NCBI GenBank assembly: GCA_019454045.1 | Contig: SKCR01033461.1 | Location: forward strand, 1 to 64,000 | Origin: Zanthoxylum bungeanum | Lineage: Eukaryota > Streptophyta > Magnoliopsida > Sapindales > Rutaceae | Direction of reading: 5' to 3' | DNA: 64,000 nucleotides | Shown: in pieces, positions 1 to 64,000 of the stretch | Numbering within the stretch: the first letter of the stretch is position 1 | Layout of the letters: each line of letters starts with the position of its first letter | Notes under the pieces: model-generated | Told to the model about the DNA's origin: nothing | The model's database searches: none | Seen by the model: the letters and a program-made list of their open reading frames with translations, nothing else | Translations under genes and position numbers: made by a program

Positions 1-1071
1 GTCAAGGCCAAGGGGCTTACGGGGATTTTGGGCCGAGGTTAGGTGATTTGTGAATGTTTTGGGCCGGGAATAATTTTTAAAATGGAAAACCAACAAGTAA
101 CCCGAAGCTAAACCAGCGAACTTAATCCAAATATGAGTCAATTCTCGACTCCTCCCTTCCAACGTCTGTTTCCCGCGGCTTCCGCGACTTAAAAGGTAGT
201 GCCTCCAACTGAGACTCATCATCGGGTTTCACATGCAAAAATGCAATGCCTACAAGGTGGCTTTATTTGTTATGTGTTCGTGAGAAGAGGCTGGGCAGTG
301 GCGTTGAGTGTTTGTGAACGTGGGCAATCGGTGGAGAGAGACGTGAGCTGTGGAGTTGAAAGAAAGTGTCTTAGGGTTTATTCTTTTGTAGTTTGTCGTG
401 AACCTCCGCCAGGGAAAAAAGGTTTGGATTTGTCCTCTTTTTTATAAGAGTGGGCTAGGGTTTCCCTCTCATGAGAAGGAAACAAGGATCATGCAATAAT
501 GGGGGATATTTTTTAGTGTTATACAAGGAAAATAAATATTAATTAGAGACAAGACTTGGTTTAATTAGGAAGTTAATATATTGATTTTATTTGTTTTATT
601 TTAATTTGGTATATGATTTGTTTTGTTTAGGTAAGTGATTTGTTATTTTAGTAGCTGATTATTTAGATTGGATTTGTGATTTATTTAAATTAGAATTTAA
701 TTTAATTAGATTTTAATTTGACTTAATTTCAATTTAATTAGTTTTAATTTGTGACATGTTTTAATTATTTCTTGGATTGGGCTTGGGTGAGATGGACTTG
801 GGTATGAGGCTAGCAGCAAACCAGAAATACCAACACCGTTCGAACGCCGATTCGAACGCTACACGAACGCCCACAATCTGCTTGACGTTCGAACGTGGTA
901 ACGAACGCAGCACGAACGAAAACAGTGAACTTGTGAAATGAATCTGATGACATACTTATTCTGAATTTCCCCTTCCGACGTCCGTTTCCCGCGCGACTTC
1001 CGTGACATAAAAGGTAGTGCCTCTAAATGAGACTCATCATAGGGACTTATATGCAAAAATACAGTGTCTAC
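1..1071. repeat. LTR-like debris with a duplicated ~100-bp block
   Basis: Two diverged copies of one block lie at about 151-252 and 968-1071. Each runs from CCCTTCC-ACGTC through a CG-rich stretch to TAAAAGGTAGTGCCT and GAGACTCATCAT. The opening of the block resembles the start of the LTRs at 10827 and 23166 (CCCTTCCGACGGCCGT, then CGCGCTTTCG), so both copies are probably decayed LTR starts of a related Gypsy family. Between them are AT-rich sequence and, at 838-920, a cluster of TTCGAACG/ACGAACG words. Short ORFs here match nothing I know. The second copy abuts Copia coding sequence directly. Confidence 0.45.
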
Positions 1072-2510
1072 AGAATCCCAAGTGTTTCTTCTGTAAGAAT
1101 AAGGGACACATGAAGAAAAATTGTCCAAAGTTTAAGATTGGCTTGAAAATAAATGTAATCCAATCTAATTTGTTTACTATGAATCTAATATGGTTGATGT
1201 TAATCATAACACATGGTGGACTATTCTGGTTCTACAATCCATATTTTAAATTTCTTGCAGGGTTTACAAAATCTAAGAAAGCTAGTGGGAAGTGAGTAAT
1301 GCATATATTCAAGAAACAATATACGTTCACATGGAGGCAATCGGAATATGTAGTTTAACTATGGATAGTGATTTCGATTTGTACTTAGAGAAGACCTTTT
1401 ACATTCCAATTTTTCTAAAAATTTATTTCAATTTCAAGACTTGTACTTTTGGGATACTCCTTTAACTTTTCAGATACCTTGTTTAATTTATATTACAAAT
1501 CTAATATGTTGCGAATGGTACATTATCTTATGGTCAATTTCAATTAATTTACAAAATGATGCCTCTTATAATGCGATCATATTCATACTGGCATTAAAAG
1601 ATGTGTTATGAATGAAGATTCCTCTCCGTCGTGGCATCAGAGAATGAGACATATCTTGAAAGAAAGAATTAGAAGATTAGAAAATGATGGAATACTTAGT
1701 ACTTTAGATTTTATTAATTTTAAAACTTGTATGGGCTGCATAAAAGGAAAGCAAACCAACAAGTCAAAGAAAGGTGCTAAGAGGGATACATATATATTAG
1801 AAATCATACATTATGATATATGTAGTCTTGAAATAAATTCTTATGGTTAGAGATACTTCATCTCTTTCATAGATGATTACTCATAATATATGTATCTACA
1901 CTTGCTTCATAATAAGAGCGAAACATTAGATGCCTTTAAAGTATTTAAAGAAAAAGTAGAGAAACAGTGCAGGAAGTAAATTAAGATCATGAGATCAGAT
2001 AGAGATGTCGAATACTATGGTAGATACACTGAGGATAGACAAGTACTTGGTCCATTTGCGAAGTTTCTCCAAGAGCATGGGATAGTTGTCCAATACATTA
2101 TGTCTAGTTCTCCATACCATAATGGTGTGGTAGAAAGGAGAAATCAAATTTTAATGGACATGGTATGAAATATGTTTAGCAGCTCCAATATTCATGAATC
2201 ATTGTGGACTGAAGCTCTTCATACAACTATGTATATATTGAACAAAGTTCCGACCAAGGATGCTCCAAGGAAACCATTTGAGTTATGGAAAGGTTGGAAA
2301 CTGAGTTTGCGACATATACACATTTGGGGATGCCTGTCTCAAGTAAGAGTGTATAACCCATAAGAAAATAAGTTGGACCGAAGACCATTAGTGGGTATTT
2401 TATTGGATATGCTAAAAGATCTAAATAATATAGATTTTACTATCCATCTCACAGAATTAAGATTGAGGAATCAAAATACAAAATTTCTTGAGAAAGACTT
2501 ATGTAAGTCC
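1072..2510 (+). pseudogene. Copia-type gag/integrase fragment, degenerate
   Basis: A retrotransposon polyprotein remnant read in pieces. At about 1082-1123 is a Gag zinc knuckle of the form CX2CX4HX4C (CFFC-KNKGHMKKNC). At 1608-1850 is the GAG-pre-integrase domain (HQRMRHILKERIRRLENDGI, then CMGCIKGK). From 1853 to 2370 come pieces of the integrase core (ISFIDDYS, then SPYHNGVVERRNQ with the catalytic Glu, and ELWKGWKLSLRHIHIWGC). The part after 2370 resembles the integrase C-terminal side (GYFIGYAKRSK). Several stops and frameshifts break it, and neither RT nor flanking LTRs of this copy are visible, so it is a dead fragment. Confidence 0.85.
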
Positions 2511-2725
2511 AATTTTATAGGTTAATTGTCTTTAAATCCCGCAATATATATATATGTTTGGCATGCAAAATGGTCCGAATCCGGCCAGATCCATATCAAT
2601 ATGGAAGATTTGGGTCCGGAAATAACTGGATATGCAATGAAAATTTTCAGAATCACACATATCTAAATCTACACGGGTTTAGAATTTCAAATATGCGAAT
2701 CCAGACTTTTATTTACTTAAATTAA

Positions 2726-2764
<39 letters not shown>

Positions 2765-5557
2765 TAAATACAAAATAATGGAATTAAAAATAAAATCCGG
2801 ATCCAGATTTTTTTAAATTAAAAAATAAATAATGACCATGGTCCTAATTTTATTAATTAAAATATTATAAAATTGCTTAAATTTTTAAAATATAAAAATG
2901 ATATCAGGTAAGGAGGATATTAATGTGGACCCTGATTCATAGTTGGTTAATTGAAGTGCAAGAGGACAAGGTTACTTGTTTTCCATATAATATATCAAAT
3001 ATTTTAACAAATGAACCTTCTCTGTCTTCCACTGATCATGATGTATCATATCTATACACTGCCCATTTTATAATTAATTCAACAATTGATCATATATATA
3101 TATATATATATATATTCTCATGCTTTTGTGGCATTTTATAAATATACAATTATATATATAATATGCTAAAGCAATGCATAATCATTTAAATCTCTTTGCT
3201 GGATAATATTGATACATATGCCACCAATACACTGTAAAGATCATTAACCTCCAAAACTAGGTTTATTGCTTCATTTGTGCTAATACAAATTAATGTGACA
3301 CTTTTCATTGCATTAATTACTTATTTTTCCCCAAGGGTGGGTTATTTGCACTCTAAATTCTTATTTTTATAAAATCTTGTATTATTAAAATAACCTTAAT
3401 GTAATTTTCTTTTTAGGAATATAAATTTTATTTAATTGAACATTATCATCCTATAAAAATATAAAAAGTTTCTTTTTGAAACTCTAAAACAATCCATTAG
3501 AACAATACAGAAATGTTTGGAAGTTGGATAATGTGTTTACATGCATAAAGCCCATGACAAAAATACTGATCTTTCTTATATCACTTGATCAATTATAATA
3601 ACTTGTCAATAATATAAACATGCATAAAACCCATGACAAGAATAGTAATTTTTTTTTTCTACACTTGATCAATTATAGTAGTTTGTCAAAAATACTAATT
3701 TTTTTTTTCTCGTATAAACTTATCATGTCTATCCAAGGCCACTGCGTTCTTCTACTGAGGGCAATGCAAACCCTAACCCTCCTTGGATCACTTTAGACTT
3801 CTGATTTTTTTAATGACTTTTAAAACTTTCTTCTTGAATTATAAGAACCCATTGCCCAACAAAGAAAATGATATTTTCCCAAAAACGAACAATTTAAAAA
3901 AAAAAACGAAGACAAATCAAATGACAATGACAAAGGATAAAAATTGTTGACAAAAAGAAGAAGGAAGAAGTTTGGTTGAGAAGACAAAATTTGTTGGATG
4001 TAGAGAGAAAATAAAATATTTAAAATAAATTTAATTAGAAGGTTATTTTAGTATTTAAAAGGATATTCGAAGTAAAATCTGAATTTTATAATTTTTAAAA
4101 TGAGTATATATAATAATAGATTATCAAAGTAAAATTAAGAATACAAATAGCCCCACTCTTTTCTCAATCTTCACATAATTATTTCCTTAAATTATTCTTC
4201 TCTTTTTCCTGTTCATAGAATGAGGTATTAGTGACGTGGAGCCGACCCATTTCCCTTGAATGAGGGTCTCTTGTCTCTTTTCAAATTTTGTAGGGTTCTT
4301 GTGTTCTTAGTTAGTGGGTCCAAATCAATCACTAACCCTAAACTTTAGTAATATTTTAAAATTTGTTCAAAGAATAAATTTTCAATGCATTATGATCTAT
4401 CAAATGTCGGGCGCCAAAGGGTCCACTAAATTATTGTCGTTCTTGTTCATGGATTATTTAGGTTTTGAGCCAAGTTGAACCCCACATGCCATAACTGGTG
4501 TCATGCATTTTATTCTTCATTATCATGCACATGAACCCATGATATGAATAGTTTGATCTTGCTTTAATTTATTCTTCATATGTAAACATTGTTGAATGAT
4601 TTGTGTGACATCACATAGGGACAGATTTTGGAGATGAACTTATAAGTGATAATTACCCTTTATCTAGTAAATATTTTTTGGGTGGACTTAGATGTATATT
4701 AAAAATAAAATCTTAAAAAGTTAGGGTTTTAAAATTGGACCATCTTAAATCGCTAGAAAAAACAATATGACAATATTTTATTAGTGAGGCGAGTGAAGAA
4801 GTGACTTTTACAATCATCTTATTAAATAAAATTACCATTTCACGTTCAGCCGTAAGCTTTAAATCATTCTAGATTCTTGATCAATGTATCTAGTTTTGCA
4901 ACTTTATAATAATCAAAAAAATTATGCAAAATAAAGTCAAGATTCCACAATCAAATTATTTTTAGTATTATATTATAAAGGAAATTACATGACATGAGAA
5001 AATATTGACATCCATAATTAGAAAGGGAAATGAGTGGAGAGTGGTCCATTGATTAGCAATTAGCAATTGCTTTTATGAAACCCTAAAGTGGAGGAGGAAA
5101 AAAAAAGGACTCTGTTTGCACGTGTGTAACTCAATTACGTGCAATATTGAGATTATGCATCAACTAGGCTAGCATTGAATAAAAGATTTGGGGATTGGAG
5201 AATTGGGGACCATTTTGCAATTATTGCTCTCTCTCAATTATATAAACCCGAACCCTAATATATTTATAGACACTATTAGATTAGACCAAGGCCCACATTG
5301 CAATTTCTATTTAAGCTGTAAGCCATGGGGGTACAAAAACGACATAGTATCTGTCAATGGGATTCGTAGAAATAGATTAGAGAATTTGTTCGGCCCATGG
5401 CCAAGCCCATTTCTTCAAAGCCCAATCATCCAGTACTTTCTTAGTTGTTGAGATTGACTGCCTAATAACAACACTTTTCCACTATCCGCTGATAATATGC
5501 AACTTATAGTTGTCAATTATAGGTACGATCAAAATGTAATATATGCATTATGATAAT
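2511..5557. other. AT-rich sequence without a recognised gene
   Basis: It holds simple (TA)n tracts at 2729-2761 and 3090-3115, and imperfect tandem copies of a CACTTGATCAATTATA / CATGACAA unit at about 3541-3715. A short telomere-like word (AAACCCTAACCCT) lies at about 3768-3780. The longest ORF, 5188-5451, has no recognisable domain. No transposon ends with target duplications were found in this stretch. Confidence 0.6.
2729..2761. repeat. (TA)n microsatellite
   Basis: Uninterrupted alternating T and A in an AT-rich context, about 16 dinucleotides. Similar tracts occur at 3090-3115 and 30230-30263. Confidence 0.95.
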
Positions 5558-6120
5558 TGTTAGTAGAGAAAATCTCCTTAGGACGAATAAGTCTTCCTAG
5601 GACGAATGAGTCTTCCTAGGACGATGAAGGAAGAAGCAATTAGGACGATTACCGTACGAGCAGACGATGAAGGAAGAAGCAATTAGGACGATTACCGAAC
5701 GAGCAGGTGCCTTGCAGTTGATCCCACGATCTAGCGGTTATCAAAGTACACGACGTAGGAAGTAACCCCCACGATCTAGCGGTTATCAGAGCTCACGACT
5801 CAGCAGTTGAATACACGATCCAACAGTTACACGCAAGTATGAAACGTGGGAGTTTTTGAACCGAGGGAACCAAAACCGCTCGAGCGGTTGACAATACTCT
5901 CTTCATTATAAAAGGTCCAGGCGTAGAAAAAAGAAAGAAAAAAGAAAAAAATGAAGACTCATATGAGCAAGTATTTTAATTTCCTAGCTTTGTAATATGT
6001 AGAATTGTAATTTGTGTGCTAGTGCCCATTGGAGGTATTTTCGTAGAATCAAACACCCATTGCTGGGACTCTGTCTTGGGAGGTTTAGACCTTACACGCG
6101 TATTGACTAAAAATTGTGCA
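5558..6120 (+). repeat. 5' LTR of the Tat-type element (start approximate)
   Basis: It begins near TGTTAGTAG and ends in GTGCA just before a TTTTTGGCAACC tract. A TATA-like ATTATAAAAGG lies at about 5905-5914. Upstream, two nearly identical 43-bp units centred on GGAAGAAGCAATTAGGACG lie at about 5622-5705, and four related words of the type CACGATCYARCRGTTA lie at about 5724-5832. Such repeats in U3 are typical enhancer material. The start is inferred because no second copy of this LTR is present in the window. Confidence 0.55.
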
Positions 6121-6129
6121 AATAATTTT

Positions 6130-6147
6130 TGGCAACCACAGTGGGAG
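6130..6147 (+). other. Putative primer-binding site of the Tat-type element
   Basis: TGGCAACCACAGTGGGAG follows the LTR end by about 9 bases. It resembles the TTGGCGCC...GTGGG class of plant Gypsy primer sites but departs from the usual GGCGCC core, so the primer tRNA is not assigned. Confidence 0.4.
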
Positions 6148-6165
6148 AATTGGTGTAAGAAGTGA

Positions 6166-6497
6166 AGATGCCTCCGAAAAAGAATACGCAAACTGGCTCA
6201 AGTACAGAGGAAGGAGGATTAGAGCAAACCAACCAGCCTCACGTTCCGACGGTAGTGGATCATTTTGAGGGTCTAGCAGAAGCAACAGATATGACACTAT
6301 GAGAGAGTTCAGCCTTAACGTGATTCGCGCCTTGTAAGGCGAATTCATCCAGGATGTTGTCGAACAGGTTAGGCTGCAAAACACTCACGTCATAGATAAG
6401 TTTACTTTGGCTAGTAATTCGCATTACGAAAACATGGCCAAACATCTGAGCTCATTAAATGAGTTAATGGCAAATGTGTGAACGGGGTCCCACCATG
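6166..6497 (+). pseudogene. Gag N-terminus of the Tat-type element (first half)
   Basis: It starts with ATG 19 bases after the primer-site tract (MPPKKNTQTGSSTEEGG). The text continues, with frameshifts and stops, as a low-complexity Gag leader (EFIQDVVEQVRLQNTHV, then HYENMAKHLSSLNELMAN). It ends at 6497 exactly where the Copia element inserted, and resumes at 15257 after one CCATG duplication. Earlier minus-strand ORFs overlapping this stretch are shadows. Confidence 0.65.
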
Positions 6498-7094
6498 TGT
6501 TGGACAATTATAACCCATAGCATCACTATTTGTACAGAACATGGTGTTGTTATACAAATTAACTATGTGACAAAAGAAATTGCTCTTTTATCATTTGTAA
6601 TTGGATTATCGGGATATATAAATGATAAAAGTCTATATGATTAGTTCCGGATTAATAAGATATGAGATAATATCAATCCACTAAGGTAAATGGTATTTGA
6701 TTTTGGAAATCAAATACACAATATACATTTTCCATTCTCTCTCTCTTTTTCTCTCCATGGCCGAATGGCCTTCCCTTTTTTTTTCTCTCTAGTTGGGCGT
6801 GAACCTAGGGTTCATTCTCTCTTTGATTTTTGATTCAAAAATCATGAATGCTAGCACATCCAAAGAGTCATTCAAAGGTGATAGAGAAACCAATCCTTGA
6901 GCTTGGAATCAACACACAAAGCTTGGAGCTTGAAGATCAACACAAGGGCTTGGCCGAATTCATCAAGGAGGAAAATTTTTGTGTTCGACGCATCCAAAAT
7001 CTGATCAAAGTGAGTATTTTCTGCATTCTTACTTTGTTGTATTCACATGTTTCATTGCTTAATTTGATCTTGGTTTGACCTAGAAAACCCAACA
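6498..7094 (+). repeat. 5' LTR of the nested Copia, internally deleted
   Basis: Its outer parts match the 3' LTR closely: 6498-6688 corresponds to 13300-13490 and 6689-7094 to about 14851-15256. About 1.36 kb present in the 3' LTR is missing here. The junction falls at a shared GGT (AAGG|TAAATGG), which suggests microhomology-mediated deletion. The complete form is also seen in the independent LTR at 24253-26240, so the short form is the derived one. Confidence 0.9.
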
Positions 7095-9480
7095 ATGGTA
7101 TCAGAGCGGTTATTAAGCATGAAATTGAATTTAGGGTTCTTAACTTTAATTTGGGTATTTTTGATTTGAGCATGTTTTAGGCAAATTATTTGTTTGAGCA
7201 TGCTTATAATATGTTAACTTTGAGTTGTACATAATCAATTTGATGAAAAATTAATTGGATTAATTTTCCCCAAATGCATTGGCTTGGCCGAATGGTGTAG
7301 GAGCCATAGCTCTTGGTGATTTTTGAATTTTAGACAATTGGATATGTTTAAAATGCATGAGATATATTAGATTGTGATTTAATTGGATTGAAATCAAAAT
7401 TGATATAAAAATCGCCATATTCCCGAGAGCCTTGGAAGCATGTTGGATTGATTTTGATTCAATTTGTGTTGGACATAAGTTGATTAATAAAGCATGATTA
7501 ATTGTGTAAATTGGTATTTTGGAAATGTTGATTTAAATAATTAATTATGGCTAATACACTTTAATTGATTAAATTATGATATTTGGAATATTGGAATTTA
7601 ATTAGTTGGGCTTAATTTGGAATTGGGCTAAAAATGTTGTATTTGGGCTTAATGGGCTTGGTTGGGCCAAGTTTGGTTTATGTTAATTGGTTGGATCTAA
7701 TTGGGCCTAAAACCATTTCCATAAAGTCCAAATAATATAATAGGCCTTTAAAATTTTAATAGGGCCTAATGGGCCTAAATTGATTTTTGGCAAATGGTGA
7801 TTCCTTATTGGGCTTTGGTTGCCAAAGTCCATGCCTTATAAATTAATTGAAAGCCCATTGGACTTTAATTAAATTACATTGGATGTTAATTGGGCTTTGA
7901 GACCCATAAAGATTGGATTTGGAATCCAAGTCTAAAAGGCACATTAAAAGTGTAATTATTTAATTTGGAATTAAATAAATAATTAGTATTGAATACAAAT
8001 TAAATTGGATTTAATATTGTAGTTTGATATAATTCAAGAATTCGTACTTTGAACACTTATTCTTAAACGAGTTGGACTCGTGCAAATCAAATCGTTGTTT
8101 GAACATTGGATGGTCATTAATCAAAGATTAATTAATTGGATTAGATTGATTGATAACATGATTTGTGTGAATACATGGATGTGATGTATGAATAATGTAT
8201 ATCGGATGGATATTAGATGGGTGAGGGCAATTTTGGAAATTGTTGTAATAAATTTAGAATTTATTAAATTAGACCTGCGTGTCCAGCCTATTACCTCTTG
8301 ATTCTTTGTATTTCTCTTCTCACCTATTCCCCTCAATGTAAATGAGGTTTCTTTAGAAGTGTTATGTAATTGGGTAGAAGTAAGATTTGTGCTAGCGGGA
8401 GAGAGAAAATGGAGAGATTTGTTCTAGGAACAATATGTTTTAAATATCCATCCGCATATCATTATTAACTTATTTACCGCGCCTTATTATGCTTTTAGAA
8501 TTCATGTTTAAGGGTATATGATGAGACCTAATCAAAGATAATTAATTGGTTGCCAATTACGCGAAAAACCCTCAACAAATATTAAACGATTTACTTCCAT
8601 TGAGTTATTCTCTCTCAAGATCCAAGATTGGCACTGGTTTGTTGGCCAAAGTCAAGACCTTTGTCCATCGCGGATGTGTTTGAATCATGAAAGCTTTGTT
8701 CCATATTGCATGTCTTGTCCAAGTTGTGATTTGTTGGCCAAAGTCAAGATCACTTCTTGTCCATCGACATCGATTACAAAGCTTTCCAAGGTCAATGAGT
8801 CCCGCTTAATTGGAATCATTAAGCTTGTTGTGCCAAAGCCAAGGCTTAGTTGATTCAGAGGAAAAAGGTTAGGGATATATCAGATATATTGGCATATATT
8901 AGATATATGTTTCGGACTTGGACGTCCACCTACTGAATCTAGGAATTGGATGAGATCCAATTGATCTTAGAGATCTACCTAGTTAAATATCATACAACTT
9001 GTTGGCCAAAGTCAAGGTTGTGTGTTATTTAACGGGATCCTAGCCCACTAGGAAACTAGGTTTCCCGAGTACTCAACAGAGGGTTAGAGGCTCGCCGAAA
9101 AATAGTGGGAGGCAAGTATTAAATTTGCAATTTCGTTTAGATACTTGCCAATACGCGCTCATTTCATTTTCGTCATTATTTATGATTAAATATATTAGTT
9201 GGACTAATATTTAATTATTGTTTTAATTAAACAGTTGGACTGTATTCAAACTACTTCATTTATAGTTGATTATATAATTGGATTATAGTAATCAATATAT
9301 TTGAATTTAACCAATCAAATTATAGTTGATTATATAGTTAGACTATAGTAATCATTATATTTAATTGTACCCGAAATCGTTGATTGGATAGTTAGACTAT
9401 TGGAATCAAGGTAACTGAAAGATTAGCGTTTAGAACATAATCCTGAGTGAAAATGTCTTTAAACGGCTCCAATTTTCATA
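7095..9480 (+). other. Long untranslated leader of the nested Copia
   Basis: About 2.4 kb with no clear ORF, unusually long for a Copia leader. It holds at least three copies of GTTGGCCAAAGTCAAG (about 8640, 8731 and 9000) plus a weaker one at about 8830. It also has two copies of a block built on ATAGTTGATTATATA at about 9255-9360. Nothing here looks like a host gene. Confidence 0.6.
7096..7107 (+). other. Copia primer-binding site
   Basis: TGGTATCAGAGC lies one base after the LTR end. It is the classic plant Copia primer site, complementary to the 3' end of initiator methionine tRNA. The same site follows the LTR ending at 26240. Confidence 0.95.
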
Positions 9481-9729
9481 TTGGGAATAAAACCTCAGGA
9501 TAGTCCTGGGAACTGAGAAGTTATTCTATTTGATAGAGAAACATCTCGGGCCTGAGCCCGGAGTTGAGCAAATAGTGGAGCATGAGTTTTGGAAGACTCA
9601 TAGTGATGATAACTTTAGTACTCAATCTATTATGCTTACCGCAATGACTCTTTAATTCCGTCGTCAGAATTAAGGATTAGATCTTTATACCATGATGTTG
9701 AAATTAAATGATCTTCATAGATCTATTCT

Positions 9730-10150
9730 TAGATCTTAGAAGTACAAATTGCAAAAGAAGCTCTTTCTCTCGCGTATGTCAGAGGGTACATCTGTCGAGC
9801 ACTAGGTGTCGTAAATGATTGCTGACATCGATCAGCTAGGTTAGCTGGGCATTACCTACGTGGTCGAGACTACCAAATATTTGATCTTATAGTCTTTACC
9901 CGAAAGCTGGGGCAGGTTCATTATGAACCAAGAGAAAACTCTTGGATAGTTGTTGGCTATGCTCAAGGAAGCAGATCCAGAGCTTCTAAAATGGGGCAAA
10001 GGCAAAATCATCACAGTCTTCTGGGAAGACAAAGGACATATCCCTATATGTCTGCCTAAACTGTGGCAAACGGAGTCACTGGAAGCGTGACTGCCATATG
10101 GATAAGGTAGACATAAAGGAATTGAAGAGGGGCAAGGCTCCGACTTCAAG
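9730..10150 (+). pseudogene. Copia gag remnant with zinc knuckle
   Basis: Pieces such as MSEGTSVEH and MIADIDQLG resemble the UBN2-type Copia Gag region (the family reads MTEGTSV and IDQLE here). At about 10053-10094 a perfect nucleocapsid knuckle CLNCGKRSHWKRDC (CX2CX4HX4C) is followed by a basic tail. Frameshifts and stops separate the pieces, so no functional Gag is made. Confidence 0.8.
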
Positions 10151-10174
10151 TATGTTTGTCACAAACATGTTCAC

Positions 10175-10370
10175 TATTAGTTTCAAAATTGGATTTTTGA
10201 TACTAGATGTGGTACATAAATATATACTGATGTGCATAATCTGTTGATTAGCAGGAGACTGACTTAAGATGAGATCGACCTGCGAGTCGGAAACGGGGCA
10301 ACAGTCGTTGTTTTAACCGTCGAAACCTAAGTTTAGGAACTTCCCTTTGGGTATGTACTTAAATTAGGAA
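10175..10370 (+). pseudogene. Copia protease remnant
   Basis: Downstream of the knuckle the text reads FDTRCGTYICTDVHNL, then DEIDLRVGNGATV. This aligns with the Copia aspartic protease, where the active site reads DTGCGSHIC. The catalytic Asp is kept but the following Gly is Arg here, and a stop lies inside. Confidence 0.7.
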
Positions 10371-10549
10371 ACTGTTATAATGTACCTAGTTTGACTAGAA
10401 ACATTATCTCTATATCTAAGTTTAACTCGTTGCGGGTATACCTTTATATTCTAGAACATTAAGTGTTTTATTATATAAAGATGATATTGAGATAAACACA
10501 TTAGATGTGAATAACAGTATTTTATTTTTGAATATAAATGAATCTCAAA

Positions 10550-10826
10550 CGTATAACATGACAAACAAATAGCTCAAACTGAATTAATCAGATGAGACTT
10601 ATTTGTGGCATTGTTGTCTGGGACACATAAACAAGATTCGTATATCCACACTTTCGAAGAGTGGGTACTAGGACAGATTTGATTCTAATCAAATGATGTC
10701 TACGAATCTAGTTTATTAGGCTAAGTGCCTAAAACATCTTTTACTTGGTAAAAATGTAAGTGCCACCGATCTGTTAGCCCTCGTTCATTGTGACGTAAGT
10801 GGGCCCATATGTAGCTAGGCTAAATA
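10550..10826 (+). pseudogene. Copia GAG-pre-integrase and start of integrase
   Basis: Decayed reading around TYLWH-C-LGHINK is followed by a LLGKNVSATDL / LVHCDVSGP stretch. This matches the zinc-binding HHCC region and the first integrase strand with its catalytic Asp (HCDVSGP). The text stops abruptly at 10826 where a foreign LTR begins. The rest of the integrase core is absent. Confidence 0.65.
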
Positions 10827-11693
10827 TGTTGGATTAGTGAACCAGAAAAGTTGCAGAGCATTCTCCCTTCCGACGGCCGTGTAACGCGCTTTCGAGAGAC
10901 GACAAAAGAGGTTAGACCTGAGGGCACCCTTTTTACTTATTATCTTTCGTTTCTTTTATTTATTTTACTATATTATCGCATGAGAGTCGTTTGTTGAGGC
11001 ATGATGTGATTTTCGGATGAACGGAATGCGCGTTCTCTTTTGTGGTATATCGGATGGAAACCCGGACGTAAATTTCGTAGCCGAATCCGAATGGACGGTA
11101 GTGCGGTTTGCACTCGGGATACAATGCCACGTACTACTTGAGAGACACACGTATTTCGTTTCATCTAACTATGTATTTGAGCATGATTAGGTTGCTAGTA
11201 TGTTATTTATTTTTGTAAGCATGATTTAGTCTAGTATGTTATTTATCTTTAAGCATGGTTTAGTTGTTTATTTTAAAGCATGATTACTTATTCGTTTTGC
11301 GTTTGGAATTTGCATTAATTTTATGTTTTTGTCTGCATTATATAATTGAAATATGTTCATGAGATTGCCGTGTGTTGTCGTGTGTTATGATGACTTACTT
11401 TCCAAGCATGCGAACTTAGACATATGATTTATCTTTATGAACATGAACTAGATATAGGTTGCTCTTGAGCATGTTGCATAGATTTGGTTAGTTTATTGCA
11501 TAAATCACATCATTACAAACGGCGTAAGTAAGGGACCATTTCGAACCCAACAGGTTTGAGGTCTTCCCTTGCGAGGGGTGAGTGCGGCCTTAAATCTTTG
11601 TCTCGGTTCACACTGGGTGGCGACTCCATGTTATTTCATACTCCCAACTAGACCGCGAGCCTAGGACAACATCGCCGATTTCTGTGTTCTACA
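10827..11693 (+). repeat. Solo-like Gypsy LTR inside the nested Copia
   Basis: A 867-bp unit starting TGTTGGATTAGTGAACC and ending TTCTACA, with TGT...ACA ends. A second copy lies at 23166-24039. Shared features include CCCTTCCGACGGCCGT near the start and GGGTGGCGACTCCATG near the end; the TGGCGACTCC part equals the first ten bases of an Arg-tRNA primer site. The flanks (AAATA and AGTGG) do not match, and about 1 kb of Copia integrase is missing, so this is not a clean solo LTR insertion. Confidence 0.75.
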
Positions 11694-13260
11694 AGTGGTA
11701 AGTGGGAGGAAAGTAAAACTCGATGAAAATCGGAGTAATACTGTTCTAGCCACCGATTCCTTAACGGAACACAAACAGTTCATCAGGGATGAAATTGTAC
11801 CACAATCTTCAAATACACAAGAACCGCGTAAGTCGGAGAGAGTCAGAAAACAACCTGGGAGGTATGGGTTTCTGATCTCACCTCGTAAAGATGTCAATCT
11901 TATTGAGGAACACGAACCGGCTAAGTATGAGGAAGTGATACAAGGTATCGACTCCCTATTATGGCAAAGTGCCATGATGTCCGAAATGGATTCCATGTAT
12001 ACCAACCAAGTTTGGACACTGTTTGTTGTACCAGAAGGCATTGTGCCTATTTGTACTAAATAAGTCTTCAAGGAAGACATACATGGATGGCAACATACCA
12101 ACGTACAAAGCTAGGCTGTAGCGAAAAGGTATCGTTATCAACATTGTGTCGATTACGACGAAACCTTTTACTCGTTGTCATGGTCAAATCCATTTGGATA
12201 ATGCTTGCTAATGCTGCATGTTTCATTTATGAAATATGGCAGCTAGACGTCAAAACCGCTTTCCTTAAACGGAAACCTTTTGAAGGATGTTTACAACATC
12301 CTGACGGTTTTGTCATACCAAAACATGCAAACTATGTTTACAAGTTAATTTGATCCATTTATGGATTGAAACAAGCATTGCGTTTTTGGAACCAGCGTTT
12401 TGATGTAATCATAATGGTATATGATTTAATTCAAAACGAAAATGATTCTTGTGTATATAAGAAGGTTAGTGGGAGCGCACTGACAATGATTGTCCTATAT
12501 ATAATGATGACATATCATTTCTTGGAAATGACATTCCCATAATACAATCGGTGAAAGCTTGGCTTTCATGAAAATTCTCCGTAGATTACTTGGGAGAGAC
12601 AACCTTTATTCTAGGAATAAGGATCTACTGGATAGATCTAAAAGTTGTTGGCACTCTCCGAGAACTCGTACATTGAAAAGATGTATGTGACCTGGTGTCT
12701 TATAGGTTTTGAGCATATTGAGTCACAATCAAGCCAATCCAAGTGATAGTCACTGGATTGATGTTAAGAACTTCCTTAAGTATCTTAGACGAACTAATGA
12801 TGCGTTTTTAATTTATGGAGAAGGAGAACTTGAAATGACTGGGTTCAACTTTGCAAGTTTCCAAACCGACAAAAACGACTATAAGTCGTTATAAGGGTAC
12901 GATATAGTTTGAATAACGGAACAGCGAGCTAGAAATCTTCCAAGCAAGATACGGTTGCCGAATAAACAACAAAAACGGAATATTGCTATAGCTGAGGCAG
13001 TAATAGAAGTGATTTGGATCTATAATAATCCTAATTAGATTAGGTATAGTTCTGTTAGCTAGGCTACAACACATGCTAAGGAATTAATGGTCTCATCAAC
13101 GATCCAAATATATAATTCAATTCTTTCATCTGATTCGTCGGATCATACATCGTGGCGATGTGATGATCGAATAAATCGCATCAGATGATAACTTTGCAAA
13201 TCCGCTGATGAAAGCTATTTCTCAGCAGAAATTTGAGCGACCCGTACATAATTCAGGTGT
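11694..13260 (+). pseudogene. Copia reverse transcriptase and RNase H remnant
   Basis: The open stretch 11695-12063 covers the linker and RT start (EPRKSERVRKQPGRYGFL, then YEEVIQGIDSLLW, then MDSMYTNQVWTL). RT continues in other frames: WQLDVKTAFLKR, HPDGFVIPKHAN, SIYGLKQALRFWNQRFD and ENDSCVYKKVSGSA. The catalytic YVDD box is corrupted near 12495-12515. RNase H traces run to about 13250, ending near the LTR. At least six frame changes or stops. Confidence 0.85.
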
Positions 13261-13287
13261 AGGACACTTGAGTGATTGACTATAGGC

Positions 13288-13298
13288 CAAGTGGGAGA
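13288..13298 (+). other. Copia polypurine tract
   Basis: AAGTGGGAGAT directly precedes the 3' LTR start at 13300. The same tract precedes the LTR at 24253. This is the standard position for plus-strand priming. Confidence 0.85.
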
Positions 13299-13299
13299 T

Positions 13300-15256
13300 T
13301 GTTGGACAATTATGACCCATAGCATCACTATTTATACAGAACCTGGTGTTGTTATACAAATTAACTATGTGACAAAGGAAATTGCTATTTTATCTTTTGT
13401 AATTGGATTACCGAGATATATAAATGATAAAAGTCCATATGATTAGTTCCGGATTAATAAGATATGAGACAATATCAATCCACCAAGGTTTAATCATTAA
13501 AATATCCATAGTCGTAGTATTATCGAGATTGGACATCGATAATGCGGAATAGACTAGTATTACACGTGTGCGTGTTATGGGAGTATAACGACATAGTTCT
13601 CATATATTTAAGTATTGGATACTTATGCAAGTGTGATAGGAGGTTGTGTTTACCGATGGTACTGAAACAGCTTCGCTCTGGATAGACCCTTCGGAATTCC
13701 ATTGGTAGTATGACTATGTGTCTATGGAAGTCCGAATCAGGGTAGGTGTATTTGGTCTTAACCTGAGACTTGCATCGGTAATACTTGCAACAATCAATAT
13801 ACTTTGGTTTTGGTCGTCCGACGCTTTAACAGGTTCTGTGTTTGCCTCTTCTGGGTATATTGAGAATCGTAGTGTATTGGGTGTGATGTCAAGATGGAAG
13901 TATCACTTCAGTCATATGAATATGATGATCATGTAGGATACGGAACTAGTACTCTTATGTACTGCAGTCATCGGGATAATATGACTATGTCATCCTTATC
14001 TGATTATAGAGACTAGTTACCAGAGATCCCATATATGCTCCGTACGGGGAAGACACAATTCCAGCCCCAGGCATTGCATATGACATCCGATATTGGATCG
14101 CTATACGCAATACTATGTATACTACGCCTGACATAGATTATATATTCCTTTAAGAATATTTCTGGAGAATTGGTAGGCACGGTGCTTTGGTAGAAGCCAA
14201 CCATGTCTTGTAAATCGGTAAGAACGTGGTACTAGGTACGCACTTATTCGGATATTCCGATGACCAGATTTACTGCCAACATATCCAGGGATCTCATAGG
14301 TCGCTTCCCGAAGATTCACCGATGACGTATGACTCGCACATAATTAATCTGGGATTAATTATAAGAGAGAAAATTAATCTAGGATTAATTACAGAGAAAT
14401 TTTATCTGGGATAAAATTCTATTTAAAGAGAGAGAACGATTAATTCAGAATTAATCGATAAAATAATATATTTGATATTTTAAACGAAATTAGATTTCGA
14501 CGCGGAATTAAAATTAGATTTTAAGTCGGGCTAACGAGTTAATTTAGAATTAATTCGCTAGCGACGTGAATAGTAATTTTGCTAGGCATAATTATTTAAT
14601 TAAATTTGATTTAATTACGTCGCAACGGAAAATTCATTAATTCAGAATTAGCGAACCGATCCCGGGAGTGTTTGCGGGCCCACTTGGATTTTGAATTAAA
14701 GTGGGGCCCACAAGTCACATCACGCGTCACATCATTAGTCACTCAAGTGATGGAAGTCTTGTCACTTTTTGGTGATTAACATCTTGTCATTTTTTTTATT
14801 GATGGGGGTTGTTGGAGGCATTGATGACTTGTACCAATTTTTGGAAAATTGGTAAATGGTATTTGATTTTGGAAATCAAATACACAACACACATTTTCCA
14901 TTATCTCTCTCTTTTTCTCTCCATGGCCGAATGGCATTTCCTTTTTTTTCTCTCTAGTTAGGCGTGAACCTAGGGTTCATTCTCTTTGATTTTTGATTCA
15001 AAATAATGAATGCTAGCACATCCAATGAGTCATTCAAAGGTGATAGGGAAACCAATCATTGAGCTTAGAATCAACACACAAAGCTTGAAGCTTGAAGATC
15101 AACACAAGGGCTTGGCCGAATTCATCAAGGAGGAAAATTTTTGTGTTCGACGCATCCAAAATCCGATCAAAGTGAGTATTTTCCGCATTCTTACTTTGTT
15201 GTATTCACATGTTTCATTGCTTAATTTGATATTGGTTTGACCTAGAAAACCTAACA
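13300..15256 (+). repeat. 3' LTR of the nested Copia (full length)
   Basis: 1957 bp, TGTTGGACAATTATGACCC to AACCTAACA. At 14341-14420 it contains about three copies of a ~30-bp unit, AATTAATCTGGGATTAATTA and relatives. The end of the LTR (14851-15256) matches the end of the 5' LTR. The ORF at 15010-15240 repeats the one at 6848-7078 because both lie in LTR ends; it is not a gene. Confidence 0.9.
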
Positions 15257-17161
15257 CCATGGACTACACCTCCTCTTGCATCAAGTAGTCAGGAGGCTGG
15301 TCCAAACACTGGTCCTCCTCTACAAGGGACTACTGCCCCAATAATACCCCGATGGGGAATAAATCCTTGTGGTATTGGCCCACACTTAGGGCCGAACGTG
15401 GTACAACATGAAGTAGTGTTGCCCCAAGGTTTACAGACACAGGGTCACGACCATGTCCCATTTGTAAGGGGACCACAACCACCGCCTGTAAGGGTGCCAT
15501 TCAATGTCAGTAATATGTTAAGAGAACAAATGACCGAGATTCTCCAAAATCAGTTCGGTCTGGGGGTGAGGCCAATTCGGCCGAGATATCAGAAACTGTA
15601 TCCGGAGTGGATCGATTTAGCATATCCATGGCCTAGGAATTACAAAATACCAGAATTTTCTCTGTTTACAGGGTCTGGAGAAGTTTCCACAATAGAACAC
15701 ATAGTGCGATTTACCCTTCAGTGTGGAGAGACGAACGATTTCCATAAGCTGAGATTATTTCACGGCTCGTTGTCAGGAATAGTTTTTTCCTGGTATATCA
15801 GTCTGCCACCCAATTCGGTGGAGAATTGGCACCAAATGGAGCAGTTGTTCCATGCACAATTCTATAAAACCGAATTTGAAGTAACTCTGGCCGATTTGGA
15901 AAATTTGAGGCAGTTGCCAGGAGAATGGGCCGAAACGTTCTTACAAAGATTCAAAGCGGCTCGAGGTCGATGCCATGTACATTTACCAGAAAAAGAATTC
16001 TTGAAAATCGCTCAAAGTTGTCTTAGTTTTGACTTGAAAAAGAAGTTTCAAGATCGAGAGTTATGAGACCTTCATCAACTCACCACTAGCGTAGTGCGAT
16101 ATGAACGGTTATTGAGAGAGGAAGAGCAAATGAAGAACGCTAGTAAGAGAACTTATTACAAGAATGTGAACTATGAGATTGGCGAAATGAGTGTTGAATC
16201 AGCTGACTTATGCCTAGCCGAATTAATTAAAGGAAAGCCATATATTTGCAAGACGTGGGCCGAACCACGTACCGAAGTAGAAAATGACAAAAAGAGAATG
16301 AGTTTTGCTTTTGACATCACTAAGGTTGATGCTATATTTGATCAACTATACAAAGATAAGCAAATTAGGTTGAGCGACCGCCGCAAATTTCCAAGCCCTG
16401 AACAAATCAGTGGCAAAAAGTACTGTAAGTGGCATAATGCATGGTCTCATTCAACTAACAGTTGTCTTGTTTTTCGAAATATATTGCAGGACGCTATAGA
16501 ATCTAGACGAATAACGTTCGAGAAAATGATGACAGTGGATGAAAACCCTTTCCCAAAGCCGTTGGAGTTGAATATGATCAACTCTGACCTCACTAGAATG
16601 GATTTACCAAAATTCAAGCTGGTTCTAGATGAGGATCAAAACGGTCATCGCCCTAGTGCTCTTGAAATGATAGAAGCGCCCCAAGAAGGAAGGGTTCCAC
16701 AAAATCTGTGTGTATGCTGCCAGAGCAGTATAGAATGGATGAAAGAACTGGAAGAAACCTGTGAAAAGAAGCCATTGAAAAATGAGTCAGTAGCATGGCA
16801 GCCAAGAACCTTCGCACCAAGGTTCTATGGAGAACATTCAAACTTCGTCCAAAATATCAGGACGTTTAGGCCGAAGATTCATCGGCCCAATGTGTGGCAT
16901 TCGTACCATCGGCCACATTCGTACCATCGGCCAGGGAAGAGCTATCCTCATGTGGATGAAATGACAAGGACACAATTGAGACGACATCAAAGGAATTACG
17001 GCCGTAGGATGCGCCAACGATATGAAGTGGAAGCTACCACTGACCATAGTCTTACCCCTGCGAGAAGAAAGCCAGCTGCGGACGTCAAGGATAGCAGTGG
17101 CAAAGAGAAAATCGACACAAGTTGTAAAGAGCGTACCAAATTCGATCGACGAAAGAAATAG
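15257..17161 (+). pseudogene. Tat-type Gag (second half), one nonsense codon inside
   Basis: The frame coming from 6497 runs on to 16063, meets TGA at 16064-16066, then stays open in the same frame to TAG at 17159. The capsid-like domain reads YPEWIDLAYPWPRNYKIPEF, then WYISLPPNSVENW, FHAQFYK and LPGEWAETFLQRFKAA. After the TGA come YERLLREEEQMKN, then KYCKWHNAWSHSTNSCLVFR, a Cys/His motif found in this Gag family. The TGA stands where relatives have Arg in an R-D-L motif, consistent with CGA to TGA decay. Apart from these stops, gag is the best preserved part of the element. Confidence 0.88.
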
Positions 17162-18062
17162 GATGAGACAGATGATGAAGAACCACCCATTGTGATTCAG
17201 TTTGGCAGCATGCCCCCGGTCGTGGCTAATCATTACCTATTGTCTGAAAAGTTCAAGGGAGACAATAATGGGACCCCTGGGATGAGTGAGGATATCTACG
17301 ACGGTGAGGAGACAGAATTCACAACACTCGCCATAAACGACAGATGAGTCTCGGATGAAGAGCTGACCGATGTAGAGGAAGAAATAAATATAAGAACCGA
17401 AGCACGAAAAAGGGTGACAACACAGAATCAGTTTCTCAAAGAGTTATACGAAGCCGGAAACTCGGCCATTGGGACATTAGGAGAAGACTTGGGGCGATTT
17501 CCATATCTCGTGCTATACAGAAGACCCAAAATAAGACGGATCATAACCAGAGTCAAGAAACAAAGGATATTCACCCGTAATGCCTCCCGTGATGGGTCGA
17601 TCACATTGCCATCTTCCGGATGGGACGAGGAGGAAGACACATCTCAAATAAATACAAGTAACCAGCAAACAATGGAAATAGGAATATCAGGGAAAGTAAC
17701 ATTTCCAAGACCACCACAGCAAATGACAAAGCATCTCCGACCGTTTTACGTAAAAGCAAAGGCAAATGGAATACCCGTCACCAAGGTGTTAATCGATAAA
17801 GGAGCGGCCATTAACGCTATTCCAGTTAGGATGTTGGGGCGATTAGCAAAATCAGAGGACGATCACATCCCTACAGAAGTAGTGCTTACGAGTTTCAATG
17901 GAGGAGCAACGACAGCTAAATGAGTCATCTCATTAGACTTACAGGTGGGGAGCACTACTAAGACAATAATGTTTTTTATTATAGACGGACCAACCACATA
18001 TAACATACTTCTGGGATGAGATTGGATCCACGACAGCCGAGGTATTCCTTCGTCCCTCCATC
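17162..18062 (+). pseudogene. Tat-type aspartic protease region
   Basis: It is still in the gag frame, open at 17414-17923. The active-site strand reads VLIDKGAAINAIP, where this lineage normally has ID[GT]GAA.N; the catalytic Asp is kept but the next residue is Lys. Farther on, TSFNGG and IIDGPTTYNILLG followed by stop and DWIH match the protease C-terminal part. Stops at about 17345, 17921 and 18018 are TGA, at least two of them at expected Arg positions. Confidence 0.82.
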
Positions 18063-18619
18063 AATGTCTGTTTTTTGGAATCAGAAAGACGAAGTGGAAG
18101 TAGTACACGCCGATAATAGACCCTTCACAGTATAGATGAATTCGGCAAATATTTCATGTATGAGGGAAATTACGGGACGGCTAGAGTGCTAAATGAAGTG
18201 GGGAATCCATCCATAGTGGCAAAAAATGACGAGCCATACACCACAGAGTTGTTAAATGATTTGTTCGCATAAACAAGACCAACTATAATGGCTTTCGAAA
18301 GGCCAACATCTGGCCATGAGACCAGCAATTCAAATGAAGAAGAGCGAACAAACTAGAGAACAAGCCGCGCTCGCGCCACCAGAACCAACTTAATGGCTTA
18401 TATGACGGAACATGAAGTTGAAGCCGATGCCCAGGCTACAATTTCGGCCTTAAAGTGGAATTTAATAACGCAACAGACGGAAGATAGAATAAGAGAGGCA
18501 TGCGAGGTGGATTATTTGAATGAAGGAAATGAATGGGATGAATGACCAAAATAGGAAGAAGAATACGCTCTGAATAGACGTCATAAGGCAAACATTACAA
18601 GGGTACAAGACGTTTTAGA

Positions 18620-19640
18620 ATAAGTGAACCTGGGAGAAGAGAACAACAAGCGCAATACTTATATCAGTAAGAAACTGGACACCCAGGTACGCGAAAAACT
18701 AATTTCTATCTTAAGAAAGTGTAAAGGTTATTTTGCTTGGGACTACGACGAAATGTCTGGTTTAGATAAAACTTTGGTAGAACATAGGTTTCCTATTATG
18801 CCAAACCATAAGCCATATAAACAACCCCTCGGAGGTTTGCACCCAATGTCATGTCTGACATTAAAAAAGAAGTCGAGCGCCTTTTGAAGGCAAAGTTCAT
18901 TAGAACCACCAGATATGTAGAATGGTTGTCAAATGTTGTCATTGTCATGAAGAAGAATGAAAATTAAGAATATGTATAAACTTTAGAAATTTAAATTTGG
19001 CAACACCAAAAGACCAATACCTTATGCCTACGATAGATTCCTTAGTGGACTCCACATGAGGATACCAAATGTATTCTTTTATGGATGGGTATGCAGGGTA
19101 TAACCAAATCTACATCGCGAAAAATGATATCCATAAAATGGATTTTAGATGCCCGGGGTCTTTAGGATGTTATGAGTGGGTGGTAATGCCGTTCGGCCTG
19201 AAAAACGCAGGAGCCATTTACTAACGGGCCATGAACTTGATTTTCCATGATCTGATCAATAATTTTGTAGAAGTTTATGTAGACGACATAGTAGTAAAAT
19301 CTATGGCCATGGATAAGCATTAAATCATTTGACAATTGCCTTCGAACGAATGAGGAAATTCAAACTAAAGCTTAATCCTGCCAAATGTGCCTTCGGGGTT
19401 AGTGCAGGGAATTTTTTTGGTTTTCTAGTTCATCAGCGAGGAATTGAAATTGATGTCAATAAACCTCGGGCGATCACGGAAGCAGAATCGTCCTGGAACA
19501 TAAAAGAGTTACAAAGATTTCTAGGGCAAGTCAATTTTTTAAGGAGGTTCATTTCAAATTGTGCAGGAAAAACTAAAGCTTTCTCATCCCTACTAAGGCT
19601 AAAAGAAAAGGACGAATTCTTCTAGACCGAAGAGCATCAA
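18620..19640 (+). pseudogene. Tat-type reverse transcriptase
   Basis: Text in several frames: CKGYFAWDYDEMSGLDKTLV, HRFPIMPNHKPYKQP, YVEWLSNVVIVMKKN, a fingers/palm part (FYGWVCRV region), VVMPFGLKNAGAIY, and the catalytic box VYVDDIVVKS at about 19270-19299. Connection-domain text follows at 19329-19625 (FERMRKFKLKLNPAKCAFGV, GFLVHQRGIEI, LQRFLGQVNFLRRFI). The active-site Asp pair is intact but stops and frameshifts split the domain. A stop replaces Gln in the motif after NAGAIY and Trp near 19624. Confidence 0.88.
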
Positions 19641-19999
19641 GAAGCTTTCGAGAGCCTGAAGAATTATTTATCGAAGCCGCCGGTGATGGTACCCCCTGTT
19701 CCAGGACGGCCAGTGAAGCTCTACATATCCGCTGAAGAGCAATCTATAGCTGGAATAATCGTACATGACGATAATATATGTGTGGAAAGAGCCATTTATT
19801 ATCTCAGTAGACAATTGTTGAAATATGAATGTAATTACTCTCCAATGGAAAAATTGTGTTTGGCTTTGTATTTCACATGTACTAAATTACGCGCCTATCT
19901 GAGGCCGACCATTGTGTATTTAATTACAAAAATAAATATAGTGAAATACATTTCTCTCGTCCCATTTTATATCAAAGAGTAGGATTTTGGTCTCTATCA
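19641..19999 (+). pseudogene. RT-linked RNase H of the Tat-type element
   Basis: Text: PVPGRPVKLYISAEEQSIAG, RAIYYLSRQLLKYECNYSPM, EKLCLALYFTCTKLRAYLRP. This is the RT_RNaseH_2 type domain that follows Gypsy RT. It loses frame near 19980. Confidence 0.8.
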
Positions 20000-20530
20000 T
20001 TGTCAGAATTCGACATACGGCATGAGCCCCAAAAGGCCGTAAAAAATCAGGCCCTTGTGGATTTTTTAGCTGATCACCCTTGCTTAAGCACTACCAAAGA
20101 AATAGAGATGGAAATAGATGAATGCGGCTTAAAACCGTGGACGATGTATTTTGACGGATCTAGTACATCAAAAGGGGCAGGAATGGGATTAGTCTTTATC
20201 AGTCATTTGGGATAATCTTTCCGCTTCATCGTCAACTTGGACGAATATTGTACCAACAATCAGGATGAATGCGAGGCTTTAATATTTGGTTTAGAGATCC
20301 TCTTTGATATGAGAGTAAAAAATATGTCCATTAAAGGGGATTCACAACTAGTGATCCAACAAGTGACGGGAGTCTTTAAATGCCAGAGCTCGTCGGTAAT
20401 AGCACTGTTAGATATAGCTAAAAAACTGCTAGATCAATTTGACTTCGTAGAGTGTGAGCAAGTCTCAAGGACGAAGAATGAGGTGGCTAATGAACTGGCC
20501 CAAGCAGCCTCAGGGTATAAACAGACAAGT
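20000..20530 (+). pseudogene. Second, archaeal-type RNase H of the Tat lineage
   Basis: MYFDGSSTSKGAGMGLVFIS carries the first catalytic Asp. After a stop (20213-20215), CTNNQDECEALIFGLEI has the Glu and KGDSQLVIQQV the next Asp; the C-terminal NEVANELAQAAS segment contains the last acidic region. An extra RNase H of this kind is specific to Tat/Ogre Gypsy elements among plant LTR retrotransposons. Apart from one stop and a frame change the domain is readable throughout. Confidence 0.85.
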
Positions 20531-20759
20531 ATGGATGGCATATACCGGAGAGAGGAGGCCAAACCAGCTCTGGTACGACAAATGAGTGAAGTGAACATTA
20601 TGGTCACTGAAAACCAAGATGAAGATCAAAATGAGGACGACTGGAGAAGAGAGATTAGAGAATTATTGAAGCAACCAGAAAATGGGAAAAATCGAAAGCT
20701 AAAACTAAAAGCCTTAAACTTCGTGGTATCAGGAGACATATTGTACAAGAAAACGTCAG

Positions 20760-21915
20760 GATGGTATATTGTTAAAATGTGTAGGACCATCAGAAGCCAA
20801 GACCATTATGGCCGAAGTACATGAATGGGTCTGTGGGGCTCATCAGGCCGGAGTAAAGAAGAGATGGTTAATCATAAGGAGCGTATATTATTGGCCAAAA
20901 ATGGGAGAATCATACACATTGTACGCTAATGGATGCGTAGCTTGCCAGAAATATGGACCCATTCAAAGAGCGCCAGCAACAGAAATGGTCTCAGTCATTA
21001 AGCCATCCATTCATGGGATGGGCGATCGATTTGATAGGAAAAATCTACCCAGCATCTAGTAAAAGACACACCTTCATCATCGTCGCCACGAATTTGTTTA
21101 CCATGTTGGTGGAAGCAATTCCAGTGAGAGAAATTTCCCAAGAACAAATAATCAAGTTCATAAAAGAGCATATCATCCATCGATTCGGTATCCCTCAGAC
21201 ATTAATGGTGGACGATGGTACTTCTCTGAACGGCGAAAAAGTTAAGTGTTTCCTGAAGGAATATGGGATCCAGTTAATAAACACTACTCCATATTACCCC
21301 CAGTCAAATTGCCAGACGGAATCGTCCAATAAATTCCTTAAAGGGTTGATTCGAAATATGATAATGGACAATGCCAGACAATGGGACGAATGTTTAAGTC
21401 AAGCTTTATGGGCATACAAGATGTCACCCCGAACAAGTACCTCGATCACACCGTTCCAACTAGTATATGGTCAGGAGGCCGTACTACCGGTTGAAATCAA
21501 TGTTAAATCTACGAGTGTAATGTTACAAAAGGAGTTGACAAAAGAAAACTACAGTGAAGCGATGATCCAAAATTTATTAGAGTTGGATGACATCAAATGC
21601 GATGTCATTAACCGTTTGGAAGCACAACAGACAAAGATGGCTAAAGAGTACAACCGAAAAGTCATAGCCAAATCATTCAGAAAAGGGGAGTTAGTATGGA
21701 AAATCATACTACCATTGGGTACCAAGAACCCTGCATATGGCAAGTGGTCGCCTAATTGGGAAGGCCCATTCGAGGTGGAAAATGTATTGCCAAATGGGGC
21801 CTACCATTTAAGGAGTTTGAATGGAGAATTGCATGCCAGAGCGATAAACGGCAAGTACTTGAAAAAATATATGCTTTCGTTATGGGAACATGAGAATGTA
21901 ACGTCCTCCAGGTAA
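20760..21915 (+). pseudogene. Tat-type integrase, nearly complete
   Basis: The zinc-binding part (HEWVCGAHQAGVKKRW, YYWPKM, CVACQKYG) sits in the frame 20769-21059. The core and C-terminus are open in another frame, 20953-21915. Catalytic residues are visible: Asp in WAIDLIGK, Asp in LMVDDGTSLN (usually DNGTQF) and Glu in NCQTESSNK. The C-terminal part has SPRTSTSITPFQLVYGQEAV and a GELVWK / WSPNWEGPFEV / NGAYHL barrel-like segment. A single frameshift between the zinc finger and core would be enough to break it. Confidence 0.88.
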
Positions 21916-22041
21916 AGAAAAAGGACGATAAACAAATAAGTAACTAAATAAACGATGCAACTTCATTGATTATGGACAACAATGTCCCAAAAGTTACAAA
22001 CAAAGGACGATGCAACATCATAACAGTGCATAAATACATGA

Positions 22042-22416
22042 TCAGTCATTAGTCGAGGGCCGTCGAAAATCTGCGGTCGAATCCTTCATAGCTGAGAACG
22101 TGTCCCTCAATAGATGCCACTCCTTCTGCATCTCTAAATCTGCTACTGCTAGATCAGTCAGGTTTTTCTCAAAATCAACCTGGGCCAAGTCTTTGTACTC
22201 TGTCAAGAAAGTGTTCACCTCCGTTAATTGAGAGGCAATGGTTCTCATTTTGGCCTCTTTCCTCATACGACTCTCTTGGATAAGGCGCTGGATCTCCTGT
22301 AATTGTCGTTCTAAGTCCAGCAATACCGATTCCTCAATCACCATTTCGTCTGTGGTTTCCCATAGAGTCTGGCGAAGGGTGTTGAGGGAATCACGTAGAC
22401 TTTCCTTCTTTGCCAT
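22042..22416 (-). CDS. Antisense ORF downstream of pol (coiled-coil protein)
   Basis: 124 codons, intact, reading against the element. It begins MAKKESLRDSLNTLRQTLW and ends FRRPSTND. Heptad-like leucines and many charged residues (LDLERQLQEIQRLIQESRMR, and a second run near the C-terminus) suggest a coiled coil; no enzyme motif is visible. Position and orientation match the antisense ORF known from Tat-branch Gypsy elements such as Grande and relatives, between integrase and 3' LTR. It is the only ORF in this element without a lesion. Function is unknown. The sequence upstream on the minus strand (22417-22700) would hold its promoter. Confidence 0.65.
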   Translation of the reverse strand: MAKKESLRDSLNTLRQTLWETTDEMVIEESVLLDLERQLQEIQRLIQESRMRKEAKMRTIASQLTEVNTFLTEYKDLAQVDFEKNLTDLAVADLEMQKEWHLLRDTFSAMKDSTADFRRPSTND

Positions 22417-23165
22417 TGAAGAACGAAGCCCAACCTTTTGACTATGTATGTTTCGATAAAGCCGAAACCTACGTGAAACTACCCTGTCACCCTAAAATTC
22501 ACTCATACCTGCCCTTCACGCCACTTGCCCCCACACAAAACAAACATTCTTCACGCCCTTCTCACCAAGACGCCTAGCCACATCACGCCTCAACACATAC
22601 CCTTCACGCTAATAGCCTCTACGAAGGCAACCCATCACCCACAAGCCCTCAACTCAACGTCACATACCCCACTCAAACAGACAGCCAATTCACGCTCACG
22701 TTGCACCCTCTATCAGCGACAAATAGCCACTCAATCAGCCTCTTTCAACACGTCACTGCATTCAAACCTCAACGCCTCAAGCCTTCATCCATTACCTTCA
22801 TCCAGCACACTCACGCATCATCACTCAACAAACACGTCCATAAATCTGCCTCACCTACACTCAACGCCACCTGCCGCAAAACACACACTGCACTGCCTCA
22901 AAAACTGCCGCATATCCCATCTCTGTCCTGACCAGTTTAGTCACACAAATAACCCCTGAAACTGTCCAGAAACTGTCCCAAAACTGCACCAAAAAATTGT
23001 CCAGAAACCCCCTAAAAAATCATCAAAACAGCAGCCCAATTAGCCTTAAAACACGCCAAAATAGTCCCCCAAATTACCAAAAGACAGTGATCATAAAATA
23101 CAACGAAAATAGCAACGAAACGGAGTGAAAACAGCAGTCCAAACAGCGAAACAACGAGGAAAAAT
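22417..23165. other. C/A-rich 3' untranslated region before the LTR
   Basis: The plus strand is strongly biased toward C and A and almost free of G between about 22480 and 23060, with many CACGCC, CACATC and AAACTGTCC words (AACTGTCC repeats at about 22965-23010). The ORFs here (22525-22959 and 22701-22931) come from that bias and match nothing. It ends in a purine run, CGAGGAAAAA (23156-23165), which may be a polypurine tract for the LTR at 23166. Confidence 0.55.
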
Positions 23166-24039
23166 GTTGGATTAGTGAACCAGAAAAGTTGCGGAGTATC
23201 AACCCTTCCGACGGCCGTGTAACGCGCTTTCGTGAGACGAAAAAAGAGGTTAGACCTGAGGGCACCTTTTTTATTTATTATCTTTCGTTTATTTTGTTTT
23301 TTTAAAAATACTATCGCATGAGAGTCGTTTGAGGCATGATGTGATTATTGGATTAGCGGAATATGTGTTCCCTTTCGTGGTATATAGGATGGAAACTCGG
23401 ACGTAAATTCCGTAGCCGATTCCGAATGGATGGTATTGCGGTTTGCACTCGGGATACAATGCCATGTACCACTCGAGACACACGTATTTCGTTTCATCCA
23501 AACTTGTATTTGAGCATGATGTAGTTCGTAGGTTATTTATTTATTATTTAAAACATGATTTAGCTTAGTTTACTATTTATTTTCAAAGCATGATTACGTT
23601 ATTTTTATGCATGATATTTTGATTAGTTTATGTTTGTGTTTAAATCGCTATTTGTTTATTTTGGTTTAATGGCTCAATGTGCTCATTGTGTGTTTCCCGT
23701 TTAAAGACTTACTTTCAAGCATGCAAACTTAGATTATGAGTTATTTTGATGAATACAAACTAGACCTAAGTTACCCTTGAGCATATACGTTGAGTAGATT
23801 CGGTTAGTTTATTGCACAAATCATATTATCACAAGTGACATAAGTAATGGACCATTCCGAACCCAACGGTTTGAGGTCTTCCCTTGCGAAGGGTGAGTGC
23901 GACCTTAAATCATATTTTCCCGGGTCACACCGGGTGGCGACTCCATGTTATTTCTCCGGTTTAGTTCCATCGTGAGCTATTCCGTGCTCCCAACTAGGCC
24001 ATGAGCCTAGAACAGCGTCGCCGGTTTCTGTGTCCTACA
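23166..24039 (+). repeat. Gypsy LTR, second copy
   Basis: 874 bp, clearly homologous along its whole length to 10827-11693, with the same TGTTGGATTAG start and CCTACA end. A purine tract precedes it, as for a 3' LTR, yet it does not resemble the 5' LTR at 5558-6120. It is followed directly by Copia tail sequence that matches 13086 onward. Two elements have probably recombined here. Confidence 0.8.
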
Positions 24040-24252
24040 ACGGTCTCATCAACGATCCAAGTATATACTTCGACTATTTCATCTGATTCGTCAGATCATA
24101 CATCGTGGCGATGTGATGATCGAATATAACGCATTAGATGAAAACATTGCAAATCCGGTGACGAAAGTTGTTTCTCAGTAGAAGTTTGAGTGACCCGTAC
24201 ATAGTTCAGGTGTAGGACACTTGAGTGATTGGCTATAGGCCAAGTGGGAGAT
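24040..24252 (+). pseudogene. Tail of a second Copia (RNase H end to PPT)
   Basis: Homologous to 13086-13299 of the nested Copia: GGTCTCATCAACGATCC, then CATCGTGGCGATGTGATGATC (the C-terminal Copia RNase H region), ending in AAGTGGGAGAT. Everything upstream in this copy is gone, replaced by the LTR at 23166-24039. Confidence 0.8.
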
Positions 24253-26240
24253 TGTTGGACAATTATGACTCATAGCATCACTATTTGTACAGAACATGGT
24301 GTTGTTATACAAATTAACTATGTGACAAAGAAATTGCTCTTTTATCATTTGAAATTGGATTACTGAGATATTTAAATGATAAAAGTCCATATGATTAGTA
24401 CCAGATTAATAAGATATGAGACAATATTAATCCACGTAAGGTTTAATCATTAAATATCCCTAGTCGTAGTATTATTGAGACTGAATATCGATAATGTGGA
24501 ATAAACTAGTATTACACGTGTGCATGTTATGGAAGTGTAACGACATAGTTCTTATATATTTGGGGATTGGATACTAATGCAAGTGTAATAAGAGGTTCTA
24601 TTCTGGATAGACCCCTTGAAATCCCATTGGTAGTATGACTATGTATCTATGGGAATCTGAATCAGGGTAGGTGTATTTGGTCTTAACCTAAGACTTGCAT
24701 CGCTAATACTTGCGACAATCAGTATACTTTGGTTTGGTCGTCCGGGGCTTTAACAGGTTATGTGTACGCCTCTTCTAGGTATACTGAGAATCGTAGTGTA
24801 TTGGGTGTGATGTCAAGAAGGAAGTATCACTTCAGTAATATGGAGATGATGATCACGTAGGATACGGAACTAATACTCTTAAGTACTGCAGTCATCGGGA
24901 TAATATGACTAGGTCATGATTATCCAATTTTAGAGAACTAGTTACTAGAGATCCGATATATGCTTCGTACGGGGCAGACACAATTCCAGCCCCGGGCCTA
25001 GCATGTGACATCCGATATTGGATCGTAATACGCAATACAACGTATACTACGCCTGAAAAGATTATATATTCCTTAAAGAATATTTCTGGAGAATTGGGTA
25101 GGCACGGTGCTTTGCTAGAAGCCAACCTTGTCTTGTAAATCGGTAAGAACGTGGTACGGGGTACTCACGTATTCAGATAGTCCGACGATCGGATTTACTG
25201 CCAACATATCCAGGGATCTCATGGGTCGCTTCCTGAAGATTCACTGATGACATTTGACTCGAACAGAATTAATCTAGGATTAATTATGAGAGAGAAAATT
25301 AATCTGGGGTTAATTACGGCAAGAATTAATCTGGGATTAATTAACAGAGAAAGAATTAATCTGGGATTAATTACGTCGAGAATTTATCTGGGATTAAATT
25401 CGTCGAGAAGAGAGAACACGATTAATTTGGAATTAATCGGCATAGTAAATTTAATAGTGAAATTGGATTTTACTATTTAATTTATTTAATTGGGCTAAAA
25501 TAATATATTAGATATATTAATTGAAATTAGATTTCAACGCGGAATTAAAATTGGATTTTAATTCAAACAAACGAATTAATTTAGAATTAATTCGTAAGCG
25601 ACTTACGTAATAATATTGCGAGACATTATTATTTAATTAAATTGGATTTAATTAAGTCGCAACGGAAAATTCGTTTAATTCGGAATTAAACGAATCTGGG
25701 CCCGAGCGAAGTTGCGTGTTGGATTGTCCAACTTAAATTTGGAATTTAGAGTGGGAACCACCAACTTACATCACTTGTCATTCAAGTTGATGGAAGTCAA
25801 GTTGATGGAAGTGGTTGAGAGCTTTTATGATAGCTTCTCCAACACACTTTGTGTCTTGTTTTGCTTTTGAAAAAAGCATATACACAATTTTTGACAAGTC
25901 AACAAGGGTAACACCTTTTTTGTTTTAGAAACAAAAATAAAAAAACACAATTTCTCTCTTCCTCACCTCTCTTGGCCGAAACTTCAAGGTTTTCTCCATG
26001 GAATTTTTGTTTCAAAAATTCAAGCTTGCTAGCACATTTAGAGTCAAAATAAGGTGATAGGGAAACTCATCCGAGAGTATGGAACTCGATTTCAAGCTCC
26101 AAAGCTTCTATTACATCCAACAAATGAGGAAGTTTTGAAATCCTAAATTCGATCAATGTGAGTATTTCCGCAACTCTCTTTGATTTATTCACACACAAAT
26201 CACTCTTAGACGATCTTGGCATGTTCTAGGAACACTAACA
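24253..26240 (+). repeat. LTR of the second Copia
   Basis: 1988 bp, TGTTGGACAATTATGACTC to GAACACTAACA. The first 1.4 kb matches the LTR at 13300-15256 well; the last ~0.5 kb (after about 25690) has diverged, including a longer leader-like end. A primer site (TGGTATCAGAGC, 26243-26254) follows although Copia 3' coding sequence precedes, so this LTR sits between two internal regions, as in a tandem or recombined element. Confidence 0.82.
25263..25405 (+). repeat. AATTAATC...GGATTAATT minisatellite in Copia LTR
   Basis: Five to six tandem units of about 28 bp built on the near-palindrome AATTAATCTGGGATTAATT. The related LTR at 13300 has about three units (14341-14420), so copy number varies between LTRs of one family. 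Confidence 0.75.
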
Positions 26241-26383
26241 ATTGGTATCAGAGCCACCTAAGTTTGATTTGAAAATCTAGGGTTCATGACTTTAAATTTG
26301 GGAATTTATGCTTGGAGTATGTATTTTCTTAAATTGATGGTTTGGTTGAGCTTGGATCTTGACATGTTCTAGGAACACTAACA
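26241..26383 (+). other. Copia primer site, short leader, then a second LTR end
   Basis: The primer site TGGTATCAGAGC (26243-26254) and about 95 bp of leader are followed at 26355-26383 by a repeat of the LTR's last 29 bp (GATCTTG-CATGTTCTAGG... ending CTAACA). This is what would remain after a large deletion between leader and the next LTR end. Confidence 0.7.
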
Positions 26384-27085
26384 CGAACACCCCTACTTAT
26401 TATGACTCTTCTTCTAACATAGTGATCCTTAAAAGTCTTAGCATAACCTAACCTTGACAGTCAGTACTATGAGGCATTATATGAGTGAGAAAGAGTATAA
26501 AACTCTACAGTGCTTGTTTTGAATTTAAAACAAGCACTGTTTTAAATTCTATAATGAAAGGTAATATGTCTTTACCCTTGTTTAGGGCTGATTCTTGGCG
26601 TTGTCTTGGCGGGCTTCTCCTTGAATCTTGAACGTAATCTTCTCTTGAAATCGTCAAAACCCTTTTCGTGATGGATCTTGGGCCTTTTTTAATTTTTGAA
26701 ACTCTAAATCTTGAATAAAGCCCAAATCTTGTAATCTAGATCACATCATTCCCTATCTCCTCGAAATGATTCATCCTCCAATCCAAATCCGAATCAAAGG
26801 TTAGGATATGAAAAGCATGAAGTCGACTAACTTAAAAAATAGAAACACTGTTAGGAAAAAGATTAGTAATACAAACCATCTCTCCTCACTTTTTTTTCTC
26901 ATGTCCATCTTTTGCACTCTCAATCTCGTGATCTACTTCATTAAACACCCCTAAAACTCACCAAATATAAAAAAACACTCTCAACTTTATCACACACATA
27001 TTCGGCCACCCTTTCAACCTCACACACATCATCCCTCTCACAATCCACATCACAACTCACGACCTCACTAATGTTGTCACTCTCC
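26384..27085. other. Unassigned repeat sequence
   Basis: No ORF of note. Part of it, about 26575-26745, is similar to 55365-55530 (shared words CTTGAATCTTGAA, GATGTATCTTG / GATGGATCTTG, TTTGAAACTTTGAATCTTGAATAAA), so it belongs to a dispersed family I cannot name. At 26505-26550 is a short inverted repeat, AAAACAAGCACTG. Confidence 0.4.
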
Positions 27086-27106
27086 CCACACTACAAGAAT
27101 AGACCA

Positions 27107-27680
27107 TTAGCGTCGAATTGTTTCGACGCCATAACTTACTATTTCGACGCATATTATATTTAGCGTCGAAAAAATTAGACGCCAACAATGGACGATAAAA
27201 TGTCGACGAAAACCACTTTTAGCGTCGAAATAATTAATTGCGACGCTAAAAAACAGTATTCTGCGTCCAATTTATTTCGACGCTAAATTTAAATTTTCGA
27301 CGCTAATTGTATATTTGGCGACGAAATATATCGACGCAAAAATTCAAACTTTTAGCGTCGAAAAATGTCGACGCTAAATTATATTAAAAAAGTATTATAT
27401 GTAAGCTTATAGCGACCATGTTTTTTACTATTAGCGACGAAATATATCGACGCAAAAATTCAAACTTTTAGCGTCGAAAAATGTCGACGCTAAAGTATAT
27501 TTAAAAAGTATTATATGTAAGCTTTATAGCGACCATGTTTGTTACTATTAGCGTCGAAATATTTCGACGCTAAAGGTCACTTTTAACTAGTCGACGCTAA
27601 CATATATTTAAAAAGAAATATATGTACGCTTACAGCGGCCATTTTGTATACTATTAGCGTCGAAATATTCGACGCTAAAG
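27107..27680. repeat. CACTA left subterminal repeats
   Basis: About 20 copies of TTTAGCGTCGA or its complement TCGACGCTAAA, some paired head to head around a short AT spacer. A ~120-bp block (starting TTAGCGACGAAATATATCGACGC) is also repeated in tandem at about 27310-27550. In En/Spm, TnpA binds short subterminal repeats like these to pair the ends. Confidence 0.85.
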
Positions 27681-27864
27681 TAAATAATTTATTTTCTTAA
27701 AAATTAGTAATTTACTTATTTTTTGGTCTAAAATATTTAATTTAGTTGAAAAAAATGTAATTAATGACGAAATATTATATTGAAATTTGTTTTAGAAAAA
27801 AGAAATATTATATTAAATATATTTGTTCAAAATGTTTATACAAAACTAAATATAAAATTAATTG

Positions 27865-29321
27865 CTACTGTGATGGGGGGACGCTCGAGCCCGATGCACC
27901 ATGACTCATTGAGGCCTCGAACATCTGACGGAAAGCCATCAGTTGCTGTTCCAACTGCTCCATCTTCTTCTCGTGGTCCACCATCTTCTTCTCGTGGTCC
28001 ACCGTGACCTGTTGTAGCTTCTCCTTAGTCTGTTGCAGCTCGTCTCGGGTGCTGGCTAGGTCGTCTTTGGTGGTGACTAACTCGTCTCGAAGAGAGACAT
28101 TGCCCGAATTACCCACTATTGCGTGCAGATGACGTTGGCTTCTTACGAGTGCCAAGACCAACGTTGTAAGCTGTCTGATTCTTGAAAACCAATTGCGACA
28201 GCTGCTCATCTGGTATGGGGTCGGTCCCTGTCTCCTGAGTTTGATGTTGGAGTTCCATCATTTCGTTCTGTTTCAAAAAAATAAGTTAATAATAGAATTT
28301 GAGAAAAAAATTTAACATATATAATATTAATTATTTTATTTTAAAAACTGAAACTTACATAGCAGCGTTCGGCTTCTTCATTTATCCATTTATTCTTGTC
28401 ATTGTAATGCGTCACACGGAAAAAATCTGGAAATGATTGCACCTCACATGTGCTACTCTGTTATAAACATAAATAAATTCAATATTATTCCAGATAGTAA
28501 AAACAATTAACTGTTAAATTTTACGTTAGGATATATTTACCTTAGAATGTTCGGCACGATGTTGGATAAATGGCTTCGAACCTCCACGGTGGTTAAAACG
28601 CAAGTGACTTCGATTTTCCGCATTTGCGTGACATTTATCCTGTATTCACGAACACTGTAAGTACCGAAAACAAAGACAATTATAAATTTCCGTTTATTTC
28701 AAAATTACCTCGTGTTTTTTGCTCGACCAAAGCTCACATAAAAATGTCCAGTCTTGTTCCTCTATAAAATCAGGTTTGTGTTGTGGAGCATTTGAAGGTC
28801 CATGTTCGTCGAATTTGGTTTCAAGACTTTTGTTCTATAATCTTTATAACTTTTCCCCATGTGGTAGTCAATATATTGTTGGACATTCACTTGGGTCAGA
28901 TCGAATTCGAACCATTCCTACATGAAAATTCGAGTAAAAATAAGTATAAAATAAAAATGTTAAATAACAAACAATATCGAAAACTTACAAGTAGCGAAGG
29001 GAATAGCTGGTTCAGTTTCGTCTCCCACGGTATCTTTCTCCAAGATACATAGCTTTGGGGAGCTTCATATCGAGCTGTAGCTCCTATGGCTGTATTAAAC
29101 GCTGAATTATGTTGTCCGACTTGAGTGTGTCCATCATCTGATATCTCTATCCGGATACGACCGTGAGCCTTAACGTACTTAGCCAACCCCAGGCCACGGG
29201 TGCGTCCTCGACCCTTCACTGTACTGGACTCACCTGTGCTAGCAGAGAAATCACCAGGGCCAGTTGCCCTTGCTGATGTAGATGGAGTCGCGGTAGCCCG
29301 TTTGCGATTGCCCGGTGCCAT
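27865..29321 (-). pseudogene. tnpA-like gene (plant Transposase_24 family), several exons
   Basis: The likely start is ATG at 29321, just after an acceptor-like TTTTGCAG. Exon 1 has a basic Ser/Thr-rich leader, then RGRTRGLGLAKYVKAHGRI and AFNTAIGATARYEAP, and ends near 28990 at a GTAAGT-like donor. Further exons read EWFEFDLTQVNVQQYIDYHM, then FNHRGGSKPFIQHRAEHSK, then LSQLVFKNQTAYNVGLGTR, and a C-terminal coiled coil (27865-28080; LASTRDELQQTKEKLQQV). This exon order matches proteins encoded beside tnpD in plant CACTA elements. One frameshift falls in the exon at 28720-28920 and another near 28085, so it is probably not functional as is. Confidence 0.75.
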
Positions 29322-29679
29322 CTGCAAAACCCCCGTCGCATTAGCGTCATCAAATTCCAAAATTCTTATACATATACATACATATCCATCCAAGTCAATA
29401 CAACTTAACAAAAGCGCTTATAACATCGAATGCTCACTTTCGTTTTCAAATTCATTCATTTCACATATGCATTCATTATCCATATAACCAACCACGAAGC
29501 AGAAAATCACACGACTTCTCATGCACACGTTCGTATGGCGTTCACGAACGCGTTCGAACGGACCAATTCCAGTGAGCTCACGTTCGTGTTGCGTTCTCAA
29601 ACGCGTTCGAACATCATATCGATACTTTTGTTGGTCATTCTGTTGATCACTTTAATGTGTAATAATTTCACAACGAAAT

Positions 29680-30138
29680 TCAAGATCGACATTCCAGCAC
29701 ATTCGAATGGAATTTTTTTTGCTTCATCAAGTAGTTCACTAATAAATTTTGATCATTTCCACTTAACACTGGCATGTCGCCACTAACACTATGACCAAGT
29801 TGTGGACCTTGTAAGTCATGCAAAATATCGGCGATATCATCGTTTGCAGGTTGATTGTAACTACTGCTCCCTTCGCCGACATCAAAAAACCGTGACTGAG
29901 AATGATACTGCTCACCGTGATAAATCCACGTACGGTAAGTGGGTGATATTCCTGGCATGTATAAATGATTATGAACTTCATCTAACCGCTTCCTTTTCCT
30001 ATTCAAACAATTTGCACATGGACAACGAACACGACCTTCTGCATCAATGTTGTTGTTTGCGACTTCCATAAACTCAGACACTCCATTACGATATTCAACA
30101 CTCAATCTATCCAGAGAGCTCATCCAATTTCTATCCAT
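29680..30138 (-). pseudogene. tnpD N-terminal (transposase-associated) domain
   Basis: 152 codons beginning MDRNWMSSLDRLSVEYRNGV. The domain includes VRCPCANCLNRKRKRLDEV, HNHLYMPGISPTY and TWIYHGEQ, the Cys-rich Transpos_assoc domain that starts plant CACTA transposases. It continues with an acidic linker and stops at 29680. The following DDE transposase domain is missing, and the next ~270 bp (29400-29650) is unrelated sequence rich in TTCGAACG words. It may act as a truncated protein if expressed. Confidence 0.85.
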
Positions 30139-30227
30139 TTCAGCAAATACCTAAATATAATAATATAATTATTAGATATCATTTTACATTGGAATCAACA
30201 TTACTAATTCAGTAATACTTAATTTAA

Positions 30228-30229
<2 letters not shown>

Positions 30230-30263
<34 letters not shown>
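30230..30263. repeat. (TA)n microsatellite in CACTA element
   Basis: About 17 alternating TA units in the region 5' of the tnpD stub. Confidence 0.95.
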
Positions 30264-30267
<4 letters not shown>

Positions 30268-30574
30268 TTGATAAATTAATTAAATAGTTTACAGAAAAAT
30301 TATATTTTGTTAATTAATATACTTACTCTACATATATGAATCATAAATCACTAACAAACAGCATATAAAAACATATATAATCATAAAAATTGAAAATAAT
30401 AAGAAATATGAAAGAAGATTTACCTTTTTGGAAATTGATTACAATTTTATTGAAAATTTTTAGGAGAGATGTGAGGCTGTAGAGGAGAAATTCTCAGATT
30501 TCAGAGGTTTTTTACGAAGAGAATGAAGAAAAAACAGAGGGGGGAGAAGGGGACGACACCTTCTGTTTTTTAAT

Positions 30575-31405
30575 CTATCTTTAGCGTCGCATTTAGTATT
30601 TCGACGCCAATTGTTGCCGTTTTTAGCGTCGAAAAGGTTATTTCGACGCTACATGTTCCATTTTTAGCGTCGCAAAACGTTTTTTCGACGCTAAATATAA
30701 AAATTTAGCGTCGGATTAAATTTAGACGCGAAAGAATCAAGTTCTGTCGGTGGAAGCTTCGTAACTCTTTAGCGTCGAACAAATATTCGACGCTAAAAGT
30801 ATTATTTTTGGCGTCGAATATTCATAATCGACGCTAATTATATACGTTTTTAGCGTCGACACCGTTTTGTCGACGCTAAATATCAAACATATAGCGTCGA
30901 ATTAATTTAGACGCGAAAGAATCAAGGACTGTCGGTGGAAGCTTCATAATCTTTAGCGTCGAAAAATATTTGACGCTAAAAGTATTATTTTTGCGTCGAT
31001 TATTCACATTCGACTCTAATTGTTTCCTTTTTAGCGTCGAATGTAAATTAGACGCGAAAGAGTCAAGGATTTGCCGGTGGAAACTTCAAACACCTTTAGC
31101 GACGATATATGTTCGACCCTAAAAGTTAGTTTTAGCGTCGACCCCGTGTTTCGACGCTAAGAGTGCAATATTTGGCACCAAAAATTATTGCAATAATATA
31201 ATTATTCAGCGTCGAATATTTTTCGACGCTAAATTTCTGTTTTTAGCGTCGAAATATAGTTTCGACGCTAAAAAATTAATATTATGCGTCGAATTTTTAT
31301 TCCGTCGCTAAAAATATGACATATAGCGTCGAAACTAATATTCGACGCTAAAACTAACTTTTAGCGTCGCATATTGTTTCGACGCTAAATATTTGGACGC
31401 TAAAA
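30575..31405. repeat. CACTA right subterminal repeats
   Basis: Roughly 30 copies of TTTAGCGTCGA / TCGACGCTAAA. Larger ~150-bp blocks are also repeated here (three copies of GGACGCGAAAGAATCAAG-like text with GTCGGTGGAAGCTTC at about 30720, 30915 and 31050). The array mirrors the left end. Confidence 0.85.
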
Positions 31406-31640
31406 GCTATAATTCTTGTAGTGCCACTCATGACTTCACTATTCTTTGTTTGTTGTTGCACATTCTCCACAATAACAACAACCACTCGTATTTTGCTAAT
31501 TTCTTTTTATTTATCCTTTAAAGATATTCCTTTTGCAATCTTTTATGTTCATCTATTCAATCTCTCCATATAACATGCCAAAGTTCTATAGGCTCAACCT
31601 TCTTAATATGTCTTAAATAAAAATGATGTTGGCAGAAAAC

Positions 31641-31768
31641 TGTCATAAATAAAAATGATGTTGTTTATTTATGACATAAATTATCATAAAACTTATGATG
31701 CCGTTTTATAAATCTATTTATGATACTTATTTATCGTAAATAAAACAACATCATTTTGTTTATGGCAG
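31641..31768. repeat. Imperfect inverted repeat, possible MITE
   Basis: The left arm CTGTCATAAATAAAAATGAT (31641 on) pairs with the right arm ending ATCATTTTGTTTATGGCAG (to 31768). About 27 of 29 positions pair and the loop is ~70 bp. Similar TGTCATAA / TTATGACA words occur at 53945-54202. No target duplication was found. Confidence 0.5.
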
Positions 31769-32004
31769 AAATATGTCATAATGATACCAATAATAAAAAA
31801 AAATAACAACATTCAAATGGATTCGAAACCACAACATATTCACTTTAAAAATTTTTCTTCAAACATAAAACCACTAGGTTACACTTGAATTAAGGAAATA
31901 TGTAAATAAACTAATTTATAATACTGAAATTATAAAAACCCTAATAAATACTCTTACGAAGCCAAAACTGAAACCATTCCCTCCAACATCAAATTAAAGC
32001 CCTA

Positions 32005-32188
32005 ATGCCTACAACTGCTCTTTCTTTCTTCATGCCCAGAGCCGATGATGGAAACATAAACTTTTCACCAAAAGTTCCCCTTTCAGCCAAAACTTATGCA
32101 AATCAACAACTAAATAGCATAAATCAACAAATCAGTAGGCCAATTGTGATTCAAGAATTGATTGGAGGCTTAACAGCTACTTTGATAA
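32005..32188 (+). other. Possible first exon of an unknown gene
   Basis: An ATG in good context (CCCTAATGCCTAC) opens a reading of about 61 codons (MPTTALSFFMPRADDGNINF onward, later SRPIVIQELIGGLTATLIK). It ends at AAAG|GTTAGAG, a plausible splice donor. Base use is less AT-rich than the flanks. The next exon is not found, because transposons fill the sequence that follows. I do not recognise the protein. Confidence 0.3.
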
Positions 32189-32725
32189 AGGTTAGAGTTT
32201 CATTGTTGTTTTGATTTTTGGGTCAAAATCTATGTTCACTACAATAAATATCCCTTTTGTTGGCATTATGTAGTAGCATTTTTGCTAAAAGTTATTAAAT
32301 GTTAATTTTTGATATATTTTTTTTTTTTTAAAAAAAATACTATATTTAATTATGTAAGTGATAACATTTTATTTTTTTTATAACATTTTGTACTCTATCA
32401 AAAGCATTTTTAAAATATATGTATCATATAAATGAATATAGCACTTTTAAATGCTATAAAAAAACCTTATTTGATAATACTTGAAAAAAATGCTACAAAA
32501 GATGCTTGAAAAAAGATTAAAATTGAAATGTCTCTTCCAGTTTAATTGGATTACCACTCAGCCACCAGTATCAGCATAATTACGATTAAACCATAATAAA
32601 ACGACGCCGTTTTAGTTCATATTACAAAAAACTATACAACATACTTCAAAAAATTTCAGAAACAATTTCCCACCCCAACAAAATTTCACTCTCTACCTCT
32701 CGAAAATTTCGATCCCTGCACTTAC

Positions 32726-33471
32726 TGTTGACGGCTGATTTTGGTCTCAGGGTAATATGGGAATATCACTCCCGAGGAAATCCTCATTCAATAGTGAATT
32801 TGTTTGGTTATGGGGGACCAAGGTAAATTTAGCAAAAACAGATAAACACACCATCAACAAGGAGATTTAACGTGTTCGGTGGATTTGGATCCGACCTACG
32901 TCCACGGACACAAAAAAGATGGTACTTTTATTACTTAAACACTTTTCTCGGATCTCTACAAGTCAGAGCTTGAAGATCTAGATCACTAATTTTTTGATGA
33001 TGCCTTTTACACATACTATGCCCTCCTATTTATAATAACACAGAAATCAGACTCCTATTTGTATAAGAAATCCTAATTGAACTTAGTCTATTCTCCTTGT
33101 AAGGATTCCTAGCCTGAAATTCCCTTCTCTTTTCTTATTCCTTTCGCGATTCTGACTTCATCTCCTTGTGAGAGTGGGATAACTCGTTTTATCTTATCCG
33201 CAAGAATAGGGTGTCGTCATCTTGAATGCGTTTCGTCGTTTGGTCGGTCTTCATGAGGTCGGTCATGATAGTCTTTTGTGCTGAGAATGCTGCTACCGAT
33301 CTGATAGTGCTCAGTCATCCGAACCAAAGTGGTCGGTTATCGGATCATAAAGTTCTCGGCCACTCACTCATGTGGTCGGGTCGGTATTAATGATCTTGAC
33401 CAAGGAGAAATTACCCTTTTGCCCCTGTCGTGCTGTCTTAAATATCATAGTGCCTGAAAACACCATCAACA
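32726..33471 (-). repeat. 3' LTR of the gag-plus-antisense element
   Basis: 746 bp from TGTTGACGGCTGATTTTGG to CACCATCAACA on the plus strand. It contains the AACGTG-TTCGGTGGATTTGG / CTACGTCCACGG motif. The purine-rich complement of 33472-33483 (TCTGTCCCCTAG) is the expected polypurine tract. Confidence 0.92.
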
Positions 33472-34262
33472 TCTGTCCCCTAGTTCTCGGTTCCAACAAG
33501 CATGCAAGTTGGTGCCGGGAACTATATAAAGAAGGTGTTTCTGATTTGCTCTGTTGGAGGTCGGTGCGGGTTTGAGAAATGCTTTGTTGCCTCTTTTCAA
33601 GCGCTTTGTCTTGAGACACGCAACAGTCACGTCCGCTTAAATGCCTGTCAAATCAATTTTAGGGTTTTTTCTAAGTTCGACATTTGTCAAACATCCGCCG
33701 GGTTCCCGCCAAAAATGGGGTGAATCGACCGTGAAGAGGCGTCTTCACAGTGGGCTGATCTCAATCGTCTGTTTCAAACTTTGGAGACCTCTTTTGCAAT
33801 TGACACCTGGCGTTCATCCGGGTTCTTTCTGTAGATCCAACGGTCACGAGCGTCTTGGTCATGACTATAAGAAGGCGAGGCTTTCACTGTTCCATCTTTT
33901 TCGGCAATTTTTCATTCTTTTCTGAAAACATCTCCGTGATTCGTCCAACTCCGAGCTCTCGAAGTTCAACCGTGGGCTTTTTTTCTTCTCTTTGCTGTGA
34001 ACATAAGGAACGGGTAATAACCGTACTGCACAACCTCCTGCTCTTTCCGAGAAGAACAAGTAAGTCCTCTGGAACGGTCTTTTTTTTTTTTTTTTTTTTT
34101 GTTTTACGAATCTGTGTTTGCTAGGAAAAGATTTATGATTTGCTGGGTTCTGCTTTAGGGCACCTTAGAGACCACCTGTTTAGCCACATGGAGACCGTGA
34201 GTAGTTTCTTTCAGCCATAGACTGACTTCCCCTTCCTTCTCTGTTTTTCTGGGTGTTTAGGG

Positions 34263-36757
34263 ATGTCTGACAGCGGTTCCTCCCCTTAAAAGCCTGTTAA
34301 GATCCCAACTCCCCCTTCTGATGAGCTCTCCTCGGGCTCGGGGCACCTAGTGTAGAAGACCTTGACACTACCCCCCTACTCCCTGAGATCGAGCAAGACT
34401 CCTACCACCAGAGGGTTCCTCTCGAAGGACCCAGAGCCTGGTGAACTTGGGTCGTCGGCTCTGGATATGAACCTCCCTCCAAAATAACTGAGGATGATCT
34501 GGCGCTGTTGCGGCAACGATACGACATCCCGATAGATATTGCCCTTGAAGTTCCCGGCCCGATGGATCGTGCTAGTCAACCTGATGAGGGCTCGGTGGCA
34601 CTTCTTCCTGCTTCCTTTTTTTTTTGAGTGTGGGCTACGGCTGCCGATGCAACGGTATTTTGCTTGGATGTTGGCTGAGATGGAGATTGCCTCTTGCCAA
34701 TAAGTTTAAATAGTTGGAGGATTCTGGCCGGCATATATGTGGTTTGGCATCGGGCAGTTTTAGGCGTACCTTGCTTGGAAGAGGTGAAGAGGTTATATCG
34801 TTTGAAGTCCAACCCAAAGACTCACTATGGTTGGTTATATCCTCTCTGCTTATGATAGTCTCGTCCAACCTTGTCCAAAACTCCCTGACTCGAACAAGAA
34901 TTTCAAGGACCTTTTTGGTTCTGGGCTACTGGGGATTGGGGTCGGGTCCAGATCGTTTGAGGAGGACGTCTCGGTTTCCGGACATCTTCAGGCTGGAGGT
35001 TAGGAGTTTAATACCCCTTCTTTCTTTCTTTATTCCCGTTCTTCTTAGTTTCTTGTTCTTAGTTCTTTAGGTTTCTAACTTCTCTGGTTCCTGGTTCCTC
35101 CCAGCTTGTTGGCGAGATGCTCCCAAGGTTTCTCGTCAGGTTCGGAGAGCGGGTACTTTGGGCTCGGGGGTATGCTGCCTACTGGAGGAAGTTGGTCAAT
35201 GACGCGGCCTTTGTTGAGTCGGGCCTAACTCGGACCGTTCCTCCGGAGGTCTCAGGTCGGATAGGTAGGTGTCTGATGGCTGTTTTGATGATCTTCCCTG
35301 TTTATTTTATCATGTGTTTAATGTTTATGTGCTCGGGTTCTGATTTCATTTTCCTCCTTTTTTTGTAGGTATGTCGAAGAGGCCAAAGTTTCTTGAGAAG
35401 TTGGCCGGTACTATGAAGAAGGCCGGTCATGCGGAAACCGGAACTTCCCGGGCACAATCTGACCCTGCTGGGGCTGAGGGGGCGTCTCAGGGGAAAGTTC
35501 AGCCGGCTGCTCGGGGTCTATCTTCTCCTGGTGCGCAGTCGTCAGGGTCTGCTCGTCTTGTCAGTCCGCCGAAGCCTCTTAGGAAGAGGTGGCGTCAGTT
35601 CGGGTCAGAGGAGACCGAGTTGGTTCAAGAGGAGGAGGGGGATCCTGTCCCGGGCAAGAAGAAAGACGTTCGCCGGGGGAAAAAATCATATGTGGGCTCC
35701 TCCAAGAAGCAAAAGGGATCTGTAATCCTCCTCGGGTGGATGATTTGGGAGAAAGCATCCGGGAGGCTACTTCCCATTTGGTGCCGGCTTTTAATGAACT
35801 GGCCGAGGTCATTCCCCCGGGGAGGTCTCGAGATATGAGGATATCTCTCCTGAAGCTGTAGTGACCGAGATGAGCTCTCAAATGGCAAGGTAGTTTTATT
35901 CTTCCTTTTTCTAACTTCGGTTCTTGGTTTCTTCTATACGTATCTTGACTCCTCTTTTTATTTTTGTGCAGGCTACTTACCTCATGGCGAAGAATAAGGA
36001 CCTCCTTCTGAGTCTATTGTCCGAGGGTGGTCAGGCCCAGAGACTTCAGAATCGCCTTACAGAAGTGGAGGCTAAATTGGTTGATCGGGAGGGGGTGATT
36101 CAGAACCTTGAGTCGACTGCCATTGAGAACTTCAAAGTTAATAAGGCTCTTAAGGCTGCTGCTAGCTCTGGAGCGAAAGCTTGCTGATAATGCTCGGGAG
36201 GATTTGAAGACCGCCCAATCTGAAATTGGCGTTTTGAAGGCCAAGGTGGCCAGTGTTGAAACAAAATTGAAGGCCAGAAGAACAAATGGCGCGGGCCCGG
36301 GATGACTTTGAGAGGAAAGAGGCCGAGCTTGAGGAGAGAGAGGCCGATCTTGAGGCGAGAGGAGGCCATCCGCCTTGAGGGGGTTAGTGATTGTGCTGAT
36401 ATGATACCGATGGTGCTGCCCAGTCTGAACATGGACCCTATTCATGCGGCCATCAGTTTTTGCAAGGGGGACATAGATGATGAGGAGTTTCGGAAGTGGC
36501 TTCCTCCTCCTTCCGAGGAGGTGATGGATCCTGCCCCGGTTTCGATTGTTCCGGCTTCTGAGGCTCCCCATGAAGGACGACCTGAGGTTCCTGCCGCAGG
36601 CGAGGACTGCCTTGAGATCCCTCCCCCTATCCCTGAAGCAGAGGTCTCCCATGCTGCCGAGGATGAAGCAGCTGTTTTTCCTCCTGAGGCCAAGCCAATC
36701 CTTCCGTTGTCTGAGCGAGCTGAGGAAGAGATTCCTGCCCCTGTGCGGGCTGAATGA
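34263..36757 (+). pseudogene. Antisense gene of LTR element (Transposase_28 / gypsy-type family)
   Basis: It reads opposite to the element. It starts ATGTCTGACAGCGG at 34263 (MSDSGSSP, then KIPTPPSDELSSGSG). A conserved block follows: EDDLALLRQRYDIPIDIALE, then GPMDRASQPDEGSVALLPAS, then ECGLRLPMQRYFAWMLAEME. This fits the plant 'putative gypsy type transposon' domain. Intron-like gaps lie at about 34990-35104, 35262-35370 (GTAGGT...TTTGTAG) and 35891-35971 (GTAGTT...GTGCAG). Downstream exons give a Ser/Pro-rich nuclear-looking linker and a long coiled coil (36014-36350; LTEVEAKLVDREGVIQNLES). Stops and a poly-T frameshift near 34620 show decay. Confidence 0.7.
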
Positions 36758-36984
36758 GAAAGGGTAACCCGACCGGGGCCCTGTGTACACTTAAACTTTT
36801 CGTAATAACATTTCAATTTTGTATTTTGATATACACACATATATATCTATGTTTATTTCGTGTCTCTTTTTTTATTTCCCTCCTTTTTTTTTCTTTTCCT
36901 ATCGTCCGAACAATTTCGAGACCCTTCAGGGGTCATCATGAATCGGAGGGGTATAACCTGACCCCGAGCTGAGTAATGGACTTA

Positions 36985-37575
36985 GATTCTGGGGTAATGT
37001 TTCCTCCTCCCCAAATCGAAAGATTTTGACTCGGTGGGACGTAACCCGACCCCGAGCCGAGAAAGGCACTTGGACCCGGGGGAATGTTACGGACCCAGTC
37101 CAAAGAGCTGACTCGGTGGGACGTACCCCGACCCCGAGCTGAGTGAAAGACTTGGGTTCTGGGGGAATGTTACCTCCCCAAACCTAAAGGAGCTTGACTC
37201 GGTGGGACGTAACCCGACCCTGAGCTGAGTGAAAGACTTGGGTTCTGGGGGAATGTTACCTCCCCAGTCTGAAGAAAACCGACTCGGTGGGACGTAACCC
37301 GAACCCGAGCTGAGTGAAAGACTTGGGTTCTGGGGGAATGTTACCTCCCCAGTCTGAAGAAAACCGACTGGGTGGGACGTAACCCGACCCCGAGCTGAGT
37401 GAGAGACTTGGCTCTGGGGGAATGTTACCCTCCCCATCGAAAGAGTTTGACTCGGTGGGACGTAACCCGACCCCGAGCTGAGTGAAAGACTTGGGTTCTG
37501 GGGGAATGTTACCTCCCCAACCTAAAGGAGCTTGACTCGGTGGGACGTAACCCGACCCCGAGCTGAGAGAAACCA
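36985..37575. repeat. Tandem array, ~85-bp unit, first block
   Basis: About seven units spaced 80-86 bp. Each has a core running from GACTCGGTGGGACGTAACCC to CCCCGAGCTGA, then ACTTGG-TCTGGGGGAATGTTAC and CTCCCCA. The core can fold because CTCGG pairs with CCGAG. The unit is not a multiple of three and every frame is open on one strand or another, so the many ORFs here are by-products. Confidence 0.95.
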
Positions 37576-37578
37576 GTG

Positions 37579-37705
37579 GACTCGGCGGAACGAATCCTGC
37601 CCCGAGCCAATTAACCATATGGCCTCGGCGGAACGAAATCCAGCCCCGATCCAGTTAACCATATTGCCTCGGCGGAACGAAATCCAGCCCCGAGCCAGTT
37701 TAATA
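37579..37705. repeat. Tandem array, ~50-bp variant unit
   Basis: Three units of GGCCTCGGCGGAACGAAATC...CAGCCCCGAGCCAGTTAACCATAT type. The CTCGG...CCCCGAG core is the same as in the 85-bp units but the rest differs. Confidence 0.9.
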
Positions 37706-37879
37706 TTTGGGACTTGCTCAAAAGGGAACTGAATCGACCTTTGTGAAGCCCTACCGAATCTGGCATGGGCGTCCCTCTGCCAGATCGGTAAAAAACAAAA
37801 ACAAGATTAAATAAAATTAAAAGGTGGGGGTGACTTAGCACCTATCCCGAAAATGTTTTTGTAAGCATAAACAACAACA

Positions 37880-38400
37880 TGGATGCCTCAAAACAGCGTC
37901 CCGTCTGAGGTCTTCCAAAACATAATTTTGAATCTTTCAGTTCAGTGTCCCGGCGAACCAGGATTCGGATCAGAAGAGCGTTTGATTGGTAAGGGCACAT
38001 CCTCTACACGTCGGTCCACTGGGGAGCCTGTGTATTTCATGAGGGCTCCTCCTTACCACGCTGGAGTAGGCACACGCTACATGGGCACGACGCATCCCCG
38101 TGCTGCGTCTCTCGCGGATCCGGATGATGAATGGATCAAAGAGTGTCCGGGATACAAATGGCACATTCCTCCTTAGGTCCGACATCACTGGAGCTAGCAA
38201 TCGTCACGGGGGCATCATTATCCCCCGTGCTATGCTTTCCCACGGATCCATTACATCTGGTAAGTGAGGATCAAAGAGTGTTCGACACATTAAGGGCATA
38301 TTCCTCCTTATGTTCAGTAACACTGGAGTAAGCAATCGCCACAGGGGTATCATCCTTCCCCGTGCTATGCTTCTCACGGATCCTATGCATCGAGTATGTC
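37880..38400. repeat. Spacer with repeats of ~130 bp
   Basis: Two to three diverged copies of a segment containing ATCAAAGAGTGT...CACATTCCTCCTTA...CACTGGAG-TAGCAATCG...CCCCGTGCTATGCTT...CACGGATCC (about 38090-38230, 38230-38390). It lies between the two main tandem arrays and encodes nothing recognisable. Confidence 0.65.
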
Positions 38401-39240
38401 CCTGAGGACCCCGAGCCAAGAGAGATACTTGGTTCTGGGGGAATGTCTCGTCCCCAAACCAATGAGCATGACTCGGTGGGACGTAACCCGACCCCGAGCC
38501 GAAAAAGGCACTTGGACCTGGGGGAATGTTACGTCCCCAGTCCGAAGGGCTGATTCGGTGGGACGTAACCCGACCCCGAATGAAGAGAGGCACTTGGACC
38601 TGGGGAATGTTATGTCCCCTGTCCGAAGGGCTGACTCGGTGGGACGTACCCCGACCCCGAGTGAAGAGAGGCACTTGGACCTGGGGGAATGTTATGTCCC
38701 CAGTCCGAAGGGCTGACTCGGTGGGACGTACCCCGACCCCGAGTTGAGAAAGGCACTTGGACCTGGGGGAATGTTACGTCCCCAGTCCGAAGGGCTGACT
38801 CGGTGGGACATACCCCGACCCCGAGCTGAAAAAGGCACTTGGACCTGGGGAATGTTACGTCCCCAGTCCGAAGGGCTGACTCGGTGGGACGTAACCCGAC
38901 CCCGAGCTGAAAAAGGCACTTTGGACCTGGGGGAATGTTACGTCCCCAGTCCGAAGGGTTGACTCGGTGGGACGTACCCCGACCTCGAACTGAGAAAGGC
39001 ACTTGGACCTGGGGGAATGTTACGTCCCCAGTCCAAAGGGCTGACTCAGTGGGACATACCCCGACCCCGAGCTGAAAAAGGCACTTGGACCTGGGGGAAT
39101 GTTACGTCCCCAGGCCAATAAGCACGACTCGGTGGGACGTAACCCGACCCCGAGCTGAAAGAAAGACTTGGCTCTGGGGGAATGTTACGTCCCCAGTCCA
39201 AATAAGCCGACTCGGTGGGACGTAACCCGACCCCGAGCTG
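38400..39240. repeat. Tandem array, ~82-bp unit, second block
   Basis: About ten units at a regular ~82-bp step: GACTCGGTGGGACGTAMCCC, CCCCGAGCTGA, AAAGGCACTTGGACCTGGGG, AATGTTACGTCCCCAGTCCG. Neighbouring units are more alike than units of the first block, which suggests recent local amplification. Two 44-bp units with CTCGGCGGTA and ACCCGAGCCGG follow at about 39250-39335. Confidence 0.95.
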
Positions 39241-39355
39241 AAACAAACATCGGTCTCGGCGGTATAAGAGCAGACCCGAGCCGGAAAGAAACATCGGTCA
39301 CGGCGGTACAAGAGCGGACCCGAGCCGGAAAGAAACATATGGCCTTTGTAGGGCG

Positions 39356-39988
39356 TCATGGTCGGCATGTTGAACCTTTTCGGGAATTTTGCTGATTGTA
39401 TTTCTTCTGTGAGGGGGGATTCCTCTTTGTCATCCCGGGAGTCTCCTGTACCTGTTTTGAGGCTTGCCCCCACTTGGCCATCTCTTTCTTTAACCAAGAT
39501 TTTACCTCGCTGTTTGGGACGCCATGTCGCCTTCTGCACTCTTCTTCATGTCTGTTGCCACGGGTGCGGTGTTCCTCACGCCTTGGGATCTCCCGAACAG
39601 TCTCGTCGTACTCTGTGCCTCCTCTTCTAGTGTAGCGGAGACTATCATAAGAGGAATCTGTCGAAAGTCTCTCTTCTTCTTCTTCCCATGTGTCCTCTGC
39701 TTGTGAATCTTTTTCCACAACTATGGATTTTATCCCGTAAGGCCCCCTCCTCCTAGGTCCATCGTCCTCACTTGTATCCACAACCCTCTTTCCATCTGCT
39801 ATCTCTCCTCTTCTTTGTCGGCTAGTCCCGGCCTCGTTGTGTGCTCCCTCTATCTTTTCCAACCGGTCTACTATGGTTCTTAGCAAGGTTTGATTTTCCT
39901 TCCTTTCTTTCCTTAGGTTCTCCTCGATCTTCTCCATCCAATCTGTGGCTGAGTTTCCTGATGATTGGTGGTTTCCGCCTTCCGCCAT
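39356..39988 (-). CDS. Gag N-terminal region of the minus-strand LTR element
   Basis: The ATG at 39988 is the first after the primer site (35 bases upstream on the minus strand) and starts MAEGGNHQSSGNSATDWMEK. A coiled-coil-like segment (EENLRKERKENQTLLRTIVD) is followed by very charged Arg/Glu-rich text (REIPRREEHRTRGNRHEEEC). It stops at 39356, before any capsid or zinc-knuckle part, where the tandem array begins. A retained Gag start without pol is common in elements that use another element's proteins; this piece may mainly keep packaging signals. Identity as Gag rests on position more than on motifs. Confidence 0.6.
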   Translation of the reverse strand: MAEGGNHQSSGNSATDWMEKIEENLRKERKENQTLLRTIVDRLEKIEGAHNEAGTSRQRRGEIADGKRVVDTSEDDGPRRRGPYGIKSIVVEKDSQAEDTWEEEEERLSTDSSYDSLRYTRRGGTEYDETVREIPRREEHRTRGNRHEEECRRRHGVPNSEVKSWLKKEMAKWGQASKQVQETPGMTKRNPPSQKKYNQQNSRKGSTCRP

Positions 39989-40022
39989 TGTCTTACTACA
40001 CGAGTTGCTTTTTGTCCAGTTC

Positions 40023-40041
40023 CCCACAGACGGCGCCAACT
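40023..40041 (-). other. Primer-binding site of the minus-strand LTR element
   Basis: On the minus strand TTGGCGCCGTCTGTGGGG follows the 5' LTR directly. This is the standard leader motif of plant Gypsy elements and fixes the orientation of the whole 32726-40790 unit. Confidence 0.9.
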
Positions 40042-40790
40042 GTTGACGGCTGATTTTGGTCTCAGGGTAATATGGGAATATCACTCCCGAGGAAATCCTC
40101 ATTCAATAGTGAATTTGTTTGGTTATGGTGGACCAAAGGCAAATTTAGCAAAAAATAGATAAACACACCAATCAACAAGGAGATTTAACGTGGTTCGGTG
40201 GATTTGGATCCGACCTACGTCCACGGACACAAAAAAGATGGTACTTTTATTACTTAAACACTTTTCTCGGATCTCTACAAGTCAGAGCTTGAAGATCTAG
40301 ATCACTAATTTTTTGATGATGCCTTTTACACATACTATGCCCTCCTATTTATAATAACACAGAAATCAGACTCCTATTTGTATAAGAAATCCTAATTGAA
40401 CTTAGTCTCTTCTCCTTGTAAGGATTCCTAGCCTGAAATTCCCTTCTCTTTTCTTATTCCTTTTCGGATTCTGACTTCATCTCCTTGTGAGAGTGGGATA
40501 ACTCGTTTTATCTTATCCGCAAGAATAGGGTGTCGTCATCTTGAACGCGTTTCGTCGTCTGGTCGGTCTTCATGAGGTCGGTCATCATAGTCTTTTGTGC
40601 TGAGAATGCTGCTACCGATCTGATAGTGCTCGGTCATCCGAACCAAAGTGGTCGGTTATCGGATCATAAAGTTCTCGGCCACTCACTCATGTGGTCGGGT
40701 CGGTATTAATGATCTTGACCAAGGAGGAATTACCCTTTTGCCCCTGTCGTGCTGTCTTAAATATCATAGTGCCTGAAAACACCATCAACA
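40042..40790 (-). repeat. 5' LTR of the gag-plus-antisense element
   Basis: 749 bp, near-identical to 32726-33471, with single-base differences and a few one-base indels (for example GGGGGACCAAGG versus GGTGGACCAAAGG). It ends at CACCATCAACA followed by the CTTAC duplication. Confidence 0.92.
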
Positions 40791-40795
40791 CTTAC

Positions 40796-41347
40796 TAAAC
40801 AAAACAATTCAAACCCAAAATAAAAAAATGCACCTTCCACGGGCACTAGTTGTGGTGAGATTAATGAAGCCAGCACTTTGCAAACTCTTTGGGCCTCTCT
40901 TCAAGCTATCGCCATCGTCGGTGATTGAGGTAACCCTAAATCAATTTCATTGTTTTCATTTTTGTATATTGCTTGTTCATTGAAGTTATTCTTTTATTTA
41001 TTTGTCTATTTTTTTGGATTAAATTGTCCCCACTAATCTGTTCAGCTATTGACTTAAATTGTTGTTTTTTAATTTCGTCAAAGTATGAGCAGCAACGATA
41101 TGAATGGTGTTAAAAGTATTATTTGTTCTACTCACTGCTATTGTAATTTTTCGAATTATGTCTTTTAATAGATTTTGAGGATTATTGGAATAACGTATCT
41201 TTGCTTTTCTCTTAATCTTATCCCGTTTCTTTCTCCACATCTCTTTCAAATTTAAAGTGCTGACCAAGTGTTTGTGGAAATTACATTTATATTTTCACAT
41301 TCATGTTTATTAAGTCGAAGTCCTTTTATCAGTTTGTGTTTGGATGT
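40796..41347. other. Sequence between two LTR elements
   Basis: A short open stretch near 40830-40935 (GCACTAGTTGTGGTGAG..., ending GATTGAG|GTAACC) looks like an exon with a donor site, followed by T-rich intron-like sequence. It is not recognised. By context it may belong to the same disrupted transposon as the Ulp1-like exon at 44740-44984. Confidence 0.3.
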
Positions 41348-44009
41348 TGTTGATGGGTGATTTTAGTTTCAGGGGTAATATTGGGATAATGCTTCCGGGA
41401 CCATCCTCATTCGACCGTGAATTTGTTTTGTTATGGGGGGCCAAAGGCAAACTTAGCAGAAGACTAAACAAACATAAAATTGACAAGAGGGTTTACGTGG
41501 TTCGGCGGAGTGAATCCAGCATACGTCTACAGGAACAAAGTAGAGTGTTAATTTTATTACCAAACCGAGCTCGGCCGACCTCTTTTAAAAGGTGGTCTAA
41601 TGTCACCGAGCTGTTTGCCCTTTTTCTTGTGTCTTATAAAATGGTACTTTCCGTGAGATTTTTGGCTATCCCTTTACTAATGATACTAACCTCACTTTAT
41701 ATACTAAGAGAAATACAACACTATTCCCATATCTTTATGACGTCAGTCACGTGGATCTCCGGCGGATTGACGGGCTCTCTACCCCAACTGCCTCGCCGAA
41801 AGTAAGTCTGCCATCTGACTCCCTGTCACATCACTGTTTTATGCACTGCCACACTCCACAATTATGATGACAACTTGTAAAGATCTCTCATAAGGCGATA
41901 CATGTCAGAGGGAAAAGTCCAAACGGTCCCGGTCTCACATCGGGCATTATGAAGACGGCCAAACATTGTGCCGACCTACTCCCACTACTTCCGTACTGAT
42001 CCAAAATATCCAAGATGAAATGATAAGACTGAAACGAGCTACCGGGCCAAGGTGGTCGGTCTCGGCTCTGACGTTGTCAGCATTTGAAATTTGTATCGTG
42101 CTGTATCCTCAGGTCGGCCAAATCCAAGAAGCCGGGTTCGAACACTATGTCTGGTCGAAGAGTGACTAATACCCCAGACCATTCATCCTACCAAAATGAG
42201 AAATATCATCTCTGCCTTTGTCTTACTGTTCAAATACTCCATCACAAAACACCATCAACATCTTTCCCATAGTTCTCGGTTTCAGCGAGCTGAGCGAGTT
42301 GGTACCGGGAACTACAAAGTCAGGTGTGTGCCGATCAACCAGTCGGTGGTCGCCTGAAGGATCCACAGAGAAAACTACCTCGGCTACCAATCAATTCACC
42401 CCGGTCAACTTCATGTGTTCAGTTACCGAGGATTCCAATGTCCGTTCATGGGGAAAATGCTCCGGCCCCATGTTGACGATAATTCACTCAGTGGGACGTA
42501 ACCCGACCCCGAGCTAGTGGAACACTTGGCTCCGATGGAATATCTCCTCCCCGGACAATGGAACATGGGGTCTTGGCCGAACGAATCCAGCCCCGAGCTA
42601 GTGGAACAAATAGCCTCAGCGGAACGAATCCAGCCCCGAGCTGGTGGAACAATTGGCCTCAGTGAAATGAACCCAGTCTCGAGCCAGTGGAACAAATGGT
42701 CTCGGCAGAACGGATCCAGTCCCGAGCCGGTGGAACAAGTGGCCTCGGCGGAACGAATCCAGCCCCTAGCCGGTGGAATAATTTGCCTCTGCGGAACGAA
42801 TCCAGCCCCGAGTCGGTGCAACAAATGGTCTTGGCGGAACGAATCCAGCCCCGAGCCGGTGGAACAAATGGTCTCGGCAGAACAGATCCAGTCTCGAGCC
42901 AAGGGAACCAATGGCATCGGCAGAACGAATCCATTCCCGATCCGGTGGAACAATTGGCCTCAGCAGAACGAATCCAGCCTCGAGCCGGTTGAACCAATGG
43001 CCTCGGTGGAACGGATCCAGCCCCGAGCCGGTGGAACAATTGAGACTTAATCGCGATGGAGGTGACTTTAGTTCAACAATTGACGGGTAATTTTAGTTCC
43101 AGGGGCAATATCGGGATAGTGCTCTTGGGACCATCCTTCTTCAACCGTAATTTTGTTTGGTTATGGGGGACCAAAGGCAAACTTAGCAGAAGACTAAACA
43201 AACATAAAATCCACAAAAGGGTTTACGTGGTTCGGCGGAGTGAATCCAGCCTACGTCCATGGGAACAAAGTAGAGTGTTAATTTTATTACCAAACCGAGC
43301 TCGCCCGACCTCTTTTAAAAGGTGGTCTAATGTCACCGAGCTGTTTGCGCTTTTTTCTTGTGTATTACAAAATGATACTTTCCGTGAGATTTTTGGCTAT
43401 CCCTTTACAAATGATACTACCCTCACTTTATATACTAAGAGAAATACAATATTATTCCCATATCTTTATGACGTCAGCCACGTGGATCTCCGGCGGATTG
43501 ACGAGCTCTCCACCCCAACTGCCTCATCGAAAGTAAGCCTGCCATCTGACTCCCTGTCACAACACTGTTTTATACACTGCCACACTCCACAATTATGATG
43601 ACAGCTTGTAAAGATCTCTCATACGGTGATACATGTCAGAGGGAAAAGTCCAAACGGTCCCGGTCTCACATCGGCCATTTTGAAGAAGGCCAAACATTGT
43701 GCCGACCTACTCCCACTTCCGAACTGACCCATAATGTTTGAGCTCATTTTCCCTATCCAATATGAAATGATAAAACTGAAACGAGCTACCGGGCCAAGGT
43801 GGTCGGTCTCGGCTCTGACGTTGTCGGCCTTTGAAATCTGTATCGTGATGTATCCTTAGGTCGGCCAAATCCAAGAAGCCGGGTTTGAACACTATGCCTG
43901 GTCGAAGAGTGACTAATACCCTCAGACCAGTCGTCATCCCAAAAGGAGAAATCTCATATTTGCCCTTGCCGTACTGTTCAAATACTCCATCACAAAAACA
44001 CCATCAACA
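41348..44009 (-). mobile_element. Shrunken LTR element related to the 32726-40790 family
   Basis: Flanked by GATGT (41343-41347 and 44010-44014). LTRs at 41348-42260 (913 bp) and about 43078-44009 (932 bp) are very similar and share the ACGTGGTTCGGCGGA / CTACGTC motif and the TGTTGATGG...CATCAACA ends with the larger element. Only ~0.8 kb lies between them, mostly tandem repeats; gag and the primer site are lost. The motif TAGTTCTCGGTTTC after the left LTR matches 33482 onward, so the orientation is the same. Confidence 0.87.
42490..43045. repeat. Tandem array, ~48-bp unit
   Basis: Ten or eleven units built on GGTGGAACAA-TGGCCTCGGC, GGAACGAATCCAGCCCCGAG. One starting unit (42485-42530) still has the GGGACGTAACCCGACCCCGAG form of the larger element. 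The CTCGG...CCCCGAG core is conserved here too. In-frame readings exist because 48 is divisible by three, but the peptide is simple repeat. Confidence 0.95.
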
Positions 44010-44739
44010 GATGTTTTGATACAAATGTGTTTCTGTTTCCCTTTCTTGATATCAAACATCTTGTACGCTATTAGGTTTCCATAATTCCATTACATTCTAG
44101 TCTTGTTAAATTACTGTTTGTTTTATTTAGATACTGCTCTAAGTTCTCGTTTATAAATATTTTAAAATCTGTATTATCATTTTTGATGTTGATGTTGATG
44201 TTTAGCTTGTGATAAAGACTTTGATTGGGAAATTCTATAGCTAATGACTTTCTTCAATCCTTGTTATGCAATGCAAATGTAGTGTTTTCACTTTTCACAT
44301 TATTATTTTGAAAAATGCTAATATATAAATGTTTTGACTTGGCTTATTCAATCAATTCGTTATTGTCTGCATCAACTAAAATCTTAAAGCTATTATAGTT
44401 CAAATATATTAATGTCTAAGCTTTGATAAGATTTAGCTTCTTCATATTATGACAATTATGCAATGTTATTTTAGGAATATTTTGATATGGGTAATATGGG
44501 ATGACATTTTGGTTTCTTTATGTTACATGTCAATTTTTAAAATGTTAACAACATCTACTCTTAAGCTTATGTCACAAAGTCCATTTATTATTTATTTCAT
44601 TTTCTTTCCCCAAATTTTGTGGCACTGAGTATCGAATGTATTCATTATTTTTTTCATTCTTTAAGATTGATGATTAACTAATTATTTTGTTTCCTTTAAA
44701 TGTTAGCTAATTGCATGATAATATTACAACTATTTCGAT

Positions 44740-44984
44740 GGGCAAGTCCTTAGGGTTTTTGAGTCCTGATATGGTTTCACCCTCAAGACCTGAAAATATA
44801 CTGAACACTCGACTGTGAAGGACACAAGAAATTGCTGATCGTTTGGATCAAGCTGGATCGTCGTAACTTATTTGCATTTCGTATAGTCCTTGGTATTGCA
44901 TTCATTGTATTTTATGCATTATAATTAATTTTAGTTTTAATAATCTTGATTCTCATTTCCTAACGGAAAGTGTTTTGTTGTATC
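44740..44984 (+). pseudogene. Ulp1-protease-like transposon gene, 5' part, split by hAT
   Basis: Exon-like text at 44740-44870 (MGKSLGFLSPDMVSPSRPE, later TQEIADRLDQAG) is followed by an intron-like gap. A new exon opens just before 44984 and continues after the hAT insertion at 49635-49705: VLLYHSAHWIFVVID, then KSGYYIDLY. The HW...VVID...YY.D pattern is the catalytic His region of C48/Ulp1 peptidases carried by many plant DNA transposons. The hAT landed inside the exon, and removing it with one GTTGTATC copy restores the frame. Not a host gene. Confidence 0.6.
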
Positions 44985-45357
44985 CATTGTTTAAAAAACC
45001 GCCGAGGCGCCCGCCTCTGGCGGCAAATACACTTTTACCGCGTCATAGCGCGTGACGCGGCCACCTCAGGCCGCATCACGTCGAGGCGGCATGAGGCGAC
45101 CGCCTCACGCGCTGACCTAAATTTTTTTTTTTTCATTTTTGTGTTGCCTTCAACAGATCGTCTATCTGTTTCGGCACCGGTCTATCTCTCGTCGGCTCTG
45201 GTCTATCTTCGGCTCTGGCAAAGCTCACTGGTCTCTCTCTCTTGTCGTCTCTTTCTCTCTCGGCTCTGTTTCGGCTCTCTTTCAGCTTTGTTTTGGCTCT
45301 CTCTCTTTCTCTCTCGACTCTATTTAGCCTGATTTGTTGATCATGAGTCATATGTGG

Positions 45358-48300
45358 CATGGTTGTTAAAGGCAACATGAGGCGCGCCTCGATGCGAGGG
45401 GCACATGAGGCGCTGGGCTTTACGCATCAACGGAGTTGAGGCGAGGCGAGGTGATTCTATTGAGGCGAGGCGAGGCGACATGAAGCGCATGAGGCGCGCT
45501 GAGGCGAGAAGCGCAAGAAACGTGCGCATCATGGAGATTGGAATTGGTATTTAAGGAAATTTCAAAAACCCTAATTCCTCATTTGCTACCCTGCGACGTG
45601 CGTACAACCTGTGAGAAGTTTCAGCCTCCACTGCAGCCGATGACTCCACCGCCGACGACTCCACCGCTGAAGACTCCACCGCCGGACTCCACCGTAGATG
45701 ACTCCTCAGCCTGTAAGGTACGTACGATTTTGTCCTCTGTTTTTTCTTCTATTAATCTTTCTTCATCAGTCATGACTCATTAGTAATCTTTCTTCTATTC
45801 TTCCTCGATTTTGTCCTCTGTTTTTTTTTTGGTGAAATTGGAATGGTTTAATGGAATTGGAATAATGAGTAATCAAGGTTATGTACTTGTGTTTTTGCTT
45901 TTACTTGAGAAATTCACTTGTGTTTTTTCCGATTTTGCTCTCTGATTTTGTTCTCTGATTTTTTTTTTTGGGCCGAAAATTAAATTCAAGGTTATGAGTT
46001 GAATATTTATTTTTTTGTACATAATGGAATTTAGAGGCTCATGTAAAAGTAGAAAAACCTATCCCGCTTGGAAATATTCGCAGATGCTTGATCCTACGAA
46101 TATGAACAATTTGAAGTGTAATTTTTGTGAAAAATTGGTGAAAGGGGGGGTCAATAGGATGAAACAACATCTCGCTGGAGGCTATAGAAATGTGACCAAA
46201 TGTGGTAGATGTCATCCCCATGTTAGTGAGGAGATTAGAGATTATTTTCTGAAAAGATCTCAATATAAGGAAGAAAGTAATACAATTCCACACTTTGATG
46301 ATTTTGATACTTATGTTGATGATAATGATGATGTTGTGAGGGTTGTTACTCAAACTCAAATGTGAAAGAAGCGAAAACAAAAGGGACCAATGCATTTGTA
46401 TTTCACTCCTGATGCTGAGAGGGTTGTCAAGGATCAGAAAGAATGAAAGTTGAAGCAATTGGCAATAAATGAATCATGCAAAAAATAGTTGAGGGATAAA
46501 GCGTGTAGAGACCTAACTAGATGGTTCCATGATGCTGGGATACCTTTTAATACGGTTAAATTGGATAGTTTTGCAGTAGCAATTGAATTAATTGGACAAT
46601 TTGAGCCTGGTATGAAACCACCTAGTTATCACGAGGTCCGAGTTCCATTGTTGGCAAAGGAAGTTCAACACACCAAAGAATTGATGAATGTACATAAAGA
46701 AGAATGGGAAAAATATAGATGCTCATTTATATCGGATGGATGGCGTGATTCAATGGTTAATATGGATATTATAAATTTTTTAGTCAATTCTTCGAGGGGA
46801 TCTGTGTTTATCAAATCCATTGATGCTTCAAACCTTGTGAAAACTTAAAAACTTTGTACAAGATGCCTGATGAATTGTTGAAGAAATTGGAGATGAAAAT
46901 GTTGTTCAAGTAGTGACCGATAATGCATCAAATTATGTAGCAATATATATTCTTTTATTTATTGTACAAGTAGTGACTGATTTATTTATTGTTGATATAG
47001 TTTACTAACATAGTTCAATGAAATATGAATTTTGTAGAGAGATTGTTGGAAGCGAAGAGACGACATTTGTATTGGTCACAATGCACTGCTCATTGTCTTG
47101 ATTTGATACTTGAAGATATTGAGAAGATTCGTTTAATATATGGAACATTGAAAAGGGCCGTGTATGTGACCGGTTATATTTATAGTCGTACAAGTGTGGT
47201 AAATTTGATGAGAAATTTTACAAATAAAGAATTGCTTAGGCCTGCAATGACCAGATTTGCTACTGCCTATATCACTCTCCGATTCATACATAGCCAACAA
47301 AATATTTTGAGAAAGATGTTCACTTCAGATGAGTGGCATAATAGTAAATGGTCTAAGGAGGAAGGAGGGAAAAGAGCAACACAAATTGTTTTGATGCCAA
47401 CCTTTTAGAAGAATGTTGTGTATACTCTAAAATTAATTGGCCCTCTTGTTAGTGTACTTAGAATGGTTGATGGTGAGAAGAAGCCTCATATGAGTTATAT
47501 TTACGAGGCTATGGATAGGGTCAAAGAAGCTACTGCTAAGTCTTTTAATGAGACAAGAAAAACATGCTTCTGTTTTCAACATCATTGATGAAATGTGGAA
47601 TTGCCAACTTCATCGGCCTTTGCATGCAGTTGGATATTACTTGAACCCAGAATTTTTCTATTCAAATCCAAACATTGATTCAGATGAAGAAGTCGTGCAA
47701 GGTTTGTATGATTGCATTGGGAGACTTGTTCTGGATATTGATGTACAAGACAAGATTGATAATGAGTTGCCAAAATATAGAAATGCTCACGGTACACTGG
47801 GGGGGACCTATTGCAATCAGACAAAGAATAAAAAATCACCTGGTAAATTATTTAATCACAATAATTTTTAAATTATATTATGTAAATACATTTTATTAAT
47901 TTTTATTCTTTGTATTAATAGTTGAGTGGTGGACGTCGCATGGAGCTTCCACTCCAAATTTACAGAAATTTGCCATAAAAGTCTTGAGTCTAACATGCAG
48001 TGCCACGGATTGTGAAAGGAATTGGAGTGTATTTCAGCAGGTAATCTTTTAACTAATAAAATTTTAGTAAATTGTAAATAAAATATTATTTATGTAAACT
48101 TATAATTATTTCTTTCTTTCTTTGATAGCTTCATAACAAAAGGAGAAATAAGCTTGCTTAACAACGTTTGAATGATTTGGTTTTTGTGAAATATAACCGA
48201 TCATTGAGACGACGTTATGATTTGCGAGATACCCTTAATCCAATCTTGTTGGAAGATATTGATGATTGCAACGAATGGTTGACTGGGATATCAGATGGTG

Positions 48301-48961
48301 ATTCTGATATGGATGATGATTTGGTTTTTGATAATGAACCTTTGACATGGGGTCAAGTTGCTACAACTGCTGGAGTATATGAGCCAACCCATCATACTAG
48401 ATCAAAAACAGGTGGAAAACTAAGTACTTCTAAGCTGCTCACTTGAGGTTAATCAATGAAAATAATGACTTAGAAGATATAGATGAAGAGGAGATAGATC
48501 GTGAAGATTTAAGCGATGGAGAAGAATATGATGAATTACTCATGGATGATGATGATTTTTCTCTTGATTAGATGATTTTTAATGCTTGTTGTTTTTCATT
48601 TTCATGAACGTGAACTATGCATATTTTGTTAAGAATATGATGATGATGTTTCTTTTGACTAAATACTTTATAATTATATTTTTTTTTCTTGAATTTGAAG
48701 TTTTTTAATTATGCCTATTGTCAAGTATTACTTGTTTGATGAGTATATTTAATATAAAAGTAGACTATATATGAAAAAATTACTATCTATTTATTATTTT
48801 TTTACATTTACAAGTAAATGATGCATATATTACAAATTTAAAATTATTATTAACAGATGTGCGCCTCGTGTCTGTGAGGCGTGCGCCTCTCGCCCCACGC
48901 CTCACGCCTCGCTTTTCTGGCTCTGATCGCCTCGGTGCGCCTCTCGCCTTTAACTACCTTG
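45358..48961 (+). mobile_element. Inner hAT transposon with transposase gene
   Basis: A perfect 8-bp duplication ATATGTGG (45350-45357 and 48962-48969). Ends CATGGTTGTTAAAGGC and GCCTTTAACTACCTTG are inverted, 14 of 16 matching. GAGGCG-type subterminal repeats at 45374-45520 and 48858-48950 resemble those of the outer element, so the two are probably relatives. The transposase gene runs 46024-48571. Confidence 0.92.
46024..48571 (+). pseudogene. hAT transposase, degenerate
   Basis: The ATG at 46024 starts MEFRGSCKSRKTYPAWKYSQ. A BED-type zinc finger follows (CNFCEKLVKGGVNRMKQHLA). At 46489-46848 is the DUF659 region (RWFHDAGIPFNTVKLDSF, ISDGWRD). At 47025-47408 come the conserved WSQCTAHCLDLILEDIEKI and TRFATAY blocks. 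A helical insert follows (HRPLHAVGYYLNPEFFY) and then the C-terminal dimerisation motif near 47925-48040 (WWTSHGASTPNLQKFAIKVL, CSATDCERNWSVF). An acidic tail ends at 48571. Stops at 46362, 46486 and 46846, a gap at about 46900-47020 and other frame changes break it. Confidence 0.87.
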
Positions 48962-49634
48962 ATATGTGGTTGCTTAAGCTTCATTAACCATTTACTAAAG
49001 CAACAACTAATGGATAATGTTCCTATTTGGAGTTTGATGTCTTAAAATTAGACAAGTAAGAAAAAGAAAACTATAAAAATCAATGTATCCCATTACTCAA
49101 TTGACGATAATTTGTCTCTCTTTTATTAGTTTTTTCAAAAGCATATAGTATAAAGGGATAATAAGATTTTTGTCCTTTTTTAGAAATTGTTTGTATCTTT
49201 TAATTCCTTAATAAATATTTGAAACGACGTTTCACCCTTAAAATAATAACATAAAAGGATATTTTTAGGGTAAATGTGATACTTTAACAATCAAATTAAC
49301 TAATTTTAATAGAAAAATAAGCGAAACCTGCTCTTATTTTCCAAAAATAAGTGAACTCACTACAAGTTTTATATCTGATGATGAGAGGGATTTTGACCCA
49401 AGTTTCATGCCGCTAGACATAAATGATAGCTTATTTAGGGATTATTTATCAATTATTTTTTGAACATACTATGAATGATGGAGAAATGAATATGTTTTGG
49501 ATTATTGATGTTTTTATTATGCTGATATTATGATTTTATTTTTTTTTTGATTTTCGGATCGAGGCACCCGCCTCGCGCCTCAATGGCCGACCGCTTCGAG
49601 GCGCCGCCACGTATTTTTAAACATTGGTTGTATC

Positions 49635-49705
49635 ATAGCGCACATTGGATTTTTGTTGTGATCGACGTGGTGGCAAAGAGTGGGTATTATATAGATCTTT
49701 ACAGA
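49635..49705 (+). pseudogene. Ulp1-like exon, 3' part, between two hAT elements
   Basis: 71 bp holding the catalytic His segment AHWIFVVIDVVAKSGYYIDLY, open from the outer hAT's target duplication to the third hAT's insertion site. It is the continuation of the exon ending at 44984. It was hit a second time by the element at 49706. Confidence 0.6.
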
Positions 49706-52700
49706 CAGTGTTCTAAAACGCGCTAGGCGCTAGTCGGGCAGTGACCCAGCGCCTAGGGCACTTAGGCGGGGCCTAGGCAATTAGTCGGCAAATAATTAAA
49801 AATCTAATATTTTCCAACATCATTATTCATAAATAATCCAAATTATATAAATTCAATCGAAATGTAATAAAACATAAAACAATTAATCAAACACAATCAA
49901 TCATATAATGATTTAAAACATCATTTATCTAAGTTCATGTTCATCATCCTTTAACAAAGTTAAATACAACTAAATATCTAATTCTTCTTCATCCTATTCA
50001 AACTCATCATCCTTAAGTTTTTCATCAGAATCAAAATCTTCTTCATCAAGTTCTCTGTATTCATCATTTCTAGCGTTTTTTCGAGGTTGTAATATTTCAT
50101 ATGCCCTAGATGCTTCTCCAACCATCCTCCAAGTAAGCCCCGAACCGGGCTCCACTTCTTCATCATCACCAGAGTCACCACCCTCAATAATCCATCCTTG
50201 TGCATTAGTAGCATCTTTTGCTTGTAATACATTCAATTTCAAATCCTTCTCCATTTTGTGCTTGTTCTGTAACTTGGCATTAAAGGAAACAAAGACATGA
50301 TTGTTTAATCGATTCACATCTAGTCTATTCATTTTCTTCGTGTAAATCTACATAAATAATTTAAATACATCAATTAATATTAATAATTATAAAATAAAAT
50401 AATCAAATATTTAGTTAATGTTAAATATTTACCCATTCAAAAGTGCTCCAATTTTGTTCGCACCCGGATGAACTAGTGGTTAATGAAAGTATCATTTTTA
50501 CCATTTTTAGCAAGTTAGGTGTATGATGTCCATATGTACGCCACCATGAAAATACAAATTAACATAAATAGTTTGAATGAAATATAATAAATCTTATATA
50601 TTTTGTAAAATAATTCAAATGAATACTTTGTTTTTACCTGGATTAAAAACATCAATCGATACCCGACATGCTTTGGCCGCCACTTCTCTACCAAAAGCTT
50701 CATCTTTTGTCTTATGCGAAGCCAACTCCTCATTTATCACCTTACTTTGCATGTCAATGTCATTAGGGAAGAAAACCTCCACAACCGTAAATACCCCATC
50801 CATTACATTCACATCGTACACAATACTTGTATCCTTATAGTAGTAGTAAGGATTTAATAGATAAGCAACACAATGCAATGGAGTATCAAGCCGCCCTTCA
50901 ATTTTACTATCAATAATCTCCAAGATTGGCCGATAATTACTCTCAATATTGTTCAATGCATCATTTATCTCTTCTTTTGCATTCTTTAGCTCTCCATAAA
51001 CAAACCCCATGGATGGCTTTCTATCCCCATCAACTAATTGAAGCACCCTCACCAAAGGTGCAAACGCCTTCAAACATTGAGTTACCCCATTCCAAAAAGA
51101 GACACTCATCACCGTGGCAAATGCAGCTTTCCTTTTAGCTTGCTTCGACCATATGCACTCATCTCATTCCGTGCTAGCAAACATGGTTCGCAAACTTTCT
51201 TTTTTCTCGATCAAACTTTGTAAGATTAAGAAAGCTGAGGCAAACCTAGTTAATCCCGGTCTGACTATGTCCTCTGTTTTGTAAACAATCTCATCATGGA
51301 CAAAGTCTTGTGATGGGCATACACGAAAATGGTGAAAGCCTTGGCACTATCAATGATTTTTTTTTTGTACCTCGGCAATTTCTCAATACTTTCAAGCATG
51401 AGGTTTATGGTGTGAGTAGCACATGAACTCCAAAAAATATTTGGCATCTTCGCCTTCAACAACTTTGCCGTGGCCATATTGTTTGAGGCATTGTCTGTTA
51501 CAACTTGAACCACATTTTCCGCCCCCACTTGTTCAATGCCCGTCATAACATACTTATAAATGTGCTCAGTAGTATGCGCCACATCAGAACTTTCCTTGGA
51601 AGAAAGGAAAGTGGTACCTATTGTGCAATTAACACACAAATTCATTATGCTTCTCCTTTTCCTATCACTCCAAGCATCTGTCATGATCGAACACATGTTC
51701 TCCTTCCACTCCTTCTCATGTTGTAGAAAATCTTTAACACTTTCAACTTCCTCTTTCAATAATGGCTCCCTCAATTCATATTGGCTAGGACCTCTGAAAC
51801 CCGATCCAAATTGACCAACTGCTTCCATCATCGCTATCCAGCTATCATTGTCAATGGCATTGAACGGAATACCGGATTCATCAACACACTTAGCAACAAA
51901 TCGCTTCACATTATGTGTCTTCTCTTTAAAAAGTGTTTCATTAATATTTTGTTGACGCATTGTTTTACCATCACTAGCTGAAGAATCATGAGGATTTACC
52001 ACTGTCCACCTATCTAAAGGCCCGTGATGCCAAGGGGGTTTTGAATCTAACCATTCTTCTTCTATTTCACGAATTTCATCTTCTTCTTCATCGCTCCCAA
52101 TATTCACTCCTTGCCTTATCTCACTAACATGCTTCTCTTTTCTTTTCTTTTTATTTCTTGCCTCCAAAATGGCTTGTCTACACTTCTCTTGATTTTCTTT
52201 ACTGGGTTTTGGACATTTTGCAACATTCCCTGATATATGTCCAATATTTTCGTTCATTCTATAAACTCCACCGGAATTTTTTTTGAACATAACTTGCATT
52301 TGACTTTATCCAAGTTAATCGGATCCACTAAAACCCCATACTGCTATCCAACATCATTTGAGTTCCGTTTAAGAACCGGACAACACTCTGAATTAGAAGC
52401 CGCGGAAGAAAAAGCCATGTCCTACTAACAGTATAAGAATGAATCAATTAATTTAATTAGCAATGAAAATATGAAATATACTAAATCTAAATCTTAAATT
52501 ATATAATATAATATGCAAAATAATTGAAATTTTCAATTGAATACTTAGTAGTACTAAATAAATTTTTTTTAATTAAGTAATTAGTTATTATTTATTAATT
52601 ACAAATAAACACTCTAATGTCAAAATAAAAACAAATAACAAAATAAATATAATAAGAAAATGGAACAGTATCAAGCTAATATAGAAGAACCCCACAAATA

Positions 52701-53537
52701 TGGTTAGAAAGAAAACATAAATCATTTCCATAGCAAACCCACAAAAGCATTGATATTAATATTCTTTGCAGAGAACAGTGGCTCCCAACAACAAAAAATC
52801 AAAATTTTCCATCCAATAAACCCTAAAACAACTGACTTCCTTTAACAATGAATCAGCCAAACAATACACCCATATGAGGAAAAAAATTTAAATTTTACAA
52901 CCGCATTGAACAAAACACAAACAAAAATGCAAGCTTTAAGAACCGACACTTGCTCAAATACAAAAGAGGGGAAAAAATAATAATTTGTTTACCTTATAAA
53001 GTTGGAAAACAAAGGCGCAATGAGAGAAAGGAGGGAACGCTGGATTGAGTATTGACTAGTGAAAAAAAAACGCAAAGTGAAGTGTGAAGAAGAAGAAGAA
53101 GAAGACGGGGCTGAGGCGCTGGGCAGAGAGGAAATGAAGAAGAATACTGAATATATCAAAAAAAGAGCCTTTACGCATGATTTGTTTTTAACCTATCCCC
53201 AAAAACGATGACTTTTTGGGGGTATTATTAAACCCCCAAAACGTCGTCGTTTTAATAATACCCCAAAACGGACGACGTTTTGGAGGGTTTCAAAACCTCC
53301 AAATCCTCATCGTTTTGGAGCGCGGCTGCAAAAAAAAAAAACAACGCCGAGTCTAGGCACCTACGTGTTGAGACTCGGCTCGTACGCGACCGATTGCCGG
53401 TGAAATCGGCCTCTAGGCGCCGATTTCACGCCGACGACTGCATCACGCGCCTACCTCCATCGATTCGGTGGTAATCGTCGCGGCTGGGCCGGGATGAGCG
53501 AAAATGCGCCGCCTAGGCGGCGCTTTTTCGAACACTG
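49706..53537 (-). mobile_element. Third hAT transposon
   Basis: Ends CAGTGTTCTAAAACGCGC (49706) and GCGCTTTTTCGAACACTG (to 53537) are inverted with 16 of 18 matching. The 8-bp duplication is near perfect: TTTACAGA at 49698-49705 and ATTACAGA at 53538-53545. Subterminal CGCCTAGGCG-type repeats occur at both ends. A minus-strand transposase spans 49994-52418. The upstream part, 52430-53540, holds a leader plus A-rich, repeat-bearing sequence (GACGACGTTTTGG words at 53205-53300). Confidence 0.9.
49994..52418 (-). pseudogene. hAT transposase, almost complete, frameshifted
   Basis: The start at 52418 reads MAFSSAASNSECCPVLKRNS. The BED finger begins VKCKLCSKKI, and a frameshift in an A-run (about 52280) takes it into the long open frame 51265-52299 with GGVYRMNENIGHISGN. 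That frame carries an acidic linker, DUF659 (FVAKCVDESGIPFNAIDNDS, MTDAWSDRKRRSIMN) and VVTDNASNNMATAKLL, CATHTINLMLESIEKL. Later exons are 50615-51112 (TPLHCVAYLLNPYYYY) and the dimerisation block 50427-50545 (TPNLLKMVKMILSLTTSSSG, CEQNWSTFE), ending in an acidic tail (49994-50332). A TAG replaces an expected Trp near the start. Few lesions compared with the inner hAT copy. Confidence 0.85.
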
Positions 53538-53680
53538 ATTACAGAGTTAGTAATTAAATAAGTGTTAAATTATGATATGTCATGCTACTGTAGGTTAAAC
53601 ATCAAAAGTTTTGCATGTGTTTTAAGGGGATCACAATGTTTGCTGTCATGAAGACCAAAAGAATAATACACCGAGGTTTG

Positions 53681-53949
53681 AAAATAGTGCAAGTAAGAAT
53701 TTTTAGTTAGATTTCCTTAATAAAAATAACAATTATAAACATTTATAAATATGTCATTTTGGTGACTGTAGGTTCTTATATAGCCGGGTTCACATGAGTA
53801 TGGTTATTATGTTAAAAATAGTGCAAGTAAGAATTTTTAGTTATATTTCCTTAATAAAAATAACAACTATAAACCTTTATAAATATGCCATTTTGGTAAC
53901 TGTAGGTTCCTATATAGCCGAGTTCACATGAGTATGGTTATTAATATGT
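53681..53949. repeat. Tandem duplication, ~133-bp unit, two copies
   Basis: The segments 53681-53812 and 53814-53949 are nearly identical (GAAAATAGTGCAAGTAAGAA to ACATGAGTATGGTTATTA), differing at about eight positions. Each contains an intron-like stretch and TGTAGGTT. Confidence 0.92.
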
Positions 53950-54202
53950 CATAATTCAATAACATATTTTTGTCATACATTTAATTTTTAATGACATAAA
54001 AAGGTCATAAAATCGAAGATTTATGGCATTTATTAGTGTCATATTTGTATGTCATTTATGTGACGGAAAAATATGTCATAACATTTATGACACAGAAAAC
54101 CGTGATAAAAAAGATGACATGACGATATATGGCAGTTTTAAAACTATCATAAAAACACGTTTATGATAATTTTAAATTGTCATAAAGTGCGAATTTATAG
54201 TG
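53945..54202. repeat. Right end of a CACTA-like element (tentative)
   Basis: Many TGTCATAA / TTATGACA words in both orientations lead up to CGAATTTATAGTG, i.e. CACTATAAATTCG on the other strand. It lies downstream of the Ulp1-like exon, as expected for CACTA elements that carry such a gene. A matching left end was not found; CACTACAATAAAT at 32236 is a weak candidate and its flank (GTT versus GTG) does not match. Confidence 0.35.
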
Positions 54203-55540
54203 GTGTTATTTGATACCCACTATCATGATCCATTTTTCCCATCCTCTCTTGCAGCCTATCAAGCTCCTTACACATGTCATGTAATCTTCTTAAAACTCAT
54301 CATGGGCCATCATTGTGTTCGAAGACTCAAAATAAGAAATCAAAAATAAAGACTCAACAAAGAAAGGCAAAACTCAAGACTCAAGAAACTAACAAGACAA
54401 TAGAAAGACTCAACCAAGATTCAAACAAGACTTTTCAAACAAGACTCAGGAAAGACTTAATAGGACTCAAAAACAAGAATAAAACTCTAAGAAGCCAAAG
54501 AACACAAAAGAAAATTCAAGAATAAGAATCTAATCTGAACCAAATTGATATTCTTCTCTTTTTTTTTTAAAGATACCAATAACAATGAAGAAAAACTCTA
54601 AACAAAATAAGAAGACAAAATAAAATACAAAGAAAACATATCTGAAACACTAAAATCGAACATGATCAGAAATTTGCGCAACTAAAAAAATTCATCCCGT
54701 AACTCATGTTTGAAAAGGAATTTGGGACCCAATATGTGCACGGACGGCCTTCAACAATCCACTATCTATTCGTCTTGTCGAGTAGATGCAAATTGATATT
54801 ATTGGTCTCATAATGCTTTTTGGATTAAAAGTTATGACTGTTTGAAGTTCGGTATGCGTTTGAAAAATTCTGACCCTCCGAAACTGATTTTTTTTAGATT
54901 TTTGTTTAATGACTCTAAGAAAAAACTCTCAATAACACTAAGAAAACTAAGAACACAAGAAAATATATAAAAACTGATCAAGAATAACAAGAACCCTAAA
55001 GAAAACAAAGAAACTAAACAAAACCCTAAGGCTTAACCGAATCTGTTTTGGGAACTAGCGCAAAAAGAAAAAAGATAGATAATTTATTAAACCAACCAAA
55101 ACTCTAAATGGCAACTGTTGTAAACCCAATGAAAATAATATCCAGAAAAACTCACGAACAAGATGAAAACATGCCTAAGAAAGCAAATCAAAATGTCCAA
55201 CGCAACTTGAATCACCAAATTCAGATATTGGATGAGCATGTTATGGCCAAAATACGAAGATTGCGCAAATCCCGCCGTCTGGGTCGTATTCTATTGAAAA
55301 TTGTGGACTTCCTTAGCCCAACTCTTGGAGGCTTCTTGAAAAACCCAAATTATCTAGGATTGGATCTTGGTGTTGTCCTTATGAGCTTGGCCTTGAATCT
55401 TAAACTTGATATTCTCTTGAATTCGGTTAAAATCCATTTTTCTTGATGTATCTTGTGGATCTTGGGATTTCTTAAATTTTGAAACTTTGAATCTTGAATA
55501 AAGATAAAATCTGATACTATGTATCATATCAAATGGTAAC
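54203..55540. other. A-rich repeat sequence, unassigned
   Basis: Strong A bias with runs of AAGACTCAA-, AACAAGACT- and CTAAGAAAAC-like words; ORFs such as 54274-54525 and 55108-55446 show only this bias. The stretch 55365-55530 is repeated at 26575-26745. No domain or element end was recognised. Confidence 0.5.
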
Positions 55541-56130
55541 ACCATTTAAAGAATAAACCTTATGTTTATTTTAGGTCCAACATAAATAAATTTTCTTGAA
55601 ATAAATAAATATGTACATAAATATGAGAAAACCCCACAAACATATAAGAATTTTATTTAATTAAGAAAATCCATATAACAAAAATTACATAATGGAAGCA
55701 AATCCCATTATAACTACATGACTCTTAATCTCAACGGTGACACGCCTTTTGTCAAATTATCAGCAATCAGCAATCATCAATTTAGTATTTATGTGTTTAA
55801 TGAACACTTTCTTTTCTTTAACACGTTCCATTATGAAAAAATATTTGATGTCGATGTGTTTATTATGACTACCACTTATATTATATATTTTATCTATAAA
55901 ACAACAGTTGAATTGTCACAGGTACATCTTCAATGGCTAGAAATTAAATCCACAATTCTATGCCTATAAATGAAACTCGTCATCTACACACAATGCGAGG
56001 TAATCTCAAAACAAGAAATGAACGCAGCTTCTATAGTGGAGGTAGTAGTCAAAGTCTATTTTTTACTCCTATAAGATACAACTCCATTGGCTGGCATAAA
56101 CACATATCAAGATGTTTCTGTTGACCTTTT
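55541..56130 (-). pseudogene. Copia RNase H end and partial LTR, minus strand
   Basis: Reading the minus strand from 56115 down: PANGVVSYRSKK, then TLTTTSTIEAAFISCFE, then MYCDNSTVV-like and NKHIDIKY text, then RVKEKKVFIKHINTKLMIAD and LTKGVSPL. This is the C-terminal RNase H of Copia pol, followed by what should be 3' untranslated region and LTR start to about 55541. Frame changes occur every 20-40 codons. RT is not visible upstream. Confidence 0.75.
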
Positions 56131-56915
56131 AGGTCTCATACCTTATATTAATTTTGATAATAATAAATCATGTATCAATTTTAATTAGGAAAAGCACTCA
56201 TCAATGATATAGATGGAAGAGCAACCATAAAAATGAGTAAAAGATAAAGAAATATTCAAGCTCAACAAGTTTCAAGATTGCAGAAGAATAGTTTATGTGA
56301 AAATTCTTATCAATCTTATAAATCTTTTTGATTATTGGTTATTCATGTTAAGCATGTAAGATCTCATTGAAATAAATCTCATGTATATCATTCATCATTT
56401 TAGTCAAATTTTATTTTATTTTATTTTAATGAAAAATGACTTATTTGTAAGATTTCTAGACTTTTGGTCAAATTTATAATTCTTAAAAGTTTTAAAATCA
56501 TGAACTTGATCATTTTTACAACTTTAGTGGTCCTAATTGTATTCCTTAATATATGAAAATAGTCTATTTTGAAAGATTCCTCATTAGGGAAATTTGTTTC
56601 TATAGAAATGACTTATTTTAAGATTTCTAAACTTTTGGGCCAAATCTTGAATTTCTTAATAGTTTTGAAATCAAGAACTCGATCATTTGTTTACAATCTT
56701 TATGGTGATAATTATATTCCTTAATATTTATAAAAATGATTTTTGAAAGATTTCGAAACTGTTAGGAAAATTTATAAATTCATTAAAATTTTGAAAATGG
56801 ACTAAAATGATATTGGCCTATCGGGCTAACAGATTATTCTAATCGGTGATCCGATAGTGTTAAATATTGAAATTTTGTGTTAATAATGGCTATATTTCTT
56901 TTTATTTATGAATAC
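56131..56915. other. AT-rich sequence with a diverged tandem repeat
   Basis: Two imperfect ~165-bp copies (about 56440-56600 and 56612-56775), each reading AAGATTTCTARACTTTTGG, then TTTTRAAATCA, ACTYGATCATTT and ATTCCTTAATAT. No coding potential. It ends at AATAC (56911-56915), the presumed target duplication of the element that follows. Confidence 0.6.
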
Positions 56916-57105
56916 TGATGAGTGGTATTTATATCACTATTTCCCACTCATTTAACCTAATATTTTGTATAGTTTCTTGAGTTTTGTGAATGTTTTGATA
57001 TGTTTTGTGTTATTTTGTAGATAAAATAAAGTTTGGAAAGCATTGGAGGCAATTTGGGGCAAAAACGGACAAAAATGCGTCAACAGGGATATTTTATTCT
57101 TTTGC

Positions 57106-57139
57106 GCGTCGCGACGCCCAGACTTCCGCGTCGCGACGT
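57106..57139. repeat. Paired GCGTCGCGACGC palindromes, upstream pair
   Basis: GCGTCGCGACGC at 57106-57117 and GCGTCGCGACGT at 57128-57139, start to start 22 bp. The same pair is found in the 3' LTR (63162 on). Confidence 0.9.
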
Positions 57140-57224
57140 CTAAAATACGCCGAACAGTGCTAACGTGCGCCGGGTCCACAAATCAGAATCTGAGAAAAGT
57201 TTGACTTTGCTAAAATACGCCGTG

Positions 57225-57624
57225 CCACGTGTCACCATCACAGCCGATCTGCTAACGTGCGCCATGCCACGTGTCAGCATCCTACGGTGCCTACAGTCAT
57301 CATCGCCACGTGTCGCCACATCGTCGCCAGTCACCGCCATGTCATCAGCCATGTCAGCAAGTCAACAAGTCAAATTGCCACGTGTCGTGCCACATCATCA
57401 TCAGCCAATCAGGAAGTGACACGTGTCGCAATTCTATGGTGCCGACAGTCTCTTTCCCACGTGTCACCACGTCATCGCCAAGTCAGCGCCACGTCAGCGC
57501 CACGTCAGCATCAATAATTGAGTATCCTATCCTTATCTGACACGTGGTGGATAAGAATCTCAGCGACCAATCAGAAGCCGCCACGTGTCACAATAATTGA
57601 AGCCCAACCACTCTGCCACGTGTC
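57225..57624. promoter_or_regulatory. Array of nine CACGTG (G-box / ABRE-like) sites in U3
   Basis: CACGTG cores at 57226, 57268, 57307, 57379, 57420, 57458, 57541, 57582 and 57617. Eight read CACGTGTC on the plus strand and the one at 57541 reads it on the minus strand. Further CACGTC words lie between. CACGTGTC combines the G-box bound by bHLH/bZIP factors with the ACGTGTC core of abscisic-acid response elements. The array ends about 115 bp upstream of the TATA box and is repeated in the 3' LTR. Confidence 0.75.
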
Positions 57625-57687
57625 ACCTTATCATCTTATCCAGAATCTTCAAACAGCGAACCAGAGCGTGCCACGTCGACAAATCCG

Positions 57688-57721
57688 GCGTCGCGACGCT
57701 GAGGTCCTGGCGTCGCGACGC
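57688..57721. repeat. Paired GCGTCGCGACGC palindromes, downstream pair
   Basis: Perfect 12-bp palindromes at 57688-57699 and 57710-57721, again 22 bp start to start. This pair lies between the G-box array and the TATA box, mirroring the pair on the other side of the array. Confidence 0.92.
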
Positions 57722-57738
57722 TGGATCCTACCGAGGCC

Positions 57739-57745
57739 TATAAAT
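57739..57745 (+). promoter_or_regulatory. LTR TATA box
   Basis: TATAAAT within GGCCTATAAATTGAGCTCG, followed after ~35 bp by a CT-rich region typical of plant transcription starts. Transcription would start near 57770. Confidence 0.75.
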
Positions 57746-59140
57746 TGAGCTCGACATTTCAGAATTCATTGCACATTCCTCTCTCTCTTCAATTCCTTCT
57801 AAAGAGAGTTTCTCTCTCTAGATTCTTTAGTTTTTTAGTTTTTTTTTATTTTTAGTTTTTAGTTTTGTAAATAATTTTAATTACGTTTTGTAATAATAGT
57901 AATTTAATTTTTACTTTTTACTTTTTACAGTTTTTACTATTTACCATGAGGAGGTAACTTCTCCAACTAGGGTGAAAGGTAATTCTTTTACTGTTATATT
58001 TAGATTAATCTCCCTTAAAAATAATATATTCACTATTTAAAATATTGACTTAAAAAGGATACCGCCAGATTGGTCGGTTGGTAATTCATTTTAATCTGGT
58101 TTAAACATGACTAATAAAAGATACCGCCAGATTGGTCGGTTGGCAATTTAATTTGGTTCCGCCTTTATGGCTGGTTGGACTTAATTTGACTTAATCAGGA
58201 TACCGCCTATATGGTCGGTTGGTATTATTATCACAAGTTTATATATTATTTTATGGGAGATATCTAAATTAGTAGTAGTAAAAGTAATTCATTTTACCTT
58301 AGCATTTTATTTTATTTTACTTTTCAGTTTTACTTTATGTCTTTTACTTTTCAGTATTTTTACTTTATGTCTTTTACTTTTAAGTTGTTACTAGCCCTAG
58401 TTATGTGTTAGTTATCTGGGGTTGTGATGAATTCTAATATCACCGGTTTATAAGGTTATTTTATAGTTGGGTAATTTAATGTTTACTTATTAAGTCTTAA
58501 GCTTAATGCTTCTTGTTGTCTGATCACCAATAAGATTGATGTGGTAAATCTAAAATGAACTAGACATAGGGATTTTAGGTTTCAGCCTTAGACTTAATAG
58601 CCCACGATCTTCCTTGAGGATAGATAACCCTTTAATAGATTTCCTTACAGGATAGGAATATACCTGTCGGGCGGGGGTAGCCATAATTGGAACTTAAACT
58701 TAATGAATCCAGATAATTTGATTGACATAGACATATGGTTCAATTAGGTTAAACTGGGTATTTGTGTCTGACCATCGACAGAGGCTTTTGCATAATTTAG
58801 TGTTCCAGGTTAGTAAACTGATTTATTACACAAACATAAGATAATCACTTCATCTTTAAAATGATATTAGAATGATTCACAACCCTAGATCTTTGTGTTT
58901 TTTATTTTATTTTCCTTAGTATTTTTTCTTTTGAGTCTGTTTTTATTTTATTTTTGCAAAACCACTTTCAACCAATCAAACAATCATTCTCTTCACCCTC
59001 AATTAGATATTTGTAAATAAATAGATTCAATAATTAATAACAATAGTAGGAATTAAGTCCTCGTGGGATCAATATTTTTATACTACTTGAACGATACGTG
59101 CGCTTGCGTTATACGTGTGTGTTTACGCCAGTCAAGTTTT

Positions 59141-59158
59141 TGGCGCCGTTGCCGGGGA
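59141..59158 (+). other. Athila primer-binding site (tRNA-Asp)
   Basis: TGGCGCCGTTGCCGGGGA is an exact complement of the 3' 18 bases of plant tRNA-Asp(GTC), including CCA. This is the usual Athila-lineage primer. Confidence 0.95.
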
Positions 59159-59266
59159 CTTATATTTCTTGAGTTGTTAATTTTGAAACTATCCAATTTA
59201 CTTGTATCTAATTTTCTTTATTTTTATCTGTAATTTTTATTTCTTTCTTTTTCAGGTGATTGAAAA

Positions 59267-60340
59267 ATGGAACACTACTGGGAGATTGAGAGATTACGAG
59301 CGTTACAAGAAGATACACCCCACATTTGGGAGCAACAGTCCGATTTTCTGAGGCCTGTTGTCCAGCCCAACAATTATCACTGGATGCCAGAACCAAGCAA
59401 TTCTACATTTGCTCAACAGAACGAAATGGGAAGATGTGTAATATGTGATAGTAACCACCCGAGCGATCAATGTAATACCGTTCAGAGTGGCAGAATTTCA
59501 GAATCATTCAAAGTATGAAAAACCATCACATTTTCCATCTTATCCACCATCCATATGCGATTTTCATCAACAACTAGAACCATCAGAGGAAGATCAGTTG
59601 TTTAACATGCTCAAAGATATGTTTGAGTTGGATGAAATGCTTGAAACAAGCCAGAATCAATTGGAAAGTATTCAGAGACAATCAGAATTCATTCAGAGGA
59701 TGACAGATCAAATGAGACAATTCACAGAAAACCAGAACTACATACCTCAAGAACCATTTCAGATGACACTGATGAAGCCTTCAAATACCAATCATTCCAC
59801 AATGACACTTCAACAGAGGAGGAAGCTGAGCAGTATCAACAACCAGAGGTATCAGTTCAGGAGCCCGAACCGGTAAAGTCTCAATTTGACTTTTATTATT
59901 CAGATTCTGACGAGGATGAAGCTGATCTATTTGTACTAACTGCACCAACAACGGAGGATCAAACATTCAATCCTCAAAATGAAGATCTTGGAGCATGTTT
60001 TACCATGATGTTTGAAGAAGATCTATCTGAACCATCCATTCCAGTCATATCAGAGGATGAAGACCTAATGTCAGAAACATCTTTGCATCATCTAGTTGAC
60101 AATTTTGAAGCATGTATTTCACAGATGACAGATGAAGAGCTGAATACAAAAATTTTAAAATTCATCTGTGAAGAAAAAGGTGGAGAAAGAAGCAAAGCAA
60201 ATGGAGAGAAGCAAATGTCTGACCTTAATAAAGATCCAAGTATTCAGGAGAAACATCGCTGTTTTGGGGAGTATAAATCAAAGATATCACCCAGAAGCTT
60301 GACCGAATGGAACTTCCATTCCAAGTCAAGCACCATATAA
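59267..60340 (+). pseudogene. Gag-like ORF of the Athila-type element
   Basis: The ATG at 59267 follows an acceptor-like TTTTTCAG. The first part (to about 59490) reads MEHYWEIERLRALQEDTPHI and includes CVICDSNHPSDQC, a CX2CX3HX4C knuckle like those in Athila Gag. A frameshift at about 59485 moves to the second frame (HFPSYPPSICDFHQQLEPSE, then a Gln-rich helix NQLESIQRQSEFIQRMTDQM). The text continues after a stop at 59874 with an acidic region (PVISEDEDLMSE) to 60340. It is much shorter than a full Gag-Pol: the capsid domain before the knuckle is largely missing, and nothing of pol follows. Confidence 0.65.
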
Positions 60341-60532
60341 GACCTCCTGATTTTCTTTCTTTCTTTGCAGGAACCACTGGAACAACAAGGAGCAAAAAGG
60401 TGGCACTGAATGGGACAAAACTCTTTTTGCCACCTTACCGTTGGAAGAGACCCTTCAAAAGCAACGCTCACGGGATTGTTTTTGATCGGACATCTAAAAC
60501 GACATTGAAACCTCCTTAACAGATGAATTTCA

Positions 60533-60590
60533 GTCACGTCTGGCTGAAGACGAAAAATTTAGCGCTAGCAGGGAGGCAACCCATGCAATT
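60533..60590 (+). other. Conserved Athila block after the pol position
   Basis: CTGGCTGAAGACGAAAAATT, then AGCGCTAGCAGGGAGGCAAC and CCATG. A block of the form GGCTRAAGACGTTAAA...AGCGCTTGTTGGGAGGCAACCC ends pol in many Athila elements, so everything between gag and this point (pol) has been deleted. It probably matters for RNA function, since it outlived pol. Confidence 0.75.
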
Positions 60591-60976
60591 TTTTGTAATT
60601 TTTATATTTTGTGTATATGTTGTAGAGTTTTTAATTTTGTGTGTTAGTTTTCAGGGAAAGCACGAACGGAGCATTTTAAGACAGAAGGAATGGTGTTTGG
60701 CAATCACAAAGATGAGAGCTAATTCATTAGCGATGGCTGAATAATGAATGGATTCTTGAAACGCATCCTAATGGATTTATATACCAAACTAGTGGCGTAT
60801 TGCGTACACAATTCTGTTGCCTTAATTATTGCTTTGATTTGCTTTTCTTTTGTTTTTATCTTTATTTTCGCCGACAAGATTTATACTTTTTGACTTTCAC
60901 GATTATTTTAACGTTCATCTAATAATTGTCATTTGGCAGATACTAGTGCAATTATTACTAGCCCATTTTCAGGTTC

Positions 60977-60983
60977 TATAAAT
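60977..60983 (+). promoter_or_regulatory. TATA box in front of the LOG-like gene
   Basis: TATAAAT 60 bases before the LOG ATG, followed by AAGCTCG-like text and a CT-rich leader. From TATAAATT on, about 20 of 22 bases match the LTR's own core promoter at 57739 (TATAAATT-AGCTCG-CATTTC in both). A captured promoter or a chance match are both possible. Confidence 0.5.
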
Positions 60984-61042
60984 TCAGCTCGTCATTTCTC
61001 TCTTCAACACATCCAAATACACATCCAAATAAGAGAGAGAAA

Positions 61043-61695
61043 ATGGAAGCAACTTCACAGCAGCGAATCAAGCGTATTTGTGTTTTCTGTGGATCCAATT
61101 CTGGTAATAAACCAGAATTCATCGAGGCTGCGAAGGAATTGGGGCGAGTCATAGCGGAGCGAAATATGCACCTGGTATATGGCGATGGCAATCTTGGATT
61201 GATGGGAAGTATTTCAAAAGCTGTTCAGGATGGTGGCGGTCATGTTTTGGGAATCATTCCAAAACCTTTGGCGGACAAACACTTAATCGGACAAACAAAT
61301 GGAGATGAACGCATCGTATCTGGAATGCCCGAACAAATTCATGAAATAATCAATACTGCAGATGCGTTTATTGCGTTACCAGGAGGGCTTGGGACGTTTG
61401 AGGAAATGTTACAGTAGCATCATGGGCGCACTTAAATATTCATCGGAAGCCCATTGGGTTAACTTAACATTGAGCATTTCTTCGATTTTCTGTTTGTATT
61501 TCTTGCAGAAGCCAAAAGACATGAGTTCGTCACGAAATCAGTACATGATATCTTCCTGACTGCGACAAAGGCGAAGAATTAATTGACCAAATCATAGCCT
61601 TTGAACCAAAACTCGATCCCATTCTCTCCAAGTTGGACTGGACACACAACGATCGTGGTAAGAAGCGTAAACTGGACATAGATCTTAATCGGTAG
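61043..61695 (+). pseudogene. LOG-like: LOG-like cytokinin riboside 5'-monophosphate phosphoribohydrolase, intronless captured copy
   Basis: LOG enzymes release active cytokinin bases from cytokinin nucleotides in the cytosol. The open part, 61043-61417, begins MEATSQQRIKRICVFCGSNS; then come LVYGDGNLGLMG (family: YGGG..GLMG) and ADAFIALPGGLGTFEEMLQ, which is the signature PGGxGTxxE with its catalytic Glu. Similarity goes on past the stop with three single-base lesions: a deletion at about 61415 (next ASWAHLNIHRKPIGL), an extra base at about 61465 (next HFFDFL, then HEFVTKSVHDIFLTATKA) and a deletion at about 61572 (next ELIDQIIAFEPKLDPILSKL), ending TAG at 61693-61695. Total 653 bp fits a full LOG of ~215 residues without introns, whereas plant LOG genes have several. 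The catalytic Arg position (MxxR in relatives) appears to be Gln (GMPEQ), and one Gly of the nucleotide loop is Asp. Confidence 0.9.
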
Positions 61696-61740
61696 TTCAA
61701 CTAATCAGGTACGATTTTCTAAACTCTTATTCTACTGTTT

Positions 61741-61785
61741 AAGACATTGGGGACAATGTCTCATTTAGGTTTGGGGGAGGAAATT
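61741..61785 (+). other. Athila 3' block with inverted repeat and PPT-like tract
   Basis: ACATTGGGGACAATGT is an inverted repeat, followed by TTTAGGTTTGGGGGAGGAAA. The same kind of block follows the coding part in other Athila elements. It shows that the LOG copy sits between this block and the one at 60533. Confidence 0.75.
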
Positions 61786-62172
61786 AGTTGATTAGTACCT
61801 TGTTTTTAGTTTGTATTTGTTTTTATTTTTAGTCCAAAATTTTTCGAAAAAAAAAAAATTGAAAATTTTTCAAAAATTACAAAAATATTTGTGTTTTTAA
61901 TTTGATTAGTTTGGTGAAATTAGTTAGAAACATTTCTCAAGCCTATTTTCGAAACAAGTTAATTTTTGTTTATTTCATTTTGAATTATTTAATTTGTGAA
62001 TTCTCCTTAAAACGGACTAAAAGGAATCTTCATATGTTCAGTTGACAGATATTATCAACATATATAGTAACATACGGACATGAGCTAAATTGAAAAGTTT
62101 GTAATATTCAGTGCTCTAGTTTAATTGGAGGAAGCATCTCAAAAAGCAATGGAGTAAAAAAAAATAAAAAAA

Positions 62173-62415
62173 ATGTCTGAGATCCGAGTTATTAAGTCTG
62201 TAAGGGTGTTTTGACACCTAGTGCCCTAAAACCAACTGGTTTGGGAGTCATTGGCCCAAAGCTCGTTACATGGATCGAAGATGCTGCAAAAATATATATA
62301 TCTGAAGTCTGAGTAATTAAGTCCGTAGGGGTGTCTTAACACCTGGTGCCCTAAAGCCAACTGGTTTGGGAGCCACCGACCCAAAGCTCGCTACATAGAT
62401 AGAAGATATTGTATA
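62173..62415 (+). repeat. Tandem duplication, ~125-bp unit
   Basis: Two copies (about 62173-62292 and 62302-62415) with GAGTWATTAAGTCYGTARGGGTGT, ACACCTRGTGCCCTAAA, CCAACTGGTTTGGGAG and CCCAAAGCTCGYTACAT. They lie in the 3' untranslated region and do not code. Confidence 0.9.
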
Positions 62416-62954
62416 TAAATAAAAAATAGAGAAAAATCAAAGAAAAAATCAGAAAATCTGAAAATCTGAAAAATTATTCCATTGCTATAAAAAAGGTGTG
62501 AAATCTAATAGAACTTTAGGACAAAAATATTACTCTCTTATCAACTGCACTTATGACTGTTGTGGGCAAAAATGAGTTGATTAATATTTTGTTGGTTGTG
62601 TATATGAAGAATGGTAAAAACAATCGGAGAATTTACTTATTCGGTAATTTAGAATGAAACAAAACAACTAGTAACTTGGAGTAGAAGTTTCACTTGATTA
62701 GTCACTAACATCTTTATTCTCTTTTCGCTTGTCTTTTTGCTTTTGTGTGCATTAATTTAAACTAACTTTCTTTTGTAAAATGTGTGGGTATCATTGCTGT
62801 AAACCCTCACGAGACTACAACTCGTCCACTAGGGACACCTAGGGGTTTAAAGGCTTGTTGCATATGGTAAATGCAACCGTGATCCCTACGAAAGTGGCTT
62901 AGTTAATTTATTTATGTTATTTTACTCTATGTTTGGCCGAGGACTAGCAAAATG

Positions 62955-62970
62955 TTAGGTTTGGGGGTGT
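62955..62970 (+). other. Polypurine tract before the 3' LTR
   Basis: GTTAGGTTTGGGGGTG directly precedes TGATGAGTGG, the LTR start at 62971. Confidence 0.85.
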
Positions 62971-64000
62971 GATGAGTGGTATTTATATCACTATTTCCCA
63001 CTCATTTACCTAATATTTTGTATAGTTTCTTGAGTTTTGTGAACGTTTTGATATATTTTGTGTTATTTGTGTAGATAAAATAAAGTTTGGGGAAAGCATT
63101 GGAGGCAATTTGGGGCAAAAACGGACAAAAATGCGTCAACAGGGATATTTTGGTCTTTTGCGCGTCGCGACGCCCAGACTTCCGCGTCGCGACGTCTAAA
63201 ATACGCCGAACAGTGCTAACGTGCGCCGGGTCCACAAATCAGAATCTGAGAAAAGTTTGACTTTGCTAAAATGTGCCGTGCCACGTGTCACCATCACAGC
63301 CGATCTGCTAACGTGCGTCGTGCCACGTGTCAGCATCCTACGGTGCCGACAGTCATCATCGCCACGTGTCGCCACATCGTCGCCAAGTCACCGCCATGTC
63401 ATCAGCCACGTCAGCAAGTCAACAAGTCAAATTGCCACGTGTCGTGCCACATCATCATCAGCCAATCAGGAAGTGACACGTGTCGCAATTCTATGGTGCC
63501 GACAGTCTCTTTCCCACGTGTCGCCACGTCATCGCCACGTCAGCGCCACGTCAGCATCAATAATTGAGTATCCTATCCTTATCTGACACGTGGCGGATAA
63601 GAATCTCAGCGACCAATCAGAAGCCGCCACGTGTCACAATAATTGAAGCCCAACCACTCTGCCACGTGTCACCTTATCATCTTATCCAGAATCTTCAAAC
63701 CAGCGAACCAGAGCGTGCCACGTCGACAAATCCGGCGTCGCGACGCTGAGGTCCTGGCGTCGCGACGCTGGATCCTACCGAGGCCTATAAATTGAGCTCG
63801 AGATTTCAAAATTCATTGCACATTCCTCTCTCTTCAATTCCTTCTAAAGAGAGAGTTTCTCTCTCTAGATTCTTTAGTTTTTTAGTTTTTTTTTATTTTT
63901 AGTTTTTAGTTTTGTAAATAATTTTAATTACGTTTTGTAATAATAGTAATTTATTTTTACTTTTTACTTTTTACAGTTTTTACTATTTACCATGAGGAGG
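62971..64000 (+). repeat. 3' LTR of the Athila-type element, cut by window end
   Basis: Matches 56916-57955 with a few substitutions and one-base indels, including the G-box array, the palindrome pairs (63162 on and about 63735-63770) and the TATA box near 63786. About 1.2 kb of LTR should follow beyond the window. Confidence 0.95.

Follow-up and report, generated by a model that had tools for sequence, protein, structure and literature searches.

Why does a gene-like sequence of the LOG family stand inside a retrotransposon, and is it a chance passenger or a part of that element? The question is raised by a stretch of 653 bp in a contig of Zanthoxylum bungeanum, which an earlier note had read as a full-length hormone-activation gene copied from mRNA. 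By the window we mean the whole stretch of DNA analysed, 64,000 nucleotides in length. We conclude, with a probability of roughly three in four, that the window holds a dead copy of a large non-autonomous LTR family with an intronless LOG-like gene, here called R-LOG, as its standing cargo.

Architecture of the element

The element measures 8.3 kb (contig 56916-65189) and encloses an interior of 3.8 kb (59135-62969). Two LTRs, TG..CA ends and a 5-bp TSD identify it as an LTR retrotransposon (Table 1). The PBS-like stretch TGGCGCCGTTGCCGGGGA presumably fits the 3' end of plant tRNA-Asp, which we take to be an Athila-type PBS. Both LTRs belong to a single insertion, as is borne out by the AATAC TSD on either side and by a K2P distance of 0.0105 between the LTRs over 2,203 sites. 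At a rate of 1.3e-8 per site and year, as used in the available passages of PMC5664825, the age of the insertion is estimated at about 0.4 million years.

Table 1. Features of the R-LOG element (window coordinates unless the contig is named).
Feature	Position	Strand	Remark
Left TSD AATAC	56911..56915	.	right twin directly after the 3' LTR, contig 65190-65194, beyond the window
5' LTR	56916..59134	+	start TGATGAG, end GTCA; 10 of the window's 20 CACGTGTC motifs inside
PBS-like stretch TGGCGCCGTTGCCGGGGA	59141..59158	+	sequence reading
ORF1 region, broken in the window	59267..60519	+	CxxCxxxHxxxxC motif present
TATA-box-like CTATAAAT, upstream of the LOG cassette	60976..60983	+	
Intronless LOG homologue, R-LOG type A, pseudogene	61043..61695	+	open to 61417 only (124 aa)
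Coding stretch of the C-terminal basic + LDIDLN tail (KKRKLDIDLNR)	61660..61692	+	sequence
Tandem pair of 125-bp units, 80% identical, 3' non-coding part	62163..62412	+	
Polypurine-tract-like stretch adjoining the 3' LTR	62957..62969	+	sequence reading
3' LTR, first part	62970..64000	+	continues to contig 65189

Besides two pieces of ORF1 and the LOG homologue, the ORF scan of the interior revealed no ORF of at least 100 aa and no gag-pol coding capacity. By the same scan the interior is devoid of RT, and it offers neither gag nor another known domain by which a lineage could be assigned. In copy L029 the ORF1 frame is open over 431 aa. A Pfam search of this frame gave no family above the cut-off, and the five homologues that were found are all unnamed; on these grounds an identification of ORF1 as gag was rejected. 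The two conserved Athila blocks named in the earlier note found no support in these ORF and Pfam scans. Since ORF1 and LOG are the only interior ORFs of at least 100 aa and ORF1 has no Pfam match, the element is called non-autonomous.

All 20 CACGTGTC motifs of the window fall within the two LTRs, ten in each, with 0.7 expected from shuffles. We take CACGTGTC to be a G-box/ABRE-like motif; judging from these motifs, light or ABA signals may act on the LTR.

Elsewhere in the window, positions 13086-25340 are occupied by another gypsy-type element with gag (15398) and RNase H (20237), flanked by direct repeats of 87.9% identity; a weak integrase match at 20953 lies below the Pfam cut-off. The minus strand of 51268-52299 contains a 344-aa ORF with a DUF659 domain (E 8.5e-51), presumably as in hAT-type transposase relatives. 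Two tandem arrays (36954-39243 and 42575-43039) have units of 82-85 and 43-44 bp and CCCGAGC/ACTCGGTGGGACG motifs.

The LOG homologue and its origin

The cassette is placed between ORF1 and the 3' LTR. As described earlier, CVFCGS, PGGxGTxEE and ELIDQ..DPILSKL are present in that order, uninterrupted by introns. The first 124 codons match AtLOG3 (2a33) with an E value of 2.3e-36. The 217-aa protein P0003 is 89% identical over the same codons and its later parts match the remaining pieces, so that the homology spans the entire 217-aa LOG-like protein. The gene, however, is not intact. A stop at 61417 cuts its frame short, leaving 124 of 217 codons, and three indels distinguish it from copy L012; together these exclude an intact gene in the window. 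Relative to L012 the window copy also carries four private replacement changes and no private silent one. In the sister copy L002 we found the LOG domain (PF03641, Lysine_decarbox/LOG; E 1.5e-31).

Plant LOG genes had been assumed to be multi-exon, and the one host LOG gene that was read, on L090, agrees with this: it has seven exons, which match LOG7 proteins in the blocks 1-38, 38-72, 71-80, 80-114, 112-138, 138-185 and 185-216. A passage of the intronless cargo through mRNA, as proposed before, is thereby supported. Judged by its sequence, the cargo is a processed copy that has lost its introns relative to a multi-exon parent family. Host LOG genes were searched with the C-terminal 79 aa of one LOG7 as query, and its rows were classed on identity (40-44%) and length. 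Among the matches listed, query residue 48-54 is the last one reached by 25 of the 27 rows taken as host LOG exons and residue 65 by the other two, and the 123 rows taken as R-LOG continue to residue 68-70. The L090 gene, the only host gene read to its end, has a LOG7-like C-terminus without the R-LOG tail.

The donor gene was found neither among the listed LOG7-type proteins nor in the host search with this C-terminal LOG7 query. Identity to the 124 open codons of the window does not exceed 58% in any listed LOG7-type gene, and the two cargo types that share one backbone (see below) are separated by a dS of about 1.5. Both values contradict the fresh capture of a host LOG that had been envisaged, and a recent single capture was excluded on this basis.

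Copies and scale in the genome

The host assembly comprises 3.96 Gb in 51,709 contigs and is thus fragmented. A search with the LOG segment, starting from 5,248 first-look candidates, yielded at least 40 scored matches including the window, with 98-100% identity; 39 of them cover all 653 bp and one covers 649. Besides the window, 20 copies were taken as stretches of up to 10 kb and 19 as short pieces. The same flanks recur at many sites. The suspicion that the cassette belongs to a mobile family is thereby confirmed, and a lone event is not what the genome holds. An open frame of 217 codons is present in 13 of the 40 copies and missing from 27, the window among them. As all 40 were chosen by LOG similarity, the impression that LOG is the best-conserved part of the element is biased.

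Among 18 other copies with an LTR pair, 14 end cleanly in TG..CA and are flanked by an exact 5-bp repeat; L013 is one base off, and L014, L015 and L018 gave none. The LTR K2P distance lies between 0.0005 and 0.030 in 16 of the 18, L014 and L015 being excluded as neighbours with mis-chained LTRs. These two copies, 5.8 kb apart on contig C22507, seem to share an LTR in a tandem of the form LTR-interior-LTR-interior-LTR. L019 and L020 are seemingly one insertion present on two contigs.

The cargo occurs in two types, A (including the window) and B, and sites were counted with one 23-base marker per type, allowing at most one mismatch. The type-A marker, exactly present in 33 of the 40 LOG-picked copies, hits 2,098 sites (control 0). 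For type B the figure from its single 23-mer is 26,670 sites (control 1). Marker sites are not equal to insertions, because the assembly seems to contain some insertions twice. In a protein search with P0012, which is type-B-like, no internal stop was found in 122 of the best 150 of 70,292 first-look candidates, a share that is not typical because only best matches are considered. Among the 123 listed rows taken as R-LOG in the LOG7 C-terminal search, 51 are open over 217 aa or more.

Two cargo types in one backbone

A DNA search with ORF1 gave at least 40 scored matches including the window, and the LOG slot was taken from 19 of them. It holds type B in 13 copies, type A in one, other sequence in three and nothing in one (L085); the remaining copy, L088, departs from the family after about 117 bp. 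Hence five of the 19 copies are without LOG. The sole type-A copy of this sample (L086) is open, but its ATG is lost and the frame begins with ATA. All 217 codons are open in a single type-B copy out of 13, L083, which carries a frame-shifted block around codons 30-48. Roughly 1 kb of unrelated sequence fills the slot in L074, L080 and L082. The terminal 43-56 bp of LOG are still present in L080 and L082, which look like copies whose gene was replaced by another insert. L085 (1-1228) lacks a stretch matching window 60854-61695, i.e. the promoter and LOG up to the stop, and may represent an empty form or a deletion.

Types A and B share 60-65% protein identity and are found within the same backbone. 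Compared with the window, the 13 type-B copies are 68-71% identical in LOG and 81-90% in the 450 bp upstream. Over the 250 bp downstream of LOG, identity returns to 81-91% in 12 of the 13, with 60% in L078. Identity changes over at the stop codon and, on the other side, directly behind CTATAAATTCAGC at the TATA-like box; CTATAAATTCAGC is shared by all 40 copies picked by LOG and by 11 of the 13 of type B. The occurrence of two diverged types within one backbone implies that LOG cassettes have been exchanged. The simplest reading would be a swap of the 5' leader together with the ORF between co-packaged RNAs.

Purifying selection on the cargo

Among 11 open type-A copies (55 pairs), after removal of the duplicate L020 and of L021 with its frame-shifted block, pN/pS is 0.110; if L021 is retained, it rises to 0.257 over 66 pairs. 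Changes were also counted in 38 type-A copies against L012 (L020 omitted) and in 12 type-B copies against L083 (codons 30-48 omitted). For type A, differences shared by at least four copies comprise seven silent, one replacement and no stop changes; those in two or three copies, five, six and three; singletons, 21, 34 and four. The most widely shared changes are thus mainly silent, and private ones are closer to neutral. Type B shows 15 silent and eight replacement differences in at least four copies, 17 and eight in two or three copies, and 40 silent, 36 replacement and two stop changes among singletons. In total 72 of its 124 non-stop changes are silent, compared with a neutral silent share of 0.285. 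Between A and B, dS is 1.51 and dN 0.24, giving a dN/dS of 0.16 without the frame-shifted block and 0.18 with it, a value that may partly date from a time as a cellular gene. The substitution pattern shows past purifying selection on the frame of the cargo.

The R-LOG protein

In a tree from a quick search, with rows hand-chosen from hit lists and other LOG groups left out, R-LOG (53 rows) separates from LOG7-type proteins (17 rows) with an SH-aLRT support of 100%. Named sources are Populus, Xanthoceras, Reevesia and Diplodiscus, with Malvaceae among the families of the clade. Clusters reach 39 and 35 members in Xanthoceras and 28 in Reevesia, and the Populus members are annotated as LOGL10. 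P0124 and P0126 are 95% and 88% identical to an open type-A protein, and their leader residues partly match the translation upstream of the window LOG; from this similarity both seem to derive from the same backbone. Two Xanthoceras entries, P0122 and P0123, have two R-LOG domains per chain (P0122 with two Pfam stretches) and are perhaps gene-model fusions of neighbouring copies. Relatives in a virus collection (21 loci) are 24-44% identical over their best segments, and none of them is close.

The predicted model of P0003 has a mean pLDDT of 85, and residues 203-217 of the tail are mostly below 50. It matches AtLOG3 with TM scores of 0.94 by target length and 0.76 by query length. The clade is marked by a C-terminal tail consisting of a basic part, which we take to be NLS-like, and LDLxLxL, presumably EAR-like. 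At least 120 proteins were listed with a tail-less query; 89 of these reach the C-terminus and 30 fit a strict tail pattern, which P0002, P0004, P0005, P0050 and P0074, R-LOGs with damaged or different tails, fail. In the list from a query profile that included the tail, 83 of 87 fit the pattern.

In CgLOG, Arg99 and Glu122 are proposed to be catalytic, the pocket is formed by His97, Lys100, Glu125 and Trp129, and alanine exchanges at AMP-binding and catalytic residues nearly abolished activity, according to the excerpted text of PMC4979012. Via the common PGGxGTxxE motif, Arg99, Glu122, His97, Lys100, Glu125 and Trp129 correspond to positions 98, 121, 96, 99, 124 and 128 of R-LOG. Type A has Gln98, Ile99, Pro96 and Thr124, so the catalytic Arg is lost and Glu121 kept, and Trp128 is the sole residue of the pocket set (H97/K100/E125/W129 in CgLOG) that remains. 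Type B (L083) has kept both catalytic residues, Arg98 and Glu, next to Leu99, Ser96 and Ile124. Clade-wide the prenyl/adenine pocket is mostly replaced: the 30 tail-bearing R-LOGs of the tail-less query list contain Arg98 in 27, Lys99 in six, Glu124 in six, His96 in seven, and Glu121 and Thr118 in all 30. In the 83 of the tail-profile list the respective numbers are 76, three, three, 11, 80 and 78. The early-branching P0030 and P0068 retain His96, Arg98, Lys99 and Glu124. With Gln in place of the catalytic Arg, type A is unlikely to activate cytokinins in the ordinary way, and production of cytokinin by this type appears doubtful from its residues. Of the designation as a hormone-activation gene, the homology to LOG therefore stands; the activity is doubtful, with catalytic and prenyl/adenine-binding residues changed.

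Alternative explanations and proposed role

If R-LOG were a neutral passenger, a single chance capture of a host LOG would lie behind it, and the gene would be replicated with the element without serving it. Decay of the frame in 27 of 40 LOG-picked copies and the state of the window copy (four private replacement changes, no silent one, three indels) are in line with this, and gene capture by LTR elements is common according to the available portions of PMC5664825 and PMC13317346. A pN/pS of 0.11 in open copies, seven silent to one replacement among the shared differences, a type B that is likewise rich in silent changes, and a clade with conserved length and tail across several plant families nevertheless make such a passenger quite improbable. 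Selection could also have acted on host genes, if R-LOG were an ordinary cellular LOG subfamily (LOGL10 in Populus) that was captured more than once and of which the element copies are recent derivatives. The annotation of Populus members as LOGL10 genes would fit, and a tailed, intron-bearing host gene is possible, as one canonical gene (L090) of 27 rows was read to its end. This gene, however, ends like LOG7 without the R-LOG tail, the cluster sizes in Xanthoceras (39, 35) and Reevesia (28) suit a repeat, and PMC9289625, in the part available, reports a YgdH (LOG) domain in consensus LTR elements from Citrus and Populus trichocarpa. We regard a cellular subfamily as unlikely.

Compatible with the main explanation is a working cytokinin-activating enzyme by which the element would stimulate cell division or meristem fate and thus raise its own transmission. 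Thr118 and Glu121 are conserved (30 of 30 each; 78 and 80 of 83), as is Arg98 (27 of 30; 76 of 83), which type B (L083) keeps, and P0030 and P0068 even retain His96, Arg98, Lys99 and Glu124. The exchanges Q98, I99, P96 and T124 in type A, however, concern a site at which alanine swaps nearly abolished CgLOG activity (PMC4979012, as excerpted), and Lys99 and Glu124 each persist in only six of 30 and three of 83 proteins, so that we consider an active enzyme unlikely. An assembly artefact or a chance similarity might be suspected from the fragmentation into 51,709 contigs and from L019 and L020, which seem one insertion. Element ends and TSDs with differing flanks, an E value of 2.3e-36 to a solved LOG structure and marker controls of 0 and 1 refute this and leave it a practically negligible chance. 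The likelihoods given to these explanations overlap, and not all of them are mutually exclusive.

Our preferred reading therefore remains the dead copy of a non-autonomous family with a standing LOG-like cargo. The loss of introns, the mobility, the multiplicity and the constraint are the strongest results, and the function is inferred from them and from the sequence. R-LOG gives the impression of a component that the element has retained for a long time, not of a chance passenger, and is most likely an accessory protein. In the proposed mechanism an autonomous gypsy (Athila-like) partner would move the element in trans, and R-LOG would be produced from its own TATA promoter or from read-through RNA. 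Cargo versions would be swapped by template switching between co-packaged RNAs. The product would be a folded LOG-type nucleotide-binding protein, bound for the nucleus via its basic tail, and might aid the element through an effect on nucleotides or transcription of the host. A more specific and tentative idea, which we rate as rather unlikely, is an element-encoded nuclear effector on a LOG fold that is no longer a hormone enzyme. Its nucleotide pocket would have a new use, the EAR-like tail would recruit a host co-repressor, and it would be kept by selection for tuning host silencing or transcription to the element's favour. In several plant families it would have moved from one element to another as an exchangeable cassette.

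Genes captured by LTR elements are commonly taken for passengers. The present cargo is under constraint, is swapped as a module and occurs at thousands of sites in one genome, so that the benefit of a LOG-like protein to a retroelement becomes testable with two small proteins. Plant gene sets may also list R-LOGs as cytokinin genes, as with LOGL10 in Populus.

Comparison with known systems

Steinbauerova et al. (2011, Genetica) reportedly described an additional, LOGL4-like ORF in Athila-like Ty3/gypsy elements. The YgdH (LOG) domain is in print for plant gypsy elements, in LTR consensuses of Citrus and, under a looser filter, of P. trichocarpa (PMC9289625, in the portion available). The present family may differ from these published elements in the lack of pol, the thousands of sites and two anciently diverged LOG types in one backbone, and in that a changed active site, a tail and selection are documented. 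The literature searched, mostly at title level, contained no report of selection, cassette exchange or an active-site change for a retroelement LOG. As far as searched, the scale, the cassette exchange, the selection and the altered active site with its tail are new.

In pepper, retroduplicated intronless NLRs inside mostly non-autonomous LTR elements are reported to be under purifying selection (PMC5664825, passages available). The R-LOG family resembles them in all three respects, intronless host-gene copies, non-autonomous LTR elements and purifying selection. The pepper work counts 105, 123 and 86 NLRs inside LTR elements of three genomes, whereas here there are thousands of sites and no present-day donor was found. 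Phalaenopsis gypsy elements carry an ORF for an AlkB m6A demethylase whose activity was shown in vitro (PMC9289625, same portion). They likewise keep an enzyme-type accessory ORF, but the active site of R-LOG is altered. With the plant cytokinin riboside 5'-monophosphate phosphoribohydrolases LOG3 and LOG7, R-LOG shares the predicted fold and the PGGxGTxEE motif. Unlike them it is intronless, His96, Lys99 and Glu124 are mostly replaced, Arg98 is lost in type A, and the chain ends in the basic and LDLxLxL tail.
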